Assembly: GCA_040755755.1 (NCBI GenBank)
Contig: JBFLZW010000017.1
Coordinates: forward strand, 45,177 to 109,176
Source of the DNA: a bacterium
Lineage (GTDB): Bacteria > SZUA-182 > DTGQ01
Direction: 5' to 3'
DNA: 64,000 nt
Part shown: piece after piece, positions 1 to 64,000 of the stretch
Numbering within the stretch: the first letter of the stretch is position 1
Layout of the letters: each line of letters starts with the position of its first letter
Translations under genes and position numbers: made by a program
Notes under the pieces: model-generated
Seen by the model: only the letters and a program-made list of their open reading frames with translations
What the model was told of the DNA's origin: nothing
The model's database searches: none

Positions 1-2110
1 CATGGTCACAGGTGACAGTGAAAATCTCACCGCAGTTATCGGAGCATGATGGCAGCTCCCAGCCGACTGCGGCACCACACCTTCCAGGATCATTATTGAC
101 CGTTATGTCTGAAGGACAGGTGCAGGTGAGAGGCTCATCACCCCCTACTGTTACTTTAAACGTGCAGCTTGCCGTATTACCGCATCTATCTTCAGCAGTG
201 TAGGTAATAATCGTTGTTCCAATGGGGAAGGTGTCGCCCGGCTGTACATCGTCGGAAGTTGAACCATCAGGGTAGACAGCTTTGCCAGGCACAGGCGGCA
301 ATACACAATCATCACGAAACCTTGGGAGTTCCCAGGTTACTTGAGCACTACACTGGACGATATCTGCCGGGCAATAATCCACAACCGGAGGCTGGTCAAG
401 AATTTCTATAGGAAAGCTACACTGGCCGATGACTCTATCGTCCACACTATCCCATGCCGTGTAGGTAACTATGGTTCCTGGAGTGCCACACGTTATAGGG
501 AATAAATCACCGGGTTTTACATTGTCACGGGTTGAGCCGTCAGGATAAACAGCCTGAACAGTCACTATCAGCGGACCATCACAGTTCTCAAAGGTTGGTT
601 CGGTCCAGGATACCGCAGCCATGCATCGATCAGGATCAATATAATCTACCGTAATGCCGATGGGGGGGCAGTTGCCCGGCAGACAGCAGACTGACCGCTC
701 ATCAACCACCGTCGTGGGTTGAGGAGTTTGATCAGAAGTAATGGTAACAAAGCTTTTAAGTATGGCGGTTGAGGGGATAGCAGGATTTACCTGCACTACC
801 ACCCTGATACACTGCCGTGATCCGCCCGGCAATTCATCGACGTTCCAGGTCACGGTATGAGTTGCCTCATCATAAACTCCGCCATCGGTTGCTTCAACAA
901 AACTTACTTTATCCTGATCCGGCAATTTATCTACGATCCTCACATTCGTAACATAATCCTCATTGTCCATGTTGTCATAGCAAATTGTATAGGTAATAGA
1001 TTCACCTGGCTTGGCGCATTCCTCCTGGGGAATGGTGAGGTGCAGAGGATTGTAGCTGATGTTCCCGATAGCCAAAGCGGCAGGGTTTCCAATTGGGCCG
1101 CTTGCATGCACGAGGGTGAATGGGATGTCGGGAGAAGTGGGAGTGGAAGTATCCCAGATGGTTAAGTCATCACCGGTACATCCGCCAGTAACGTAGAGAT
1201 AGCCGGTGACCTCGTCCACCCAAATTCCCATACCGCCATGGTTCAAGCCTGCGAGACTCATATCCATTACCGTTTCCAAGCCGGTAGCCAGGTCGTATTT
1301 ACTGATTTTGGTGGAACCTTCGGGGCCAAAGACATTTCTTAATCCAAAACAACACTCCTCAACAGCTAAATCAGGGGCTGTTGTATAAATGATCCCCTTT
1401 CTCCTGTCAACCGCAATGCCACCGGGTACAAGACCTGTGGGTGTAAAATTCAAGACCTCCTCCCAGGTATTGGTATTAAATCCCTTGACCTTTCTATCCC
1501 TGGAGTCCGCTACGTACAATACTCCTGCTCTTTCATCAAGAGCAATGCCAAAAGCACCAACAACTCCAGGCAATGCTTGTGGATATCCATCTCTCAGCGT
1601 CATGGCGCGAGAATCCACGATAACTTCATCGGGGTTTGTGGGATTGACTACAATAAAGTTGGGATCCCAGTCGTAGACATAAATGTCAGGACGCCTCCTT
1701 TGCACGATATATACAATATTATGCTTATCATCCACATCGATCCCGGCAAGGTCGCGAACCGGCCTGCCATCTCTTCCTCTTGGCACTACACTTCCCAGGG
1801 ATTTCATGGAAACTGCATCTACCATTTCAATGGCAGGGTCCTGCCCGGGTACATTAAACTCATCCGTAAAAAACAGGGTGCCTGAATCTGCATCGAGTGC
1901 CAGTCCGGAAGGCTCTTGAGTAAATGATAGACCATATGTCGCCTGATAGGTTACCGTTCCATCAGGATTGATGTTCCAGGCATCAAACTGATTAGTGTGG
2001 TGGTTGGCTAACATATACAGCGATTTTGCAGAAGCGGCTGTTGTCATGGCTAAGGCCAGCAATATCGCTAGCCAGTAAAAAATAAATTTTCCAGCACTAT
2101 GATACCTCAT
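1..2110 (-). CDS. Secreted beta-propeller / DUF11 / HYR-domain protein, 3' end outside window
   Basis: The frame is open from the ATG at 2110 to the window edge (703 codons, no stop), so the C-terminus is missing. AAGGAGGA lies just upstream of the ATG. Residues 1-28 are a signal peptide ending in TAASA. Residues about 30-300 carry repeated blocks such as PSGLALDADSGTLFFTDE and AGIDVDDKHNIVYI, typical of NHL/SMP-type beta-propellers. Residues about 320-420 resemble a DUF11/CARDB adhesion repeat (GESITYTICYDNMDN). From about 460 onward come cysteine-bearing HYR-like modules with the DNCG and VTC signatures. It is probably a large exported or surface-anchored protein; ligand unknown. Domains read by eye. 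Confidence 0.85.
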   Translation of the reverse strand, partial: MRYHSAGKFIFYWLAILLALAMTTAASAKSLYMLANHHTNQFDAWNINPDGTVTYQATYGLSFTQEPSGLALDADSGTLFFTDEFNVPGQDPAIEMVDAVSMKSLGSVVPRGRDGRPVRDLAGIDVDDKHNIVYIVQRRRPDIYVYDWDPNFIVVNPTNPDEVIVDSRAMTLRDGYPQALPGVVGAFGIALDERAGVLYVADSRDRKVKGFNTNTWEEVLNFTPTGLVPGGIAVDRRKGIIYTTAPDLAVEECCFGLRNVFGPEGSTKISKYDLATGLETVMDMSLAGLNHGGMGIWVDEVTGYLYVTGGCTGDDLTIWDTSTPTSPDIPFTLVHASGPIGNPAALAIGNISYNPLHLTIPQEECAKPGESITYTICYDNMDNEDYVTNVRIVDKLPDQDKVSFVEATDGGVYDEATHTVTWNVDELPGGSRQCIRVVVQVNPAIPSTAILKSFVTITSDQTPQPTTVVDERSVCCLPGNCPPIGITVDYIDPDRCMAAVSWTEPTFENCDGPLIVTVQAVYPDGSTRDNVKPGDLFPITCGTPGTIVTYTAWDSVDDRVIGQCSFPIEILDQPPVVDYCPADIVQCSAQVTWELPRFRDDCVLPPVPGKAVYPDGSTSDDVQPGDTFPIGTTIITYTAEDRCGNTASCTFKVTVGGDEPLTCTCPSDITVNNDPGRCGAAVGWELPSCSDNCGEIFTVTCDH

Positions 2111-2669
2111 AGGGTTCCTCCTTAAACATTTTTACTTCCCAATCATTCCCCCCCTGCAAGGTGCTCAATTCATACAAGATCCTTTCTGTCCAGCCTCATA
2201 TACCTGACGGGTTACATGAGTATCACCTCCTTCTTCTTGTCTTTCCTATTGATGATGTCACTGATCAGGAAAACAGATACGGTGCAGCGCACAGCATAAT
2301 ATCCGGCAGGAAATCGATCGCGGGAGAGAACCACTTTATGAGTTGACAAACAATCCAAGGGCGAACATCGTTTAATTTCAATTTTAAATTAATCCAGCTC
2401 ATTTTTCAAGAGTAAATTTCAATATAATATAATATAATAATTATAGGTTGAAAATATATTAATATTAATAAATATTAAAAAAATATGGGCTTAGACAGCA
2501 AGGTCAAGAGATCAGGGAGAAAAAGATGTCCCCGCATTTAGGGGTGCGGGAGAAGAGATGCCCCGGATGGCGAGAGAGAAGAGGCAGGCACATTCTCAAG
2601 GTGGTTAGAGTTTGATCGAGGCAATCTAACTGATTTAATATTGCCAAAGATAATACATGGCTGGAGGAA
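2111..2669. other. Intergenic region with very AT-rich core
   Basis: No credible gene. Positions about 2375-2490 are almost pure A/T with short ATAAT tandem runs, unlike the flanking sequence. This could be a promoter UP-element, a nucleoid-protein binding site or a relic junction. A small hairpin near the arfB end is listed separately. Confidence 0.6.
2520..2550 (-). terminator. Possible weak terminator downstream of arfB
   Basis: On the minus strand a 6-bp stem CCCGCA/TGCGGG (2531-2550) with an 8-nt loop is followed after about six bases by five T (2524-2520). It lies about 120 bp past the arfB stop. The stem is short and the T-run offset, so support is modest. Confidence 0.3.
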
Positions 2670-3098
2670 TTATTCCTCTTCGTATTGAGGAGGCTGCCGC
2701 TTGCGTTTGATTTCACTGCGGCGTCGTTTGGCCCCGATCCGGCGCTCCTTCGATGCACGTGAGGGAGATGTCTCCTGCCGGGGCCTGGGGGGAGGCTCGG
2801 CTGCCCTGCGGATCAACTCTAACAGACGGTTGAGCGCATCCCGGCGGTTGCTCTCCTGGGTCCGGAACCGTTTGGCCTCGATAACCAGCACACCATCGGT
2901 AGTGATACGCCTGCCAGACAGCCGGACCAGACGCTGGCGCACATCATCAGGCAGGGAAGGAGAGTTGGCCACATCAAAGCGGAGCTGCACCGCTGTGGCG
3001 ACCTTGTTAACATTCTGCCCGCCAGGTCCGGACGAACGGGTAAATTCCTGATGAATTTCCTTCTCGTCAATGGCTATGGTACTGGTAACGCTGATCAT
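2670..3098 (-). CDS. arfB: Peptidyl-tRNA hydrolase ArfB (ribosome rescue)
   Basis: A 142-residue class-I release-factor-like protein that hydrolyses peptidyl-tRNA on ribosomes stalled without a stop codon. The catalytic GGQ is at residues 26-28 (SSGPGGQNVNK), with the RF-1 domain through about residue 105 and then a Lys/Arg-rich tail (ASKERRIGAKRRRSEIKRKR) that in ArfB enters the empty mRNA channel. The start at 3098 (MISVTSTIAI) matches the family N-terminus and has AAAGGG five bases upstream. An in-frame ATG at 3116 would add six residues. It stands alone between secreted-protein genes. Confidence 0.93.
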   Translation of the reverse strand: MISVTSTIAIDEKEIHQEFTRSSGPGGQNVNKVATAVQLRFDVANSPSLPDDVRQRLVRLSGRRITTDGVLVIEAKRFRTQESNRRDALNRLLELIRRAAEPPPRPRQETSPSRASKERRIGAKRRRSEIKRKRQPPQYEEE

Positions 3099-3356
3099 AA
3101 GCTCCCTTTTATCCATAATAATCTGGATCCTGCTCTCTTCCTGGATATTATTGTAGTATAGCTGCCCCATAAAGCACAACCTTTCAGAAGATGGGCATAT
3201 TTTTGAGGTATAGTGAGCCCATGAAAAACCGAAACGCCTTTGGTATGATGAGAAAGGAGGAGCCGGAAAAATATCAGAAGCATCTTTTTCCGGCCTTCCT
3301 TGGGAGAGTTTACTCAGCTAATATCGATGGACAGGCACAGGCGATAGGACATCGGA

Positions 3357-3938
3357 TCACAAGAGGAGAGCGGTGGCAGTCAGCAGGGAGGTTATTGATG
3401 GCTGAGGGAGCAGTGTAGCAGTCGAGGGAGCCGCTGCTGAATAGCTGGGATAAGCAACAAGGTACGACCAGTTGGCTGCGGCGACATTATTGAAAAGCCA
3501 CCAGGCCGGAGTCGGAAGCAGAGAAGAGTAACCGGCTGGCAAGGTAATGTTAATAGGAAGCCCGGTGATTACATTGGTCAATATCGGTGGCGGCCAGAGG
3601 TCGATACCGCCAATTGGGTCGTAATAGGCCAGACCCAGAGGAGTATTATACAACAGCCAGGGATTCCTCATGCTGGGGTGCCAGGTGAGGCCAGGCTGCA
3701 CGGGTAATACCGTCCTTGAAGTAATGCTGGTGACCAGAGGGGCAGGGAGCCCGGTAGCAGAATCGACTGGCGAGAGCGCCGGAGACCACAACGGCCACAG
3801 GGTATTATAGGGGGGTAAAGCCGTCCAGTTTTGTGCCTCGGTCATTGGTATTCTGAACAGGGGATAAATAATGATCCCGATGAGGAAAAAAACTGATAAA
3901 AGCAGCGCCTTTCTTTTACTGCCTCGCATGGTATTCAT
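3357..3938 (-). CDS. Exported Pro/Trp/Tyr-rich protein, Pro-rich family outlier
   Basis: 193 residues. AAGGAGAG sits eight bases before the ATG. A basic N-terminus (MRGSKRK) and hydrophobic stretch to about residue 35 (ending TEAQ) form a signal peptide. The mature part is low in charge and rich in Pro, Leu, Trp, Tyr and Ala (LPPYNTLWPLWSPALSP), and ends in a hydrophobic run (SITSLLTATALLL). Composition, size and design match the exported family at 34.7 and 38.6-43.4 kb, but it lacks their ATIIL or GTW motifs. No known domain recognised. Likely an envelope or extracellular structural protein, by inference only. Confidence 0.8.
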   Translation of the reverse strand: MNTMRGSKRKALLLSVFFLIGIIIYPLFRIPMTEAQNWTALPPYNTLWPLWSPALSPVDSATGLPAPLVTSITSRTVLPVQPGLTWHPSMRNPWLLYNTPLGLAYYDPIGGIDLWPPPILTNVITGLPINITLPAGYSSLLPTPAWWLFNNVAAANWSYLVAYPSYSAAAPSTATLLPQPSITSLLTATALLL

Positions 3939-4206
3939 GGTCTTCTCTCCTTAACCTTTGGTATTGTTATTTAACCTCGTGCCTTTCTGCACGCATACTA
4001 TATTTCTTCGTATCCTCCTTTTTCGCTTTCCAACCTAACCTTAGTACACGTCACGATAAATCCGAGGCCAGTTAGTCTCGACCAAGAGATCGCGTGCGGT
4101 ATTTGGTGGGGCAAAAAAGCAGCCCCACCCTCCATGTGGTCAATGCCTTATCTCATGAGGGATAGCTCTCGTCCATAAAACACTGAGCCCAGGGCAGTGT
4201 TTTTAT

Positions 4207-4246
4207 CCCTCGCCCCTTTGGGGAGAGGGCTGGGGTGAGGGGGGCT
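4207..4246. repeat. REP-like imperfect palindrome (CCCTCxCC...GGGTGAGGGG type)
   Basis: The block reads ccctcgcccctttggggag followed by agggctggggtgagggg, a short hairpin plus G-rich tail. Shorter relatives occur at 29154-29183 (ctccctcgc...ggagggagagg) and 34607-34645 (CCCTCTCC...GGAGAGGG), all intergenic. This is the pattern of dispersed REP-type elements seen in many proteobacterial genomes. Confidence 0.5.
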
Positions 4247-4679
4247 ATTATTTAACCAGCCGCGTAATTCCCGCGCCATGTACTTAGGGCTACAGTCCTT
4301 CTCCAAAATACTACAGAGCCTCCACAATACTACAGAGCAAATTGAGTGCCAACATAAAAGCAATATTAATCAAATAGTTATCTTAAACGAAAGGAATAAG
4401 GACAGCATCTTGAGTTTCAAAGTTGAAACATCGCTCCAAATACGAAACAATCAATGTTTAAGGGTTGAAATGCCAAATTAAAAAGTAAATATTAAGTATT
4501 GACTTATAGAATTTTAAATAGATGTCATCCTCCTGGGGTGATGAGATAGCAGGAATTACAGGTTATGATCGGGCTTTCTTAAGGAAAAGAGCCGAGGCGT
4601 TGAAACCTGGAGAAGGAACTATCCTATGAATTATCCTGGCGGAAGGGGGAGTGATTAGGATTTATTGCTGCTGGTTTTA

Positions 4680-4720
4680 TTGAAGGGGGGACCGGATTTA
4701 AAATCCGGTCCCCCCTTCAA
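4680..4720. repeat. Perfect 20-bp-arm inverted repeat downstream of the 4.8-7.0 kb gene
   Basis: Left arm 4680-4699 (TTGAAGGGGGGACCGGATTT), one central A at 4700, right arm 4701-4720 is its exact reverse complement. It lies about 60 bp past the stop of the minus-strand secreted-protein gene, where it could act as a bidirectional terminator or RNA-end stabiliser. There is no clear T-tract on either strand, so it may instead be a dispersed palindrome. Confidence 0.75.
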
Positions 4721-4778
4721 CCGTGTCACCGCATTTCAACTAATGGCAAGAAGAGGTGTGAACCTGTCAGCCTGACAA

Positions 4779-7022
4779 CTAGTATGACCACCACGGCTGG
4801 ACATCGATTGGAAATTCTGAGGTTGTCCAACCGCCGCGCTGGTCAAACGCAGTGATTTGTACCCAATAGAAGCCGGGGAAATTCGTCTGGAATGTCCAGA
4901 ACGCCCGTGGGAAACCGTCGTCGTCTTTGTTAACAACAATAGATCCGATATTGCAGGAGTATTCGAGTGTATCTCCATCCGGATCATGAAAATCGAGCAT
5001 GGGCGGACCAAGGATGAAAAGCTGTCCCGCCTTGATCACTAACGGTGCTGCATCATTGAAATCTCCCATAATGTAGGGGCGATGGTTGAGCCAGGTGCCG
5101 GGTGATGTGGCAAGCATATCTATATCACCGATAGCCACCAGGCCGCGGGAATCGGTTACCTGAACAACGATATGAAATACTCCTTCAAATGGAGGTGTAA
5201 AGGTCAGTTCTCCAGTCATGGGATTGATAATAGACTCTGACCAGGGGCCATACTGAAAGGCTGGAAGTCCATCGATGGTTGCCTTCCAGGTAAGGTTTAA
5301 TTGATCTGCGATGAACGATCCATTCCCAGGATCGAACCAGTCCTGGTCAGTTGCTACCATCTGATAGCGCCAGACTTGTCCTACTTCCACTCCCTGCTCA
5401 TCCAGGTTTTCCATCTTTGGCGGATGATTGGTGACTGGATAGTTCACTACTGACAGGGCGAAGGTCTCTAAATCCGTCCGGCCGTTAGAATCCTGTACCC
5501 GCACGGTAATGAAAAGGTCTTCCAGCACCTGAGGAGTAAAGTAGATCCGGGCTATTTGCGGCCAGGTTCTGAAGCCTAACTTCAAAAGGTAATCGCCATA
5601 AGCAGCCACTGCTTTGGGATCATAGATCCGAACCCCACCAGTTCCCTGGCGCAGGTGGGGTATGGTTTCGGGATCATATTCCGAAATACGTGCAGGGGCA
5701 TCCGCAGGCTCATCGGGGTCATAAGGAGGCTCCCAGGGAGTGGGAAGATCTACCATGCAGGGTTTGTATGGATCCATCCAGAGTTGTGGAATCCGTTTGA
5801 TCACTTCGAGGTCACAAACAGGCGGGTTACTGCCGGGAACAACAGGAATTGGAACCTCGCTCAGCATAGTGGCGGCAGTACCGTTTGCACCCCATCCGCC
5901 CACGGTGCAAGTCCAGAACAGTCTATCCCGGTTAGGATTAATGGCATCGGGATCGGAAAGGTGACCGTTTTGGGTGGAGAATTTCTGGTCTGTGATAAAC
6001 CTTCTGGTGAGTCTTTCCACATAATCAAAGTCGGGCTCTACGCCGGTCGCTTCGAATTCATTCTGCCATATATCCAGGAATACCCGGTAGGTCAAATCCG
6101 GGTCCTTGGCATAGCAGTAATATTCAAAGGGCTGAAAAAGCTGGACGAATTGCTGGCCGATCTTGAAGAAGTAAGGAGGCTCTCCATTGATGAGGCTATC
6201 GTCTTTCAGCAGCCAGATATTATCCAGGCGGTACTGATTTCCAAAAACTCTGATCCCGGTTATGATTAAAGGTTCTGCCGGGTTATTCAGACTGGAAATG
6301 GCATTCCCGTCATCTCTGGCTGCCTTTTTGATAACTTCCAAAAGGTTGGCACTTATTGTATGCCATGAACCATCCTGGTAGTTACGGCCGAGCGGCATAT
6401 TAATCGTGTAAACCTTGGGGAGGGTATTCTCCGGACCCAAAAGGTCATACTGGTCAGGGGCCACCCCATCTATGTCCGTATTACAATTCATGCCAGCCGG
6501 GGTGAAGCGGATGGAAAAAGGTATTACCAGATTATCGCTTCTATTGATTACACCCATTACCTCAAATTTAAACATGGCAAACTGCTCAACTTCCAGCGGT
6601 GCCCTGATACTGGCCCAGAGCTGGTTAGCCGGGATACCGGGGGTAATAGATTTCTCGATCACCAGTTGCATGCCTTGAGCCGGTAAAAATATAGAATACG
6701 GCATGGAAACTTCCATGACCCGGCTTCCTTGATTGAAATCAAGCACCGTTTCCAAACTTCCGTAGCCGACTCCGTTGCCCCATACCGGATAGTCTGGCTC
6801 ATAAGCCTTCCATCCATGATTGCGAGGGCTATCCCAATACTCGAAGTTATCTACCAATACTCCCCGTTCGGTCGGGAACGGAAGCATCTGGGGAGACTGG
6901 GTGGCTAATACATTGCCATACATCGGGTTCTGTGCCTGAGCCAGTCCCCTGATGCCAAAAACTGCTACTGCTTGTAATAATAATATTATCAGTAATATCT
7001 TTCCTAACCTTTCGACATTCAT
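4779..7022 (-). CDS. Large secreted protein with C-terminal Ig/cadherin-like domains
   Basis: 747 residues. I choose the ATG at 7022 because AGGAG is seven bases upstream; two earlier in-frame starts are less well placed. Signal peptide ends about AQAQ. Residues about 45-270 (VLVDNFEYWDSPRNHGWKAY ... GIRVFGNQYRLDNIWLL) resemble a carbohydrate-binding-like jelly roll, as in extracellular enzymes. The C-terminal third holds at least two cadherin/He-PIG-like units (VEVGQVWRYQMVATDQDW; FEGVFHIVVQVTDSRG; DPDGDTLEYSC). No catalytic motif seen. Probably a matrix or surface-binding protein; no operon partner. Confidence 0.83.
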   Translation of the reverse strand: MNVERLGKILLIILLLQAVAVFGIRGLAQAQNPMYGNVLATQSPQMLPFPTERGVLVDNFEYWDSPRNHGWKAYEPDYPVWGNGVGYGSLETVLDFNQGSRVMEVSMPYSIFLPAQGMQLVIEKSITPGIPANQLWASIRAPLEVEQFAMFKFEVMGVINRSDNLVIPFSIRFTPAGMNCNTDIDGVAPDQYDLLGPENTLPKVYTINMPLGRNYQDGSWHTISANLLEVIKKAARDDGNAISSLNNPAEPLIITGIRVFGNQYRLDNIWLLKDDSLINGEPPYFFKIGQQFVQLFQPFEYYCYAKDPDLTYRVFLDIWQNEFEATGVEPDFDYVERLTRRFITDQKFSTQNGHLSDPDAINPNRDRLFWTCTVGGWGANGTAATMLSEVPIPVVPGSNPPVCDLEVIKRIPQLWMDPYKPCMVDLPTPWEPPYDPDEPADAPARISEYDPETIPHLRQGTGGVRIYDPKAVAAYGDYLLKLGFRTWPQIARIYFTPQVLEDLFITVRVQDSNGRTDLETFALSVVNYPVTNHPPKMENLDEQGVEVGQVWRYQMVATDQDWFDPGNGSFIADQLNLTWKATIDGLPAFQYGPWSESIINPMTGELTFTPPFEGVFHIVVQVTDSRGLVAIGDIDMLATSPGTWLNHRPYIMGDFNDAAPLVIKAGQLFILGPPMLDFHDPDGDTLEYSCNIGSIVVNKDDDGFPRAFWTFQTNFPGFYWVQITAFDQRGGWTTSEFPIDVQPWWSY

Positions 7023-7221
7023 TATCATACTCCTGCTCCCATACTTGTCCAATTACTGCTTTCTCTGAGAACATCTAACAAAGATTTTGTCCAGGTGGAT
7101 AATTAACAGTAACATAAAACGAGAATATCTTCCCTTGCAGGAAGTCGATCTCTCTTCCAATTTTCAATTAAGTTGAGGCGAATACTCTCTTCGTGTCGGA
7201 GACACTTTCGAAATAATAATC

Positions 7222-7794
7222 TCAAGACCTGATAATGGAGGTGGTTATGAATCGAAGGGTTTCTGAAGGTAGGCTATTTACCCCTGCGGGGTGAGCAATT
7301 CCTGCATTGGAAGGTTTTATGAGCGTTGTATTGTCCACTCTCGGAGGAAGTAATAAGAATATTTTCTGAGCAGAGTTAATAAATCTTATAATGAAATGGG
7401 TATCTTTAACCGCGTCCGGCCAGGGAAAACTTCGAATGTCAGTCTCATTGCGATGGATCAGACTGTGAATCAAATCCTTCAAAGGTTGATTCACAGCCCT
7501 TAACGCTATCGATATTGCCATCGATAGAGCAGTATTCTGGATGCCAATCTGATTCCGATGGATCAGACTATGAATCAAATCCTTCAACGGCTGATCCATA
7601 GCTGTTGATATCATCGATACATAGAAGAGGTAAGAATCGCCTAAATTACTGCCTAAATTCCCACACACTTCCAGGAATTCACAAATGCCAATATGCCCGC
7701 ATCGTACATACTCCGGGGCATCCAACGCACTAATGGAACAGAGCAGGATACTGAGAAGTATTACCAGACCCAGAGCGAACAGCTTTCCCTTCAT
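7222..7794 (-). CDS. Small secreted protein with internal QPLKDLIHSLIHRN repeats
   Basis: 190 residues from ATG 7794; a GTG at 7815 is an alternative. AAGGAAG lies 13 bases before the ATG, a poor spacing, so the start is uncertain. Hydrophobic signal segment (LFALGLVILLSILLCSISA), then three or four Cys in the first mature 30 residues. Two in-frame copies of QPLKDLIHSLIHRN sit 35 residues apart. No family recognised. The repeats and secretion signal argue for a real gene; function unknown. Confidence 0.6.
   Translation of the reverse strand: MKGKLFALGLVILLSILLCSISALDAPEYVRCGHIGICEFLEVCGNLGSNLGDSYLFYVSMISTAMDQPLKDLIHSLIHRNQIGIQNTALSMAISIALRAVNQPLKDLIHSLIHRNETDIRSFPWPDAVKDTHFIIRFINSAQKIFLLLPPRVDNTTLIKPSNAGIAHPAGVNSLPSETLRFITTSIIRS
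7451..7620. repeat. Two direct repeats, 105-bp period, inside the 7.2-7.8 kb gene
   Basis: About 65 bp starting cgatggatcagactRtgaat at 7451 recurs at 7556 with a handful of mismatches. The 105-bp offset keeps frame, so it duplicates a 35-residue protein unit. Confidence 0.85.
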
Positions 7795-8470
7795 AAGACA
7801 GTTATCTTCCTTCACCCAAATTTACCCTTTTTCCCCCTTTTCCATCCTTTTGAGAACAGCATCACCTTTTCCGTGGTGTAGACAGGGAGGTGGCCCACAC
7901 CTCCCTGTCTACGGTGGCCCTTCTTAACTTTTACAATGTCCAGTTGTTTGCGTCAGCGGAAAGGCTTCTTTTTTCTGCCACGGTTTGAATAGGTAGCCTA
8001 ATTTTGGTGTATTAGGCACTTCCTCTTTATGCACATAGTATGCCATACAGGAAATGCCTTGAAAATAGCAGGACATGCCGTAATCCTGGCCTAGATTCCC
8101 TGAGAACTATTACCGTGATTTGTTTCAAGTTTGCATCGAAGCAAGGATTTTTATGTTCTCTCTCAGGCAAATATCAGCACCTTAGCGCTAATTTTAAAAT
8201 GATGCACCCTCATGAGAGATGCCGGACAATGAGGCGGGTTGCATTGCAAACGTGGAATATTTATTTCATTCATGAAACATTTTCATGCCGGCATATGCCG
8301 ATATGAGTAATGAGTTTGCGTTTTTTTTTAAAATCCTGCTTTATTTATTGAAGTTCTAATGCTATCCTTACAAGAGAAAACACACAATAGTGAATAATAC
8401 CAGAGTGAACAGTACGATACATACCAGGAACCGTATTATGATGTTCCAAAGATGGAGGTCATAGGAAGCA
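7795..8470. other. Intergenic region between secreted repeat protein and cbiM
   Basis: Holds the 7878-7912 hairpin and otherwise nothing I can support. I looked for a cobalamin or NiCo riboswitch upstream of cbiM and found neither the B12 box nor a convincing fold. The open frame at 8040-8306 has no coding character. Confidence 0.55.
7878..7912. promoter_or_regulatory. Perfect 15-bp hairpin in the leader of the 7.2-7.8 kb gene
   Basis: GTAGACAGGGAGGTG (7878-7892), five-base loop, exact reverse complement to 7912. No T-tract follows on either strand. It lies 80-120 bp upstream of the minus-strand gene, so it would form in that mRNA leader, or be a dispersed palindrome. Confidence 0.6.
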
Positions 8471-9406
8471 GTGCATGCACCGGACGGATTTTACAGTAAC
8501 AGCCTTTGCCTGATCATGGACGTGGCCTGCACCGGAGTGCTGGCCTATAGTATAAAGAAAACCTGGAAGCGAATCAGCACCAGGGAAGTTTTCCTGGCCA
8601 GCTCCGTAGGGGCCTTCACCTTTGCTCTGCAATTGGCCAACTTTGACGTTGCGCGGGGGTCTTCCTGCCATTTTATGGGAGGGGTTTTTGCTTCTATCCT
8701 GTTGGGGCCACATGTAAGCACGGTAGTCATAACCCTTGAGCATATCATCCAGGTTCTCCTGTTTCAGGATGGGGGCATCATGGCCTTTGGCCCTAATTTG
8801 CTGACCATTGCCTTGATCAGCACCTTTGGGAGTTACTATATCTACTCTTTACTGAAAAAATTTGCCATTGAGCCGTATGGCTGCTACATCAGTGCCTTTC
8901 TCTCAGCCTGGCTTACCCTGCTGATCACCAGTCTGGCAGTTTGCAGTATGCTCTCCGTATGCGGAATTCAGCGGTTCTTCGCTACCCTCGGTCCTATGGT
9001 CGGGCCACATGTCGAGGTCGGCATTGCCGAAGGAATGCTGACCGTGCTTCTTCTGGTTGGCTTCCGGTTTTGGGCTCCTGATTTATTCAGCCAGCAAAGG
9101 CTTCTTTCGGCATCAGCAAAAAAGATTTCCTCTACCCTGCTGGGACTTGCCCTGCTGATCAGCCTGGCCATATCTCCCTTTGCTTCAAGATCTGCCGAAG
9201 GACTGGAGAAATTGGTTCTGGACCGGGGGCATATTCATCCCCACCGCATTATTATCCATTATCAGGCACCAATTCCGGATTATCATGTACCGGGGATCAA
9301 AGATCAGGAGATAGCCAAAATCCTTGGAGGAACACTGGGAACCGTTGCTACGTTCACAGCCTGTATGCTGCTCCTTTCCTTTATCAGGGCCAGGACTGAA
9401 TCCTAG
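8471..9406 (+). CDS. cbiM: CbiM-type cobalt/nickel ECF transporter substrate subunit, PDGLE tail
   Basis: 311 residues from a GTG start; AGGAAG lies two bases upstream. The mature N-terminus MHAPDGF matches the CbiM/NikM hallmark, whose His2 coordinates the metal. Conserved core blocks follow: FTFALQLANFDVARGSSCHF, GGVFASILLGP, and VLLFQDGGIMAFGPN, with about seven membrane segments. The C-terminus (APIPDYHVPGI...) is a PDGLE-type helper domain fused in. No CbiQ or CbiO gene is nearby, so the energising ATPase must be encoded elsewhere. An 11-bp gap to the next gene suggests co-transcription with the sensor-regulator. Confidence 0.9.
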   Translation: MHAPDGFYSNSLCLIMDVACTGVLAYSIKKTWKRISTREVFLASSVGAFTFALQLANFDVARGSSCHFMGGVFASILLGPHVSTVVITLEHIIQVLLFQDGGIMAFGPNLLTIALISTFGSYYIYSLLKKFAIEPYGCYISAFLSAWLTLLITSLAVCSMLSVCGIQRFFATLGPMVGPHVEVGIAEGMLTVLLLVGFRFWAPDLFSQQRLLSASAKKISSTLLGLALLISLAISPFASRSAEGLEKLVLDRGHIHPHRIIIHYQAPIPDYHVPGIKDQEIAKILGGTLGTVATFTACMLLLSFIRARTES

Positions 9407-9417
9407 AAGAGACCACC

Positions 9418-12273
9418 ATGAGCAGGAAACCCAATACGATTCTCAAAAGCATCGTAGTACCGTTCTTACTGGTATTCATTACTCTTTTTCTGACCCACAT
9501 CGGCATGCAGACCCAACTGATGGACCGGGAACTGGACAGGTTTATCGCTCAAAGCGCTACCGGCATGATGAACATTATCTGGAATTACTTTGTTACTGAG
9601 GAAGTGAAGGAGCCGATGCGAAAACTGGCGTGCATGGCTGATTCCCTGCTGCCGGATTCCCTGGATACTGCCCTGAAAAACGACGTGGCTTTCTCCTGTC
9701 CCCTTCTTTCTTCTCAATGGGATACCCTCAAGCATGACCTTCTGCTGGATAATGTCCTGAATTATGTGGCCCTCTTCGACCGAAGCGGCAGGATGATCCT
9801 CCAGGAATCTTTCATGGCAGCACAGGAAAAGGAAAGCCATGACGAGTTCCGGAATCAGATCATGCAGCGGAAGGTGACGGCTGAAATTTTTGGCTTTGAT
9901 AAGGCTCCTCATGCTTCTCATTCCCTGGTTGCCAAAATGATCTTTCCCATCCGCAACCGCCGTGGAGGAATCCTCGGTTATATGGCAGCTATCCGTAACC
10001 TCGATAACCGGTTTTTTGAAAAGGTTCATCAACTGACCGGCCTTCACGTTCTGGTCTTCAGTGACGGGACGTCAGTTTTCAGTACCTTGCCGATTCACTC
10101 GGGAGAGCAGCTTGCGGTTCCTCCAAAGATCCGGGAAAAGGTCTACCACACCCATGGGCAGCCATCAGAGTCAGCACAGAGGGTGTTCATCCTCAATGAC
10201 GAGTACCGGGCAGTTTCCTTTCCCATCGAGAACCTTCAGGGAGAAGCCATAGGGGCTCTCATGCTCCTGTGCAGTCTGGAGGGCAAAGAGCACAGCCTGA
10301 AAAAGATCGTCCTGAACCTGCTGTGGGCAAGCCTCATGGGAGGTATACTGCTCCTGTTTTTCGGATTTCTTATCAGCAGGGGAATCACTATTCCCATCAA
10401 TCAACTGATTCAGGCTACCCGCTGTGTTTCAGCCGGAGATTTCGACACCAGGGCCGATGTCCAATCCCACAAGGAATTGATCACCCTCTCCCAGGCCTTC
10501 AATGGCATGACCGACAATTTAAAGCGAACATCGATTTCCCGGAACTATTTCCAGACTATCCTCGATACCATGAACGATCTGCTGATCATCGTTTCTCCCG
10601 ACCGCAGCATCGAATTTGTCAATCAGACCACTGTGAACGTCCTGGGATATACCAGTGATGAGATGATCGGCAAATCGTTCGATCACCTTTTCCATCATGA
10701 TTGCCCCTTCAAGGGGATGGATTTTGAAAACATAGTTCAGAAGGAAGGAGGACAGGATAGCTCCTGCATCATGCTCACCAAAGCAGGAGAGACGATCCCG
10801 GTGAGCTTTTCCTGGTCAGTCATGCGGAATGAGAAAAACGATTTGACGCAAATTATCGGGATTGCCCGCGATATCCGGGAGAAGGCCGAAGCCGAGCAAA
10901 AGATCAGGGAGGAGCGTGATAAGCTCAATACCCTGATTAATACTACCAACGACCTGATCTTTATCCGCACTCTCAAGGGGGAGATCACTTTTGTCAGCCA
11001 TGCTGTTCATCGCATTCTCGGCTATTCCCCTGAGGAATTCAAAAGCCTTCCCCCTGAAAAAATCCTGAGCGCCAACCCCCTGAACCAGGCCTTCATTGAA
11101 TCCCCATCCCGCTGGAGCACCAGGAGTGAGAAGGCAGAGCCTTACTGGGTCGAATTTTTAACCAGTGATGGACGGCCAATTTTTCTGGAAATCAATGAGA
11201 CCCCTCTCCAGGGCAAGGGAAATGAAATCACGCAGGTCATGGGAATCGGCAGGGACATTTCGGAGCGAAAGAGGCTGGAAGAACAGTTGCGGGAGTGGCA
11301 TGAGAAACAGGCCAAAACACAGCAGGGAATATGCCGGTTTGGCGACGTTATCGGCAAGAGCAGGAGAATGCAGGAAATTTATGATTTTATCCAGGTTGTT
11401 TCCCAGAACAACAGTACCGTCCTGCTCAAAGGAGAAAGCGGTACTGGTAAAGAGATGATTGCTCAATCCATTCATGACCATAGCCCACGGTGCAATTATC
11501 CTTTTGTCGAGGTGACCTGCTCGGTCCTGTCCGAGTATCTGCTCGAAAGCGAGCTTTTCGGGCATGTCAAAGGCGCATTTACCGGGGCCATCAAAGACAA
11601 GCAGGGGCGGTTCGAGCAGGCTAGCGGAGGCACCATCTTCCTCGATGAAATAGGCGATGTCAGCCTCAATGCCCAGATTAAATTGCTTCGGGTCCTCCAG
11701 GAGCGGGAGATTGTCCGGGTGGGGGGAGACGAGCGGATTAAGGTCGATGTCAGGATCATTGCCGCCACGAACAAAAACCTGGAAGAAGCTGTGGCCAGGG
11801 GAACTTTCCGCGAGGACCTCTACTATCGCCTCAACGTAGTGCCGATCGATGTTCCGGCCCTGCGGGAGAGAAAGGAGGACATTCCTCTGCTCGTGGAGCA
11901 TTTTATCGCCAAGATAAACCAAAAGGTCGGGAAAAATATCATCGATATGTCTCAGAAGGCCGTGAATATACTCATGGAATATTACTGGCCGGGCAATATC
12001 CGCCAGTTGGAAAACGCTGTCGAATATGCCATCATCCGATGCCAGGGAGCACAAATCAAAGTCCAGGACCTCCCGGCGGAAATCCGAAACCAGAAAAAGG
12101 GGGAAAAAGCCTCAATGCATGACCTGATCGCCAATACGGAAAAATCGGCCTTTCTTGAGGCACTCCAGGAATGTCAATGGGATTTGACCCAGACCGCCCA
12201 GCGGCTGAACATCAGCCGGACCACGCTCTGGCGGAAAATTAAAAAGTACCGGATCGAAAGGCCGAGGGGGTGA
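9418..12273 (+). CDS. Membrane-bound PAS/HAMP sigma-54 enhancer-binding activator
   Basis: 951 residues. TM1 near residues 15-33, an extracytoplasmic sensor region (Cache-like) to about 295, TM2 about 297-322, HAMP to about 375, two PAS domains (about 380-480 and 505-620), then an NtrC-type AAA+ domain with Walker A GESGTGKE (near 672) and the sigma-54-contacting GAFTGA loop (near 719), and a Fis-type HTH (QTAQRLNISRTTLWRKIKKY). Sensor and activator are fused, so no phosphorelay is needed. It should sense an outside signal and drive sigma-54 promoters. The adjoining cbiM may supply or be its target; the 54.6 kb sigma-54 promoter is another candidate. Confidence 0.93.
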   Translation: MSRKPNTILKSIVVPFLLVFITLFLTHIGMQTQLMDRELDRFIAQSATGMMNIIWNYFVTEEVKEPMRKLACMADSLLPDSLDTALKNDVAFSCPLLSSQWDTLKHDLLLDNVLNYVALFDRSGRMILQESFMAAQEKESHDEFRNQIMQRKVTAEIFGFDKAPHASHSLVAKMIFPIRNRRGGILGYMAAIRNLDNRFFEKVHQLTGLHVLVFSDGTSVFSTLPIHSGEQLAVPPKIREKVYHTHGQPSESAQRVFILNDEYRAVSFPIENLQGEAIGALMLLCSLEGKEHSLKKIVLNLLWASLMGGILLLFFGFLISRGITIPINQLIQATRCVSAGDFDTRADVQSHKELITLSQAFNGMTDNLKRTSISRNYFQTILDTMNDLLIIVSPDRSIEFVNQTTVNVLGYTSDEMIGKSFDHLFHHDCPFKGMDFENIVQKEGGQDSSCIMLTKAGETIPVSFSWSVMRNEKNDLTQIIGIARDIREKAEAEQKIREERDKLNTLINTTNDLIFIRTLKGEITFVSHAVHRILGYSPEEFKSLPPEKILSANPLNQAFIESPSRWSTRSEKAEPYWVEFLTSDGRPIFLEINETPLQGKGNEITQVMGIGRDISERKRLEEQLREWHEKQAKTQQGICRFGDVIGKSRRMQEIYDFIQVVSQNNSTVLLKGESGTGKEMIAQSIHDHSPRCNYPFVEVTCSVLSEYLLESELFGHVKGAFTGAIKDKQGRFEQASGGTIFLDEIGDVSLNAQIKLLRVLQEREIVRVGGDERIKVDVRIIAATNKNLEEAVARGTFREDLYYRLNVVPIDVPALRERKEDIPLLVEHFIAKINQKVGKNIIDMSQKAVNILMEYYWPGNIRQLENAVEYAIIRCQGAQIKVQDLPAEIRNQKKGEKASMHDLIANTEKSAFLEALQECQWDLTQTAQRLNISRTTLWRKIKKYRIERPRG

Positions 12274-12279
12274 AAAGGA

Positions 12280-12300
12280 ATTTCCGGTTCACCCGGAAAT
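12280..12300 (+). terminator. Short hairpin just after the sigma-54 activator stop
   Basis: ATTTCCGG / CCGGAAAT with a five-base loop, seven bases past the stop. No T-tract, so it may only stabilise the mRNA end. Confidence 0.35.
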
Positions 12301-12396
12301 GAATTTGGGTGAACTCTATGCTGGCAGAAGAGGTAACAATTTGGTAAAATTAAATAATAAAGATGAGAGTGGCGACCTTAGCATGAGGATTTGATT

Positions 12397-12693
12397 GTGC
12401 TGCTGCATGAAGTTATTTGGAAAGATAAGCTTATGGATAAGATCGAAAGCAAGCACAACGTTCTTGTCTATGAGGTCGAACAGGTCTTATTCTCTCAACC
12501 TTATGTCCGTCGAGTAGAGAAGGGAAAAATAAAGGGAGAAGATTTATACGTTGCTTATGGTCAAACGAAGGCAGGGAGATATCTGGTTGTTTTCTTTGTT
12601 CGCAAACGCCAGACAATGGCACTGCCCATTTCGGCCAGAGATATGACCGTAGCTGAACGGAGGTATTATGAACAGCAAAAAAAAACAGATTGA
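12397..12693 (+). CDS. brnT: BrnT-family ribonuclease toxin (DUF497)
   Basis: 98 residues from a GTG at 12397, chosen because GAGGA is seven bases upstream; an earlier TTG is in frame but badly spaced. Family features: WKDKLMDKIESKHNV near the N-terminus, GEDLYVAYGQTKAGRYLVVFF in the middle and PISARDMTVAERRYYEQ at the end. BrnT is a RelE-fold ribonuclease neutralised by BrnA. It overlaps the antitoxin gene by 26 bp, the usual brnT-brnA order. The frame is intact, so this module may be active, in contrast with the broken copy at 28.8 kb. Confidence 0.9.
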   Translation: MLLHEVIWKDKLMDKIESKHNVLVYEVEQVLFSQPYVRRVEKGKIKGEDLYVAYGQTKAGRYLVVFFVRKRQTMALPISARDMTVAERRYYEQQKKTD

Positions 12694-12940
12694 TCCTATA
12701 CCAGACGAATTTGCAAGCTACGAGGAAGCGGCAGAATTCTGGGATACCCATGATACAACAGACTATCTGGAAATATTTCAGACTGTGGATGTTCAAGGTG
12801 AGCTAAAAAAAAGGCGTTATGAGGTAGAAGTAGATGAAGATATCATTGACGAGCTTCATAAGCGAGCCCAGAAACTTGGTATCACTGTCAGTCAACTTGT
12901 AAGCGAGATGCTACGAAAGCAAATTTTACGCTCTGCATAA
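12668..12940 (+). CDS. brnA: BrnA/CopG-type antitoxin
   Basis: 90 residues; GGAGG lies five bases before the ATG, inside the toxin gene. The N-terminal IPDEFASYEEAAEFWDTHDT is the family's toxin-binding segment. The C-terminus (YEVEVDEDIIDELHKRAQKLGITVSQLVSEMLR) is a ribbon-helix-helix DNA-binding domain. BrnA homologues neutralise BrnT and repress their own operon. Confidence 0.88.
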   Translation: MNSKKKQIDPIPDEFASYEEAAEFWDTHDTTDYLEIFQTVDVQGELKKRRYEVEVDEDIIDELHKRAQKLGITVSQLVSEMLRKQILRSA

Positions 12941-12967
12941 CTGTGTGATAAAGGATTAAAAGTTTGG

Positions 12968-13081
12968 ATGAATGAGATTATCTTTTGGGTTGAGGTCTTC
13001 ATTCCTGAAGCGGTCTTGCGAGAGCTTTCAGTCATCGGTTCAGAACGGCCAGAAGTCATGATGGTTCAAACACTTCCTTGA
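12968..13081 (+). pseudogene. Fragment of a PIN-domain (DUF3368/VapC-like) toxin
   Basis: A 37-codon frame reads MNEIIFWVEVFIPEAVLRELSVIGSERP and stops. VFIPEAVLRELS is typical of the segment after the first catalytic Asp in PIN toxins, but the N-terminal Asp motif and the C-terminal half are missing. A relic immediately after the intact BrnTA pair. Confidence 0.5.
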
Positions 13082-13101
13082 AAGGAAGCTGATGAATATA
13101 A

Positions 13102-14991
13102 ATGACCAGCATGCCTCAGCATCGACACATGATCCAATATACAGCCATGAAAAGTACTGTGGCCAAAAACAAAAGCCTCATCCTCTCCTCCCTTCTATTC
13201 GTTCTGCTCCTTGGCCTGTTTTGCCTGGTGAATAAAAACCTTGAGGAGTATTCACCTTCCACGATTCAACTGGCCAACCGGATGACCGCAGGGATGGTTT
13301 CCGCCACTCTCAATCTGCTCAGGATTCGATCAGGGCTTTCAGAGAGCACGATCAGTATTTCTCAGGGAGGGGCCTTGGAGATCATCTATGAGTGCACGGG
13401 GATATATATCTTTCTCATTTTCACGGCCTTTGTTCTCTCCTACCCGGCTCTGATCCGTCAAAAACTTCTGGGTCTGGCCATTTTTATTCCCATCCTTGGT
13501 TTTTTCAACGTGCTTCGCATTGTCTCTCTGGCCATGATCCAGCTCCATTGGCCTCAATATCTCGATCTGGTTCACCGGTATCTCTGGGAGGCCACCTTCA
13601 TGGTGCTGGTTATGGTTATGGTTTACCTCTGGCTCCTGTGGATCGACGGACAGCTTGGCAGCAGACTCCGCCAGGGTAAAGGTATTCTCCCGGCGACGGT
13701 CAAATTTATTCTCTTCTCCGGTCTGAGTTATGGAATTCTGATGGCTGTTTTCCGGGTTTATCTTTTTCTTCTGCAGGGGCTGGTCAATGCCGCACTGTCC
13801 ATTTCATGGAGATATTGGCTGGATTATTGGCCTCTGCGGCTGGCTGTTGAGCAGAATGACCTCTGGCTGATTTATGCCAGAGGGAAGATGCAGATTCAGG
13901 ATATTCCCTTCATCATTCCCAATCTGATTCCTTTCATCTCCCTCATGCTGGTGAGCAAATTGCGGCCCAGGGTCAAGGTGCTGGGAATAATGGCTGGCAG
14001 TATGGTTCTTTTCGGCTATCATGCCTTTACGCTGATCCTGGTGATTCAGAAGATGGCCCGAAGATGGCTGTATCTCTATACCTTTTTCCGCGTTTATCTT
14101 CTCTTTCTCCTGCCGGTTATGCTATGGGCGGTCTTTTTCTTCCCCTTCCGGGAAAAAGAAAACCAGGAAGCAGCACTGCCCGGCCAGCAGACCAGTTCTA
14201 CTCGCGTCAAAGGTCAGCAGAAACATCCTGCACAAGCCCACCCCCTGAGCAGGAAAGGTCTTCCCGGTGATACCGCGGGCTGGAAGGCTGTCTATGCTCT
14301 GCTTGGCGTGATCCTCCCGCTGGTCATCCTGCTTTTGGGTCAAGCTCCGGGGCCGGGATATTTTCTGGGATTTTTCCTGTGGCTGACCGGCCTGGTACTC
14401 GTCCTGCCGCAGTCTGCCTTTTTGTCGGAGGCACAGGGGAGAAAGCGGACCGCACGGTTAATTCTCCTGTATGTTCTTTTCTGGCAGGGGCCAATAACTG
14501 CCAATTCCCTTATCTATGTGCCGGAAGGACAGAGGGCCTTGTTCCTCACCAGTGACCGCCAGCCGGCATCATGCGGTGAACAGGGATTTTATCTGGGATT
14601 TTATCTGGCTCAAAAACCGGTTCTCTTTACCGTGCAGGACCGGAAAATCGTCGTCGAGATCAGGGCCGAACTGACCAAAGAGACCAGGCCTCTTATGGCT
14701 GTTGACCTGGAAGTTCTCTACCGATTATCCCGGACTTCCGATCTGGCCAGGATTTATACCGACCTTGGTTGCAGTATGGAAACGGTCGATCAGGCTCTGG
14801 TAACCAGGATCAGGCAGCGGATTCAAACCGATATTCAGGGATACCTGCCGCTCATTCTGGCCGGACGCCTGGGAGTCAGCCGGATTCGTTCCCTTCTCAC
14901 GGAAGCTGTAGAAAAGAGCGTTCTCCCCTACAGGATCGAAATCAAAAATCTGAAAATAGTCAATCAGGGTAATCCCCGAATCAGCCTGTAG
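13102..14991 (+). CDS. Exosortase fused to extra membrane region and SPFH/band-7-like domain
   Basis: 629 residues. The N-terminal 200 residues form an exosortase/archaeosortase multipass domain with the catalytic triad in order: Cys98 (YECTGIY), Arg139 (NVLRIVSL), His158 (VHRYLWE). Exosortases cleave C-terminal sorting signals of secreted proteins. Residues 200-350 form several more TM helices that resemble exosortase-associated membrane proteins. After a basic linker come two or three more TM helices (about 390-475). Residues 475-629 (YVPEGQRALF ... VDLEVLYRLSRTSDLARIYTDLG ... IEIKNLKIV) look like an SPFH/prohibitin domain. Usual exosortases are 180-300 residues, so the fusion is unusual. 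Start: ATG 13102, AAGGAAG 12 bases upstream. Confidence 0.85.
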   Translation: MTSMPQHRHMIQYTAMKSTVAKNKSLILSSLLFVLLLGLFCLVNKNLEEYSPSTIQLANRMTAGMVSATLNLLRIRSGLSESTISISQGGALEIIYECTGIYIFLIFTAFVLSYPALIRQKLLGLAIFIPILGFFNVLRIVSLAMIQLHWPQYLDLVHRYLWEATFMVLVMVMVYLWLLWIDGQLGSRLRQGKGILPATVKFILFSGLSYGILMAVFRVYLFLLQGLVNAALSISWRYWLDYWPLRLAVEQNDLWLIYARGKMQIQDIPFIIPNLIPFISLMLVSKLRPRVKVLGIMAGSMVLFGYHAFTLILVIQKMARRWLYLYTFFRVYLLFLLPVMLWAVFFFPFREKENQEAALPGQQTSSTRVKGQQKHPAQAHPLSRKGLPGDTAGWKAVYALLGVILPLVILLLGQAPGPGYFLGFFLWLTGLVLVLPQSAFLSEAQGRKRTARLILLYVLFWQGPITANSLIYVPEGQRALFLTSDRQPASCGEQGFYLGFYLAQKPVLFTVQDRKIVVEIRAELTKETRPLMAVDLEVLYRLSRTSDLARIYTDLGCSMETVDQALVTRIRQRIQTDIQGYLPLILAGRLGVSRIRSLLTEAVEKSVLPYRIEIKNLKIVNQGNPRISL

Positions 14992-14996
14992 GAGGT

Positions 14997-15658
14997 ATGG
15001 GCTCCTGGCTGATAGTCGTCACTGGGCATTACAGCAAGATTACGGAACTTATGGCTGATAGAGGATTTTTAGATGGAGAAACCTTGTGGTGGCTTCATAA
15101 GACGATGAATATTCGCTTTGTGGTGCCGGTGAAAACAGGAAGGAATGCATATCAAAGAAGATGCCAGACAGATTGCTCAACTTGCTGGCAGTGAAGTCTG
15201 CTGTAAACGCAGAACGCAGACTGTGACCAGGAGTTGGGGCAAAGAAGCTTATACGCAGCAAATAGTTACCGAACTCTATGGAATTTCCCAATTGAATACC
15301 TCTGCGGCCTACAGACCGCCAGGACATGCTGAGGATCAGAACAAGAAATCTTTTATCCCGAATCCAATCAATGCCATTGTGATTACTCAATGGGAAAATC
15401 ATAACTGCGGATGGGATAAATCCAGGGTCTTTGTCACGAACATGGACGTTTCCCAGGACCTCTTTTTGGCTTTCGATGCTTATGATGAAAGAAGTATTAT
15501 TGAAAACAGCCTCTTTCGCCAGACCAAGCAAAGCCTTCACCACAAGTACCCAATCCAAAAAACCAAAGAGGGCATGCACCTCTTTTCCCCTTATATCGAA
15601 AACTCAGAATTTTCTCGGTTCAGGGTTGAAGATTCCAGGCATTAATGTTATGATTTAG
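14997..15658 (+). pseudogene. Frameshifted, 5'-truncated DDE transposase remnant
   Basis: Two overlapping frames together resemble an IS4-superfamily-type transposase: HYSKITELMADRGFLDGETL in the first, and AFDAYDERSIIENSLFRQTKQ with a C-terminal KEGMHLFSPYIENS in the second. The N-terminal half is absent and the frame changes near 15145. No inverted repeats or target duplications were evident. Inserted directly after the exosortase stop. Confidence 0.72.
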
Positions 15659-15793
15659 GCTTGACTGGTTGTACTTTTGATTACCTGTATAGTTCATGGA
15701 GAAAGCAAAGCCCCAGCTCTCACATGGGTTTAAAAGCATGACCACCAGGAGTAAGCCACTAACAGACAGATACATGATCCTGAAGGGGAAGAG

Positions 15794-15979
15794 ATGGAGT
15801 TTTTTCTCTGTGTAGTTGGTATGGTTTTTATTATTGAGGGTATTCCGAATTTTTTATTTCCAGTTGCCTGGAAGAAGATGCTGTTGCGAATCGATGATAT
15901 TCCTGAATCCATGTTACGATTCCTGGGATTGGCGAGTATTCTTATTGGCCTGGCTATGGTCTACTTGGGAAGAGGATAA
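15794..15979 (+). CDS. DUF2065 inner-membrane protein
   Basis: 61 residues: two hydrophobic helices with the family pattern GMVFIIEGIPNFLFPVAWKKML and LRFLGLASILIGLAMVYLGRG. DUF2065 proteins are small conserved membrane proteins of unknown role. AAGGGG lies five bases before the ATG. The length matches the family. Followed 70 bp later by the PP-loop gene on the same strand. Confidence 0.85.
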   Translation: MEFFLCVVGMVFIIEGIPNFLFPVAWKKMLLRIDDIPESMLRFLGLASILIGLAMVYLGRG

Positions 15980-16047
15980 GGGGCCTGGTTTGGTGCGGTG
16001 TGAAAACCGCCAGTGAACACCCGATTGGGTGATGGAGAGAAGATAAC

Positions 16048-17049
16048 ATGGAGAAGTTGGCTGTTGGCCTCTATTCGGGGGGACTGGACAGCATTCTGGC
16101 TGTAAAGCTGATCGTGGATCAGGGATTCCGGGTAATCCTGGTAAAGTTTACGGGTCCCATTTTCGAGGACCGTCAGCCTGAAACAGGAATCCTGGACGGC
16201 ATTTTGCCTGCGGAATCGTTCAGTCTGCGCGAAGTAACACTTGGCGCTGATTTCCTTCAGGTGATCCAGTCGCCGGAATATGGGTATGGGAAGAATCTCA
16301 ATCCTTGCCTGGATTGCAAGATATTTATGGTTAAAAAGGCTGGAGAGATTCTGAAGGAGTGCGCAGGGGCTTTTGTATTCACCGGAGAAGTGCTGGGCCA
16401 GCGCCCAATGTCACAGCGAAGGGATGCCCTGCGTATCATCGAAAGGGATTCCGGGCTCACCCGGTATCTTTTACGTCCGCTTTCCGCCCGACTGCTGCCT
16501 CCGACTCAGGCTGAAGAGCAGGGATTGGTCAGGAGGGATGCCCTGCTGGACATTTCCGGCAGATCCAGAAAGCGGCAGATGGAGCTGGCCAGGGAGTTTG
16601 GCATCTTCAACTATCCGAGTCCCGCCGGCGGTTGTCTGCTCACGGATGAGAGCTTTTCCCGGCGGCTGAAGGCTACTCTGGCCCGGAAAGATGATCGGGT
16701 CAGGCTGGAAGATATGCCTCTGCTCAAGCTTGGAAGGCACTTTTTGATTCGACCGGGGGTGAGGCTGATCGTCGGGAGGAACCACGCTGAAAACCAGAAG
16801 ATTCTCGCCCTGGCGAATGCCGACAACTGGCTTTTTCGGGTTATGAATGCACCCGGCCCAATATCCCTGGCCCTGGGGAATCTGGAAGAGGCAGACTTTC
16901 AACTTGCAGCTTCCATTACGGCCCGATACAGTGATGCAAAAGTCAGGGATGCTATTCAGGTAAGTTATGCACCGGGCGGCAATGACCGGCACAGCGTACT
17001 GACAGTCTCTCCGGTTGAAGACCACCTGCTGGAGCACTATCGGATTTAA
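16048..17049 (+). CDS. PP-loop ATP pyrophosphatase, tRNA thiolation-like
   Basis: 333 residues. The ATP-pyrophosphatase PP-loop SGGLDS is at residues 10-15, and a conserved NPCLDCKIFM and FTGEVLGQRPMSQ lie in the catalytic domain, as in MnmA/ThiI-type tRNA sulfur-transfer enzymes. The C-terminal third (LIVGRNHAENQKILALA ... LALGNLEEADFQLAASITARYSDAK) resembles the NFACT-R RNA-binding module. Likely adenylates tRNA for 2- or 4-thiouridine formation, but it lacks the THUMP domain of ThiI and the length of MnmA; the exact substrate is unclear. Confidence 0.82.
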   Translation: MEKLAVGLYSGGLDSILAVKLIVDQGFRVILVKFTGPIFEDRQPETGILDGILPAESFSLREVTLGADFLQVIQSPEYGYGKNLNPCLDCKIFMVKKAGEILKECAGAFVFTGEVLGQRPMSQRRDALRIIERDSGLTRYLLRPLSARLLPPTQAEEQGLVRRDALLDISGRSRKRQMELAREFGIFNYPSPAGGCLLTDESFSRRLKATLARKDDRVRLEDMPLLKLGRHFLIRPGVRLIVGRNHAENQKILALANADNWLFRVMNAPGPISLALGNLEEADFQLAASITARYSDAKVRDAIQVSYAPGGNDRHSVLTVSPVEDHLLEHYRI

Positions 17050-17129
17050 TGGGATATGTTTTAACCCTTGATGTTTGTTTTTATTTGAATTTAAGCTTCA
17101 AAACCTTTGAGCAGCGGCTTGAGCTGCTT

Positions 17130-17146
17130 GCCCTTCGGGGCTTTTT
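17130..17146 (+). terminator. Intrinsic terminator after PP-loop gene
   Basis: GCCC-ttcg-GGGC followed by TTTTT, 80 bp past the PP-loop stop and only 20 bp before the DUF507 start. The stem is short but carries a stable UUCG-type loop. It could also attenuate the DUF507 genes. Confidence 0.5.
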
Positions 17147-17166
17147 CGAGTCAAAAGGAAAGTTGC

Positions 17167-17445
17167 ATGAAACTGAGAAAACAGCACATAGAGGTTATTG
17201 CATCCAGGATCATCGATGAGCTTCAAGACAAGGGAGCCCTGGAAGTTGAGGATGACAGCAAGGCCAAGGCATTGGTAAGAAAAGTGATCATCGATGATCT
17301 TATGGTTGAAGACAAGTTGAATGATGAAGTCAGAGAGTTGTTGGAGAAGGTTTCTTCCGAAGTGCGCCAGGGAAGTGTTGAATACCATAAGATGTTCCGG
17401 CTGGTAAAGGAGAAGCTGGTCAAAGAGAGGAATTTGATTCTCTAA
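17167..17445 (+). CDS. DUF507 family protein (first of pair)
   Basis: 92 residues, charged and helical, with the family pattern MKLRKQHIEVIASRIIDELQDKG at the start and DKLNDEVRELLEKVSSEVRQGSVEYHKMF later. AAGGA lies seven bases upstream. DUF507 proteins occur in Deltaproteobacteria, Nitrospirae and Aquificae, often as adjacent pairs; function unknown. Confidence 0.85.
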   Translation: MKLRKQHIEVIASRIIDELQDKGALEVEDDSKAKALVRKVIIDDLMVEDKLNDEVRELLEKVSSEVRQGSVEYHKMFRLVKEKLVKERNLIL

Positions 17446-17477
17446 TAAACTCTTATCCACTACGAGGTGATAAAATC

Positions 17478-17753
17478 ATGAGATTGAGCAGGGAGAAGGT
17501 TAATCATATTTCCCATATACTGATGAAAGCCTTCATGCAGGATGAAAATATTGAGATCTTCAGAGATGAAAATGACATACGGCTTGAGATTGTCAGGATC
17601 ATCACTGACGAGTTAAAAGTTGAAGAAGAACTGGACCAGGAAGTGCGACAACGCCTGGAGAGCTACAAGCGGAAAGTGATCGAAGGAAGTGCGGAATGGG
17701 AAATCCTCTATCAGAAACTGTATGAGGAGGAAGCGAATAAAAAGAAACGGTAA
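17478..17753 (+). CDS. DUF507 family protein (second of pair)
   Basis: 91 residues, paralogue of its neighbour 32 bp upstream: both have a MRLSREKVNHIS-type opening, a DEL-x-VE-x-ELDQEVRQRL centre and an SAEWEILYQKLY end. GAGGTGAT lies six bases before the ATG. The two are probably one operon and may form a heterodimer (inference). Confidence 0.85.
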   Translation: MRLSREKVNHISHILMKAFMQDENIEIFRDENDIRLEIVRIITDELKVEEELDQEVRQRLESYKRKVIEGSAEWEILYQKLYEEEANKKKR

Positions 17754-17771
17754 CGGTAACTTGCAGAAGGA

Positions 17772-17948
17772 TTATTCCAGAGCAATTACCGCAGGATTAA
17801 CTCTTCTATTTCCTTGCAGCTCGATGCTGTCCTTCATGGCTTCTTTAATTTTTTCCAAACTCTCCCTGCTGCCGAATATCTTCTTGAAGGCAAAATCCGT
17901 CTTGGGATTGAGAAAGCGCGTACTCTCTTTGTTCTCCTGTGTCTTTTA
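17772..17948 (-). pseudogene. Rpn/PD-(D/E)XK transposase-nuclease relic
   Basis: A minus-strand frame without a start codon reads FLNPKTDFAFKKIFGS, the hallmark N-terminus of Rpn (recombination-promoting nuclease / PDDEXK_2) proteins, then jumps to ESLEKIKEAMKDSIELQ, like their repetitive C-terminus. About 200 internal residues are missing. The surrounding 17754-18166 interval holds no intact gene. Confidence 0.6.
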
Positions 17949-18166
17949 CTCCTTATGTCTGGTGAATAACCTGAGAATGGCCGGTTCTTCTGTGCGGTCG
18001 TTGGGCCCCCCAGAACGAATATACGCATCAACAGTTTAAAAATTAGAACAAATTATCGTGTCCTGTCGAAAACTTACTCTTGACAGACCAAGACAGCAAG
18101 GATTATCATAAATATTTTTCCTACTCACATGATTGGAACATCCATAAGTAAAGGTCTGGTGCAGGT

Positions 18167-19375
18167 ATGGCATTCTATGTTCATTTAGCGATTATCCTCA
18201 TTTTGGCCAAGATTTTTTCCGATATTTCTTCCCGCCTCAGGCAGCCTCCGGTTCTCGGTCTCCTGTTCATGGGTCTGCTCCTTGGCCCCTCGGCTACCGG
18301 CATGATCAGGTCAAATGAAATCATCAAAGTGCTGGGGGAAATCGGGGCTTTTGTCCTGCTTTTCATGGCTGGCCTGGAAACTGATATTCACAAGATGATC
18401 AAGGAGGGGACCCTCAGCTTCACGGTTGCCTCCTGCGGGGTGAGCCTGCCCTTTCTGGCCGGTTTCGGTCTGACCATGCTTTTTGGCTTCGGCCTTCCCA
18501 GGGCGCTTTTACTCGGCACGATCCTGACCGCCACCAGCATCAGTGTCACCGTCATGACTCTGTGGGACATGAGGCGGCTGGACACCCTGGAAGGGAGAAC
18601 GATCCTGAGCGCAGCCATCATCGATGATGTAATGGGGATCGTGGTACTGGCCCTGGTGTCAGCTTTCATCGGAACACAGGATACTCATATCCTGACTTCA
18701 ATGGGCAAGCTTTGCCTGTTTTTCCTGGTCTCGATTATCGTGGGGAAATGGGTCATCCAGCCCTGTCTGCACTATATCAAGGGTCTGAAATCCGAACAGG
18801 CACCCCTGGCTGTAGCTATCGGACTGATGCTCATCTTTGCCGCACTGGCCAATCGGTGCGGGCTGGCTGCCATTACCGGCGCTTACACGGCGGGGCTTCT
18901 GGTGGGCAACACTTTACTGAAGAGAGAGATTCTTCAGGGGTTTAATGTGCTCGGCCAATCCTTTTTTATTGCCATCTTTTTTGTCAACATCGGCCTTGAA
19001 GCCAGCTTGCAGAGCATGCACGGTAATGTCCTCTTCATTACTCTCTTCATTCTGGCGGCTGTCCTGACCAAGGTCATAGGCTGCACTCTGGCCGCCAGGG
19101 CATTCAAGCTGCCGACCAGGGAGAGCCTGCGGATCGGGATTGGTATGGTGCCAAGAGCTGAAGTGGCCCTGGCTGTAGCCTCCATCGGCCTGTCACAGAA
19201 AATTATCAATCAGACAGATTTTTCCATGACCGTTCTCCTGTGCCTGAGCACAGCCATTATTACCCCGATACTTTTACGCCTGGCGTTTAAGGAGCCTTCG
19301 CCAGTCAGGGAATTTCAAGATGTTCCATACTACTCAGGCACAAAGGCACAGAGGGACAAAGGCACAAATGGGTAA
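18167..19375 (+). CDS. Kef/CPA2-type cation:proton antiporter
   Basis: 402 residues with about twelve hydrophobic helices. Characteristic segments are RQPPVLGLLFMGLLLGPSAT near the N-terminus, AIIDDVMGIVVLALVSAF (the DD-type transport core) and GMVPRAEVALAVASIGL near the C-terminus. There is no TrkA-N or TrkA-C regulatory domain, so it is a membrane-only CPA2 exchanger of Na+ or K+ for H+. The last dozen residues (GTKAQRDKGTNG) are encoded by a dispersed inverted repeat and are unlikely to be functional. Confidence 0.9.
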   Translation: MAFYVHLAIILILAKIFSDISSRLRQPPVLGLLFMGLLLGPSATGMIRSNEIIKVLGEIGAFVLLFMAGLETDIHKMIKEGTLSFTVASCGVSLPFLAGFGLTMLFGFGLPRALLLGTILTATSISVTVMTLWDMRRLDTLEGRTILSAAIIDDVMGIVVLALVSAFIGTQDTHILTSMGKLCLFFLVSIIVGKWVIQPCLHYIKGLKSEQAPLAVAIGLMLIFAALANRCGLAAITGAYTAGLLVGNTLLKREILQGFNVLGQSFFIAIFFVNIGLEASLQSMHGNVLFITLFILAAVLTKVIGCTLAARAFKLPTRESLRIGIGMVPRAEVALAVASIGLSQKIINQTDFSMTVLLCLSTAIITPILLRLAFKEPSPVREFQDVPYYSGTKAQRDKGTNG

Positions 19376-19486
19376 AGAAGATACAATGTGCATTTTGAGC
19401 ATCGTAATCGGGCAGTTGAGCACAAAACAGCCAAAGGGAACTTTGTGCCTCTGTGCCTTTGCCCCTTTGTGCCTTGAGTAGTTCCA
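19329..19486. repeat. Inverted-repeat element built of GGCACAAAGGCACAGAGG units
   Basis: The left end (19329-19372) reads actactcaggcacaaaggc and acagagggacaaaggcaca. The right end (19444-19486) carries the reverse complement, ending tgccttgagtagtt. Together they could fold into a stem of about 40 bp with minor mismatches around a 70-bp loop. It overlaps the antiporter 3' end and stops at the methyltransferase stop codon. Looks like a small MITE or REP-type insertion. Confidence 0.65.
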
Positions 19487-20260
19487 TTATTCTTCCCCCA
19501 GGGGGACCAGACGGGCCAGGTAGTGTCCGTCCCACTCATGATAAATAACCTGGCAGAACCAGCCCGATTTTACAGCCTGCTCGGTGAGGGTATCGGAATC
19601 CACAAACAGCCACCAGAAAGGAAGCCCTTTCTGGCCTTTGTATTCCAGTTGGAACCAGACCTCCCCGATATAGCGGCCTGACTCGCTGTCAATCATGGAG
19701 TCCGTATCCCGGTATTTTTTCGAGCCTCTTCTCACATCGGAAGAGTCAAGCAGAATCTGTCCATCAGGCTTGATCAGGCTATGAACAGCATCCAGAAAAC
19801 GGCCAAGGTCGTTCAGGCTCTCAACCACCCCGATGCCATTCATCATCATAAGGATCGTATCGAATGGCCCTGCCTGGAAGTCAAAGATGTCGGCGCAGTA
19901 AACATCCTTTACTCCCCGCTTCTTCATAACTGTCACCGCATCCTGAGAGATGTCAATGGCACAGACTGAAAATCCCCGCTCCTGAAGGGCAAGGCTGTGA
20001 CATCCGGCTCCGGCGCCGATATCGAGAACGCGGCCCCGGCAAAGGTTCAGTGCGGTCTGCTCGAGAGTCGGAAATTCGGCAGGCTTTCGGAAGAAAGTGC
20101 TCATGGCCATTTTCCTTGTTCTTCCCTCAGTCTCATGGACAATGACTTTGGCTGCAACCTTGCCCCTGGAAAAATCAAGGAGCGCACGCCCATAAGGGAT
20201 CCATGATCTTGCGTCCACTATTCCTGTCTCCTCAAAACCATCGAAGTTACCGGCTTGCAT
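19487..20260 (-). CDS. Class I SAM-dependent methyltransferase
   Basis: 257 residues. The SAM-binding motif VLDIGAGAGCHSLAL is near residue 95, followed by CAIDISQDAV and DTILMMMNGIGVVESL, giving a standard Rossmann-fold methyltransferase. The C-terminal part (SGRYIGEVWFQLEYKGQKG ... WDGHYLARLV) suggests a small-molecule substrate that cannot be named. No strong ribosome site precedes the ATG at 20260. Convergent with the antiporter, with the repeat element between. Confidence 0.85.
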   Translation of the reverse strand: MQAGNFDGFEETGIVDARSWIPYGRALLDFSRGKVAAKVIVHETEGRTRKMAMSTFFRKPAEFPTLEQTALNLCRGRVLDIGAGAGCHSLALQERGFSVCAIDISQDAVTVMKKRGVKDVYCADIFDFQAGPFDTILMMMNGIGVVESLNDLGRFLDAVHSLIKPDGQILLDSSDVRRGSKKYRDTDSMIDSESGRYIGEVWFQLEYKGQKGLPFWWLFVDSDTLTEQAVKSGWFCQVIYHEWDGHYLARLVPLGEE

Positions 20261-20353
20261 TCATGAGTGCCAAACGCATGATATTCTGCTTATCGGACAT
20301 TCCCCCCCGATGCCCGGAGCGATTTGGCACTCCCTGGTAATCTGCTCTGAGAA

Positions 20354-20400
20354 CCGGCCACTGCCTTTACTGACCACTGGCCACTGATCACTGGCCACTC
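20354..20400. repeat. Dispersed CACTGGCCACTGATCACTGG repeat, copy 1
   Basis: Tandem CACTGGCCA / ACTGATCACTGG units. It covers the last codons and stop of copA. Related copies lie at 22855-22887 (inverted) and 51690-51718. Confidence 0.7.
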
Positions 20401-22658
20401 TCCCTCTCCATCCCCCTGGAGAGGAGCAGGCTGTTTGACACAACCGTAAGGCTGCTGGTAGCCATGGCCAGGGCAGCCAGAACGGGATGTAACTGCCGCA
20501 GGAATCCCGGCAGGAATCCTATGGCGGAGAAGGCTCCTGCTGCTGCCGGGATAAGGGCGACATTATAAAAGAAAGCCCAGAAAAGGTTTTGCCGGATAGT
20601 TCTCATCGTGGCCCTGCTGAGCTGAATGGCCCTGGGCACACCGCTCAGGCTGCCGCTGACCAGGGTAATGTCTGCGGCCTCGATGGCGATATCCACTCCC
20701 GTTCCGATAGCCAAACCCACATCCGCCTGAGCCAGGGCCGGAGCATCGTTGATGCCGTCACCCACCATGCCGACAAGATGTCCCTTGTCCTGAAGATCCC
20801 TGATCCTGCTCAGCTTCTCCTCCGGTCTGACCTCGGCCAGAATGTCATCGATATGCATCCGGGAGGCGACAGTCCTGGCGGTCTGGAGGCTGTCTCCGGT
20901 CAGCATGACCACCTTCAGCCCCTGCCGATGAAGCTCTTCGATAGCCGCGGGTGATTCGGGTTTGATTGAATCAGCCACCCCGATCAGACCTGCCAGTCGG
21001 TTTTCAATCGCTGCCAGCATGACTGTCTGCCCTTCTTCCTGCAAGGCGCGGATCAGGCTTTTCGCCCCTTCTTCGAGCTTCAGCCCAAGCTCCCCGAACC
21101 AGGCTTGCTTTCCCACCCGGACCGGTTTGCCGTTTATCATGGCTGACACACCCGATCCTCCCAGGGCTTGAAAATTCTCCGGCTCAAAAAGCCCGATTCC
21201 CTCTCCTTCAGCCTTCCTGACAATAGCCCGGCCCAAAGGGTGCTCAGACCCCCGCTCGGCGGAAGCGGCCAGTTGCAAAAGCTCATCCTCAGTCTGAATC
21301 ATGGCCGGATCAAGGATCATGACGCTGACCACGGATGGCTGGCCCAGGGTGATAGTGCCGGTCTTGTCAAGGACAAGAGTATCCAGCCTGCTGGCCGATT
21401 GCAGTGCCTCGCTGTTTCGAAACAGGATGCCGCGGTCTGCGGCCCTGCCCATCCCGGCCATAATGGCTGTCGGTGTTGCCAGGCCAAGTGCGCAGGGACA
21501 GGCGATGACCAGGACCGCTATCATGCGGATCATGGCCGGGGCAAAGGCGCCGCCAATAGTCCACCAGAGGATGAAGGTAAGCCCGGCAATCCCGATGACT
21601 GCTGGCACAAAGACAGCCGAGGTCCGGTCAGCCAGATTCTGGATAGGGGCCCTGCTGCCCTGGGCCTGCTGCACCAGCCGGATGATCCGGGCCAGGGCAG
21701 TGTCCTGGCCAACCCGGGTGGCCTTGACCTTGAGCATCCCCACCTGATTTATGGTGGCCCCGATGACACTATCGCCCGGCCGCTTGTCGATCGGCAGTGG
21801 CTCTCCAGTCAGCATGGACTCATCGACCGCCGACTCTCCCGCCAGAATCAGCCCGTCAACCGGGATGCTCTCTCCGGGACGGACGATGACAGTATCATCG
21901 ATTTTAACCTGAGCAAGAGGCACTTCCCTTTCCTTCCCGCTGATAACGATGGTGGCGGTTTTTGGCCGCAGCCCGATCAGCCTCCGGATGGCCTCACCCG
22001 TGCGGCCCTTGGCCCGCGCTTCCAGCATCTTGCCCAGCTTGATCAGGGTGATAATCATGGCCGAGGTTTCGAAATAGATATGCTGACCAGGCGCAGGATA
22101 CAGGAGGACCACCGCTGAATACAGATACGCCACCGAGGAGCCCATAGCCACCAGGACATCCATATTGGCGCTGCGGTTTTTCAGGCTCTTCCATCCCCCC
22201 CGGTAGTAATCCCAGCCGGTATAAAACTGGACCGGCGTAGCCAGGATCCCCAGCAGCCAGTTGAACCAGGAAGCATGGACCCATGCTCCCGAAAGGAGGC
22301 CAAGGTCTCTGCCCATGCTGAGGATGAATACGGGAATGGTCAGAATCAGACCAACGAGAAACTTCCGGGTCTGGTCTGCTATCTCGGCCCTGCGGGCAGC
22401 CTTCTCGGTCTCCCCCCCGGCCTCTTCTTCAGCCCCGGCTGGCATGAACAAGGGCCGGTAACCAGCCTCTGCTATAGCCTCCACTATCCCTTCTTCAGTG
22501 GCACGCTCCGTCAGGTACTCGACAGAAGCCTGTTCAGTGGCAAAATTGACCGAAGCCTCCACTATACCGGGAAGCTTCTTCAGCCTCTTTTCGACGTTCA
22601 GGGCGCAATTGACACAATGCATTCCGGCAATCGGAATTATCACATTTCTGGTAGCCAT
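20388..22658 (-). CDS. copA: Copper-translocating P1B-type ATPase CopA
   Basis: 756 residues. One N-terminal heavy-metal-associated domain with MHCVNC (Cys15, Cys18), then eight predicted TM helices, the actuator loop ([12 protein letters not shown]), the transmembrane CPC motif ([12 protein letters not shown], near 385), the phosphorylation site DKTGT (near 430) and the nucleotide-binding HP motif (SEHPLG). The CPC motif plus [12 protein letters not shown] in the last helices is the Cu(I) signature. GGGAGG lies eight bases upstream of the ATG. The final ESGQ and stop are encoded by a dispersed repeat, so the native C-terminus may have been replaced. Confidence 0.95.
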
Positions 22659-22854
22659 ACAATTTGCCTCCCGGTTAGTTTACTGATGACAGGATATCCC
22701 AGAAGACAGCTTTTGTCAATATTTACAAACCATTATCTTGCAAACCAGGGGTCATGCGCGTACGGCCGCAAACACTGCACTCGTACTTTTTTTCCGGAAA
22801 TGCCGAAGAAATACAGGGAATCTGCCGATTAAATGATCTGGGGGGATTTTTTTC

Positions 22855-22887
22855 AGTAGTCAGTGATCAGTGGCCAGTGACCAGCAA
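22855..22887. repeat. Dispersed CACTGGCCACTG repeat, copy 2 (inverted)
   Basis: Reads agtcagtgatcagtggcca then gtgaccagc, the reverse complement of copy 1. With copy 1 it brackets copA in inverted orientation. Confidence 0.7.
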
Positions 22888-22933
22888 AAAACTGATAACT
22901 GATAACTTCTCTTTTTAAGGAGGACGGTTAGGC

Positions 22934-23188
22934 ATGGTTGGAAAAGATTGTTCAAGGCCGGGAAGAAGGATGAAGGCTCCTGTTGGCAGGTTGTCAAAGG
23001 AAGAAAAGATCAAATTTCTGGCAGCTATCCAGGAATTCGGGATTGGCACTGCTACGTTGGATACCCCGGTTCAGGACCTGGACCAGCTCTTCCATCTGGC
23101 GAATAGATGGAAATCGGAGCTGGAGCAGGATATCTTCAGGCAGGAAGAAGGCAATGTAGTGTTCGTCAGCTTCGGACGGGAAGTGTAA
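22934..23188 (+). CDS. Small hypothetical protein, 84 residues
   Basis: A strong AAGGAGG lies ten bases before the ATG. The protein is charged and probably helical (RLSKEEKIKFLAAIQEFGIG ... QLFHLANRWKSELEQDIFRQ), with no signal peptide or TM helix. No family recognised. It stands alone, convergent with the SNF2 gene. The ribosome site and codon pattern support a real gene. Confidence 0.65.
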   Translation: MVGKDCSRPGRRMKAPVGRLSKEEKIKFLAAIQEFGIGTATLDTPVQDLDQLFHLANRWKSELEQDIFRQEEGNVVFVSFGREV

Positions 23189-23243
23189 GGGAAGCTTAAA
23201 GCGGCAGAAACCATCGTCATCGCCGGGAGAATACTTTCCCCCT

Positions 23244-26200
23244 TCAGGAAAAGAGCGCGACGATATCCTCTCTGGTCAGGTGCTTGATAAAGCCTTCGTG
23301 GAAGTGAATGACATTTTTGACCAGATCTTTTTTCTGCTCCTGCAGATCCTGGATTTTCTCCTCCACACTATCCCTGGTTATCAATCGGTAGGTAAAAACC
23401 CTTTTCTGCTGGCCAATCCGGTGGGTCCGGTCAACGGCCTGCCGTTCAACCGCAGGATTCCACCAGGGATCGTACAGGAACACGTAATCGGCGGCTGTCA
23501 GGTTCAGGCCGAATCCTCCAGCCTTCAGGCTGATGAGGAACAGCTTGCAGTCCTGATCTTCCTGAAACCGGCGGATGCACTGATCACGGTCCCGGACCCG
23601 GCCATCCAGGTACTGGTAGCTGATGCTGTTCTGATCGAGCCACCGGCGCATGATCCTGAGCATACTGGTAAATTGGGAGAAAACCAGGGCCTTATGCTCA
23701 CCTCCAATTACTTCACTGAGCATCTCCTGAAAGGCAATGAACTTACCGGAAGAACACCCTTTTTCAACCGTCTGAATCCCGGCCAGGATCATGGGATGGC
23801 AGCATATCTGCCGCAATCGCAAAAGCCCCTCCAGGACCTTAAACCGGGAAGAGCCGAGCCCGGCCCGGTCAATGGTTTTCAGCAGCGTGTCCCGGTAGCG
23901 GTCCCGGAACCTGGCATAGAGAGCGCGCTGGCTCTCGGTCATGTCGCAGTAAAGAATCTGTTCGGTCTTGTCAGGCAGTTCCGGCTCCACATCATCTTTG
24001 GTCCGCCTGAGCAGAAACGGATGGACCAGCCGTCTCAAGGGTTCTAGATCGGATTGCGCCTGGCCGGGCAATTCTTCCCTCTCCTGGCCAGCGGCATCAT
24101 CTTTCCGCCGGGTTTGAATCTTTGCCTGGCTGCCAAACCGGTCGATAAATTCCCGGTAGCTGCCCAGAAGCGAGGGATTCAAAAACTCGAACTGGGACCA
24201 GAGCTCTCCCAGATGATTCTCCAGGGGGGTTCCGGTCAGAGACAGGCGATGCTTCGCCCTGATTACCGAGGACGCCTTGGCTACCTGGGTCTGATGGTTC
24301 TTGATAACCTGGGCTTCATCCAGAATCAGGTAGGTGAATTCAAATTCCCGCAGATGCAGGATATCCCGGCGCAGAATTCCATAGCTGGTGATGATCAGGT
24401 CATAATTTCCAAAATCACTCACCATGCTCCTGCGCTGAGAGCCGGTGTAGGCAAGTACCCGCAGGAGCGGAGTAAACCGGCGGGCTTCTCTTTGCCAGTT
24501 GAAAACCAGCGAGGTCGGAACGACGATGAGGGAAGGTGCCTGACATCCTCTTTCCCGGATATGCTCCAGCAAGGCTAAAACCTGGATAGTCTTGCCAAGG
24601 CCCATATCATCGGCCAGACAGCCGCCAAAGCCGAATTCGTTCAGGAAGAGCAGCCACTCGAGCCCCCGCTTCTGATACGGGCGCAGGATCCCCTGAAAGC
24701 CTTTCGGTGCAGCCACAGGCCGGATGCCCTGAAAATTGTTCAGACAATCCCGGATCTTTCGGTAATGCTCATCAAACGATACCCTCTCTCCCGAATTCAG
24801 CAGGAAGTCAAGCAGTCCTGCCTGTCCGAGAGAGAACCGCAGGCCCTGGCTGTCTTTTCCCTGACTCTTGCCCAGTTCCAGGGCAAAGCGATTACGATTC
24901 AGCCAGACCTCCGGCAGGATACCCAGGGCCCCGTCTCCCAGGGGGATGAACCGCTCTCCGTGTTTTTGCAGCTCCAATATCTTCTGCAAAGAGACAGTCT
25001 GGTCGCCGAACTCGACCTCTCCCCGCAGATCAAACCAATCGACACCGGAGGCAACCGTAAATTGAAACCTGGATGAAAGGCGGATTTTCTTCCGGTCCCG
25101 GCCCAGTACCTGCCATTTTTCATCCTCCACGAGATTCTGCAAAGCCTTGACCGACGCATCCCGGGAGATACTGAATTCGTAATCAGGATGGTTAAGCGGC
25201 TTAAATCCCAGACTTTGGAGTTTCCGGATGCACTCCTGCTCCCGGACAAGATCGCGCAGAACCTGAACCCGGCGGTTAAAGTCACTGATAACCGCAGAGG
25301 AGCTTCGTGAATCCACAAGGCAGTCATCACCATACCGAAAATCAAGATGTGCCCACAGCTCTCTGGTAAAGGTAATGGAGAGCTGTGGCCGCGGTACTAA
25401 TCCCAGGATTTTCGTAAATTCCAGCTCCCTGGGGAGGATAAAGACATCGGAAAGCGAATGTCTCCCTTCCTGGTCAAGCGTGCGAAGGAAATCCGGAATC
25501 TCGGCCCGATCAACCACTATCGGTCCGGGCTTGCGCAACTCGTGAATCCAGATGAAGGGTATCCGGCTGGCAATCCGGTGAATCTCCCCCTGATAGATAA
25601 ACCAGTGGGGATCTCCGGAAAAGATAATATCCGGCTCAGTAAGGGGAATCGACCGGTCCTGAAGAGTGAGTACGGGGCACAGTTGATAACCATCCTCCTC
25701 CTCGTTCTCCTCAAAGAGAATATTAAAACGCCAGGGCTGCACGTGAGCGAAATTCAGCTTCACCTCGCGGTATCGGGTCTGAAAGCAATTTGTCTTGTCG
25801 ATCTCATTGATCCGGAAATAGAGCCGTCCGGTAGCTTCCAGGATGGACAGAAAGTCCCAGGCAATGGTCGTGGGAATAGGAATTTCATCGGCTGCCCTAT
25901 CCCGGAGGCTTTCGTAGCTGTAGCGGTAAACCAGATGCTCACGCCCGCTTTTCAGAGACTGAATGAGCTCCATAGCCTTTTGATCAGCGGCACTTTCATA
26001 TCGCTCAGCCCCGGCCTTGCCAAGGTCGAGCCTGACACTTCGGGACTTGCCCCAGGCCCCGTTTTTTTTCAGGAACCTTTCTTCAACCTTGAGAATTGCC
26101 TGTCCACGCTGAAGGCTCAATTCCCGGTCAAGGATAAAAAAGGGGAAAAACTGCTGGGATGCTTCCCTGCTCCGCCGCTTATGCTTCGCGCCGGAGGCAT

Positions 26201-26684
26201 CATCAGGTCCGGGCAACAGAATCCGCCAATCCCGCCTGCGCTTCAGCTCAGAAAGGATGAAAGTCTCGTCATGGGCATCACAGGTGGATTTTAATTCGTG
26301 GCCATGAGTGGGTTTTGGTAACTCCAGGCTCTCCTGAAGACCATCATTTGCAAGGTCGTCAGCTTCCGGAGCCTGAGCTTCGGTTTTCGAGCCCTTCCAC
26401 TCGTCTGTCAGGTTCCACCGCTGGTCAGCTTCAATGAGGGTAGCCCACAGGTGCCTGCAATTTTCGCCCCAATCAAGGAAGGAGGGGCAAGTACAAGACA
26501 TCTCGACCCGGGATCGATCCTGGAGATCAATCCCTACGGTGTACTTCCTTTTCTCTTTGACTGTGGCCTCAATCCTCCTGGGATTGAGTGTTCTGATATC
26601 TACCAGGCCCTGAGCAAAGCACGTTTCGCCGCTTTGGCGAACTGCAGGTGAAAAACGCGGCCGCAATTGATCTAAAAAAGACAT
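23244..26684 (-). CDS. SWIM-zinc-finger SNF2-family helicase
   Basis: 1146 residues. The SWIM zinc finger is CxCx9CxH with Cys64, Cys66, Cys76 and His78 (SCTCPSFLDWGENCRHLW). A long bacterial SNF2 N-terminal region follows. The motor then has Walker A DDMGLGKTIQ (near 690), LDEAQ as motif II (near 790), TGTPLENHLGELWSQFEFL, and a helicase-C lobe with VFSQFTSMLRIM, SLKAGGFGLNLTAADYV and AVDRTHRIGQ. An ATP-driven double-strand-DNA translocase of the HepA/RapA-like class that probably acts in transcription or repair. Complete length for the family. Confidence 0.93.
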   Translation of the reverse strand: MSFLDQLRPRFSPAVRQSGETCFAQGLVDIRTLNPRRIEATVKEKRKYTVGIDLQDRSRVEMSCTCPSFLDWGENCRHLWATLIEADQRWNLTDEWKGSKTEAQAPEADDLANDGLQESLELPKPTHGHELKSTCDAHDETFILSELKRRRDWRILLPGPDDASGAKHKRRSREASQQFFPFFILDRELSLQRGQAILKVEERFLKKNGAWGKSRSVRLDLGKAGAERYESAADQKAMELIQSLKSGREHLVYRYSYESLRDRAADEIPIPTTIAWDFLSILEATGRLYFRINEIDKTNCFQTRYREVKLNFAHVQPWRFNILFEENEEEDGYQLCPVLTLQDRSIPLTEPDIIFSGDPHWFIYQGEIHRIASRIPFIWIHELRKPGPIVVDRAEIPDFLRTLDQEGRHSLSDVFILPRELEFTKILGLVPRPQLSITFTRELWAHLDFRYGDDCLVDSRSSSAVISDFNRRVQVLRDLVREQECIRKLQSLGFKPLNHPDYEFSISRDASVKALQNLVEDEKWQVLGRDRKKIRLSSRFQFTVASGVDWFDLRGEVEFGDQTVSLQKILELQKHGERFIPLGDGALGILPEVWLNRNRFALELGKSQGKDSQGLRFSLGQAGLLDFLLNSGERVSFDEHYRKIRDCLNNFQGIRPVAAPKGFQGILRPYQKRGLEWLLFLNEFGFGGCLADDMGLGKTIQVLALLEHIRERGCQAPSLIVVPTSLVFNWQREARRFTPLLRVLAYTGSQRRSMVSDFGNYDLIITSYGILRRDILHLREFEFTYLILDEAQVIKNHQTQVAKASSVIRAKHRLSLTGTPLENHLGELWSQFEFLNPSLLGSYREFIDRFGSQAKIQTRRKDDAAGQEREELPGQAQSDLEPLRRLVHPFLLRRTKDDVEPELPDKTEQILYCDMTESQRALYARFRDRYRDTLLKTIDRAGLGSSRFKVLEGLLRLRQICCHPMILAGIQTVEKGCSSGKFIAFQEMLSEVIGGEHKALVFSQFTSMLRIMRRWLDQNSISYQYLDGRVRDRDQCIRRFQEDQDCKLFLISLKAGGFGLNLTAADYVFLYDPWWNPAVERQAVDRTHRIGQQKRVFTYRLITRDSVEEKIQDLQEQKKDLVKNVIHFHEGFIKHLTREDIVALFS

Positions 26685-26747
26685 GCTCTTCTTTTCTACT
26701 CTCCGGACATCGTAAGGCTATCTATTCTCTCATAATTGTAACAAACT

Positions 26748-26912
26748 TCAGACGATTAGTAAAATTAAAATGGGACGTCCCGCAAATTTTGCTGGCTTTT
26801 CCAGCCGCGATCTTTGGCTGATCTTTATCAAAACCGGTTCTTTGGTCCTGGCAAGCAGATCCAGGGTCTCTCCCAGATGGCTTCTAACCTGAAGTACAGT
26901 CACTGTCTTCAT
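26748..26912 (-). pseudogene. Truncated Phd/YefM-type antitoxin
   Basis: MKTVTVLQVRSHLGETLDLLARTKEPVLI matches the N-terminal DNA-binding part of Phd/YefM antitoxins. After VLIK the sequence loses the expected GKPVAVL pattern and runs into KPAKFAGRPILILLIV, so a frameshift or deletion is likely. No toxin gene adjoins. Confidence 0.5.
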
Positions 26913-27106
26913 AGCAATATTCCTTGTGCTCCCGATAGGCAAAAGTTTCCAGCCCCGGCATAATGTGGACGATTATTGCAACGACCCCAATACTCACTGT
27001 ATAATAGCTTGACAATGATACATTACGCAATGGCTATTTAAGATTATGAATCTTACCTTTGAGGGAGAGTAACGCTTTCATCCCTCCTGGGAGCCGCAAA
27101 GCAGCC

Positions 27107-27406
27107 ATGTCAGACACAGAGAGCTCACAATACAATGAATTTGAGGCGGTAGAGGTCCCCATTGAGGATTCTCTGGATCTTCATACCTTCCTGCCCGGAG
27201 AGGTTCCTGATCTCCTTCAGGATTATCTTGAGGCCTGCCGGGAAAGGCATATCTATCAGGTCCGCATCATTCACGGCAAGGGAACCGGAATGCTGAGGGA
27301 GAGAGTCCACAGCATTCTGAGGACATCTCCCCTGGTGCAATCCTTTTCCCTGGCTCCTCCGCAGGCAGGCTCCTGGGGAGCAACCATCGTGGTCCTCAAG
27401 CGGTAG
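27107..27406 (+). CDS. Smr-domain DNA-nicking-type protein
   Basis: 99 residues from ATG 27107; an upstream TTG at 27059 would add 16 unsupported residues. The Smr signature is complete: SLDLHTFLPGEV (the LDLH motif), then YQVRIIHGKGTGMLRERVHSIL (the HGKGTG loop) and GSWGATIVVLKR at the end. Stand-alone Smr proteins bind branched DNA or act as endonucleases; the specific role here is unknown. Confidence 0.88.
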   Translation: MSDTESSQYNEFEAVEVPIEDSLDLHTFLPGEVPDLLQDYLEACRERHIYQVRIIHGKGTGMLRERVHSILRTSPLVQSFSLAPPQAGSWGATIVVLKR

Positions 27407-27459
27407 AGAGGGGGCTTGAGAATCCCCCCCTGCCAGTCTGAAAATAAACCAGCCCTTTG

Positions 27460-28530
27460 TTATACCGGAATAAAGGAAGTGTCGCCCGATAAATTCCGGA
27501 CAAAAGCAGCCAGCAGCCGGGCAGAGCTTTCCATATCCTGGAGGGACACCACCTCGACCGAAGTATGCATATACCGGCAGGGAACACTGACCAGCCCGGC
27601 TGCCACCCCGCCCCTGGACAGTTGCAGGACATTGGCATCAGTGCCGGTGGACCGGGGGGCCGCCTCTATCTGACAGGGGATATCCGCTTCTTTGGCTGAC
27701 CGGACCAGAAGGTCGAAGACTACCGGATTGATGTTAGCTCCACGGGAAATGATCGGGCCTTTGCCAAGGGAAAAATCGCCCACCTTTTTCTTCTCGATGC
27801 CCGGCTGATCAGTGGCAAACCCGACATCAACCGCAATTCCCACATCCGGCTTATGCTGATAGGCACTGGTCGTGGCACCGCGAAGGCCGACCTCTTCCTG
27901 GACCGTAGCCACGGAAATCACCTGGCCGCAAAAAGGCTTGCCCTCTTCCCTGAGCAGACGCAGAGTTTCCGCAACAACAAAGGCGCCTGCCTTGTCGTCA
28001 AGCCCCCTGGAGCAGACAAGATCGTTCTTTAACCGCTCCAGTCCCACATCTATGGTAATAGGGTCTCCGATGAGGACCGCCTCTTCAGCCTCCTTCTTAT
28101 CCTTAGCCCCGATATCGATATACAGATCAGTAATCTTGGCCACCTTTTTCCGGTCCTCATCCTCCATCAGATGGATCGGTTTCTTCCCGATGACTCCAAG
28201 GACCGACCCTCCTGAAGTATGGATGCGGACCCGGTGGCCCGGAACCAGATGGATATCGATTCCGCCGATGGCAGAAAAGAATATGAACCCCTGATCATCG
28301 ATATACTGCACCATAAAGCCGATCTCATCGCAATGCCCGCACAGCATGATGCGGGGGCCGGGAGTTTTCCCTGACAGCGTTGCCGAGGCATTGCCCATAA
28401 CATCAACAGTTACCGTATCAGCATGGGGTTGAATATATTCCCGGTATACCCGCACCGCCGGTGCCTCAAACCCCGACGGGCTTGGAGCATCGACCAGCCT
28501 TTTCAAAAAATCAAACGATTCCTGACGCAT
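27460..28530 (-). CDS. M42-family metalloaminopeptidase
   Basis: 356 residues; AGGAGG lies eight bases upstream. The dinuclear-metal ligands appear in order: His in LCGHCDEIGFMV, bridging Asp in GLDDKAGAFV, catalytic EE in ATVQEEVGLRGATTS, Asp in GIAVDVGFAT, and the final His in CRYMHTSVEVVSL. These enzymes form large tetrahedral cytoplasmic particles that trim peptides; some are annotated as cellulase M. Full length, no obvious defects. Confidence 0.92.
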   Translation of the reverse strand: MRQESFDFLKRLVDAPSPSGFEAPAVRVYREYIQPHADTVTVDVMGNASATLSGKTPGPRIMLCGHCDEIGFMVQYIDDQGFIFFSAIGGIDIHLVPGHRVRIHTSGGSVLGVIGKKPIHLMEDEDRKKVAKITDLYIDIGAKDKKEAEEAVLIGDPITIDVGLERLKNDLVCSRGLDDKAGAFVVAETLRLLREEGKPFCGQVISVATVQEEVGLRGATTSAYQHKPDVGIAVDVGFATDQPGIEKKKVGDFSLGKGPIISRGANINPVVFDLLVRSAKEADIPCQIEAAPRSTGTDANVLQLSRGGVAAGLVSVPCRYMHTSVEVVSLQDMESSARLLAAFVRNLSGDTSFIPV

Positions 28531-28753
28531 TGAGCAGTTCCTCCTTTTCGTGAGGTTATAGGTGTTTTTCCCTGTCTTTCGTGTTTTTCGCGATTATGGT
28601 TTATCAGTACCCTATAGGTGCTTTTCAGGTAAGAGAATTATGGTAACATTCTTCCGGTAATTCAGCAAGCCGGAATATCCTTCTCCACCAAGCTTTCTTG
28701 CAGCAGGCTGTGACGAGTGGGCAGAGAAGAATACTTGAGAATGTTTTTGGTAG

Positions 28754-28882
28754 AATTATGATACAAGTACACTTCCCAAAATTCCCGGATTGAGGTATAT
28801 TGTAATCAAAGGGTATCCGGTAACAGCCAGAGATATGACACAAAAAGAAAAAGATCGATATAAAAAATGGAGGTACAAATGA
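28754..28882 (-). other. Placeholder strand note: see BrnT-like remnant on plus strand
   Basis: Nothing is coded on the minus strand here. The coding remnant occupying this interval is on the plus strand and is listed next. Confidence 0.2.
28754..28882 (+). pseudogene. BrnT-like toxin, C-terminal remnant
   Basis: A start-less frame ends LRYIVIKGYPVTARDMTQKEKDRYKKWRYK, matching the C-terminus of BrnT/DUF497-type toxins (compare PISARDMTVAERRYYEQ at 12.6 kb). A TAG at 28751 cuts it off from anything upstream. Its TGA overlaps the antitoxin ATG (ATGA), preserving the original operon joint. Confidence 0.6.
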
Positions 28883-29141
28883 GGAAGCAAGAATTACCAA
28901 AAATTCAATAAGTGAGCTTGCTCATTTTTGGGATAAACACGATATTACTGACTTTGAGGATTTACGTGAAGAAGTTACCGAGCCAGTTTTCAGCAAGGGG
29001 AAGGACATTCAATTACATCTTGAAGAGGATGAAATACAATCCCTGGAAAGATCAGCACGCCGAAGGGGGTTGAAAAATACTGAATTAATACGTGAATGGA
29101 TTCTTGAAAAATTGCATGCTGCAGAGTACACGTGGCGATAA
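28879..29141 (+). pseudogene. BrnA-like antitoxin with one-base frameshift
   Basis: GGAGG is five bases before the ATG, then MRKQELPKI and a stop. One base more in the A-run near 28900 restores a complete antitoxin: SISELAHFWDKHDITDFEDL then IQLHLEEDEIQSLERSARRR and LIREWILEKL. This is a homopolymer deletion, either biological or a sequencing error. Paralogue of the intact antitoxin at 12668-12940. Confidence 0.72.
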
Positions 29142-29362
29142 ATCCGCAGCTCTACTCCCTCGCACCTCTTTGGAGGGAGAGGTCCATCCTGGAGATTGAA
29201 CCCTTAACATGAGGCAAATCATATGTGGAATATGAACGAAGTTGTCAAAATCGAGTACAAGGGTGGTTACGTCTACCATGAGGAGTGGAGGGGATGTTCC
29301 CATCAAAGATGGGGAACATCTGGACAACCAGGAAAAACTGTAACCGGGAAAAGACTGCCTCC

Positions 29363-30358
29363 ATGACTAAACTGCACAAGAACCTGTTAACGGCCTTCAA
29401 GGTCGCCTTTGCGGCCGGATTGATCGTTTATCTGATTTCAAGTGGCGGCCTGAACCTGCATTCGATGGGTAAAGTCATGGCGCATCCGGGGTGGTTTTCG
29501 CTGGTTACGCTTCTGTGGGGCCTTCTGACGGTCATCACTTCCATTCGATGGTATCTGCTTCTGCTCGCCCAGGGGGTAATGATTACTTTCTGGAAAACAC
29601 TGAGCCTGAATTTCATCGGCATGTTTTTCAATCTGTGCCTGCCGGGAGCTACCGGAGGCGATCTGGTCAAATGCTACTACCTGGCTTCCATCTATCCGGG
29701 CAAGAAAATGGAAACCATCACCACGGTCCTCATCGATCGGGTTCTGGGAGTGGCCGGGCTGGTGCTGGTGGGGGGAATATCGGTGCTTGCCCATCCGGCT
29801 ATCAGTCTGGGCGGAAACCGGATGGTCAGGACCTTCAGTTGTTCTATTCTCGCAGTCTGCATCACCACCCTTCTGGGACTGATTCTGCTGCTGAATCTGC
29901 CGGTTTCTTTTCTCGATGCCCATCTGGAAAGACATTCCCACGGACTCTTGGGGAATATGCTCATGAGGGGCTACCGGGCGATGCGGGTCTATCGGGACAA
30001 ACAATTTACCATTTACTTCTCACTCTTCCTTTCCTCTCTGGTTCATACGACCATCATTATCACCAGCCTTATCATTGGCAGGGTTATCGGTTCCCCGATG
30101 AGCTGGCGCTTCTACGGGGTTATCACGCCACTTGGTCTCATTGCCAGTGCTCTGCCCATTGCTCCGGCCGGCCTGGGAGTGGGAGAGGCAGCCTTTGAAT
30201 ACCTGTATAAACTGGTAGGCTCATCCCTGGGAGGTGAAATCATCGCCGTGATTCACCTGATAGCGATCTTCTGGGGCCTGGTTGGGCTTCCTTTTTACCT
30301 GCTGGTCAGGAAAAGTCCTCAACCTGCTTCGGCTGAGGGAACCTTTGTGGCTGAATGA
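29363..30358 (+). CDS. YbhN/AglD-type lysylphosphatidylglycerol synthase TM-region protein (UPF0104)
   Basis: 331 residues from ATG 29363; ATG 29294, with GAGGAG eight bases upstream, is a good alternative adding 23 residues. About eight TM helices, with family blocks LNFIGMFFNLCLPGATGGDLVKCYYL near the N-terminus and GVITPLGLIASALPIAPAGLGVGEAAF near the C-terminus. Members are flippase-like membrane proteins of envelope lipid or polyprenyl metabolism. The stop overlaps the region of the following HNH gene. Confidence 0.85.
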   Translation: MTKLHKNLLTAFKVAFAAGLIVYLISSGGLNLHSMGKVMAHPGWFSLVTLLWGLLTVITSIRWYLLLLAQGVMITFWKTLSLNFIGMFFNLCLPGATGGDLVKCYYLASIYPGKKMETITTVLIDRVLGVAGLVLVGGISVLAHPAISLGGNRMVRTFSCSILAVCITTLLGLILLLNLPVSFLDAHLERHSHGLLGNMLMRGYRAMRVYRDKQFTIYFSLFLSSLVHTTIIITSLIIGRVIGSPMSWRFYGVITPLGLIASALPIAPAGLGVGEAAFEYLYKLVGSSLGGEIIAVIHLIAIFWGLVGLPFYLLVRKSPQPASAEGTFVAE

Positions 30359-30390
30359 AAAGCTTTGGAGAAAAAGAGACTTATTTTATT

Positions 30391-30720
30391 ATGGAGAACG
30401 ACTGGATTCATATTGAAAAAGACCCACGGCATATAGCCAGGGAGAAAGAAAAGGCCAGAGAGCTTCGAAAATCCCAATGGTGGAAAAACAGGATAGGGGC
30501 AGGAATCTGCTACTATTGTCAAAAGCAATTTTCACCGCAGGAGCTGACCATGGATCATATTGTACCCCTGTCCCGTGGCGGCAGCAGTACCAAAGGCAAT
30601 GTTGTCCCCTGCTGTAAGAAGTGCAATGCTGAGAAAAAATATTATACCCGTGCCGAGGTAGTCATGGACAGACTCCGTGACACTTCCGGTGAACCACCTG
30701 ATCGTTCTTCTGACAGATAA
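30391..30720 (+). CDS. HNH endonuclease
   Basis: 109 residues from ATG 30391 (MENDWIHIEKD); an ATG at 30355, overlapping the previous stop, is in frame. Structural zinc pairs CYYC and CKKC flank the catalytic MDHIVPLSRGG, followed by GNVVPCCKKCNAEK, a complete HNH fold. A compact stand-alone nuclease found widely beside housekeeping genes; target unknown. Probably co-transcribed with the flippase-like gene. Confidence 0.88.
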   Translation: MENDWIHIEKDPRHIAREKEKARELRKSQWWKNRIGAGICYYCQKQFSPQELTMDHIVPLSRGGSSTKGNVVPCCKKCNAEKKYYTRAEVVMDRLRDTSGEPPDRSSDR

Positions 30721-30760
30721 TCCGCTTCACTTCACTTCACTTCACATCTCGTATGCTGAT

Positions 30761-31477
30761 TCACTTCCGGTTTGCTGCTGCCATGGTGCATTCTTGCGGT
30801 TTTCCAATATCCTGAAAGCCCAAGATTGCGTTCCCTCCATTTTTTTTCACCTGATACAGGGCCCTGTCGGCAAAATCTATGAGCTGGCCGGGGGTGAGAA
30901 CCTGATCATCCGGAAATGATGCCAGACCGAGGCTGGCGGTAATATTGGTACAGGTGCCATTATACCGGAAAGAGTAGCTGGTGATCCGTTCATAGATCTT
31001 CTGGGCAATTATGAACGCTCCCTGGTAACCGGTGTTGGGAACGAGGATGCCGAATTCGTCTCCACCATACCGGGCCACGATATCCGTCTCCCGCAAAGGA
31101 TGCCGCAGCATATAACCCAGTTTCTTGAGTACAAAATCACCAAACCGGTGGCCATAGGTATCGTTAATTGATTTAAAATGGTCTACATCGAGCATGATGC
31201 AGGTCAAGGGCTCCTGATACCTTCTGGCCCGTTTAAATTCCATATTCAATCGCTGACGAAGATGCCGATAGTTATACAAACCGGTTTGACCATCCTGGGA
31301 GCATTGTCTTTTCAATTTTTTGATAAGGGTATTCAGCTCGTTATTGACCTTCATCAATTCATTATTCAAGACAACGTAATTCAGGTACTTGATCAGCAAT
31401 TGCTGATAATCGAAAACCCGAAGGGGGAAAGTATTTTCGCCCTTTTGCTTGGTTAGCTCTATTTCCACACTACTCAT
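30761..31477 (-). CDS. Diguanylate cyclase (GGDEF)
   Basis: 238 residues. The N-terminal 75 residues are helical without a recognisable sensor domain. The GGDEF domain is complete: GLYNYRHLRQRLN, MLDVDHFKSINDTYGHRFGD (metal Asp), RYGGDEFGILVPNTG (active site intact) and ITASLGLASFP. It makes cyclic di-GMP. The RxxD inhibitory site is present only if LRHPLRETD counts (R-E-T-D). GGAG lies eight bases before the ATG. No c-di-GMP effector is recognisable nearby. Confidence 0.92.
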   Translation of the reverse strand: MSSVEIELTKQKGENTFPLRVFDYQQLLIKYLNYVVLNNELMKVNNELNTLIKKLKRQCSQDGQTGLYNYRHLRQRLNMEFKRARRYQEPLTCIMLDVDHFKSINDTYGHRFGDFVLKKLGYMLRHPLRETDIVARYGGDEFGILVPNTGYQGAFIIAQKIYERITSYSFRYNGTCTNITASLGLASFPDDQVLTPGQLIDFADRALYQVKKNGGNAILGFQDIGKPQECTMAAANRK

Positions 31478-31513
31478 TCATGAGTCTCCATACCATCGAT
31501 ATATCTTCGTCAA

Positions 31514-31924
31514 TTACTGCTTAACACGTCTCTTTTTTGGATGACATTCGTCGCACCGGGTTGGGCCCGACGGCTTTCCCTCGATCTTTAAATTGCTATG
31601 GCATCCTCTGCATATATTCATATAAGCATCCCGCAGGAGAATTCCCTCTGCCTCTTTTCCCGCATGGCAACCAATGCACTTGCCCGGCACCCTGGTTTCG
31701 TTCTGTTTCCACTCATGATGGCAGACCTTACAGGCAATGGAGAGATTCACAGCATGGCCGCTATGATCAAACTGAACCCCCTGGTAAATATCGGTAGTAT
31801 ACACTTCATTATTGATAATCATCTTGTCCGGTATACTTTGACCACTGGCTCTGTTCACCACTCCCAGGCAAATAACCACTAACCACAATATCGTCCATAA
31901 CCAATTACTTCCCCTACTACCCAT
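31514..31924 (-). CDS. Periplasmic tetrahaem cytochrome c (class III-like)
   Basis: 136 residues with a signal peptide ending about ASGQ. Four CxxCH haem sites: CKVCH, CIGCH, CRGCH and CDECH, with distal His candidates in FDHSGHA and HHEW. The spacing fits small cytochrome c3/c7-type electron carriers, as used in anaerobic respiration by Deltaproteobacteria. GAGGAG lies six bases before the ATG. 37 bp past the diguanylate cyclase gene end, same strand; possibly the first gene of a two-gene unit. Confidence 0.92.
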   Translation of the reverse strand: MGSRGSNWLWTILWLVVICLGVVNRASGQSIPDKMIINNEVYTTDIYQGVQFDHSGHAVNLSIACKVCHHEWKQNETRVPGKCIGCHAGKEAEGILLRDAYMNICRGCHSNLKIEGKPSGPTRCDECHPKKRRVKQ

Positions 31925-32405
31925 CTTTCGCTCCTCACTTCACTCTAACCCCTTTTGACCCACACAATCACAACCATAACCACCACAAACAGCTACTGCC
32001 CTTATCACTCACCCAACCTCAACCTGTCACGTGCGGCTGGCCTAAAAGTGCACGACCCTGATTTTGCTTGCTTCTCATACAAGCAAGATCAATACCAGAG
32101 AGGGTAATATCCGGTAAAGGAAGAGAATCAGGCAGATAACAACTGACTAAAGATGCAGACGATCAAAAAATGAGCCATCTGAAACCGCAGGGAGACCTGA
32201 GAGGGGTATAAAAAATATTTCTCAAGGCATAAATTTTTTCTCTGCCGATAGGATTCAGACCGTCAGGAATTTTTACCTGTTTTCCCGCTCTGCATGCTGA
32301 AGATTACGAGAAAATCGTTTTCAGTCTCGGTGAAGATCGGGTATAATAGGAATTTCGATTCGATCACTTTCTGGATCCCTGTGAGAAGATATAAGGAGAA
32401 ATTCA
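31925..32405. other. Intergenic region, no feature found
   Basis: Divergent promoter region of the cytochrome and DUF445 genes. No gene, riboswitch or strong repeat seen. Confidence 0.5.
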
Positions 32406-33011
32406 GTGTACACGACGCTCAAGATAACTTCCATTCCTTTTATCAGTGCCCTTATCGGCTGGTTTACCAACTACCTGGCTGTGCGGATGATCTTTCACCC
32501 GTATCAGCCTGTTGGTTTTGGACCTCTGAAAATACAGGGACTGGTGCCGAAACGAAGGGAGGAACTGGCCGCAAGTATTGGGAAAACGGTTTCAAACCAC
32601 CTCATATCCCATGCGGATATTGCCGAAAGCCTGAAATCGGTCCAGGTTATTGAATCCTTCAGGCAACTCATCGACCAAAAGGTGCAGGAATTGATCGACC
32701 GAAAGATCCTTTCTCTGAACCCTATGATTTCAGCCTTTATCGGCACGGAGACCAAAGCCAAAATCAGGACAGCTATCGTTTCCGAAATGATCCTCATGCT
32801 GCCGGACCTGGCCGAAAGATTTGCCGCAGGCCTGGAGGCACATCTCGACATGCAGGCGCTGGTGACAGATCGTATCAGGTCATTCGAACTGGAAAAATTA
32901 GAGCAGATTATTCTGGAAATATCTTCAAGGGAACTCAAAGCCATCGAAATCTATGGAGGAGTCCTCGGATTCATGATCGGCCTCATCCAGGTCGGCCTGA
33001 TTCTCTTGTAG
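32406..33011 (+). CDS. DUF445 membrane protein
   Basis: 201 residues from GTG, with AAGGAG seven bases upstream. The family N-terminus PFISALIGWFTNYLAVRMIFHP and the GPLKIQGLVPKRREELAASIG block are clear, as is the C-terminal TM helix (GGVLGFMIGLIQVGLILL). DUF445 (YheB/YtaF-like) proteins are conserved envelope proteins of unknown function. Shorter than the roughly 400-residue members, in line with the compact subgroup. Confidence 0.85.
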   Translation: MYTTLKITSIPFISALIGWFTNYLAVRMIFHPYQPVGFGPLKIQGLVPKRREELAASIGKTVSNHLISHADIAESLKSVQVIESFRQLIDQKVQELIDRKILSLNPMISAFIGTETKAKIRTAIVSEMILMLPDLAERFAAGLEAHLDMQALVTDRIRSFELEKLEQIILEISSRELKAIEIYGGVLGFMIGLIQVGLILL

Positions 33012-33038
33012 AACGAAAGATACACCTTCCGGATCAGG

Positions 33039-34274
33039 TCACAGGTTTTGCAGATGATGAAAATTTCGATTGATATTCTTGACTGCTACCCGTTTCTTTT
33101 GAGATAAAACATCCTGATAGAGATTGATGAGTATCTGATAGTTCTTCTCTCCACTGTATTTCTCCTCATATTCAGTCCTGGCCCCCTCCCTCATCGAGGT
33201 TAGTATATTCCGGTTTTTCCAGAGCCAGGAGACTTTTTCCCCCAGTTCCTTTGCATCACCGGGAGGGAACAGGCAGCCGCTGATTCCGTTAATTACAAAG
33301 TGCTTCATTCCTCCCAAATCGCTGGCAATTACCGGAATTCCATATGCATAAGCCCTGATGATGGTGGATGGAAAGGTCTCATGGGATTCTTTGGGAAAAA
33401 TGAGCATTAAAGCACGCGCCAGATGATAGGTACATTCAGCCTTTGACTGCCAGCCTAAAAATTCGAGATTTTTGGAACCGGAACAGGCATCCTCCACTTC
33501 CTGCTTGAGAGGACCATCGCCTAAGATTTTTAACGGGATATCGGGAACAGATGACCATGCATTCAGCAGGGTCCGGATTCCATTCTCTTCAGATAGCTTT
33601 CCAAGAAACAGGGCATAATCTTCAACCTCCTGGGCGGGGGCGGACTCGACTTCGTCGCCGGCATGAGGTTTCACAACTACCTTCTGATTGGGAAAGCCGT
33701 ATTCAATCAGCTTTTCCTTGAAGAATTCAGTTGGAACAAGGTAACAATCAACACTTCCATGACAGGCTTTTTGGTTCCAATAGTCCCGGATCATTTTTAC
33801 TACATCCGTTACCTGATTTTGATTATCCCTGCAACATTTTTGTAGACCATCACCTTTCAATAAAGATTGTTTCATACATGAAATGCACAGTTTATTTGAG
33901 TAAAAAAGGCTGGATTTAGGACACAGCACTTCGTACCGATACAAACTCTGGATAACAGGGATACCCAACTTCTGACAGGTATTGGAGAACTGAGGAAGGC
34001 CCGTTAATGCCATATTATAGACATGTACCACATTGGGTCGATGCTTTTGGATCATCTGGATAATCGGAGAAGACTGATCTCTCCAGTGGGGTGAACCATG
34101 ATGATGGACAGTGTGCGAAGCCGTATATCTACTGGCGTTAATAGCCTTTTTATTCTCCTGCCCAAGGTAAATTATCCGGTGGCCATTCTTTTTGAGCAGC
34201 CGCTTATCTGCTTCAGCAACCCAATCCTTTCCGCCCTGGGATTGAACATCATGACAAACTTGCAAGATCTTCAT
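33039..34274 (-). CDS. GT4-family glycosyltransferase
   Basis: 411 residues from ATG 34274 (MKILQVCHDV), with GGAGAG nine bases upstream. GT-B fold: N-lobe ILQVCHDVQSQGGKDWVAE, linker, C-lobe with ALFLGKLSEENGIRTLL, PLKILGDGPLKQEVEDA and the sugar-nucleotide site FPKESHETFPSTIIRAYAYG followed by PVIASDLGG. A Cys-rich patch in the N-lobe (CISCMKQSLLKGDGLQKCC) is unusual for GT4 and may bind zinc. Likely adds sugar to an envelope glycan. Confidence 0.88.
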   Translation of the reverse strand: MKILQVCHDVQSQGGKDWVAEADKRLLKKNGHRIIYLGQENKKAINASRYTASHTVHHHGSPHWRDQSSPIIQMIQKHRPNVVHVYNMALTGLPQFSNTCQKLGIPVIQSLYRYEVLCPKSSLFYSNKLCISCMKQSLLKGDGLQKCCRDNQNQVTDVVKMIRDYWNQKACHGSVDCYLVPTEFFKEKLIEYGFPNQKVVVKPHAGDEVESAPAQEVEDYALFLGKLSEENGIRTLLNAWSSVPDIPLKILGDGPLKQEVEDACSGSKNLEFLGWQSKAECTYHLARALMLIFPKESHETFPSTIIRAYAYGIPVIASDLGGMKHFVINGISGCLFPPGDAKELGEKVSWLWKNRNILTSMREGARTEYEEKYSGEKNYQILINLYQDVLSQKKRVAVKNINRNFHHLQNL

Positions 34275-34448
34275 AATTTTAGACTCTCCGGTAATATTTT
34301 CCACATTACAACCAAGTCAAAAGCACTGGCAGCCAATCACTGAATCTGTGGAAACTTTCTGGTTTCTGGTTGCGTGTAGGCATCTATAGCTAATATAAAA
34401 GTTAGATACATAATTTATGTAGATACATCGGTGGGATAACTTAAAATA

Positions 34449-34595
34449 AGCTACGAAAAATTTCCGGCTTTGGCGGATTTTATGGTGGACCTGGTAAGGC
34501 AATGTCCTGGAGAATATTACCAGACTACCGGTGAAGGATTTGTGGGAAGGGAATATACTGCTGCGGCCGATTCTGAGCCTGGCATTGAAGAGTAG
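34449..34595 (+). pseudogene. C-terminal fragment of an unknown protein
   Basis: A 48-codon, start-less frame with coding-like composition (FPALADFMVDLVRQCPGE and GREYTAAADSEPGIEE) ends in TAG. No family recognised. The rest of 34275-34687 shows only the hairpin below. Confidence 0.3.
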
Positions 34596-34606
34596 CGCAT
34601 AAACTG

Positions 34607-34645
34607 CAAATCCCTCTCCGCTTTCCCGTGGTGGAGAGGGATTTG
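34607..34645. terminator. 13-bp perfect hairpin after the 34.7 kb gene
   Basis: CAAATCCCTCTCC and its exact reverse complement flank a 13-base loop. It lies 40 bp past the stop of the minus-strand Pro-rich gene. No T-run; it belongs to the CCCTCTCC palindrome group. Confidence 0.5.
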
Positions 34646-34687
34646 CCCTGACGTTTGAATTCTAACCAGTGAAAACGTCACTTCCTA

Positions 34688-35227
34688 TTAAATAAATGGC
34701 AGCAAGACACTTAACCCTGGAATAGTTGCAGTTGCGGCTGGAAGAGTAGGCACAATGGCAGTTGTGGATATCGTTTGGGTCTGAGTCCAGGGAGGGCCGG
34801 TCGGAACCGACAAAAGTGCAGGCAGAAGCGTGGCAATAGCAGTAGGAGTTGTAGTCGGAGCAGGGACCACCGCCGTTGGTACTGTTGGTACTACCGGAAC
34901 CGCTGTGGCGATAGGCACGGCGCTCACATTAACCACTGACAGAGCAGGATTAAAGATGATGGTAATCGTCGCCGCTGCATTTCTCACCGGCTGCGGGATA
35001 CCCATTGGAGCAAGGAGAGGCCGCGGGGCAGCAGTGAGCAGAGGCGGCATCCCTAACGGCAGGGTTGCAAAAGGTGCAGGTGCATACAGGGGACTAATCG
35101 GCGGAACGTAGAAAAAAGGAGCCCGAGACCCAAGAGCCCCTGGATATGCCAGCATTTGAGCCGATCCGGGACTAAACGAGAATGCTACGATTATTGCTAT
35201 GAAGAGTAATGAGACCCACTTTCTCAT
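34688..35227 (-). CDS. Exported Pro/Ala/Thr-rich protein, Pro-rich family
   Basis: 179 residues, AAAGGAGG before the ATG. Signal peptide ends PGSAQ. The first mature segment is Pro/Tyr/Ala-rich (FFYVPPISPLYAPAPF). Then PVRNAAATITIIFNPALSVVNVSA matches the R-x-AxATIII motif of the 40.9-43.4 kb paralogues, followed by a Thr/Pro/Val/Ala repeat and a hydrophobic end (GLSVLLPFI). Separated from the main cluster by the phosphatase-TPR gene. Function unknown; predicted extracellular or envelope-bound. Confidence 0.82.
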   Translation of the reverse strand: MRKWVSLLFIAIIVAFSFSPGSAQMLAYPGALGSRAPFFYVPPISPLYAPAPFATLPLGMPPLLTAAPRPLLAPMGIPQPVRNAAATITIIFNPALSVVNVSAVPIATAVPVVPTVPTAVVPAPTTTPTAIATLLPALLSVPTGPPWTQTQTISTTAIVPTLPAATATIPGLSVLLPFI

Positions 35228-35423
35228 CGTTTTTCCCTCCTTTGGTGTATTATGATGTATTCCTGGGTTGTCACTAATCCTGTTTTCATAACTGGATGGT
35301 ACCGGCTATTCGAGTAGATAAAATACAATTTTTCGGGGATATGCTCTTGCTTATGGTTAAAACTAATTTACTTCTTAATATTCACCTCCTGTTGCAAAAA
35401 GTAACATGTATAACCAGAGAATC

Positions 35424-38400
35424 TTAGTAACTCTCCTGCTGTCTGGCTGTCTCCATGAGCATTCGTGCCTGGGTGTTGTCCGGCTCAAGTCGAAGGACTT
35501 CTTCCAGTTCTTCCAGGGATTCCCGGTAGTTTCTCCGATACATGAGGGCCAGAGCCAGGTTATAATGAATTTTCGGATCCTCCGGAGCGACGTCCTCCGC
35601 CTTTCGCCATACTTCTACGGCCTTTTCAAAGTCTCCTTTCCGATAAAAGGCGGTGCCAAGGTTGATCAGTGCTTCCGTATGCGAAGGTGCCCGGTCAAGG
35701 ATTTTCTGCCATGACCGAATCGCCTCTTCGATATTGTTCTGCTTAAGATAGGCTGTTCCCAGGTGGAGACAGGCGTCATTCGAATCAGGATCAATTTCAA
35801 GCGCTTTCTTCCAGAGCATAATGGCCTCCGGATATCTCTCGGCCTGAAAGCTGACAGCGGCCAGGTTCATCAGCGGAACAGGGTCGGAAGGATCAAGACG
35901 GCGGGCTTCCTCCCATTCCACTACCGCCTCCTGGGCCCTGCCGAGCTCATCAAATAGAACATGTCCCATGATCAGATGCGCCTCCTTGTTATGGGGATCG
36001 ACTTCCACCGCTTTTTTCAAAGCGGCAAGCGATTTGTCAAAGGAGCGCAGACTCAGGTAGGTTTTCCCGATCGAGATGTAAACATCCGCTCTGGCCGGGC
36101 CTGTCTTGAGAGCGGTTTCAAAGTGATCAATCGCACCCTGATAGTCCTTGCGGGTGAAATGGGTCAGCCCCAGGCAATTCCAGGCATCCTGGTTGTTCGG
36201 AAAAAGCCTGGTAGCCTGGAGGTAGATATCCTGAGCCTTTTCGAGGTTACCTTCCTTGAACCATGCGGTTCCCAGATTAACCAGGGCTTCTGAATAGCCC
36301 GGCTTTATCTTCATGGCTTTCTGAAAGGCGTCTTTGGCTTTGTCATACGATCCCTGTGCCAGAAAAAGACTGCCAAGGTTATTATGGGCCTCGGCACTGT
36401 TTGGATCTATGGCCGCAGCCTGAGAAAACTCCCGAAGAGCATCTTCCATCTTCGAGCGGTGAAAATAAATCACTCCCAGATTATTGTGTGCTTCCAGGTG
36501 GTTTGGTTCAAGCTTCAGGACCTGGGTGAAGTATTGATATGCCTCTTCCAGATATTTATTCGCTTCTTCCAGCCTTCCCCTCTCAAGGGCCATTTCACCC
36601 AGCAGGTTTATGGCATCGCCATAATCCGGATCAAGCTCGATGGCAGATTTGGCCGCTGAAATGGCCTCATCTTTTAATCCCATCTCCTTATAGACCACAC
36701 CCAGGTTATAATACACATCTGCATACTTGGCTTCCTCCAGGGCCAGTTTAAACTCCTTGAGCGCCTGATCAAGCTGGCCAAGCTGATGGTAAACGATGCC
36801 AAGGTGGTTACGGGCCTCCAGATAGCCTGGCTGCAAGGCCAAAAGATGGAGGAATCTGTCCCGTGCCTGTTCATATTTACCCATTCTTTCCTCTACACAG
36901 GCAAGGTAAAAGGTGGCCGAGACATTTTCCGGGTTCGCATCGATTACTTTTTTAAATTCATTGTAGGCCAGTTCATAAGAGTCAAGATAATAATAGGAAA
37001 GTCCCCGGTCTATTCCGTCGATCAATTGGATCATATCTTTGGGATCGGGCCGTTTTTGAGAGTCTTGTGCCGGATCTTTTTTTGTGGACCGAAAGTAGCC
37101 CAATCCTTCAAGCCGGCGCAGGGCAGCATCGTTCTGGACGATCTGGGGCTGTCTTTTTTCCTTCCGGAGCTGTTCCTTGAGTGCTCCAAGCTTTTTTTCC
37201 CAGTCAATGGCAAGCTCAGGCTCTCCGGTCAGGAGATTGGAATTTTCTGCCGGATCTTTCAGCAGATGGTACAGTTCAGAGCGGGGAGCCTTGATATATT
37301 TCCAGTCCCCTGTTCTTATCCCTTCGATCCGGCTCCAGCCAAAATTAAGCTCCGGATACAATGTTTCACAGAATACTTCCTGATGAAGGGCCTGACACCC
37401 TCCCGATACCAGGGGAAGCAGGCTTTTTCCCGGTAAACCGCTCAAGGAGACTCCGTCAGGCTGGATTGAAAAAAGATCCATGATGGTCGGGAAGATGTCC
37501 AGGGTAGTAACCATCTGAGGTACTTTCTTTATCATTTTTTTTGCTGCCGGCATAAGCCCGGCGGGAGCCTTGATGATCAGGGGGACCCGAAGAGTTGCAT
37601 CGTAGATAAAAATCGTGTGGGTAGATTCACCGTGCTCACCCAGCCCTTCCCCATGATCCGCGGTCAAAACGACGACCGTCTTATCGGTCGCTCCCATTCT
37701 CTTGAGGCCGTCGAGCAAATCACCCAGACACTTGTCCGTATAGGCAATTTCTCCATCGTAGAGACGGTGCTTATAATTTTCCCTGAATGGAGGGGGCGGA
37801 AAATAAATCGCATGCGGGTCGAAGTAGTGAACCCAGAGGAAAAAGGGCTGGCTATGATTTTTCTCCAGCCACTCCAGGGCTGATTTGGTTACCTCCTCTG
37901 CTCTGCGCTCACTATCCATTGGGCTGGCCGATGACCTCTTCTTGCCCGGAAGAGAATCATTATAGGTGTCAAAGCCTTGATCCAGGCCGAACATGGAGTT
38001 CAGCACAAATGCTCCGACGCAGGCCCCGGTACGGTATCCATTTGATTTCATGACTTCAGCCAAAGTGACGACATCCTGCTGCAGAACAAAATTTCCATTG
38101 TTCCAGATACCATGCTGAACTGGATAGAGCCCGGTCATGATCGAAACATGGGACGGCAGAGTGATGGGAACAGGAGTAAGAGCCTGGGTAAAGAGAATGC
38201 CCTCCGATGCCAGAGAATCGATCGCCGGTGTATTCACATCCTGATAGCCGTAACAGCCCAGGTGGTCTGCCCGCAGGGTATCGATGGTGATGAGAAGAAG
38301 ATTATAGGCCGGTTTTCCCGGTTGAGGGGCTGCAGCCTCGCTCAAAGAAACGGGGCTGAGGAAAGAACACAGCAGAAAGAATAGATAAAATATGAATACT

Positions 38401-38432
38401 GGTTTTTTCATGGAGATCGTTCGCTTTTCCAT
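35424..38432 (-). CDS. Secreted alkaline-phosphatase-superfamily / TPR protein
   Basis: 1002 residues from ATG 38432; GTG 38447 and ATG 38411 are alternatives. Signal peptide about 8-32. Residues about 40-430 form a sulfatase-like domain with metal sites LLITIDTLRADHLGCYG, DPH and LTADHGEGLGEHGE. The nucleophile position in PITLPSHVSIMTG is Thr, not the Cys/Ser of CxPSR, and the Arg is His, so a formylglycine sulfatase is unlikely; phosphohydrolase or phospho-transfer chemistry is likelier. Residues about 465-1000 hold about fifteen TPR units. It closes the run of minus-strand Pro-rich genes and may handle or scaffold their products (inference). Confidence 0.88.
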   Translation of the reverse strand: MEKRTISMKKPVFIFYLFFLLCSFLSPVSLSEAAAPQPGKPAYNLLLITIDTLRADHLGCYGYQDVNTPAIDSLASEGILFTQALTPVPITLPSHVSIMTGLYPVQHGIWNNGNFVLQQDVVTLAEVMKSNGYRTGACVGAFVLNSMFGLDQGFDTYNDSLPGKKRSSASPMDSERRAEEVTKSALEWLEKNHSQPFFLWVHYFDPHAIYFPPPPFRENYKHRLYDGEIAYTDKCLGDLLDGLKRMGATDKTVVVLTADHGEGLGEHGESTHTIFIYDATLRVPLIIKAPAGLMPAAKKMIKKVPQMVTTLDIFPTIMDLFSIQPDGVSLSGLPGKSLLPLVSGGCQALHQEVFCETLYPELNFGWSRIEGIRTGDWKYIKAPRSELYHLLKDPAENSNLLTGEPELAIDWEKKLGALKEQLRKEKRQPQIVQNDAALRRLEGLGYFRSTKKDPAQDSQKRPDPKDMIQLIDGIDRGLSYYYLDSYELAYNEFKKVIDANPENVSATFYLACVEERMGKYEQARDRFLHLLALQPGYLEARNHLGIVYHQLGQLDQALKEFKLALEEAKYADVYYNLGVVYKEMGLKDEAISAAKSAIELDPDYGDAINLLGEMALERGRLEEANKYLEEAYQYFTQVLKLEPNHLEAHNNLGVIYFHRSKMEDALREFSQAAAIDPNSAEAHNNLGSLFLAQGSYDKAKDAFQKAMKIKPGYSEALVNLGTAWFKEGNLEKAQDIYLQATRLFPNNQDAWNCLGLTHFTRKDYQGAIDHFETALKTGPARADVYISIGKTYLSLRSFDKSLAALKKAVEVDPHNKEAHLIMGHVLFDELGRAQEAVVEWEEARRLDPSDPVPLMNLAAVSFQAERYPEAIMLWKKALEIDPDSNDACLHLGTAYLKQNNIEEAIRSWQKILDRAPSHTEALINLGTAFYRKGDFEKAVEVWRKAEDVAPEDPKIHYNLALALMYRRNYRESLEELEEVLRLEPDNTQARMLMETARQQESY

Positions 38433-38474
38433 AGTCTTAAAGGACACCTTTTATTTTCTCACCCTGCCCGGTTG

Positions 38475-38504
38475 AGCAGGCGGGACATGAACGTCCCGCC
38501 TGCT
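38475..38504. promoter_or_regulatory. Perfect 12-bp hairpin between the Pro-rich cluster and the phosphatase-TPR gene
   Basis: AGCAGGCGGGAC, six-base loop, GTCCCGCCTGCT. It lies in the leader of the phosphatase-TPR gene and 75 bp past the last Pro-rich gene. No T-tract. A candidate partial terminator or mRNA stabiliser. Confidence 0.5.
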
Positions 38505-38579
38505 GCCTGGACATTATACCGGAGCCTGGCCGCCGGAAACGGAAGACCGCTCCGAAAAATGAAAACTTCTGCCTCCGAT

Positions 38580-39317
38580 TTACAGAAGCACCAAACTAAA
38601 TACTCCCTCATCCAGTACCGGGATATTGGTACCGGTTACTGTATAATAGCCTGTCAGGGTAGTCGGGGAGGTAAGAACGCCATTTATGAGAAGGTCATAT
38701 CCAGTACCCAGAAATCCGCTTAAGGTAATGACGCTGTTGGCTTCTACCCCACTCACATTCACCAGAAAGTTCGCATACTTGCTCCCCGTGAGAATACAGG
38801 TGCCAACCGCGGTTCCCGTAAGTGGATCTACGGCTATATTCAGGGTCATCGGACCAGTGTGCCACAGGACAATATAGGCAATGTAAGTACTGGTCCACGT
38901 ACCCGTCCAGGTCCCTGTCTGGGCGGCTCTGCGCATGGGCAGGCCGGCAGATGAAGAAAGAGCGGGAGCAAGCGAGCTTGCTGCTGGAATTATGGAGGTC
39001 AAATACGGCACCTGGATTACCGGCCACGGGGAAACAGCCGATAGTGAATTCAAAGGCAAAAGGAAATTGAGAGGGTCGTAAAGTACAGGAAAGCTCAAAG
39101 GATCGAAACTGAAAAAGGAAGAACCTTCAGCAAAAGGAGTATACGGCAGGGGAGGAAGGAGAGCAGGAATCATTTGAGTAAAGGCATCCGACCTCAATCC
39201 GGTTAAGGGAGACAGGGTAACGCCGGAAAGCTGGGCATCGCCGGAAGATACACAGACCATCAGGGCGCAGACAAGAATAACGACAGATAATATGATGCAC
39301 CTTTTTCCTCTGATCAT
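38580..39317 (-). CDS. Exported Pro-rich protein with C-terminal GTW-x-GTWTST domain (paralogue A1)
   Basis: 245 residues; AAGGAT lies nine bases before the ATG. Signal peptide ends GDAQ. Residues 30-130 are a Pro/Leu/Phe/Ser-rich low-charge linker. Residues about 130-245 are a beta-rich domain that starts RRAAQTGTWTGTWTST and runs through YIVLWHTGPMTLNIAVDP, LTSPTTLTGYYTV and DEGVFSLVLL. The domain is nearly collinear in the two upstream neighbours. The pattern recalls calycin or lipocalin-type barrels, but I cannot assign it. 42 bp after the next paralogue; likely one operon. Confidence 0.85.
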   Translation of the reverse strand: MIRGKRCIILSVVILVCALMVCVSSGDAQLSGVTLSPLTGLRSDAFTQMIPALLPPLPYTPFAEGSSFFSFDPLSFPVLYDPLNFLLPLNSLSAVSPWPVIQVPYLTSIIPAASSLAPALSSSAGLPMRRAAQTGTWTGTWTSTYIAYIVLWHTGPMTLNIAVDPLTGTAVGTCILTGSKYANFLVNVSGVEANSVITLSGFLGTGYDLLINGVLTSPTTLTGYYTVTGTNIPVLDEGVFSLVLL

Positions 39318-39358
39318 AGCTGAATATCCTTAAACTTTGATGGAGTACATTAAGTGAC

Positions 39359-39910
39359 CTATAGTAAAACCGGAGACAGCAATGACAAATTGAATACTCC
39401 TTCATCCAGTACCGGGATATGGGTGCCTTCTACTACATAAAAGCCAGTCATCGTAGTCGGTGAGGTAAGAAGACAGGTCAAAACCATATTGTATCCGGTA
39501 GACAGAAGTCCGCTGACCGAAATAATGTCATTTACTTTCACCCCACTCACGTCAAAAGGAATATTTGCATACCGGCTCCCCGGGAGAACACAGGTACCGA
39601 CAACGGTTCCGAGCAATGGATCAACAACGATATTCAAAGTCATTGGCCCTGTATTCCAGAGGACGATAAAGGCGATATAGGTACTGGTCCAGGTGCCTAC
39701 CCATGTCCCTGACTGAGCAGCCGTACGGGTTGGAGCAGTCGCCACAGGTACTGGTGGAATAACAGGATAGCTGAAGGGAGCATACAGCAGAGCGGCAAAG
39801 GGGTCAAAAACGGGATAAACGGGATATTGAGCTTCACACAGAGGCAAACACATTATTGAGAAACAGGTAAAGATCAAAACAGATAACAAATACTTTTTCC
39901 CTCTAATCAT
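39359..39910 (-). CDS. Exported Pro-rich protein with GTW-x-GTWTST domain (paralogue A2)
   Basis: 183 residues from ATG 39910 (MIRGKKYLL), which matches the paralogue starts and has AAGGATG upstream; a longer frame to 39952 is less likely. Signal peptide ends CEAQ. A short YPVYPVFDPFAALLYAPF linker, then the domain RTAAQSGTWVGTWTST ... LLTSPTTMTGFYVV ... IPVLDEGVFNLSLLSPVLL. It is the shortest of the three because the linker is reduced. Confidence 0.85.
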   Translation of the reverse strand: MIRGKKYLLSVLIFTCFSIMCLPLCEAQYPVYPVFDPFAALLYAPFSYPVIPPVPVATAPTRTAAQSGTWVGTWTSTYIAFIVLWNTGPMTLNIVVDPLLGTVVGTCVLPGSRYANIPFDVSGVKVNDIISVSGLLSTGYNMVLTCLLTSPTTMTGFYVVEGTHIPVLDEGVFNLSLLSPVLL

Positions 39911-39979
39911 AATTGGATCATCCTTAAACGTTAAAAAATTCATGCTTCTCATAACCTGCCGGCTAACTATATGGCACAG

Positions 39980-40690
39980 CTATATAAGAACCGGAGCAAG
40001 CAGGCTGAGATCGAATATTCCCTCATCCACAAGATCGCCGGCAGCGGTTACCGCATAAAAACCGTTCATGGTGGTCGGTGAGGTGAGAACACAGGTTACA
40101 TCAATAAGAAATCCCAGCTTTGGAATCCCTTCCAGACTGATGATGTTATTCACCCTTACCCCGCTTACATCAAACGGAATATTGGTATATCTGCTTCCTG
40201 CGAGAAGAGCGGTACCGTAAACGGTTCCTAACAATGGATCTACAACAATATTCAAGGTCATTGGACCGGAGTGCCAGAGAACGATATAGGCAATCCAGGT
40301 ACTCGTCCAGGTGCCTACCCAGGTTCCTGTCTGGGCTGCTGTACGCGTCGGAGTAACAGCCGTAGTTGCAGGCAATATTGCCGGGGCAGGGAGTGGAGCA
40401 AACGGCAGCGTGGGGAGAGCCGGGTAGTAACTTGCACTGAGCAGAGGATCAAAAGGAGCGTAGAGCAGTGAGGCAAAAGGATCAAAAACAGGATAATAAC
40501 TGGCCGCTGTCCGGTATAATCCGGGAGAAAAAACATATGGATTAAAGAATCCCCCGTATCCAACGGCTGTACTGAGGGGAGGCAAAGTAGTGCCGGTATA
40601 CTGCGCATTACTCAAAGGTACACAAACCACAGACAGGGAAATTATAATCATAAAGACGGCTAGCACAATACCTCTTTTACCTTTGACCAT
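39980..40690 (-). CDS. Exported Pro-rich protein with GTW-x-GTWTST domain (paralogue A3)
   Basis: 236 residues, AAAGGAGG six bases before the ATG. Signal peptide ends SNAQ. The linker repeats YPVFDPFASLLYAPF, almost identical to A2. The domain reads RTAAQTGTWVGTWTST ... YIVLWHSGPMTLNIVVDPLLGTV ... VLTSPTTMNGFYAV ... DEGIFDLSLLAPVLI. First of the A group; a 17-bp hairpin separates it from the B group upstream. Confidence 0.85.
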   Translation of the reverse strand: MVKGKRGIVLAVFMIIISLSVVCVPLSNAQYTGTTLPPLSTAVGYGGFFNPYVFSPGLYRTAASYYPVFDPFASLLYAPFDPLLSASYYPALPTLPFAPLPAPAILPATTAVTPTRTAAQTGTWVGTWTSTWIAYIVLWHSGPMTLNIVVDPLLGTVYGTALLAGSRYTNIPFDVSGVRVNNIISLEGIPKLGFLIDVTCVLTSPTTMNGFYAVTAAGDLVDEGIFDLSLLAPVLI

Positions 40691-40800
40691 GATAAACCTC
40701 CTTTCTTACCAGGTATCTCTATACTCTCTCAAGAGCTCTTTTCATCAAATCTCTCATCTCTCTCAAAAACCCGTTCTGCCAAGCTAATTATGCATTGCGA

Positions 40801-40838
40801 AATTCCTCAAGATTCACCACAGTGAATCTTGAGGAATT
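40801..40838 (-). terminator. Perfect 17-bp hairpin between B-group and A-group genes
   Basis: AATTCCTCAAGATTCAC, loop of four, exact reverse complement to 40838, 16 bp past the stop of the 40.9 kb gene. Only a weak T-run (TTTCGC) follows on the minus strand. Likely a terminator or read-through attenuator that divides the cluster. Confidence 0.6.
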
Positions 40839-40853
40839 CAAGACACCTCCTGA

Positions 40854-41300
40854 TCAGATAAACAGATTCGATAATACCGCAAAAAGAAGCGGATTGGCTG
40901 TACTTAAAGCTGCCGGTGAATAAAGTGCCTGCGCATAGAGTGAGACAAGGCCTGAAACAATTGGACTTACTGAGGCAGTAGTTGTAGCCGCGGGTGGAGC
41001 TACCGTAGTAACGGAAACTACACCTGTTGTCGGATTGGTAATAATAATAGTAGCCGCAGGTGCCCTGGTTACCGGGATCGGCAGAGAGGCTGCCAGAACT
41101 GGATCAATATAGGGAGGAACGAATAAAGGTGGAGGAACGGGAGCATAGACCGGTGGAACCGGGGAAAAATATGGATAGGGGTAGAAAACAGGTACCTGGG
41201 ACATACATTTTGAGGAAAGAGAAAGAATACAAATAAAACAGAGACTAGCGATAGCTAATCTTAAAAGTAATTTAAGGCCTCTTACTTCTTGTTGTGACAT
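40854..41300 (-). CDS. Exported Pro/Tyr/Thr-rich protein (paralogue B1)
   Basis: 148 residues; GAGAGGG eight bases upstream. Signal peptide ends CMSQ. Mature N-part VFYPYPYFSPVPPVYAPVPP, then the motif TRAPAATIIITNPTTGVVSV, a Thr/Ala/Pro stretch and the ending ALSTANPLLFAVLSNLFI. The same ending (ANPLLFAYLSSL) occurs in B2 and B3. Nearly no charged residues in the mature protein. Unknown function; probably a self-assembling or membrane-associated structural protein. Confidence 0.82.
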   Translation of the reverse strand: MSQQEVRGLKLLLRLAIASLCFICILSLSSKCMSQVPVFYPYPYFSPVPPVYAPVPPPLFVPPYIDPVLAASLPIPVTRAPAATIIITNPTTGVVSVTTVAPPAATTTASVSPIVSGLVSLYAQALYSPAALSTANPLLFAVLSNLFI

Positions 41301-41316
41301 TGCTTAAACCCTCTCT

Positions 41317-41805
41317 CTAAATAAACAGCGATGATAAGTAGGCAAAAAGCAGCGGATTAGCGGTAGAAAGGGGAGCCGGTGCGTAGAGTGCGCCCGAATA
41401 AAGTACAGCCAGAATACTAAATAACGGTGAAGGAGCTGCCGTAGTAACTGTAGGTGTGGTAGTAGAAACAATTGTTGGTGCTGTAGTTGGAGTAACTACC
41501 GTTGGTGCTCCAATGACCACCGCCCCTGCCGTGGGACTTACCGCCGTGATTCCAGTGGAGAGAATAATCGTAGCCTGAGGTGCCCGTATATACGGCACCG
41601 GCGCGATCGGTACAGGAGGAAGCAGCGGATAGGGACTGTAACTCACGGGAGCAAATGGCGTAACTGGAAGAAATGGATCAAAATACGGGTTATAATATTG
41701 CCCCAGACCTTCCTGAAGAGCGATTCCCAAGATAAATATGCACACCAAGAAAAAGACTGCAAGCGATTTCTGAGCAAGGCTCATACAATAACCCTTCTTC
41801 TGCAT
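41317..41805 (-). CDS. Exported Pro/Tyr/Thr-rich protein (paralogue B2)
   Basis: 162 residues; AAGGAG nine bases upstream. Signal peptide ends EGLGQ. YYNPYFDPFLPVTPFAPV linker, then IRAPQATIILSTGITAVSP, a VVTPTTAPTIVSTTTPTV repeat, and the ending PLSTANPLLFAYLSSLFI. B2 and B3 share nearly identical central segments, which points to recent duplication. 17 bp upstream of B1. Confidence 0.83.
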   Translation of the reverse strand: MQKKGYCMSLAQKSLAVFFLVCIFILGIALQEGLGQYYNPYFDPFLPVTPFAPVSYSPYPLLPPVPIAPVPYIRAPQATIILSTGITAVSPTAGAVVIGAPTVVTPTTAPTIVSTTTPTVTTAAPSPLFSILAVLYSGALYAPAPLSTANPLLFAYLSSLFI

Positions 41806-41861
41806 AAACTTGATCTCCTTAGATTACGCACTTAGCAGGAATATAAGCTCTCTTTTGTCTG

Positions 41862-42347
41862 CTAAATGGTGAGCGATGATAAATAAGCAAAAAGCAGTGG
41901 GTTAGCCACAGAAAGAGGGCTTTCATAGAGAGCGCTTGCGTATAATATGCCCAGGATACTGATTAAAGGTGCAGGCGCTGCTGTGGTAACTGTCGGGACA
42001 GCAGTACTGACAACTGTCGGTACTGTAGTCGGCGTAACTACTGTCGGTGCACCAATGACCAGAGTTCCGGTAGTCGGACTTACCGCCGTAATTCCGGTTG
42101 AAAGGATAATGGTGGCATGAGGTGCTCTCATACCGGGCAGCGTTGGATATGGCACAGGGCAAAACTGGATCGAGGGGAAGAGAAGCGGTGGCGGCGGCGG
42201 AAGAAAAGGAGCATAGGTCAAGGGCATATAAGGAAGATATTGACAGGACCCCTTCTGAAGGCTGACTGCTAAGGTAAGAACACAAGATAACATAACAATT
42301 AGGAAAGATTTTCCAATGATACTCATAAAACAGCTCTTGTTGCGCAT
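41862..42347 (-). CDS. Exported Pro/Tyr/Thr-rich protein (paralogue B3)
   Basis: 161 residues from ATG 42347 (MRNKSCFMS), chosen for AGAGGAG nine bases upstream; an in-frame ATG at 42398 is unsupported. Signal peptide ends GSCQ. Linker YLPYMPLTYAPFLPPPPP, then MRAPHATIILSTGITAVSP, VVTPTTVPTVVSTAVPTV and SVANPLLFAYLSSLTI. Confidence 0.82.
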   Translation of the reverse strand: MRNKSCFMSIIGKSFLIVMLSCVLTLAVSLQKGSCQYLPYMPLTYAPFLPPPPPLLFPSIQFCPVPYPTLPGMRAPHATIILSTGITAVSPTTGTLVIGAPTVVTPTTVPTVVSTAVPTVTTAAPAPLISILGILYASALYESPLSVANPLLFAYLSSLTI

Positions 42348-42506
42348 AAATCTGTACTCCTCTACTTTTCGGAAAGTTATCTGAAGTGATACTTTCATTC
42401 AAACGTTTTCCAGCATCGGCAGTGTCCCTGTACTAATTTTGGACGACTAATGACCTGTCCCCAATTGTAGAGGGACACCACCTCAATTCTTCAGCCGATA
42501 CCGAAC

Positions 42507-42863
42507 TTATTCCGCAAGCGACAGGAACAGTATCAAAAATACCAGGGTGCTTGGTGTAAGAGACAATGTGCCAAGTGGTGCAGCCGCGGTGACGACCGGA
42601 GTTGTGGGAGCCAGAATAATAGTTGCCGCTGCAGTCCTGCTTGCTGCAGTTGGCAGTGCCAGGTATGGATCGAACAGCGGAGGAGCAAATACCGGAGCAG
42701 CCGGGAAATAAGGCACGGGAGGTACAAAGGCAAAGTATGGATCATAATACGGAGCAGGATAGGGAATAAATTGAGCGGAAACCTGTGTTGAAGTTAAAAA
42801 AATGACTGTTATGAGAAATATAATAAGGCAACTCATAAACCTTACTAAGCTAAACTGCTTCAT
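42507..42863 (-). CDS. Exported Pro/Tyr/Ala-rich protein (paralogue B4)
   Basis: 118 residues; AAGGAG before the ATG. Signal peptide ends QVSAQ, shared with B5. Linker FIPYPAPYYDPYFAFVPPV, then SRTAAATIILAPTTPVVTAA and the ending LTPSTLVFLILFLSLAE, a hydrophobic C-terminal helix with two acidic end residues or one (AE). Lacks the Thr-rich segment of B1-B3. Confidence 0.82.
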   Translation of the reverse strand: MKQFSLVRFMSCLIIFLITVIFLTSTQVSAQFIPYPAPYYDPYFAFVPPVPYFPAAPVFAPPLFDPYLALPTAASRTAAATIILAPTTPVVTAAAPLGTLSLTPSTLVFLILFLSLAE

Positions 42864-42983
42864 GTAAAAGATTCTCCTTAATCAAAGATTTTGTTAAAAG
42901 GAATAATCCTTTTATCAAGAGCCTGAGTAGTTACATTAAAAGTTAAACATAAACAGGGTAAAACATACGATACTTTCCATGTC

Positions 42984-43355
42984 CTATTCTTCCAGGGACA
43001 GATAGAGTATTAAAAACACAAGGGTGGTTGGTGTCAGAGCCAGCGTTCCAAGAGGTGCAGCAGCAGTGACTACCGGTGCTGCGGGTGTTAGAATTATCGT
43101 TGCTGCCGCAGCACGGCTGATAGGAGTTGGCAGAGCCGCCAGATATGGATCGAACAGGGGAACTGTAGGATAGAGAAGAGGAGGTGTAGGATACAATGAA
43201 ATCGGAGGCAATGGAAGTGGACTATAACCATAAAACGGGTCATAGTATGGCGATGGAAGAATCTGAGCAGAAACCTGGGTTGAAACAAGTAAAGCAGTAA
43301 CCATGAAGAAAATAATAAGACACGTTACATTTTTTCGTGAGCTAAATTTCCTCAT
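42984..43355 (-). CDS. Exported Pro/Tyr/Ala-rich protein (paralogue B5, first in cluster)
   Basis: 123 residues; AAGGGAG nine bases upstream. Signal peptide ends QVSAQ. Linker ILPSPYYDPFYGYSPLPLPP, then SRAAAATIILTPAAPVVTAA and LTPTTLVFLILYLSLEE. Close pair with B4. First gene after a large gene-free interval, so the cluster promoter should lie just upstream, on the minus strand above 43355. Confidence 0.83.
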   Translation of the reverse strand: MRKFSSRKNVTCLIIFFMVTALLVSTQVSAQILPSPYYDPFYGYSPLPLPPISLYPTPPLLYPTVPLFDPYLAALPTPISRAAAATIILTPAAPVVTAAAPLGTLALTPTTLVFLILYLSLEE

Positions 43356-45182
43356 AGTATGAATCTCCCTTCCAGCTCAAGGTATGTGCCTGCCAAGGAA
43401 TCACATCCAAGTAGGCAAAACTTGAACACTGAAACATACCTTTGATTATTAATGGGACTGGAGCCAGAGGAACGATTATGCTTCCCCTCACTTTTCGTTT
43501 CTCAAGTTCTTCCTACTATGACGGGAAAACATAAGTAATCCAACATCTTGCTAAGAGCAAAGAATGACTTCTCATTCAATCTTTGCTACCTCGGGGAAGC
43601 CATCCCCTGGCACATCTTTTGCAAAAATATGAATTGCATACAAAAAGTTCCAGACTTTCTGTATGTAGCCTTAGGGGTCATCGGTATTGATAAGTTCGCG
43701 CCTTGAAAGTACCGGTGACCTTTTTTTTCGAACTCTTCTCTCAGAAACACCTCCTTGCTGAATGCTTGCCCTGAGATTCTACTATCCAGGAGTTAAATTG
43801 CAGGCAAGACAAGTGGGAAGTAATTTACTTGGATGAATATACATGCCGACCACTAATAAGAAGTATTCCTTAATCAACCTCCTTTCTCTGAAAATCTTTC
43901 CGGGCTGGTTTCTTAACTTCTCACCCCCTTTCGTTATTTTCATAACTGTCCATTTTTGAGCACCAATAAATACCCTAACAATATCACCTCTGTCTCTATC
44001 GTCCCGGGATCTTTCTGAGATCCCGGATAACCTTACAGCAGATGGCTCTGCAAGTTCTCCAGCAACAGGTATCTTACTTAAATCGATACGAGGAGCGAAC
44101 TATCTGTTTTAATTTCCTATTGTCGAGGTATCTGGCAGAAAAAAAATGGAGCACTTGGATAAATATGAAATTGGTCAAGTTTTTTAAAAAGTTAAGAAAT
44201 GTGATCATATCTCGTCACCGCTTAAATGTTAATGGGTACAATAAGAGATCCTCCAAGCCGAAACTATAAAAACCCGCAATGAGAAACCTGGAAATAGTAT
44301 AGAAAAATACCGCTTCAGAGTTTCCCATTCTCTGGTTGAATAGGCTCTTTCGTCACTGAATAACAGTAAATTAACTTAACCTTTTGAATAGCTGGGGTGT
44401 AAAGCTGGGGTATCTGTTATCAACAGATAATTCTCTATATACTACTAAATATACGAGAAATAATGATGGAAATTATCGCTCTCATACCCCGGTAACCTTG
44501 CCAATACCGGGAATTCTTATGCAATATTCCCTCCTTGCCTCTGCCTTTGTAGGAAATGCAAATTCCATGCTCAAGTACAAAAGTTACGGAGAGTCCCGGT
44601 CTTTCCCTGGATAGTTCGTGCTGGTGTAACCTTAACCTATTGATTCAATATGCGTAATTTCCATCATCGAAGTCCGCTATATTTTTATCCTGGAGAGAGA
44701 CTGCTGTCTCAAGTTCAAGCCAAGAACTGGTCCTTATAGTGCAGGTATGTAATTTTATGTACTTTCTTACACAGAGCATTAGATAACCAGAGAAACATTT
44801 ATCGATTAACCATATGTTTATAAATCGAAAACCTTTCCCCTCCCAGCTATGCATATTTTTGCATATATCATTCATCTTATGAATAGTATATGCAAACCGG
44901 GAACATGAGGAGAGCTCAACCTTGAAAGTCCTTGGTGTTTCAATAGAAAATCTCCCAGTAAGGGGAATGCCCTGATTCATAGAACCTATGATCCTTCAGA
45001 AAAAGTAAGGAGGGACTTTTCAACTGATTGGGAAGGCAGATTCTGCCAAGCCTGCATAAAGGCGAAGATTCAGGAGGGAGAAATAAGGGAGAAATCAAGA
45101 TGGTATGGGCAAAAAGCGAGGAACTTCCTGCCCATACCAGCGGTAAAACTTTGAGCCGCACAAAATCTTTTCACTAATACCG
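43356..45182. other. 1.8-kb gene-free interval
   Basis: Frames here (for example 44042-44269, 44384-44614 and 44645-44980) lack ribosome sites and coding composition. The interval contains the cluster promoter region and a strong plus-strand terminator (43676-43728). The remainder is AT-rich with no recognised element. Confidence 0.6.
43676..43728 (+). terminator. Strong orphan intrinsic terminator, plus strand
   Basis: GGTCATCGGTA (43676-43686) pairs with TACCGGTGACC (43710-43720, one G-T pair), followed directly by eight T. A textbook rho-independent terminator, yet no plus-strand gene lies upstream for more than 10 kb. It implies a non-coding or antisense transcript that starts in or near the 43.36-43.67 kb leader. 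Confidence 0.8.
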
Positions 45183-45983
45183 CTACTTGTGAGCGCCTTT
45201 TCCCTGCTCAGGGGTATCTTTTTCCGGTACACCGGCTCCGCCGGGTTGGGCGGGACCGCTGCCCTTCTGCTCATCAGGCTGCGGGGATGCTTTCACCGCG
45301 TCCTTTGCCGCCAGATTCTCCCTCTTATACTCCGCCGGAATCTCAAACAGTTTCCTGTCGATTTCCTTTTCCTCCACCTTGACAAGCTTGGTGACCATAT
45401 CGAGTTTCTTGTTCTGGGCATCCATATGAACAGCAATCTCTACCGGATATCCGGGGTATTTGTTCAATTCACCAATGATTTTCTTTTGTCCAAAATAAAC
45501 GGCCATTCTGGACCTTACTTCTGCGGGCATCTTGACCGCATCGCTGAGCCAGTACTCCACATCCGTGGTTACCCCCTTGGTGGTACTGGTCAGGATAACC
45601 TGATAGGCATCCCATTGGCCAATCTTTTTGGTTTTCCCCGTTTTTTTTGAGGATACCTGGATCTCTTTCTCAATGGCCGCAAATTGCGCTTTCAAATCAA
45701 CCTCTTTTGCAATCTTCTCTTTTTCGTTGAGCTGATAGGCCTTGTCCTGGTCCATATAAATGAGCAAGACCGTATTCTTATCGCTTTCATTGAAATACCT
45801 TATCTTGTCCTGTTTTACCCACATCTTCAGCGTGGAAGCAGGGGGGCCCGCTGGTTTGCCATCAATCAGGGTCTCGGTCTGCTTCTCAATGTAATAATCC
45901 CCTGCCCAAAGAGAACCTGCCAGAAAACCGGATATCATGCATCCTGCCATCAGACTCAAGACTAATATCCTCTTCAATTTCAT
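45183..45983 (-). CDS. Exported DUF4412-like protein
   Basis: 266 residues; AAAGGAT six bases upstream. Signal peptide ends SLWAG. The fold pattern (YYIEKQTETLIDGKPAG ... LKMWVKQDKIRY ... LLIYMDQDKAYQLNEKEK ... KKIGQWDAYQVIL ... VEYWLSDAVKM) matches LolA-like periplasmic proteins of the DUF4412 type, which may bind lipid. The C-terminal 40 residues are Pro/Gly/Gln/Lys-rich and disordered. No operon partner. Confidence 0.78.
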   Translation of the reverse strand: MKLKRILVLSLMAGCMISGFLAGSLWAGDYYIEKQTETLIDGKPAGPPASTLKMWVKQDKIRYFNESDKNTVLLIYMDQDKAYQLNEKEKIAKEVDLKAQFAAIEKEIQVSSKKTGKTKKIGQWDAYQVILTSTTKGVTTDVEYWLSDAVKMPAEVRSRMAVYFGQKKIIGELNKYPGYPVEIAVHMDAQNKKLDMVTKLVKVEEKEIDRKLFEIPAEYKRENLAAKDAVKASPQPDEQKGSGPAQPGGAGVPEKDTPEQGKGAHK

Positions 45984-46568
45984 GCCGTTATCCTTTCATC
46001 TCGGAAAAAGGGTTTACAATTGCCTGCCAAAAGGCTGGAGTGCTCACTATGGTTCTCATCCTTGTTTTCATCCTCTGTGACTGTTACCTGGTCAGTTTAT
46101 ACAATTTCCAGGACTAAATCAATGGTTAAGCGCACCATCGTGGTTAAGCGCACCATCGTGCATTTAACCTGTTTGAAAATGACAGGATTATCGATTAAGC
46201 TCTCGTAATATTAACAACCTATAAGCTGCTATCTTTTTCCAGCGTAAGTCCAGCGTAAATCTGTCGAAAGCCATAAAAATTTTTGGAAAGGGAGAAATGG
46301 GCATGAAATTTATGCTGATGATTGTGGAATACTGCTACCCACTGTTATAGTGTCTCACTATTGAGACAATCCAACTGCTTATAAATTATAGCCTTAAGCA
46401 GTTCACGAGAAATTCGATGGAGCATGGTCGGTTATACGGGGATACTTTCTGCTGCAATTTTGCGACAGTCAATTTATTATGTCCACGACGTTAACTTGGC
46501 TAATATTTTAAAGTATCGGAACTTTCTGCTCTTCCAATCAAGGGAATCCAAGCGTTCCTTACCTTCTC
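45984..46568. other. Intergenic region
   Basis: Only a perfect 18-bp tandem duplication (46123-46158) stands out. No gene seen. Confidence 0.5.
46123..46158. repeat. Perfect 18-bp tandem duplication
   Basis: TGGTTAAGCGCACCATCG twice, back to back, about 140 bp upstream of the minus-strand exported protein gene. Each unit also has short internal dyad symmetry (TGGT...ACCA), so it may be a paired operator. Confidence 0.8.
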
Positions 46569-48131
46569 TCAGGGAAAAGAAACACTCGGATACCTGTTTC
46601 GGTAAAAATGCCCTTTATACCGGCGAAGCAGATAATCCAGATAATATTCATGCTGAAGTCTGTCCATATAGAATACTGATGCTATGGACTCATCGCCATA
46701 CTTCTCAACCATTTTTTTTACAAATCCCGGACTGATTGAATCAGAGCGCATAAACCCGATGATGCCTTCTTCCTCATCCTCACTCAGGTCAATTCCCTTT
46801 TTCTCAAAGCCGCTGACAATATCGTCGAATCCCGTCATAATCTCCTCGCCCTCATCCGGGTTAAAATAAACACCTATCCCGTCTGTGCATTGTTCAAGCT
46901 CAGGAGAAAGAGGTATCTCAGGCATTTTTATCTTTTCCAATTCTCTGGCCGGAAGATCAGGGCTGTATATTAACGGGAATTTCTTTTTCCAGTCAGCAGA
47001 CAGGGAAGCACCGTCAGGATAGATTACCAGATCATCACCATTGTATTTAACGAACTTGCGGTAATAAGCACTTACCATCTCCCTGGCTCTTTGAGCCCGA
47101 TCCTCACAATAGCGGTAAGACACTGCTGAGAGCTCTCTGAAAAACTGATCCTTTGCTTCCTGAATGAGTTTTTCCGGCATCTCGGGAAAGGCTTTTTGTT
47201 CACCGGACCAGTACCATTCCTTATCCCAGGGAACCAGGCTGCCGAAGATAAACTGCCCGGCCTTAAACGGATTAGGCTCTCCCACCATAACCGTATATGG
47301 TTTATCGTTAATCAGATTCATCACTTCTGCACCAGGGCCTTTGACAGTTAACACCCTGTAATACGCCAGATGCCTCTCATACCAGCTTCTTACCTGTGAT
47401 TTTTGCTTTTGGGTGATATCCAGTGTCGCCGCCAGGATATCGATAACACCCAGCCCGGACCAAATGGTGTTTTCCTGACAGACAAAATCATCAATAATAG
47501 GAATGCTCACTTGCCCGGCGTATTCTTCAAGAGCATAATTCTGAAAGCTGTGCCGGAACAGGTATGAATGCTGGCCTAACCAGATCAGTTTTTTCTTCAC
47601 ATCCCAGCCGTATTCATTCGGCCGGGAAAGGAATTCTTTTACCCCCGAACTCCGGGGTATCGTCGTAAACCGCTCTTCCAGGAAATCATCCGCCATTCCC
47701 GCCAGGAGAGTTAAATCCTTGTGTTCCGGCTCAAAGATAAACCCTGTCCATAGTATTGAATACCATACCCATATCAGATGATGAATACGGTGCTTCAACA
47801 GCTCCTTCTCCTCTAATTTCACCCCTGGTCGGAGAGTAATGGGCAGCGGAGTATGAAAAAATTCCCGGTTATAGTGCTCATAGCCTTTCCAGATACCAAT
47901 ATCATTATGGATATCTTCAGCAAATTCAACCAGAACACCTGCCAGTTCTCTAATCTGACTGTCTCGCAAGTACAGATTATCATAAGCAAAAGAACTTTGT
48001 GCCTTTTTCAGCACACGCTTCAGCTCCTTTACTGTTTCTGGAAGATCCCTGTCTCCCTCTCTTTTATATCCCTTCGGCCTGTGTAACTGAAAACTCATCA
48101 CCAATCCCGCCATTTCCGTTTTCATTTCCAT
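46569..48131 (-). CDS. Unknown 520-residue protein adjoining truncated cas6
   Basis: I recognise no family. The protein is soluble, aromatic-rich and mostly helical (IRELAGVLVEFAEDIHNDIGIW, HRIHHLIWVWYSILWTGFIFEP, WLGQHSYLFRHSFQNYALEEY). No signal peptide. An acidic segment (NPDEGEEIMTGFDDI, GIDLSEDEEEGIIGFM) precedes a C-terminal YYLDYLLRRYKGHFYRNRYP. It overlaps the end of the truncated cas6 by 10 bp, so the two may be translationally coupled. ATG 48131 has GGGG closely upstream; ATG 48098 is an alternative. Confidence 0.75.
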   Translation of the reverse strand: MEMKTEMAGLVMSFQLHRPKGYKREGDRDLPETVKELKRVLKKAQSSFAYDNLYLRDSQIRELAGVLVEFAEDIHNDIGIWKGYEHYNREFFHTPLPITLRPGVKLEEKELLKHRIHHLIWVWYSILWTGFIFEPEHKDLTLLAGMADDFLEERFTTIPRSSGVKEFLSRPNEYGWDVKKKLIWLGQHSYLFRHSFQNYALEEYAGQVSIPIIDDFVCQENTIWSGLGVIDILAATLDITQKQKSQVRSWYERHLAYYRVLTVKGPGAEVMNLINDKPYTVMVGEPNPFKAGQFIFGSLVPWDKEWYWSGEQKAFPEMPEKLIQEAKDQFFRELSAVSYRYCEDRAQRAREMVSAYYRKFVKYNGDDLVIYPDGASLSADWKKKFPLIYSPDLPARELEKIKMPEIPLSPELEQCTDGIGVYFNPDEGEEIMTGFDDIVSGFEKKGIDLSEDEEEGIIGFMRSDSISPGFVKKMVEKYGDESIASVFYMDRLQHEYYLDYLLRRYKGHFYRNRYPSVSFP

Positions 48132-48601
48132 TTCCCCAGCCAGGTTATAGCTGGCTGGGGTAATCCCTTTGTTTTGATTGGGCTTAATCCTGCCCTTTTT
48201 CCGTTTATATATCTTCCAATGCCGATCTGTCCCATTTGATCAAAGGCATAGATACAATAAGGGAGACAGTCATTTGCCCGACCAAAAAGGAGAAGATTGA
48301 AGTCAAAGCTATCACCTGGCTTGAAATGCTCCTGGAGAGTCAGCGGTGGCTCGATGACAAAGGGGTGAGGCGGGGATGGAAGATTCACGCCACTTTTTGT
48401 GCAACTTTCTTTCTTCTCGAAAAAGAAAGAATATACACAACGGCTGTTCAACAGGCAACTCTGGCAATCCTGCCTCTCAAGGGCACAGACCACCCGCTTT
48501 AAAGCAGTACCAAAGGCCCCGCGGAAAGTTGATCCCTTGAACGGAGGGAGAATGGCCTCGGCATGTAACTCACTGGTAAAGGTAAGGCGACTATAGAGCA
48601 T
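48122..48601 (-). CDS. N-terminal half of a Cas6-type CRISPR RNA endonuclease
   Basis: 159 residues; GAAAGGG seven bases upstream. It matches the N-terminal RAMP half of the deltaproteobacterial-type Cas6: LPPFKGSTFRGAFGTALKRVVCAL, a zinc-like CQSCLLNSRCVYSFFFE, the HPFVIEPPLTLQ segment and GRANDCLPYCIYAFDQMGQIGIGR. Normal Cas6 is 250-320 residues; this one leaves the family after IGIGR and stops 29 residues later. No other cas gene and no repeat array lie in the window, so it is a relic or has been repurposed. Confidence 0.72.
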   Translation of the reverse strand: MLYSRLTFTSELHAEAILPPFKGSTFRGAFGTALKRVVCALERQDCQSCLLNSRCVYSFFFEKKESCTKSGVNLPSPPHPFVIEPPLTLQEHFKPGDSFDFNLLLFGRANDCLPYCIYAFDQMGQIGIGRYINGKRAGLSPIKTKGLPQPAITWLGKWK

Positions 48602-49015
48602 TCCATTGCCCTTTCCATATATTCTGGTATTCTGGGTGCTTATTTTGTTATCCTGTGTTGCAGTATAATTAACGCCTAACGCCTGATATGGAGCCTGTGC
48701 AGGTAAGGAGAAATCTTTGCATTGCCCGCTTCTCCTGTTATAAGAGCAGAAAATGGATAAAATTACATAATTAGCAAAATATTAATACAAAGTTGATTCA
48801 CAAGCAAGGAATATGTTTCAAGAAGAGAATATATCCTTATACCCAAAGGCTGGATCATTACATGCTGACGGACTGCTGAATCTGACCGATCAGATGGTCG
48901 ATGAATATGCGTTGAGAATAACAGGATAAGCCAGAATATCCTGTACAAAAAAGAAAAATCAAGGTAAACTGAGAGAGATACTTTACAAAAAATCTTATAA
49001 CTCAAACATGGGAAT
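48602..49015. other. Intergenic region with a 38-codon frame
   Basis: The frame at 48813-48929 (LYPKAGSLHADGLLNLTDQM) has coding-like composition but no ribosome site or recognised family. It may be a gene fragment. Confidence 0.3.
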
Positions 49016-49924
49016 ATGAGCCATAATCACCCACCATCTGAGTGTTACCACCAGAATATTTATCGGCTGATCATATCGCTTATTTTAAATCTGGTCATTG
49101 TGGCGGTAGAATTAGTGGCCGGGATTTACTCTCACAGCCTGGCACTGATTTCCGATTCAATGCACAACCTCAGCGATGTCAGTTCAATTCTCATTACCCT
49201 GGGCGCAAACAAACTCAGCTTAAAGAAAGCAACCTATACCAAGAGTTTCGGTTTTAAGAGGGCGGAAACCATAGCTGCCATTCTGAACGTGCTGCTGCTG
49301 CTCCTGACCGCCGCTTTTCTGTTCTGGAAAGGGGTTGAGCGGATTCAGCACCCTGAGCCTGTTATGGGCCGCATGGTAATTTTGGTCTCTCTTGTGGCTC
49401 TTGCAGCTAATTTGATATCAGTATTTATCCTCAGAAAAGGTGCCTCCTGCGATCTTGGCATTAAAAGCACTCTGGTGCATCTTATGACTGATGCAATTTC
49501 CTCCCTGGGGGTTCTGGCTGTGGGCATTACGGTATATTTCACCCGAAGCTATATTCTGGACCCTGTCCTCTCGATGGCTATTGCTCTCTTCATTCTCGCT
49601 AACTGCTGGGGGATATTGAAGGAGGCCCTCAACATTCTGCTCGAAGGAGTGCCGAAAAACATTGACCTTGAAAAAATCAAAGCCCGCTTGAATGCCATTG
49701 AAGAAATTCACAATGTTCACCATATCCACGTCTGGGGCATATCCAGCCGGCATATCAATGCTTCTCTTCATATCCTTCTTGACAATTGCTCCCTGGTGGA
49801 AGCTGAAAAAGTCATGGTCAGGGTGTGCATGATTCTTCGAGAAGAATTTGGAATCAATCATGTCACCATTCAGCCGGAAACTCAAAAATACCATAAGGTT
49901 GAGACCCTTTGTCAGATATGCTGA
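49016..49924 (+). CDS. CDF-family cation efflux protein (Zn/Co/Cd)
   Basis: 302 residues with six TM helices. The transport site has Asp47, His50 and Asp54 (ISDSMHNLSDVSS) plus the helix-5 HLMTDAISSLGVL. The cytoplasmic C-terminal domain has IHNVHHIHVWGISSRHINASLHILL and ends with a metal-ligand-like ETLCQIC. His-rich start (MSHNHPPSECYH). It exports divalent metal by proton exchange. The ribosome site is weak. Complete length. Confidence 0.92.
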   Translation: MSHNHPPSECYHQNIYRLIISLILNLVIVAVELVAGIYSHSLALISDSMHNLSDVSSILITLGANKLSLKKATYTKSFGFKRAETIAAILNVLLLLLTAAFLFWKGVERIQHPEPVMGRMVILVSLVALAANLISVFILRKGASCDLGIKSTLVHLMTDAISSLGVLAVGITVYFTRSYILDPVLSMAIALFILANCWGILKEALNILLEGVPKNIDLEKIKARLNAIEEIHNVHHIHVWGISSRHINASLHILLDNCSLVEAEKVMVRVCMILREEFGINHVTIQPETQKYHKVETLCQIC

Positions 49925-50093
49925 ATGTGCTGGCTGACCTTGAACCAGAAGTACCCTTTGACTGACATTGCCGAAGCCATTTTACTATCTGGATGCAGCA
50001 CGAACAGCACAATCCCTGACTTCAGTGGATATTACAAAGCACGCGCGGCCAATACCCGCTATTGATCCTATCCGGTCAATTTCTGACCGGGCT

Positions 50094-51050
50094 TCAACCA
50101 TGCTTCAGGGCTGTGGAGCCTTCCGGCCGGGCCACGATTCTCATCCGGTTGGCCACATGGCGGGGGCCGAAAATCGTCGCTCCCAGCCAGGCCAGGGCAA
50201 TCGATCCCATCAGGAGAAGCTGCACCAGGTTTTCACTCAGGCCCTTCGCTTTGGCCAATTCCGCTTTTCTCTTTCTCAAGGCAACCTTCGGCGAGGAAAG
50301 GACCGGCTGAATGCTGATAACCTCAAAGCCCTGGCTGGCCAGCAGCATGCGTATTGTCCTTTGAGAAAAGCCGAAATGGTGGCCGCCGCAATGGTATAAC
50401 TGCCTGGTCAGATGGTCGCATTTTCCTCCGCTCAGCCGGTAGAGGAGGTGGGCGGTCCGGCGGATGAGGCTGTCTTCGGTGGGGGTTTCAATGACCACGA
50501 TCCCATTGTCTTGTAAGATTTTTCTGACGACAGACAGTGCGCGTGCAGGATAGACCAGGTGCTCCAGGATATTGAACAGCGTAATGCAGTCAAAATTTTC
50601 CGCCGGATGCTTTTGGGCAAATTCCTCCACCGTACAGCAAAAAACCCTTTCTCCGCGTTTTCCGGCCAGATTCACGATGTCCTGACTGACATCGAGACCC
50701 ACGGCCTCCCATCCATACTGCCTGGCCACCGTGAGAAAATATCCCGGACCACAGCCGATATCGAGCAACTTTCCGGGTGAATGGTTAAACATGGTTATTT
50801 CTTCGAGAGCCTGACGGAATTCCTCGGAGAAAGACCCTTCCAGTTCCTGATAGACATCTATTCCCCAGTAGGCGAAATATTCATCGCCCTGACCATCATG
50901 GAGGGGAGGAAGGTCGTTGACATAGATCAGGTCACAGCGGCTGCACCGGATGACCTCGCCCCGTGACAGCGGATACAATACCTCATAGCCATCAGGGTCG
51001 GTATTTTCACAGATGCAGCATGCAAGCCGCAACTTCTTGACTTTTGGCAT
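50094..51050 (-). CDS. SAM-dependent methyltransferase with N-terminal zinc ribbon
   Basis: 318 residues. Two Cys pairs at the N-terminus (CCICENTD and IRCSRCDLIYV) form a zinc ribbon. The SAM site is LLDIGCGPGYFLTV with GLDVSQDIVNLA, then the acceptor ITLFNILEHLVYPA. The layout matches the C-methyltransferase / methyltransf_11-12 group in surface-sugar or lipid biosynthesis. A C-terminal TM segment (LVQLLLMGSIALAWLGATIF) could hold it at the membrane. Possible partner of the glycosyltransferases at 52-54 kb. Confidence 0.87.
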   Translation of the reverse strand: MPKVKKLRLACCICENTDPDGYEVLYPLSRGEVIRCSRCDLIYVNDLPPLHDGQGDEYFAYWGIDVYQELEGSFSEEFRQALEEITMFNHSPGKLLDIGCGPGYFLTVARQYGWEAVGLDVSQDIVNLAGKRGERVFCCTVEEFAQKHPAENFDCITLFNILEHLVYPARALSVVRKILQDNGIVVIETPTEDSLIRRTAHLLYRLSGGKCDHLTRQLYHCGGHHFGFSQRTIRMLLASQGFEVISIQPVLSSPKVALRKRKAELAKAKGLSENLVQLLLMGSIALAWLGATIFGPRHVANRMRIVARPEGSTALKHG

Positions 51051-51134
51051 GTTCTTGTCCTGCTTGTGTGCTTGCTCAATGAAAATTAGGATCGTATGTT
51101 TAATTCTGTTATCAGTCTGTCAATGAGGGTTGTA

Positions 51135-51236
51135 CTAAAAGTAAACTTGGCCGTAAAGTTCCCTCAGCAGATGAAGCTGGTTTAATTTCGATACCACGAT
51201 CAATGGACCGGCATTAGAAATAACAATATCTTTCAC
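51135..51236 (-). pseudogene. PIN-domain (DUF3368/VapC-like) toxin, N-terminal relic
   Basis: A GTG at 51236 begins KDIVISNAGPLIVVSKLNQL and HLLRELYG, the standard start of DUF3368 PIN toxins, except that the first catalytic Asp (usually SDAGPLI) is Asn. It stops after 33 codons. A stretch resembling the family C-terminus (SLIDRLITELNI) follows in another frame, so the middle is deleted. Confidence 0.68.
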
Positions 51237-51500
51237 GAACCAAGTTCCTCAAGAACTGTTTCTTCCGAAAACTCCGGTTCTATTCCGCTTCTTCGTGCCT
51301 CTTGAATCAAATCTCTCTTTGACAGATGGTATAACTCAGCCACATATCCGATGGACCCCCATCATTTTTATAGAGTTTCAGAGCCTGATCATTTTATATT
51401 GCCTGATCCCTAAAGAAATAATTTGCCGCATTATGGCAGGCTCGTCAGGTATCCCCATCGAGCCATTTTTTGGTATTTTCATGGAAACGGTTTCTGCCAT
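51233..51500 (-). pseudogene. UPF0175-type antitoxin with two frameshifts
   Basis: GGAGGAG lies eight bases before the ATG. The opening MAETVSMKIPKNGS and EPAIMRQIISLGIRQYK are clear. After two compensatory shifts near 51390 and 51350 the rest reads VAELYHLSKRDLIQEARRSG, IEPEFSEETVLEELGS. Its stop overlaps the toxin start by four bases, the normal UPF0175-VapC arrangement. Confidence 0.7.
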
Positions 51501-51689
51501 CTTAGCTTCTCCTCCCGTAAAAAGCTCCGATCTGATTATTTGTCCAACCTTAGTACACGACGCCTTAATTCAGTGTACTTAGTCTACTACTTCTTAAGAT
51601 ATCACATTTTCATTATAAATGGTAAGCTTCTGTTGTGACCCCCGTTAAATAATGTGATGAGGATAATCAGGTACGATGCAGGATAGCGC

Positions 51690-51718
51690 CTTGCGCCACT
51701 GGCCACTGACCACTGATA
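51690..51718. repeat. Dispersed CACTGGCCACTG repeat, copy 3
   Basis: ccactggccactgaccactg plus ataactt, matching the two copies around copA. Lies 100 bp upstream of the glycosyltransferase operon. The rest of 51501-51819 shows nothing else. Confidence 0.65.
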
Positions 51719-51819
51719 ACTTAACTTGCCCATCGGCATTCTGGTTGCTTTTTATGATAAAACAGGTATGATTAAAGTTCCAGGAGAGATGCTTAAGAGA
51801 TGCTTATGAGAGGAATGCT

Positions 51820-53037
51820 ATGAATCTGGCCATGTTTCATGATTGGATCATCTGGAGGGACAGCCAGGGGTATTTTCTGGACGATGCTTTCATCCGGTTT
51901 GTCACTGCCTTTGACCGGGATTTCGACCGGATCACCTTCTGGGGAAGGGTAGCTGACTCCGGGGACGAAAGGAGCGGGAGAGGACAAAGGGAAATTGCCT
52001 ATCCTTTGGATTCCCGCAAGCACCAGGTCTGCCCTTTTCCCTACTACTCGGATATCTACAGCCTGTATACCAGGGGACCGGTCATTTTGCCGCAAATATG
52101 GCGATCGCTCAAACAAAACCTCGATCAATGGGACCTGGTCTGGCTGCCCGCTCCCCACCCCATCGGGGTTATGGCTGCCTGTCTGTGCCGCCGGAAAAAC
52201 AAACCCTTCTTTTTTCTGGTCCGCCAAAATCTGACAGAGCAGGTCCGGCACCGGTGCCGGGGTGCCCGGCGCACGATTTCCATCTTTCTGGTTCACCTGC
52301 TGGAATGGCTTTCTCAAAGGATTTCCCGGCAGGCGTTGATTTTTACCGTAGGTCAGGAGATGTTGAGCCGGTATCGGGAAAACCATCCGCTTTCCTTTCC
52401 GGTCATCATTTCCCTGGTTTCCGGGCAGGACCTGCAAAACCTTGAAGCTGAATATCGTCCCGGTCCTCCCCTGCTCCATGAGCCGATCAGACTGCTGAGC
52501 GCTGGCCGTCTTGATCCGGAAAAGGGATTGCCATATCTTATTCAGGCCGTGGACAGGCTGCTGAAGGAGGAAAAGCGGCAAATCTCTCTGACCATTATCG
52601 GAAGGGGGAAGGAAGAGCCCCTGTTACGGCAGGAGGCCGAAAAACGAGGGCTCGCTGCAGCCGTGAAATTTGCCGGGTATGTCAAACATGGCCCGGAGCT
52701 GCTCAGCCGTTTCCGGGAGCATGATGTCTTTGTCCTTCCCTCGCTGACCGGAGAGGGCCTGCCCCAGACCATCCTGGAAGCGATGGCCTGCAAACTTCCG
52801 GTCATCGCCACTTCGGTTGCGGGGATCCCCTGCTTCATCCGTGACAAAATCAACGGTCTGCTCATACCTCCTGCCGATTCGCATGCTCTCTGCCGGGCAA
52901 TCCTGACCCTGGCGGATGATGCTGTCCTGCGAAGCAGGATTATCGATGGAGGACGACAAACCATAGCCTCCCACACCCTTGAGGCTGAAAAGGAAAAAAT
53001 GATGATCCAGATCCGAAAATACCTCCTGCGGCCATGA
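51820..53037 (+). CDS. GT4-family glycosyltransferase
   Basis: 405 residues; AGAGGA five bases upstream. GT-B fold: N-lobe NLAMFHDWIIWRDSQGYFLDD, C-lobe RLLSAGRLDPEKGLPYLIQAV, LTIIGRGKEEPLLRQEAE, VFVLPSLTGEGLPQTILEAM then ACKLPVIATSVAG. The ExxxxxxxE nucleotide-sugar motif is EGLPQTILE. Its stop overlaps the next gene's start (ATGA), so the two are translationally coupled, probably in LPS or exopolysaccharide assembly. Confidence 0.9.
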   Translation: MNLAMFHDWIIWRDSQGYFLDDAFIRFVTAFDRDFDRITFWGRVADSGDERSGRGQREIAYPLDSRKHQVCPFPYYSDIYSLYTRGPVILPQIWRSLKQNLDQWDLVWLPAPHPIGVMAACLCRRKNKPFFFLVRQNLTEQVRHRCRGARRTISIFLVHLLEWLSQRISRQALIFTVGQEMLSRYRENHPLSFPVIISLVSGQDLQNLEAEYRPGPPLLHEPIRLLSAGRLDPEKGLPYLIQAVDRLLKEEKRQISLTIIGRGKEEPLLRQEAEKRGLAAAVKFAGYVKHGPELLSRFREHDVFVLPSLTGEGLPQTILEAMACKLPVIATSVAGIPCFIRDKINGLLIPPADSHALCRAILTLADDAVLRSRIIDGGRQTIASHTLEAEKEKMMIQIRKYLLRP

Positions 53038-54209
53038 GAGGTCTGCCCCAGGTTAAAAAACACATCAACATCCTGAGCAGGGTATTGGACCTGTGCGGCC
53101 GGGTCTGCGGCCGGACACTCCCGGCTGGGACGCAAAGCCCCCCGCCGGTTATTCCCCCGGGCCAGGTCCGGCGAATCCTGCTCATCCAACTGTTTGCTCT
53201 GGGAGATGTTCTCCTCTCCCTCCCTCTGGTCAAGGGCCTGCGCTCCCGGTATCCGCACGGGGAAATCGATCTATGGGTAGGAAAAAACTGGCAGGAGCTT
53301 CGCTCCCTCCTCCCCTACGTCGATCAGGTTATCAGTGCAGACTCCCGAAGCATCGGCAAAACTTTCACCACCCTGAAAAGATTGCGAAAAAAGCGGTATG
53401 ATGCCGCGCTGGTGCTGTATCCTGTAGTCATTGGAAGCTGGCTCGCTCTCCTGTCAGGTGCCAGGTACCGGATCGGCTACCCGCACGACTTCGATTACCG
53501 GGAGTCACTCGCTGCCGGAGCTGATCATTTTCTGCTCACCCATCCGGTTGAGCTTGGCAGCACTATAGTTCACGATACGCAAAGGTATCTGGCCCTTGGC
53601 AGTGAGCTTGGGCTGTCCCTCCCCCCGGAGCCTCCCTTCCTCTACCCTCCATTGCCGATAATTTCCTCCATGCAGAGCTTCCTCCGCCAGGCAGGTTTTC
53701 AGGGAGACAAGCCCCTTGTCGGCATGAATCCCAATGCCAGTTGGCAGGGAAAGCAATGGCCCTCTTCGCACTTTGCCCAACTGGCAGATCGATTGATTGA
53801 AAACCAGAACGTGCAGGTACTCTTTTTCGGGTCACGCACTGAAACGGCATACATAGAAAGTATGACAGCCCTCATGAAAAATAAACCCCTGTCTGCTGCA
53901 GGCAAGACTTCCCTTGTTGAGGCAGCGGCCCTGATTCAGCACTGCCGCCTGTTTATCTCCAATGACAGCGGCCCCATGCATATGGCCTGCGCCCTGGATG
54001 TACCGGTCCTGGCTATCATGGGGCCGACCAAAATCGGGATGTTTCGCCCCTGGTCAAGCATTTCCCGGATCGTGCAAAGCTCCCTGCCCTGTGCTCCCTG
54101 CAAACAGGAAAACACCGATCTGTGCGGCCATTTTTCCTGTATCCGCTCCATTTCCGTCGATTCGGTGTACGAGGCCGCGGTCGAGATGCTGCGGAATGAA
54201 CACCGATAA
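53034..54209 (+). CDS. GT9-family (ADP-heptose:LPS-type) glycosyltransferase
   Basis: 391 residues. GT9 signatures: ILLIQLFALGDVLLSLPLVKGL near residue 43, GMNPNASWQGKQWPSSHFAQLAD in the middle, and LFISNDSGPMHMACALDVP followed by GPT in the nucleotide-sugar site. C-terminal Cys cluster (LPCAPCKQENTDLCGHFSC) is common in GT9. Likely adds heptose or a related sugar to the LPS core, which supports an outer membrane. Last gene of the two-gene operon. Confidence 0.92.
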   Translation: MRGLPQVKKHINILSRVLDLCGRVCGRTLPAGTQSPPPVIPPGQVRRILLIQLFALGDVLLSLPLVKGLRSRYPHGEIDLWVGKNWQELRSLLPYVDQVISADSRSIGKTFTTLKRLRKKRYDAALVLYPVVIGSWLALLSGARYRIGYPHDFDYRESLAAGADHFLLTHPVELGSTIVHDTQRYLALGSELGLSLPPEPPFLYPPLPIISSMQSFLRQAGFQGDKPLVGMNPNASWQGKQWPSSHFAQLADRLIENQNVQVLFFGSRTETAYIESMTALMKNKPLSAAGKTSLVEAAALIQHCRLFISNDSGPMHMACALDVPVLAIMGPTKIGMFRPWSSISRIVQSSLPCAPCKQENTDLCGHFSCIRSISVDSVYEAAVEMLRNEHR

Positions 54210-54575
54210 TTAGCTTGACAATCTCAAATTAAAAATTTAATATTTTAATATATATCTGCCTGGGGGCAAGAGAGTAGGAATATTCAGCGTTTCCCTTGGT
54301 TGAGAGAATCACGATACCCCAATAATTCACTTTCCCTTATATATCCTACCTGTTGCTAAAGATTGTGGAACAGTAAATGTGTTGAGATACCTTTGCCAAA
54401 GTAACCTGTGGTAAAAAATTATACATACCTCCAGAAAAAATTATGATGTCTATTGCCATATATACGCATTTTTTCCCAGTTCTTTCTCTAAAAGTAAGGT
54501 AATAATCCTGTATAAGCATGACCCAAGGCTGTAAGCATCTGTTTCGTAATATCAGAATTGGTAATGCTGATATTT

Positions 54576-54591
54576 TGGCATTTTTTTTGCA
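54576..54591 (+). promoter_or_regulatory. Sigma-54 (-24/-12) promoter
   Basis: TGGCATTTTTTTTGCA matches TGGCAYRNNNNTTGCA, with the invariant GG (54577-54578) and GC (54589-54590) separated by exactly ten bases. It lies 570 bp upstream of the PEP-CTERM start, so transcription from about 54602 would give a long leader. RpoN control of PEP-CTERM genes is known in Zoogloea-type floc formers. Confidence 0.72.
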
Positions 54592-54855
54592 AATATTTTC
54601 AGAAAAAAGGACATCGTCATAAATACTATTAACAGCATCAAGCTCTTATAGTGCGCGGTGACTGCGGTGTTACCGCTCGAGTATCCCTGTCATGCTATCT
54701 TCTCTCTAACCGGAGAATGAGGGATAGATGAAGGAGGGGTTGTCAGATCGCCTGGGAAGCCTGATAAATACAGGCAAATTATTCAGGGGTCAAGCTATTA
54801 CATTGGGAGGTGGTAAAAAGAATATATAAAACGTTTGTCAGGAGAATGGAAACCT

Positions 54856-54913
54856 GGCGTGAAGATCGCCACGTGCGGCTAAATGCCGATTCTGGATTTC
54901 CCTGTTACCAGGG
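54856..54913 (+). promoter_or_regulatory. Three consecutive small hairpins in the PEP-CTERM leader
   Basis: GGCG-7nt-CGCC (54856-54870), CGGC-5nt-GCCG (54876-54888) and CCCTG-4nt-CAGGG (54900-54913) follow one another. The region would be in the sigma-54 transcript leader. No known riboswitch class recognised. Confidence 0.4.
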
Positions 54914-55161
54914 GTTCCATGATTGTTCGACAGGCTGCTCAACAAAAAGTGATCCACAGTAAGTTTGAAACAGTAAGTTTGAAAGACAGAATTGCTGTTT
55001 CATGAGAAGTACCAAGGGCAGGTAATTGTGCATCACTTTCTCATTATAAGCTGAATTGAGCTGCTGTTACCATCCACCTGCGACTATCGTTCTGGAAGGT
55101 AGTGCACAAGAGGTAATATTATTGGATTTTTTATCTAGCATACCTATAAGGAGAACCTCAA

Positions 55162-55764
55162 ATGAAGAAAAATCTAACTGCGATTTTCTGTATGACCTTC
55201 CTCTTTTGCCTCATGATCATTGCTACCACCGCCAAGGCTACCAAGATAGAATATGTGCCGACGAATAATGGAGGCGGTAATTATACCCTCGATTATACCG
55301 TTACCAATGATACCCTGTCCGATCCCATTGAATGGATATCAATCTATTTTGGTCAAACCAGCGATGGATTGAATTTTGCTAATACGGGATTGTTCAGTAA
55401 TTTTGTGCCTGATGATGCGGGAGTTTCTCAACCTGCAGGGTGGTCGTCATACTCTTTTGAACCTTCTGCAGTAGACATCCCCGGTCAGTTCAATTCGGAT
55501 ATCGATACTTCACCGGGTATCGCACCTGGCAGTTGGCTTTCAGGATTCCAAGTTACCTTTGATATGGATGCTTCGGGGTCCTATGATCAGTTATATTTTG
55601 AAGTCGGGAATTTTGACGCCAGTCATAATTATCAGATCCTGGGTAATGGATACACTCAACTCGCCGGGCCTGCACCTATCCCCGAACCATCGACCATAAT
55701 TCTGGTAGTGCTTGGTCTTGCGACTTTGGGATTAGCGATGAAAAGAACATCAGTAAGTAATTGA
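55162..55764 (+). CDS. PEP-CTERM sorting-domain protein
   Basis: 200 residues; AAGGAG seven bases upstream. Signal peptide (LFCLMIIATTAKA), then a beta-rich domain of about 140 residues (NYTLDYTVTNDTLSDPIEW ... GFQVTFDMDASGSYDQLYF). The C-terminus is a complete PEP-CTERM signal: PIPEPSTIILVVLGLATLGL followed by AMKRTSVSN, with PEP at about 174-176, one TM helix and a basic tail. The exosortase at 13-15 kb is the expected processing enzyme. It should end up in the extracellular matrix or outer surface. Confidence 0.93.
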   Translation: MKKNLTAIFCMTFLFCLMIIATTAKATKIEYVPTNNGGGNYTLDYTVTNDTLSDPIEWISIYFGQTSDGLNFANTGLFSNFVPDDAGVSQPAGWSSYSFEPSAVDIPGQFNSDIDTSPGIAPGSWLSGFQVTFDMDASGSYDQLYFEVGNFDASHNYQILGNGYTQLAGPAPIPEPSTIILVVLGLATLGLAMKRTSVSN

Positions 55765-55823
55765 TTCTTCTTTCTCATAGTTTATCTTATCAATTTACAA
55801 CGAGGGCCGCTTGGCAACCCCCG

Positions 55824-55855
55824 GGAGGCCATTGGCTTATAAGCCAATGGCCTCC
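55824..55855. promoter_or_regulatory. Perfect 32-bp palindrome between PEP-CTERM and toroid genes
   Basis: Arms GGAGGCCATTGGCTTA and its exact reverse complement meet without a loop. It lies 60 bp past the PEP-CTERM stop and 44 bp before the next start. No T-run. It may be a partial terminator setting the ratio of the two proteins, or a dispersed palindrome. Confidence 0.7.
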
Positions 55856-55898
55856 GTTCTTGCACGGTAACCAGGGTCCACAGGAGGAAAGGAAACTT

Positions 55899-58376
55899 AT
55901 GAACCATAGGGAAGGACTTTTTGCACTCAAGGTTAACCTGTTAGTTTTCTTTTTTGTATTGATGCTGTCTTCATTAGCGACAGCATCTCTCGTCCCGCCA
56001 GAGGTAAATGTTATGCCGGATGGAGATACAGATACCTCGGCATATACCTGGGTAGGAAATGCTTTGACTATCTGGGGAAATGTAGTTTGGGGCAGTTCCA
56101 CTTCCGGCACTTATGCATGGGATATTAATAATGACGGCACGGCTGACTATACCGGTACCGTTACCAATGCCAAGGATATAGCCTGTACCCATACTTATGC
56201 TACCTCCGGGCTTTATGAAGCCAAGCTGACCGTCACCGACGGCAATGGAGAATCTGACAGCGCCGTTGTAAGAATCAGGGTTTTACCCTCCGAGACTAAA
56301 GAAGCCAAGATCAATCTGGCCATTGAAAAGGGGTTGAAATGGCTGTACCTGAAACAGGGAAGTAATGGCTCCATTTACGATCTGAATTCCTACAGTTCAT
56401 CGGGAGCTGAAACAGCCGCGGCTGTTTTGGCCTTTGAAAACAAGGGCCATAAGCCCTGCACTCAGGACCAGGACCTTGACGGCGATGTAGATGCAGCCGA
56501 CCGGGCAATCTGGGAAAAAGACCGTATCTATGCCAAAACGGTGCATGCAGGGCTTGACTATATCATTTCCACCCTGACGGCAGTAGGTGTAGGTGCTCCT
56601 TATGATAATAACGGCAATGGGGTATGGATCGCTGACAATTATTATCCCTCTTCGGGATACAGGGGACCATACAAAATCGGTATGTACATGATGGCTCTAG
56701 TCGGGGCTGGCAGTGTAGCCAGCGGGGCACCGAATCTGGTAGCCACCACCGGACCGAGTGGTGTTATTGGCAAGACCTACCGCACGATCGTCGAGGATAT
56801 GGTCGATTACTGCGATTATTCACAGTATCACTCTACCTATGGTGGATGGAGATATGGTCCTGGTTATGGGCCTGACAACTCGGCCTGCCAATGGCCGGCC
56901 ATTGGCATGGAGGCGGCTGAATTTGGCTGGGGAGTTCCTATCCGCCAGGCAATTAAAGACCTCAATCAAAACTGGACGAATTATAGCCAGAATGCTTCTA
57001 ACGGGCGTTTTGGATATACCTCGGAAAGTGCTCAGGGAACAGGTGGATATGGTGCCTGTACCGGGTCCGGCATTTGTCAGTTATCCTTCCAGGGAAAAGT
57101 CAAGGATGATCCCAGGATCATTCTTGCCGGGAATTTCTTGAAGAATAATCCTGGTCTCTACAATCAAGGCTTCAGTGACGATAGGGCTTTCCTGTACTAC
57201 ATGTATGCCGTAGCCAAGGGTGCCCGGATCGCTAAAATCGATACCAACGGCGATGGCAAGGGTGATACCTATTCCGAGATTCAATTCCTGGGATCAGCTC
57301 CGGGCTGGGACTGGTACGATGCCTACAGCACCTGGCTCATTACTTACCAGAATCCAGGCGGATTTTGGGATGATAGTTTCGACCATACTTACCGTGTGTT
57401 GGAGACCTCCTGGGCAGTGGAAATCCTGACCAAAAACGTTTTCACTCTGCGGCCAATAGCCAAATTGACTGCTACCCCCAATCCCACCCCTGCTAATTCA
57501 GCCATTACCTTTGACCTGAGCGGTTCATTCCATCAGGATAGTTCCAAGAACCTGGTTGACTGGTGGATCGATGTCGATAATAATGGAACGTTTGATCTCA
57601 GCGGCCATTTCCCGGTAACAACCGCCAGTTTTGCCGCCGGATATCCTGATACCGGCTCGAATTACGCAGTTACCGCAAGACTCAGAGTAAGCGACAATTC
57701 CACGCCGGTTGAATTTGGCGAGGATGCCCTGACTATCAATATCACTACCGGCAATGTCCCGCCGGTTGCAGATCCGGGCGGGCCATATAATGGAGTTATC
57801 GGACAGCCGATCACCTTTGACGGTTCCAACTCCTATGATGCCAATGAAGGCGCCCCGCTCAATGATTCAATCGTAAGCTGGGAATGGGACCTGGATGGCG
57901 ATGGTCAATATGATGATGCTTCCGGTGAAATTGTGACCAAGACCTGGAACACACCCTATTCTGGAAATATTGGTCTGAAAGTCAAAGATTCATTCGGCCT
58001 GTCCAGTACAGCCGTAGCCTACACCAAGGTTGTGGTAGTCGATCTCTGGCCGGAAAATTATACTATCGTAAGCACCAGGAGAATAAACCGGTATGTTTAT
58101 GAGTATGAATATAAGTTCGACATGAGAAACCGGGGGACAGGAGATGCTTTCAATGTCCAGTGCAGCATTGACCAAAAACCGCCTCAGATGACCGTTGTCG
58201 ATGGTCAGGTGAGTTTTGGTAACGTGACGGCCGGAGCGGTTGTAACCTCTGTTGACTCTTTCAAATATCAACACGATCGCCGTTATCCGATGGCTGATAT
58301 TCAAATTCGATGGAAACTCGAATATGATGATGCTGCTGGAAGTCATATAGTCTTCCTGGATTTTCCATTGCGCTGA
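55899..58376 (+). CDS. Secreted PKD / alpha-alpha-toroid / CARDB-like protein
   Basis: 825 residues from ATG 55899 (AGGAGG and AAAGG upstream); a 46-residue longer frame has no support. Signal peptide ends ATAS. Domains: PKD about 60-130; a prenyltransferase/squalene-cyclase-like toroid about 135-520 (AIEKGLKWLYLKQGSNGSIYD, YHSTYGGWRYGPGYGPDNS, SGICQLSF); within it a dockerin-like Ca site DQDLDGDVDAADRAIW near 190; two PKD domains about 525-740; a CARDB-like end. No catalytic DXDD. Likely a structural or binding protein, co-transcribed with the PEP-CTERM gene and ended by the 58.45 kb terminator. Confidence 0.85.
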   Translation: MNHREGLFALKVNLLVFFFVLMLSSLATASLVPPEVNVMPDGDTDTSAYTWVGNALTIWGNVVWGSSTSGTYAWDINNDGTADYTGTVTNAKDIACTHTYATSGLYEAKLTVTDGNGESDSAVVRIRVLPSETKEAKINLAIEKGLKWLYLKQGSNGSIYDLNSYSSSGAETAAAVLAFENKGHKPCTQDQDLDGDVDAADRAIWEKDRIYAKTVHAGLDYIISTLTAVGVGAPYDNNGNGVWIADNYYPSSGYRGPYKIGMYMMALVGAGSVASGAPNLVATTGPSGVIGKTYRTIVEDMVDYCDYSQYHSTYGGWRYGPGYGPDNSACQWPAIGMEAAEFGWGVPIRQAIKDLNQNWTNYSQNASNGRFGYTSESAQGTGGYGACTGSGICQLSFQGKVKDDPRIILAGNFLKNNPGLYNQGFSDDRAFLYYMYAVAKGARIAKIDTNGDGKGDTYSEIQFLGSAPGWDWYDAYSTWLITYQNPGGFWDDSFDHTYRVLETSWAVEILTKNVFTLRPIAKLTATPNPTPANSAITFDLSGSFHQDSSKNLVDWWIDVDNNGTFDLSGHFPVTTASFAAGYPDTGSNYAVTARLRVSDNSTPVEFGEDALTINITTGNVPPVADPGGPYNGVIGQPITFDGSNSYDANEGAPLNDSIVSWEWDLDGDGQYDDASGEIVTKTWNTPYSGNIGLKVKDSFGLSSTAVAYTKVVVVDLWPENYTIVSTRRINRYVYEYEYKFDMRNRGTGDAFNVQCSIDQKPPQMTVVDGQVSFGNVTAGAVVTSVDSFKYQHDRRYPMADIQIRWKLEYDDAAGSHIVFLDFPLR

Positions 58377-58444
58377 TTTTGTACTTGATGTACCTGATTG
58401 GTTTAATAACTCTGGTAACATGAGTTAGAACCGAATAAGAGGAT

Positions 58445-58485
58445 AAACGGGGTATTATCTTGCGGGATATACCCCGTTTTCTTTT
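58445..58485 (+). terminator. Intrinsic terminator after the toroid gene
   Basis: AAACGGGGTAT (58445-58455) and ATACCCCGTTT (58469-58479) form a perfect 11-bp stem, followed by TTCTTTT. It ends the PEP-CTERM/toroid transcription unit. Confidence 0.85.
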
Positions 58486-58541
58486 ACTCCAGCTCTGTAC
58501 CGGCTATAGTGCCGAGTGAATTTGGGGAGGAACAAAGTTAC

Positions 58542-59576
58542 ATGGTTCACAGAAAAATCCTGATTCTGTTTTTGGGATCAATGGTTGCAGCGGCCCTTTT
58601 ATTCCTGGTTTTCAGCCCCCTGAGTATAAAAAGTGTAACCCGGCCTGTTTCCTGCCGGAATGAACCACAGCAGAGTTTGAAACCAGGTATCCTCCAGAAT
58701 GAGAGTTCACCTGGTAACCATGACAATCCCCATGAGAAAAGGTGGGAGGGTACAGTATCATTACGCCAGGATTTTATCCTTACAGCACCTCAGGGTGGAG
58801 AAGTGGTATCTCTTGCCAAAGCAGGGGATAGGGTGACGGCAGGGGTAATCCTTGCTGAAATAGCGAACGAACAGAGTCGGAAAGCCGCTCATGAACAGCA
58901 AGGCGCACTGGACCGGGAAATATCCATGGCTGATCAGAGTATAGAAATTGCCCGACAGGATATCACCAATCTTAATCGGGAAATTGACCAGCTCAAAGAT
59001 ACTGTCAAAGATAAGGAATATTCTTTCGCCGATGCGGAAAGGGAATACCGGCAGGAGCTGATGGGTGAGGCGGCCTTCATTGAAAAAAAAGATGAGCTTG
59101 ACCGTCTGAAAAGAAATCTCGAATCACGGGAATCCATGCTCAGGTGCAAGTACGAAAATATTGCTTCTCTTCAAAAAGAGATAATCAAACTCCAGTCATC
59201 TGCCAAACAAATATCTCAAAACCTTATCATCAAGGCACCCTGTGACGGGGTGGTAGGAGAGGTTCTTGCCAGGGTTGGGGAAAAGGTGAACGAGCAGGCT
59301 ATGCTGATGAAACTGACCCCCTGCAATGTAGTTTCCCTCAAGTTACAAGGGGAATCCCTCCTTGGCCTTGACGGGAAAAAGATACTTCTAACCATGCATA
59401 ACGCCCCTGATAAAAAATTTTCAGGCATCATGAAAATAGCAGACTTCTCCTTCCTGCCTGGACAGAGGGGAGAGAGGGCAGATGCAGAGGTAATTCTGGA
59501 TCAGGGGCAGGCCGACCTTTCCAGGGGATTCAGGGGAAAGGTTGTGGTATCGCTGCAGGGTTCGGGAAATTTATAA
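58542..59576 (+). CDS. HlyD-type periplasmic adaptor (membrane fusion protein)
   Basis: 344 residues from ATG 58542, with GGGAGGA ten bases upstream. One N-terminal TM helix. The lipoyl half-motifs GGEVVSLAKAGDRVTAGVILAEI (about 85-107) and CDGVVGEVLARVGEKVNEQAMLMKL (about 235-260) flank a long coiled-coil hairpin (about 115-225). A beta-barrel part follows. Adaptors bridge inner-membrane pumps and outer-membrane channels, but no ABC, RND or TolC partner is near. A decayed copy of its 3' half follows. Confidence 0.85.
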   Translation: MVHRKILILFLGSMVAAALLFLVFSPLSIKSVTRPVSCRNEPQQSLKPGILQNESSPGNHDNPHEKRWEGTVSLRQDFILTAPQGGEVVSLAKAGDRVTAGVILAEIANEQSRKAAHEQQGALDREISMADQSIEIARQDITNLNREIDQLKDTVKDKEYSFADAEREYRQELMGEAAFIEKKDELDRLKRNLESRESMLRCKYENIASLQKEIIKLQSSAKQISQNLIIKAPCDGVVGEVLARVGEKVNEQAMLMKLTPCNVVSLKLQGESLLGLDGKKILLTMHNAPDKKFSGIMKIADFSFLPGQRGERADAEVILDQGQADLSRGFRGKVVVSLQGSGNL

Positions 59577-59623
59577 AATTACGGTCGCTCAGTCACCATG
59601 TTAAGTTAAGCAACGGACAATTA

Positions 59624-59650
59624 AAATCCCCCTTTTCTCAAGGGGGATTT
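59624..59650. repeat. AAATCCCCCTT / AAGGGGGATTT hairpin
   Basis: Perfect 11-bp arms with a five-base loop, followed by taggggggc. Lies between the HlyD-type gene and its decayed duplicate; belongs to a common dispersed palindrome type. Confidence 0.65.
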
Positions 59651-59699
59651 AGGGGGGCGAGCTACTACCCGAATCCCCACGCAATATCCCTGATCAATT

Positions 59700-60110
59700 G
59701 CAGGTACAAAACATTGCCTCTCTTCAAAAAAAGATGAAGAAGCTCCATTCATCTGCCGAACAAATAGGTAAGGATCTTTTTTACGGTACTCTGCGACGGG
59801 ATAGTTGGAAGAGGTTCTTGCCAAGGTTGGAGAAAAGGTGAATGAGCAGGCCATTCTGATGAAACCGACCCCCTGCAATGCAGATTCCCTCCAATTGTCA
59901 GGAACATCCCTCCCTTGGCCTTGATGGAAAAAGAGATACTTCTAACCATGTACAACTCTTCAGCCAATAACTTTTCAGGCACTATTAAAATAAGAGATTT
60001 CCCCTTCGATCTGGTCAGACGGAGGAGGGCAGAGAGGGAGGTTCCCGGACCGGGGGCAATCTGATCTTTTTTATGGATTCAGAAGAGAGATTATGGTATT
60101 GTTGACCTGA
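59700..60110 (+). pseudogene. Decayed tandem duplicate of the HlyD-type gene 3' half
   Basis: Sequence parallels 59145-59576: aacattgcctctcttcaaaa, gttcttgccaaggttggaga, aaaaggtgaatgagcaggcc, gaccccctgcaatgcagatt and ggccttgatggaaaaagaga align with the functional copy. Several indels and stops break all frames, and even the post-stop sequence (tcagtcattgtcatt) aligns to the original 3' flank. An old duplication that has lost function. Confidence 0.8.
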
Positions 60111-60262
60111 TTAAGGAAAATTTATTGTAAATTATAATTGGTCAGTCATTGTCATTCCCTGACTCCTGAAGGGAGCGAGGGGGACCGTACAGCTTTCTTA
60201 CAAAAGGTTGAGCAGTTGTTACCAAAATTTATTAAACTACGAACAGGGAGATATCGCCAGCC

Positions 60263-61093
60263 ATGAAACCAAACTATGCTCCATTACGCCACAAGATAGT
60301 GTATTTTGCACTCACCGGCCTTTCTCTCAGCATTCTTTTACTTTTGCCGCCACAAGGGTATGGAGAATCTCAGGATACGAAAGGTCCAAATTCTCCGGAT
60401 AGTTTCTCAAAACCTTCATCAGTGCCTTCTTCAGGAGAACCTGCCCCGGCACCTTCTTTGCCTCCTTCGGGGAATACTCCCATTGAGCAAACTGGCCCGG
60501 ATGAATACCGGATTGGCAAGCTGATGTTAAATAAGAAAACCCGGGAAATTGCTATCACCGGGCAGGTCAATATGCAAAGCGGCCTGGTTGAATATCTGGC
60601 CTGCTGCTCGGCGGAAGCTGGAAAACTCCACGAGAGTGTTCTGAAACTCGATACAAAACCTTCCGATGTTCAGGTAGCTCTTCTTCTGCTCGGTGCTAAA
60701 GCGGAGAACAACTTGAAGTTTCAGGGTGATCCGAATCCTCCCAAGGGAGACCCCCTGGAGATTTGGGTAGAGTGGGAATTGCAGGATAAAACGAAAAAAA
60801 AGGTTCGCGGGGAGGAACTGGTGTACAATCAGGCGGAAAAAAAGCCAATGGGAAAAACCACCTGGGCTTTTACCGGATCATTTATCCGGGAGGGCAGGTT
60901 CGTTGCAGACATGGAGGGATCGATCATCGCTACCTTCCGGGACCCGGCGGCTCTTATCAATAATTCTTTACCGGTTGGAGCGGACGATACTCAGATTTTC
61001 AGCAATGAGAATCTTCTCCCCCCGGTGGGAACAAAGGTGACCTTGTTCATCAAACCTGTCCCGAATCACTCGCCGGAAAAGCATAGCCTGTAA
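60263..61093 (+). CDS. Exported YdjY-domain protein
   Basis: 276 residues. Signal or anchor segment (LTGLSLSILLLLPPQGYG), then a 45-residue Pro/Ser-rich linker. The YdjY-like core is IGKLMLNKKTREIAITGQVN, SGLVEYLACCSAEAGKLHES and VQVALLLLGAKAENN, about residues 80-150. The C-terminal domain (TWAFTGSFIREGRFVADMEG) is beta-rich. YdjY domains occur in bacterial secreted proteins of unknown role. AGGGAG lies 12 bases upstream. 44 bp before the second toroid gene, probably one operon. Confidence 0.8.
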   Translation: MKPNYAPLRHKIVYFALTGLSLSILLLLPPQGYGESQDTKGPNSPDSFSKPSSVPSSGEPAPAPSLPPSGNTPIEQTGPDEYRIGKLMLNKKTREIAITGQVNMQSGLVEYLACCSAEAGKLHESVLKLDTKPSDVQVALLLLGAKAENNLKFQGDPNPPKGDPLEIWVEWELQDKTKKKVRGEELVYNQAEKKPMGKTTWAFTGSFIREGRFVADMEGSIIATFRDPAALINNSLPVGADDTQIFSNENLLPPVGTKVTLFIKPVPNHSPEKHSL

Positions 61094-61137
61094 GGAGAGG
61101 AACTTGAAAAAATAATCCACAAGAGGAGGATATAATC

Positions 61138-62421
61138 ATGGTAAATTATCTCAGGAAACACAATGCTTGGCTTTGCCTTCAATCTTTCGTAATGGCCGCT
61201 TTTCTTATCTGCATTGCTCATCCTCTGCCTGGCTGGGGAGCACCGGACAAATTGAACAAGGGGGAAAAGCCGCAGGAGGCTGTTGTCTCTCAAAATCTGA
61301 TCAAGGCTGACCAGCCGACTAATCTTTCCTTGAGGAAAGAAGCCCAGCACTCAATCGACATGGGACTTGCCTGGTTAAAGAACAAGCAGAATCCTGATGG
61401 TTCATGGTCCAATCCGGATTACCCGGCCATAACAGCTCTGGTAGCTCTCTCTTTCGTGCGCGATCCTTCCGCTTCCCTGAGCTACCAGCAATATCCGGCC
61501 TTTCTCCAGAATGCCTTTAAATTTATCCTGAGCAAGGTACAGCCGGACGGGGGAATCTACACCCCATCAAAAGGGCTTGCCAATTACAATACTGCAATTT
61601 GCATTTCGGCTCTTACAGCTACGGGAAATCCGGCTTTTGTTCCAGTCATTCAGAAGGCCAGGAATTACCTGATTTCCCTCCAGATGGACGAGGGGGAAAA
61701 GGGAGTTGCCGACCAGACCTATGATGGAGGAATCGGCTACGGAGGGAAGGAAAAACACTCTGATTTATCCAATATGCACCTTGCCCTTGAAGCCCTGTAT
61801 GTGAGCAGACAGCTTGAGATCGATAAGGCGAAAACCCTTGGCTCTGCAAAGGTTGAATCGAAGGAACTGGACTATCAGGCAGCCCTGCGGTTTATCGAAC
61901 GATGCCAGAACAATCCCAAAACCAATGATCAATCCTGGGCAAGCGGTGATCCGGATAACCTCGGAGGGTTTATTTATTTTCCCGGAAGCAGCAAGGCTGA
62001 TGAGCAAAAACTTCCCGATGGGAAAACCGCTCTGCGGTCATATGGCAGCATGACCTATGCAGGTCTTTTGAGTTTCATCTATGTCAACCTTGAAAAGGAT
62101 GACCCACGGGTGCAGGCAGCCTATGACTGGATCAGAAAGCACTATACTGTGGATGAGAATCCGGGCATGGGCCAGCAGGGATTGTTTTATAACTACCATA
62201 CCATGGCCAAGGCACTGGCTGTTTACGGAGCTCAGGAAATTCAGGTGGAAGGGAGAAAGGAAAAAGTCAACTGGCGGAAAGAGCTTATCGGCAAGATTAT
62301 CGGGCTGCAAAAGGGTGAAGGATATTGGGTCAATGCGGAAGGCAGATGGTGGGAAAACGATCCTGTCCTGGCGACATCATACGCACTGCTATCCATGGAG
62401 ATCGCCCAGGCAGGGCTTTAA
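61138..62421 (+). CDS. Secreted prenyltransferase/squalene-cyclase-like toroid protein
   Basis: 427 residues; AGGAGG eight bases upstream. Signal peptide ends GWGA. At least five QW-like helical repeats: AQHSIDMGLAWLKNKQNPDG, FILSKVQPDGGIY, NYLISLQMDEGEKG, YDGGIGYGG and LIGKIIGLQKGEGYW. The alpha/alpha toroid resembles terpene cyclases, but no DXDD or zinc-ligand set is seen, so it is probably a binding or structural fold. Planctomycete-type secreted relatives exist. Same class as the toroid at 55.9 kb. Confidence 0.82.
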   Translation: MVNYLRKHNAWLCLQSFVMAAFLICIAHPLPGWGAPDKLNKGEKPQEAVVSQNLIKADQPTNLSLRKEAQHSIDMGLAWLKNKQNPDGSWSNPDYPAITALVALSFVRDPSASLSYQQYPAFLQNAFKFILSKVQPDGGIYTPSKGLANYNTAICISALTATGNPAFVPVIQKARNYLISLQMDEGEKGVADQTYDGGIGYGGKEKHSDLSNMHLALEALYVSRQLEIDKAKTLGSAKVESKELDYQAALRFIERCQNNPKTNDQSWASGDPDNLGGFIYFPGSSKADEQKLPDGKTALRSYGSMTYAGLLSFIYVNLEKDDPRVQAAYDWIRKHYTVDENPGMGQQGLFYNYHTMAKALAVYGAQEIQVEGRKEKVNWRKELIGKIIGLQKGEGYWVNAEGRWWENDPVLATSYALLSMEIAQAGL

Positions 62422-62445
62422 ACGGAATATGGAGTTAATTTATCT

Positions 62446-63303
62446 ATGAGCATGCTTATGAACACTCTTATCGAACCTCATATCCACATGTATTCCCGGA
62501 CCACGGATGACTATCAGGCCATGCATGCAGCGGGCATCCGGGTCGTGGTCGAACCCTCCTTCTGGCTGGGATGCGACCGCCGGTACGCCGGCACGTTTTT
62601 CGATTATTTCCGGCTGATCCTTGAGTTTGAAACTCTCAGGGCAGCCCGCTACGGGATTGATCACTATGCATGCATATCGGTAAACCCCAAAGAGGCGGAA
62701 AACAGGGGCCTGGTCGATGAGGTTCTGGCCGGTATCGGTGAGTATTTCGATCATCCCCGCTGTGTCGGTATCGGGGAAATCGGGCTCAACAACCTTACCG
62801 AAAATGAAATCTATGCCTTTCGCCGGCAACTGCTGATGGCCGAGGAGCGAAAACTTCCGGTGGTCATTCATTTGCCCCACTTTCGAAAACCTGAAGGGGC
62901 CCGGATTATTGTCGATATAATCCGGGCCGAAGGTGTTGATCAAAAGCGTATTGAGATTGACCACAATACCGAAGAAACCATGCCCATCACCCGGAAGACC
63001 GAATGCTTTACCGGCTTGACCGTATATCCGTATTCCAAGCTGAATCCTGAACGGGTATCCGGAATCGTCAGGGAGTATGGAGCCGAGCGGATGATAATCG
63101 ACGGCAGCGCAGACTGGGGTGTCTCAGATCCTTTGGCTCTGCCAAAAACGATAGAATATCTGCGCCGGGATGGCCATGCCGAGGAATCTCTCCGGCTTCT
63201 GTTCCATGACAATGCAGACCAGTTCTATGGACAGACCCCGCGATGGAAGCCTGATTACCATATTGAACCAGTACCCGTTTCAGAATACCAGCGGCAGCCC
63301 TGA
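62446..63303 (+). CDS. eboB: TatD-family metal hydrolase EboB
   Basis: 285 residues. TIM-barrel metal hydrolase: N-terminal LIEPHIHMYSRTTDDYQAMH (HxH ligands), GIRVVVEPSFWLG, CVGIGEIGLNN, LPVVIHLPHFRK, IEIDHNTEETMP and MIIDGSADWGVSDPL. This set, with the early TTDDY and the late SADWGVSDPL, is that of the EboB branch and not of housekeeping TatD. The ebo genes (eboA-F) serve an uncharacterised prenyl or cyclitol metabolite pathway in bacteria and some algae. The UbiA gene 100 bp downstream is in the expected eboB-eboC order. Confidence 0.82.
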   Translation: MSMLMNTLIEPHIHMYSRTTDDYQAMHAAGIRVVVEPSFWLGCDRRYAGTFFDYFRLILEFETLRAARYGIDHYACISVNPKEAENRGLVDEVLAGIGEYFDHPRCVGIGEIGLNNLTENEIYAFRRQLLMAEERKLPVVIHLPHFRKPEGARIIVDIIRAEGVDQKRIEIDHNTEETMPITRKTECFTGLTVYPYSKLNPERVSGIVREYGAERMIIDGSADWGVSDPLALPKTIEYLRRDGHAEESLRLLFHDNADQFYGQTPRWKPDYHIEPVPVSEYQRQP

Positions 63304-63402
63304 CCCTGTGACTCAAGAGACCAGAACAATGAGGATGAATCTCACGTTTTCCTCATGTATCTTGAGTGTCTCTGTGATTGCCTTTATTTTTTCTCCATGC
63401 GA

Positions 63403-64000
63403 ATGAGCAGCAACAATGGAATACTGCAGGATAAACCCGCAAACCGAAGAGAGGTTTTTCACGGCTTTTTGGAGCTGATACGTCTGCCTAATCTGCTTAC
63501 CGTGCCTGGAGACATCCTGGCAGGATTTACCCTGGCCGGTGTTTCTCCCGGCAATCTCCCGTGCATTGTGCCTGTCCTCCTGATCTCTCTCTTTCTGTAT
63601 ACCTGCGGGTTGATTCTCAATGACTATGTTGATCGGGAAACCGACCGGGCAGAGCGTCCCGGTCGGCCAATACCGTCAGGGAGAGTCCAGCCGGGGACGG
63701 CACTGACCATTGCTCTGGTCCTGCTTGTTCTGGCCATCTTCCTGAGCTTGATCACTGGCCGGGAGAATGTGCCGCTGATTGGTTGTGCAGCCTCCTCTTT
63801 CCATCCCGGATTCTCTCTTATCGGGATTACCGGAGGGCTGGCTGCCCTTATCCTCCTGTACAACTGCTGTGTGCGCACTATCCCCCTTGCAGGTTTTGGG
63901 GTCATGGGACTGTGCCGGGGAGCAAACCTCCTTCTGGGTGCCAGCATTGGGGCCAGGCCCTTTACGGCTGCCGTATTCATCGGTGCCGGTCTTGAGGCTT
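63403..64000 (+). CDS. eboC: UbiA-type prenyltransferase EboC (3' end outside window)
   Basis: 199 residues to the window edge, no stop. Starts ATG 63403 (or 63397, two codons earlier). UbiA fold with N-terminal LIRLPNLLTVPGDILAGFTL and the first Asp-rich site NDYVDRETDRAERPGRP (Asn73, Asp74, Asp77), which binds Mg2+-prenyl diphosphate. At least four TM helices seen. In the ebo operon EboC is predicted to prenylate the cyclitol-like product of EboD. No clear ribosome site. eboD, E and F would lie beyond 64000. Confidence 0.85.
   Translation, partial: MSSNNGILQDKPANRREVFHGFLELIRLPNLLTVPGDILAGFTLAGVSPGNLPCIVPVLLISLFLYTCGLILNDYVDRETDRAERPGRPIPSGRVQPGTALTIALVLLVLAIFLSLITGRENVPLIGCAASSFHPGFSLIGITGGLAALILLYNCCVRTIPLAGFGVMGLCRGANLLLGASIGARPFTAAVFIGAGLEA

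Follow-up and report, generated by a model that had tools for sequence, protein, structure and literature searches.

Proteins of squid ring teeth (suckerins) possess a GLY-rich soft segment, which has been published (PMC6393770, PMC4555047). Insect cuticle and silk-like proteins are described (PMC2932725, PMC4944945) as secreted and of low complexity, forming multigene families in which short Tyr motifs are conserved, and the mycobacterial PE_PGRS proteins (PMC11939664) as glycine-rich, bacterial and multigenic. It is in these properties that both groups resemble the proteins of the present study. The insect proteins differ in being animal and in having neither the barrel domain nor the AP-TPR partner described below, while the PE_PGRS proteins use other repeat words and have no barrel. 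The N-terminal domain and the export of PE_PGRS proteins also differ from those of the proteins considered here. With regard to the predicted fold, the structurally nearest proteins are the avidins and the C-terminal domain of the neisserial heparin-binding antigen NHBA, an Arg-rich surface lipoprotein. A literature search returned nothing relevant, either on suckerin-like proteins of bacteria or on the genomes considered here.

The gene cluster and its families

The window (the whole stretch of 64,000 nucleotides of DNA that was analysed) contains eight minus-strand ORFs in a row at positions 38580-43355, as originally predicted. These and the other relevant features are as follows.

A1, 38580..39317, minus strand: signal peptide, linker rich in Pro, Leu and Ser, barrel domain at the C-terminus (barrel profile E value 1e-121)
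A2, 39359..39952, minus strand: signal peptide followed by a short linker of Pro/Tyr/Phe type (FDPF, YAPF) and the barrel domain
A3, 39980..40690, minus strand: signal peptide and linker, then the barrel domain (eight strands modelled over residues 122-230)
B1, 40854..41300, minus strand: Pro/Tyr protein poor in charge, with a RAPAATIIITNPTTG block and C-terminal ...STANPLLFAVLSNLFI
B2, 41317..41805, minus strand: B type, long
B3, 41862..42398, minus strand: B type, long
B4, 42507..42863, minus strand: B type, short, with the C-terminal end PLGTLSLTPSTLVFLILFLSLAE
B5, 42984..43355, minus strand: B type, short
Low-charge secreted protein, 34688..35227, minus strand: RNAAATITIIFNPALSVVNVSA block; conserved adjoining AP-TPR
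NWxALPPYNxLWPLWSP-family protein, 3357..3938, minus strand: secreted and low in charge
AP-TPR, 35424..38447, minus strand: exported alkaline-phosphatase-superfamily ('sulfatase') domain with TPR repeats
Candidate structured leader, 43597..43756, minus strand: upstream of B5; kept in the congeneric genome only

All eight N-termini are signal-peptide-like. The signal peptidase I sites, predicted by rules without SignalP, are followed by Gln in every case, so that each mature protein would begin with Q. The mature parts contain only 1.6-7.2% D+E+K+R. Y/F-D/A-P words occur 15 times, as compared with 0.8 expected and a maximum of 7 in 2000 composition-preserving shuffles. The ATII block is present in all five B proteins (in shuffled sets, in no more than one protein per set), and RTAAQ or RRAAQ in all three A proteins. 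The original prediction had listed signal peptides, near absence of charge, repeated words and both blocks, and in these respects it was borne out. It had also assigned a hydrophobic C-terminus to all eight proteins; the B proteins carry short hydrophobic segments there, but in A1-A3 this part consists of the final strands of a globular barrel and is no tail.

The proposal that the eight are paralogues of one family had to be abandoned. Profiles of the A and B proteins align in the signal peptide only, and homology across all eight mature proteins was undetected. Repeated duplication, which had likewise been proposed, is apparent within the two types: A1-A3 are homologues with 43-68% identity, and among the B proteins B2 pairs closely with B3 and B4 with B5, B1 grouping with B2/B3. 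Two outliers had been recognized at 34688 and 3357. Both are indeed of the same style, but they belong to further families. The protein at 34688-35227 has an R-x-A-A-A-T-I-x-I-I block, similar to that of the cluster, and lies in the same conserved neighbourhood. The 3357-3938 family is separate and well conserved (33 invariant columns among 11 members); its profile aligns with the B profile in the signal peptide alone, and five tandem copies are found at a second locus, on C69.

That no named family accounts for the eight proteins was upheld by searches of Pfam and NCBIfam at E values up to 1, which gave no family and one sub-threshold chance match. The same databases yielded only single-member chance matches for 56 barrel members (e.g. 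TamB, IF-6, NhaA) and no known family for the other low-charge families, and a PDB sequence search produced no credible match. The novelty of the families and the export of their products are well supported.

In the pairs tested, low-complexity genes included, dN/dS was 0.08-0.23. The value was 0.22 for A2-A3, 0.20 for B1 and its G001 orthologue, 0.15 for B4 and G001, and 0.23 for the gene at 34688..35227; dN/dS of 0.15-0.23 indicates that the eight ORFs are real genes under purifying selection. Their low-complexity composition could be that of chance readings or assembly artefacts, but the probability of this is negligible: the dN/dS values, the sequences resembling a ribosome-binding site ahead of most starts, and the recurrence of orthologues and of the gene order in separately assembled genomes all argue against it, and conservation refutes it.

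Predicted structures of the A and B proteins

The C-terminal domain of A1-A3, of about 115 residues, was modelled by AlphaFold2 as a confident eight-strand calycin/avidin-like barrel. In the A3 model 112 residues have pLDDT of at least 90, and the strands are at about 95. The best Foldseek matches to the barrel model were avidins and the NHBA C-terminal domain (E values 2e-5 to 7e-5); a viral fold library gave generic small barrels alone. The predicted model shares with avidin/calycin proteins (wilavidin, shwanavidin, rhizavidin) the eight strands, the length and a G-x-W start (E value 2e-5, target TM up to 0.7), but identity is 19% at best, and Pfam Avidin matched none of the 56 barrel members at an E value of 0.01. 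NHBA has a similarly small C-terminal barrel (E values 7e-5 to 2e-4, target TM up to 0.68), but the sequence relation is undetectable and the proteins here are charge-poor and multigenic.

The barrel domain was found 23 times in this genome and in 57 distinct versions across five genomes, all from a single order of a small phylum without cultured members, these counts resting on searches and sampled stretches. It was not found in the remaining 381 genomes searched, the named genome scan being run with a profile narrower than the whole superfamily. Because it lies outside the window, this family, which is spread through the genome and in most cases joined to GGLYG repeats, was missed earlier. 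Whatever its function, the barrel is a new domain family of 57 members, fit for curation.

This fold is equally typical of ligand-binding proteins. The proteins might be cell-surface adhesins or binding proteins, in which the barrel binds a glycan, a mineral or a hydrophobic molecule, the low-complexity region is a mere flexible stalk and the copies are diversified receptors. The structural nearness to avidins and NHBA is in keeping with such a role, as is the divergence of the barrels to 21-30% identity with persistence of Gly and Trp positions. However, no conserved polar pocket was identified in the barrel, many members have very long repeats, and B1-B5 and the 34688 and WPLWSP types show no barrel match, yet are of the same style and neighbourhood. 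An adhesin or binding role is considered rather unlikely.

B1-B5, which have no barrel domain, are mostly disordered. The model of B2 is largely unstructured, with two C-terminal helices of low confidence, and conservation among the B proteins is highest at the C-terminal motifs STANPLLFAYLSSLFI and LTPSTLVFLILFLSL. Such C-termini could insert in the outer membrane as part of a lipid- or membrane-associated layer, with AP-TPR modifying lipid or glycan head groups; the envelope would then be remodelled and no matrix built. Lipid-modifying phosphotransferases do occur in the alkaline phosphatase superfamily. Nevertheless, the helices are short and poorly modelled, the A proteins finish in a soluble-type barrel, and most genome copies have no such tail, and a membrane layer is judged distinctly improbable.

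The AP-TPR neighbour

AP-TPR is the constant neighbour of these clusters. Three genomes (G000, G001, G004) keep the order B-B-A-AP-TPR, and G000 and G001 have in common a further conserved locus that includes AP-TPR. The clustering, whose absence from relatives had been set as grounds for refuting the original prediction, is conserved in relatives. There are 13, 14, 12, 9 and 6 copies of AP-TPR in the five barrel-bearing genomes, as opposed to none in each of the four barrel-less class members. Around other AP-TPR copies 9 low-charge secreted genes were counted per 148 kb, versus 4 per 400 kb elsewhere (p = 0.0018), and some copies have no adjoining gene of this kind. AP-TPR also has relatives in 7 genomes from outside the phylum, and in these the barrel domain was not found.

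The protein matches Pfam Sulfatase (E value 7e-52); its nucleophile position is occupied by Thr96, and it has Asp264-His265. Asp56, Thr96, Pro98, His100, Asp264 and His265 do not vary among 27 AP-TPR proteins, Thr96, Pro98 and His100 forming a T-x-P-x-H motif that mostly reads TLPSH. Unlike sulfatases, AP-TPR does not have the Cys/Ser-x-Pro-x-Arg formylglycine motif, Thr standing where sulfatases have Cys or Ser; it has DH in place of the DN of aligned solved sulfatases, and it is fused to TPR repeats. Thr, Asp and the Asp-His metal ligands would, on sequence criteria, place it in the Thr-nucleophile phospho branch of the alkaline phosphatase superfamily. What is shown for AP-TPR is its genetic linkage to the system, its co-distribution with it and a conserved active site.

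The proteins are secreted, duplicated, variable and lineage-specific, as might be expected of small secreted antagonists forming a bacteriocin-like repertoire. No immunity-like partner genes were seen, however, the partner is a large enzyme and the paralogues are under purifying selection, which leaves this a very improbable explanation.

Gly-Leu-Tyr repeats and the proposed material

GGLYGGLYG repeats precede the barrel in 42 of 56 cases; in A1-A3 Pro/Tyr linkers take their place. The five barrel-positive genomes contain 98, 115, 12, 2 and 20 instances of the coding motif, and the remaining four class members none. A further 377 genomes gave a single match, which read GGFYGGFYG, and the backwards motif used as a control gave none in the barrel-positive genomes. 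A mobile or viral origin was also considered, and matches to the GLYG DNA pattern were obtained in three viral contigs.

Up to 14 identical residues (YGYGGLYGGLYGGL) are shared by the repeats of the barrel proteins and the published squid soft segment. Like suckerins, the bacterial proteins contain the exact words YGGLYGGLYGG and are rich in Gly, Tyr and Leu, nearly charge-free and secreted; GGLYGG soft segments are found in those 42 barrel proteins, A1-A3 excluded. In contrast, the alternating Ala/Val/Ser/Thr/His crystal-forming modules of suckerins were not seen in the bacterial sequences read, whose repeat regions contain almost no His, and the bacterial proteins have a folded C-terminal barrel and a second, Pro/Tyr/Phe, type of linker. 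The likeness is compositional and convergent, and is not homology.

Since many members share the Gly-Leu-Tyr repeats of the soft, elastic squid sucker teeth, they are probably extracellular building material. A structural or matrix role had already been suggested in the original prediction, and it is plausible. We give about an even chance to the reading that the products of the cluster are exported and build a matrix, sheath or coat outside the cell, one that is peculiar to a single order of bacteria; this structural role and the AP-TPR substrate are what we infer. The proteins of such a matrix would be exported via Sec and cleaved right before Gln, with which all eight are consistent. Their charge-free Pro/Tyr/Phe or Gly-Leu-Tyr segments would form flexible, sticky chains, like the squid soft segment, that associate via tyrosine and backbone hydrogen bonds. 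The predicted barrel of the A type may be a node or anchoring head, and the barrel-less B type, with its short hydrophobic C-terminal segments, a filler or co-assembly partner. The same surface material would be acted on by AP-TPR, with its Thr nucleophile and phosphotransferase/phosphodiesterase-like Asp-His metal pair; the enzyme might attach a phospho group to the proteins or to an associated glycan, or take one off.

More tentatively, the order may have independently evolved a material like that of squid ring teeth. Each genome would then encode dozens of secreted GLYG and Pro/Tyr proteins capped by a barrel, which a dedicated, co-expanded family of exported Thr-nucleophile AP-TPR enzymes would process or decorate, and these proteins would form an extracellular solid of a kind undescribed in bacteria. 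If so, the uncultured phylum would have a large undescribed secretome, with genetically simple elastic-protein modules native to bacteria and a bacterial instance of repeat words that materials scientists have already engineered from squid. An expanded alkaline-phosphatase-superfamily enzyme would also be tied to candidate extracellular substrates, making an untouched enzyme family testable.

The candidate leader upstream of B5, considered as a possible riboswitch, had no match in Rfam, and a search for its pattern elsewhere in the class recovered just the two known copies. Alignment to relatives makes 42347 the more likely start of B3 and suggests that the true start of A2 is perhaps an internal Met.

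Family structure of the cluster

43355 down to 38580, minus strand: eight cluster genes in the ORF listing, A1-A3 (with a predicted C-terminal barrel domain) and B1-B5 (without it)

The ORF listing agrees exactly with the eight consecutive minus-strand genes of the original prediction, and gaps between neighbours are 16-163 bases. The proposed signal peptides are apparent in all eight translations: each has a hydrophobic N-terminus, after which come a small residue and a Gln (in B1, Met-Ser|Gln). D+E+K+R make up 1.6-7.2% of the mature sequences, which are thus nearly charge-free. Aromatic-D/A-P words are commoner here than in shuffled sequences, and so is the ATII block. Non-synonymous change is far below synonymous among orthologues and paralogues alike (dN/dS 0.15-0.23); these are therefore conserved coding genes.

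Descent of all eight from one family was not upheld. Pairwise and profile comparison divides the set into groups: A1-A3 have a common C-terminal domain of approximately 115 residues, starting RTAAQxGTWxGTW, and an R-x-x-x-ATII block is common to the long B1-B3 and short B4-B5, whose conserved C-termini differ. The A and B profiles align over the signal peptide only. Judged by these comparisons, the supposed paralogues are at least two families, joined by composition and gene order.

Two further low-charge secreted genes lie in the window. That at 34688-35227 has a block resembling that of B, and its neighbour is unchanged in relatives; that at 3357-3938 belongs to the NWxALPPYNxLWPLWSP family. 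Five tandem genes of the latter family at another locus (L071 4019-7169 and L072 4133-7399) are 82-90% identical between species, with dN/dS of 0.08-0.09 (two pairs tested), making this the low-charge family under strongest conservation.

The A domain, its repeats and its distribution

The A profile matched 24 stretches in the window's own genome (23 with a domain-only profile), and 57 distinct A domains were gathered from five genomes. For A3, AlphaFold2 with 56 sequences modelled eight strands within residues 122-230, most of them with a pLDDT of about 95, and left the linker unstructured. By Foldseek, this model resembles avidins and the NHBA C-terminal barrel (E 2e-5 to 7e-5). Most of B2 is predicted to be disordered; two helices are modelled at its C-terminus with low confidence. 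No credible Pfam or NCBIfam match was obtained for any of 56 A-domain members; as originally suggested, no named relative of the cluster families turned up in the libraries searched. The fold, and low-complexity structural proteins as a general idea, are already known.

In the sequences read, most A domains of the window's genome stand behind long GGLYGGLYG repeats. Such Gly-Leu-Tyr (GLYG) repeats precede the domain in 42 of 56 cases, and Pro-rich linkers like those in the window in 8. The repeats have up to 14 consecutive residues in common with the soft segment of squid ring teeth, published as STGTLSYGYGGLYGGLYGGLGYG (PMC6393770) and also as YGYGGLYGGLYGGLGY (PMC4555047). The likeness is read as convergence of composition, not homology. 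In DNA, the five positive genomes carry 98, 115, 12, 2 and 20 copies of the GGLYGGLYG motif, in codons that differ between copies. The four other genomes of the class have none, and 377 other genomes gave one match, reading GGFYGGFYG.

A conserved block such as SPFGLQNMYYSIPTGTGLSYQVPFLQIAPLLGIAGLYNSLFPNLF, another undescribed domain sometimes found without the barrel, is common to several GLYG proteins (L005, L009, L135, L140, L159). The GLYG gene at L129 9398-10249 has a run of N, standing for masked or withheld bases, inside its repeat region. The GGLYGGLYGG DNA pattern occurs once in each of three viral contigs (L166, L167, L168).

Of nine genomes from the phylum, five have the A domain, and these five belong to one order; it was absent from all 377 others. 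A scan of 84,980 species, which distant members may escape because it uses short exact patterns, returned only HOT.CON.50 (JAILZY01), Zod_Metabat.896 (JAFGSM01) and CSMAG_2299 (JAUWIR01); these are the relatives G001, G004 and G003, respectively, and no additional genomes. Among 40 genomes searched, the B profile matched only G000 (the window's genome), G001 and G004.

The AP-TPR enzyme and a proposed role

35424-38447, downstream of A1: AP-TPR, with a sulfatase-like/alkaline-phosphatase-superfamily domain, a signal-like N-terminus and TPR repeats

The clustering is kept in relatives: G001 has B-short, B-long, B1, A, AP-TPR and 34688-type in this order, and G004 has B-short, B1, A, AP-TPR. Both G000 (on C69) and G001 (on C62) have a second locus, where a further AP-TPR accompanies B-long, 34688-type and five WPLWSP genes. 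Strong AP-TPR copies (tblastn pieces at E 1e-40) number 13, 14, 12, 9 and 6 in the five positive genomes, with none in the four negative class members. Low-charge secreted genes, by our own rule, number 9 in the 148 kb of nine other G000 stretches that hold AP-TPR copies, whereas 4 were counted in 400 kb elsewhere, in stretches chosen by hand before inspection (conditional test, p = 0.0018). AP-TPR relatives (E 1e-100) occur in 7 other sampled genomes at 1-3 copies each; the expansion, therefore, and not the enzyme itself, is unique to the system.

Asp56, Thr96, Pro98, His100, Asp264, His265 and His277 are invariant over 27 AP-TPR proteins. In alignment with solved sulfatases, Thr96 occupies the catalytic Cys/Ser position and Asp264-His265 stand opposite their DN. 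From superfamily background, these residues presumably indicate a phospho-type reaction rather than sulfate-ester cleavage.

What the analysis shows is conserved coding, apparent signal peptides, the modelled barrel, repeat identity, conserved order and co-distribution; the role proposed here goes further. We give about even chances that the cluster proteins are structural material: they would be located outside the cell and assemble there, the barrel might serve as a node, and AP-TPR may act on the assembled material. That they are instead surface adhesins seems unlikely, and part of an envelope-associated layer less likely again.

Tyr/Ser-rich secreted proteins with a divergent barrel-like C-terminus, GSYQGRW...GTVTF (L129 7738-8886 and L136 7937-9109), lie near AP-TPR in G000 and G001 alike.

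Conserved non-coding sequence upstream

43597-43756, minus strand (L067 2742-2901 in the congeneric G001): cluster leader, a candidate cis-regulatory RNA, from sequence conservation

The leader is 78% identical to its counterpart over 162 nt and contains two hairpins, GGTCACCGGTA/TACCGATGACC and CATACA/TGTATG. It had no Rfam match and, within the class, was found in these two genomes only. Two more non-coding blocks upstream (44321-44415 and 44751-44884), within which GATACCCCAGnTTTACACCCCAGC lies, are 73-81% conserved with G001. Further upstream, a DUF4412 protein gene (45183-45983) has the same place in G001 (L067 223-1005; about 75% identity) and is followed by a strong terminator-like hairpin (45139-45101). 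The protein at 46569-48131 matches DUF3843 (E 2e-12).

Follow-up and report, generated by a model that had tools for sequence, protein, structure and literature searches.

An exported alpha/alpha toroid protein (TOR) is a recurrent partner of ebo genes in distantly related bacteria, where it stands beside three different ebo gene sets. We encountered it, with an exported YdjY-domain protein, ahead of an ebo cluster at the end of the window, which is the whole stretch of 64,000 nucleotides that was analysed (C17:45177-109176, contig JBFLZW010000017.1). The ebo genes constitute a widespread bacterial pathway of unknown product, present in many phyla and in algal plastids. The combination of the toroid with ebo genes is very probably a real module. 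To the whole explanation, in which an ebo cluster of the order B-C-F-D-E is probably co-transcribed with the YdjY and toroid genes and the two exported proteins receive or process a prenylated cyclitol, we assign a probability of roughly 0.4. The ebo clusters, including those without eboA, are already known, and no earlier description of the link to YdjY, toroid or PKD proteins, or of the B-C-F-D-E order, was found among the open papers of PubMed Central.

The window genome (G000, 5.26 Mb in 88 contigs) continues for 4,320 bases 3' of the window edge, to the end of contig C17 at 113496, and in this part eboC is completed and eboF, eboD and eboE follow. The features are given below in the numbering of the window, and export was judged by eye from the N-termini.

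55162..55764, + strand: exported protein with a C-terminal PEP-CTERM sorting signal (PF07589, 24.6 bits)
55899..58376, + strand (from ATG; the ORF opens with TTG at 55761): large exported protein; PKD domains, internal alpha/alpha toroid
58509..59576, + strand: HlyD-type membrane fusion protein (HlyD_2, 29.6 bits; blastp to L177, 29%, E 2e-19)
60263..61093, + strand: exported YdjY-domain protein (NF040466, 157.3 bits, cut-off 50)
61138..62421, + strand: exported alpha/alpha toroid (SQHop_cyclase_C, 42.2 bits; no DxDD)
62446..63303, + strand: eboB, TatD-like metal-dependent hydrolase (Pfam TatD_DNase, 44.7 bits; an alternative later start at ~62464 is possible)
63355..64000 in the window, full gene to 64389, + strand: eboC, UbiA-type prenyltransferase (PF01040)
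64394-65689, beyond the edge, + strand: eboF, phosphodiesterase/pyrophosphatase fold (PF01663, 141.8 bits)
65704-66915, beyond the edge, + strand: eboD (PRK06203, 503 bits, cut-off 333)
about 66893-67996, beyond the edge, + strand: eboE, TIM-barrel protein (NCBIfam NF035939, 364.1 bits, cut-off 250)

The cluster at the window end almost certainly belongs to the ebo pathway. A sequence-only reading of the window had recognised an EboB-like TatD hydrolase followed by a UbiA prenyltransferase, and this was borne out by the TatD_DNase and PF01040 matches and by identities of 39-85% (over the alignment) between the hydrolase and nine other EboB proteins. In both alignment and tree the protein falls with the EboB of annotated ebo clusters, as a TatD-like hydrolase of its own clade, and its closest solved structure is 3guw (E 2.6e-40). 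The first 215 codons of eboC lie inside the window. The complete protein of 344 amino acids has the EboC model as its best full-length family match; it scored 130.7 bits with this model (NCBI cut-off 250) and 132 with the SCO3242 model (cut-off 260), both below the cut-off and the top two among 17 models. The prenyltransferase motif NDxxDxxxD is visible in its sequence. EboD is a sugar-phosphate cyclase distinct from AroB, with 207 bits against the AroB model (under the cut-off of 305), and the reference EboD of Aureibacter (L011) behaves alike (PRK06203, 531 bits; AroB, 237 bits). After eboE comes a frame on the opposite strand, which encodes the tail part of an Rpn-type nuclease.

The same reading had proposed a look past position 64000 for eboD, eboE and eboF. 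All three were found there in a different order, with F before D and E, and the window genome thus holds a near-complete set, B-C-F-D-E, without EboA. Its description of the site as the left edge of an ebo cluster is right as far as the left part of the cluster is concerned; the transcription unit itself probably starts farther left, at the YdjY gene (60263), since the gaps are short (44 bases from the YdjY gene to the toroid gene, 24 bases from there to eboB) and all of these genes are co-directional. A promoter and terminator scan of 58300-64000 yielded 6 promoter-like sites versus 6.0 in shuffles and 10 terminator-like sites versus 6.2, from which no boundary could be drawn.

As compared with the eboABCDEF operon in the sections considered here of Yurchenko et al. 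2016 (PMC5133447) and Klicki et al. 2018 (PMC6282210), the window has the EboB, C, D, E and F families in common, as co-directional genes of one cluster, but it is without EboA, and the exported YdjY and toroid genes precede the ebo genes. Section 3.2 of PMC5133447 does not list B-C-F-D-E among its gene orders. That eboA is not recognisable, as the sequence-only reading had it, proved correct for the whole genome: EboA gave no match at E<=10 in the window genome or in 8 relatives (a nine-genome sample of the class). Its absence does not exclude membership, because clusters without EboA are counted as ebo in the sections considered of the 2016 paper (PMC5133447). According to section 3.2 of this paper (Yurchenko et al. 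2016, PMC5133447), a small protein, EboG, replaces EboA in Deinococcus and others. An EboG profile was built here from eight sequences, and its equation with the published EboG rests on position and taxa; it gave no match at E<=1 in the window genome or in G002, which represents another genus of the same family. In G002, the order YdjY-toroid-B-C-F-D runs to a contig end, and a second piece opens inside eboD and continues with eboE (L176, L177). No gene is hidden in this gap, because both contig ends fall inside eboD. G001 (same genus as the window) and G003 (same family) contained neither EboE nor the toroid.

The relatives of the window EboB were collected by an alignment scan, which gave 591 proteins. 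The best 80 were kept; they are those most like the window EboB, not a random sample, and many of their loci are cut by contig ends. With our own profiles and in the stretch read, EboA was found in 26/80 and EboG in 12/80 of these loci. Neither was present in the 22 loci nearest to the window EboB (L017-L038; in the stretch read, many cut by contig ends), several of which show EboB with no other ebo gene nearby. The complete B-C-F-D-E order was found in L018 (a Desulfobacterales MAG), L020 (Verrucomicrobia), L022 (Lentisphaerota) and L031 (Phycisphaerales), and its first part in L027, L028 and L037. In the EboB tree, the window EboB groups with a Planctomycetota MAG and L018, inside the clade of L017-L038. 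Since the B-C-F-D-E loci and the nearest EboB clade are without EboA and EboG, and from the placement in the EboB tree, the window cluster adds to the A and G kinds a third one, which it has in common with PVC bacteria. The eboG variant, in the sections considered of PMC5133447, is also without EboA, and the toroid-linked clusters of Geobacter relatives are of this eboG kind; by contrast, EboA and EboG are both missing from the window, G002 and L017-L038 in the stretch read, many of these loci being cut by contig ends. For the three Planctomycetes examined in 2016, the sections considered of PMC5133447 give no ebo clustering. A methyltransferase-type gene adjoins the B-C-F-D-E genes in two PVC genomes, at L022:15990-16985 (O-methyltransferase by Pfam) and L031:8924-9982 (alike by eye).

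The secreted toroid ahead of eboB, also seen in the sequence-only reading, was confirmed by the SQHop_cyclase_C match of 42.2 bits and by its hydrophobic N-terminus, judged by eye. Three of the best 80 EboB loci carry a toroid gene with a YdjY gene directly upstream, namely L069 and L089 (Geobacter) and L076 (Thiobacillaceae). Altogether the toroid is linked to ebo genes in 13 genomes with 14 loci (G000, G002, G135, G137 with two loci, G139, G274, G287, G295, G443, G447, G504, G529 and G547). The YdjY gene stands directly upstream of the toroid gene in 13/14 of these loci, and the 14th (L163) ends at a contig end there. The toroid occurs with EboG in G135, G139, G295, G504, G447, G274 and G529, with EboA in G137 (which also has EboG) and G547, and with neither in G000, G002, G287 and G443. 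Most of the toroid loci have eboD; in G287 and G274 a myo-inositol-3-phosphate synthase is present instead (PF07994 and PF01658 far above cut-off). A search for the toroid in plasmids gave no match.

In a test independent of linkage, the toroid, EboB and EboE were searched for in 395 genomes of the phylum to which G139 (the Geobacter genome that carries L089) belongs. The toroid was detected in 11 (E<=1e-30), EboB in 8 and EboE in 8 genomes; these counts, like those of the other genome searches, are lower bounds, because the first pass scores only some candidates. All of the 8 genomes with EboB carried the toroid, as compared with 3/387 of the others (Fisher p 1.2e-14, relatedness ignored). 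The two genes are neighbours in 7/8 of the EboB genomes, and in G529 they lie on two contig ends. In the family of G137, EboB was found in 3/117 genomes and the toroid in 2/117, both of them among the three with EboB. In the class of the window, EboE and the toroid coincide in the same 2/9 genomes.

The EboB tree was labelled with 14 toroid-linked rows from 12 genomes against 76 others. The linked rows fall into separate clades, with 6 changes, and a single clade was rejected (p-AU 4.6e-41). Twelve near-copies had been dropped, G447 entered the tree twice (under two names) and so did G287 (once as a partial frame). The EboA-linked EboB copies of G137 (L076_459, L164_460) were unlabelled though their clusters contain the toroid; they occupy yet another clade, and with them labelled as toroid-linked more changes would be expected. 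In the toroid tree of 43 rows, the 13 linked rows were found in one clade (support 99/95), inside which only L102 and L135, the latter on a 3.2 kb contig, were not labelled as linked. L178 (G547) is in neither tree. Because the linked toroids form one clade, while the linked EboB proteins are scattered and belong to different ebo types, one toroid lineage is joined to several ebo lineages.

These results bear on the possibility that the window holds a plain ebo cluster, with the YdjY and toroid genes as chance neighbours that have an unrelated job. Clusters of the same order without an adjoining toroid do exist (L018, L020, L022, L031), and in PVC bacteria members of the toroid family are frequent and stand away from ebo genes. 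From the EboB-bearing genomes, 38/46 (not all PVC) match the toroid at E<=1e-6, mostly with 200-370 bits, away from ebo, and these unlinked toroids have no ebo gene and no constant neighbour nearby. The fold family is therefore not specific to ebo, being common and mostly unlinked in PVC genomes with EboB. No toroid was found in the genomes of L017 and L018, which have the nearest relatives of the window EboB outside its family, and G140 has EboB and EboG with no toroid. The YdjY-toroid pair also occurs without EboB, in G178 and G531. Half of the EboE genomes among the 395 (4/8) are without the toroid, and in these four (L152-L155) an eboD-eboE pair accounts for all of the ebo genes in the stretch read. 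The toroid is accessory and not part of the ebo core, as it is missing with L017 and L018 and its family is common and unlinked in PVC genomes. However, the linkage recurs in 13 genomes that represent several phyla and involves three ebo gene sets, and the toroid is present in 8/8 EboB genomes versus 3/387 others. This makes chance neighbourhood very unlikely, and we rejected this reading as largely refuted by recurrence.

The sequence-only reading had placed the secreted toroid "instead of" eboA, and this did not hold. The window genome and G002 are without both EboA and EboG, and the toroid is helical, as is the TPR-like structure proposed for EboA in the sections considered of PMC6282210. 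However, the toroid adjoins a true eboA in L164, L178 and L179 (Thiobacillaceae and a relative) and eboG in the Geobacter-type clusters (L069, L089, L156, L159-L163), and its N-terminus is of the export type, whereas EboA is described as probably cytosolic in section 3.4.4 of PMC5133447. Co-occurrence in one cluster rules out the toroid as a substitute for EboA, and it is extremely improbable that the toroid takes the place of EboA as a missing sixth component. A single cluster of G137 (L179, L076) carries both an EboA-EboB pair and an EboG-EboB pair. EboA and EboG are described as mutually exclusive in the sections considered of PMC5133447.

Across its 43 relatives, the toroid keeps D137, Y150, D209, N212, Y302, S304, D322, R324, N341, W379, R380, N399, R403 and E406. 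Y150, D209, N341, R380, N399, R403 and E406 are present in at least 40/43 and D137 in 38/43, and this conservation suggests that the toroid may have a pocket with a job. The structural model, built from four sequences, is mainly helical and of low confidence (pLDDT 59); its fold matches are MmpH, AprG, squalene-hopene cyclases, MstE and C3d, with MmpH and AprG ranking above the cyclases. The low-confidence model and the residues would give no choice between a lipid and a glycan as the ligand. For YdjY, the model reached pLDDT 64, with no solved relative and no fold match at E<0.001.

The toroid has a weak sequence match to squalene-hopene cyclase (SQHop_cyclase_C, 42.2 bits; 2sqc, E 5e-10) and weakly resembles the C-terminal domain of this enzyme and MstE in fold; unlike these proteins, it is exported, has about 390-430 residues and is without DxDD. 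DxDD is the motif of class II terpene cyclases, and it is absent from all 13 ebo-linked toroids and from L135; the toroid as an ordinary squalene cyclase was therefore rejected. The toroid might still be an exported enzyme of the class II terpene cyclase type, which would cyclise the prenyl chain added by EboC as MstE does with a prenylated aromatic acid. Such an enzyme would account for the 2sqc match and for MstE among the fold matches, but the missing motif and the higher rank of the glycan hydrolase MmpH and AprG (model pLDDT 59) render it improbable.

Further exported proteins accompany the module. PEP-CTERM proteins were found near the toroid-ebo locus in 7/13 genomes by a motif scan of the loci. 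The internal toroid of the large PKD protein is related to the small toroid (profile match 96.6%, E 5e-10), and such a part was found at the toroid-ebo locus in 10/13 genomes versus 0/77 other EboB loci, in stretches of unequal length. The large PKD-toroid proteins reach about 3,300 residues, and for two of the three genomes without one (G137, G529) the contigs are too short for a verdict. The genes for the PEP-CTERM, PKD-toroid and HlyD-related proteins stand downstream of eboE in G002, the HlyD relative beyond the PKD protein, and upstream of the YdjY gene in the window; these genes are kept together though rearranged. Elsewhere in the window, eight small ORFs at 38580-43355 (- strand) have export-type N-termini and several are P/Y-rich (by eye), and a sulfatase-TPR protein at 35424-38447 adjoins this run. 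A surface protein with HYR and DUF11 domains at 3-2110 (- strand) is 27% identical, in an alignment of 461 residues, to the large protein encoded immediately after eboE in L018.

A cyclitol may also be suggested by clusters of another type. The Ino1 clusters (Streptomyces, haloarchaea; SCO3242-type prenyltransferase; L015, L041, L048, L056) have EboB, EboF, TIM barrels and mostly an EboC-like UbiA protein in common with the window, but they have myo-inositol-3-phosphate synthase and no eboD, whereas the window has eboD. Two clusters of the Ino1 type, L158 and L159, also carry YdjY and the toroid. In eboD-less, ebo-like clusters the synthase was found at L158:4609-5874, L159:17422-18684, L015:1296-2483 and L016:950-2251 and in L041, L048 and L056; the hosts are Streptomyces, Gemmatirosa, haloarchaea and members of the phylum of Geobacter, and xylose-isomerase-like TIM barrels are often present. 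It looks as if the synthase replaces the cyclase step in these clusters, and their TIM barrels are of the inosose type, with weak matches to the IolE and IolO models. With inositol-phosphate synthase standing for EboD in related clusters, two of them with the toroid, this exchange fits a cyclitol product and points to one. Ebo-like clusters with EboB, EboC, EboF and TIM barrels and without EboA were also seen in Nitrososphaerota (L043, L054, L055, L094) and haloarchaea (L013, L041, L048, L051).

A prenylated cyclitol has been argued as the ebo product in sections 3.4, 3.4.4 and 3.7 of PMC5133447, and for Ubi-297, a prenyltransferase of the EboC type, heterologous production and a study of its substrates have been described (PMC9235831, in the part considered here). 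In ebo mutants of Nostoc, the scytonemin monomer stays cytoplasmic instead of reaching the periplasm, and a lipid carrier was proposed (Klicki et al. 2018, PMC6282210, in the sections considered). From gene content, order, co-direction, export-type N-termini (by eye) and recurrent linkage, which were seen directly here, the following course may be proposed. EboD would cyclise a sugar phosphate to a cyclitol, which the TIM-barrel protein EboE and the metallohydrolase EboB would modify; EboC would add a prenyl chain in the inner membrane, and EboF would take off a phosphate. The prenylated cyclitol would then be shown on the outer face and may there be bound or processed by the YdjY-toroid pair, and the large PKD-toroid surface protein would use it or be served by it. 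This mechanism as stated, with its chemical steps, an exported product and the part assigned to the toroids, is tentative and somewhat unlikely to be right throughout.

Alternatively, the toroids may be active on glycans or bind them, and the modified cyclitol that ebo would supply may be destined for a matrix or surface polysaccharide whose construction involves the PKD and PEP-CTERM proteins. MmpH and AprG as the best fold matches, the polar residues kept in at least 40/43 toroids (Y150, D209, N341, R380, N399, R403, E406), the PEP-CTERM proteins near 7/13 toroid-ebo loci and a gene for a family 9 glycosyltransferase upstream in the window would all agree with this, but the toroid model is of low confidence and EboC points to a lipid product, and we regard the glycan role as unlikely. 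Extending the prenylated cyclitol reading, the lipid could be an extracytoplasmic carrier or anchor, which the YdjY-toroid pair would hand, or whose bound cargo it would hand, to the giant PKD-toroid surface proteins, in what would be a new system for secretion or surface anchoring, put together on several occasions around different ebo sets. This extension is improbable.

The exported partners would fit an ebo product that acts outside the cytoplasm, and they hint that part of the work of the ebo pathway happens outside the cell. Being conserved, they offer a way, apart from the scytonemin case, to approach the place of action of the ebo product and its partners there, and the Geobacter strains carrying the module are organisms in which this can be tested.
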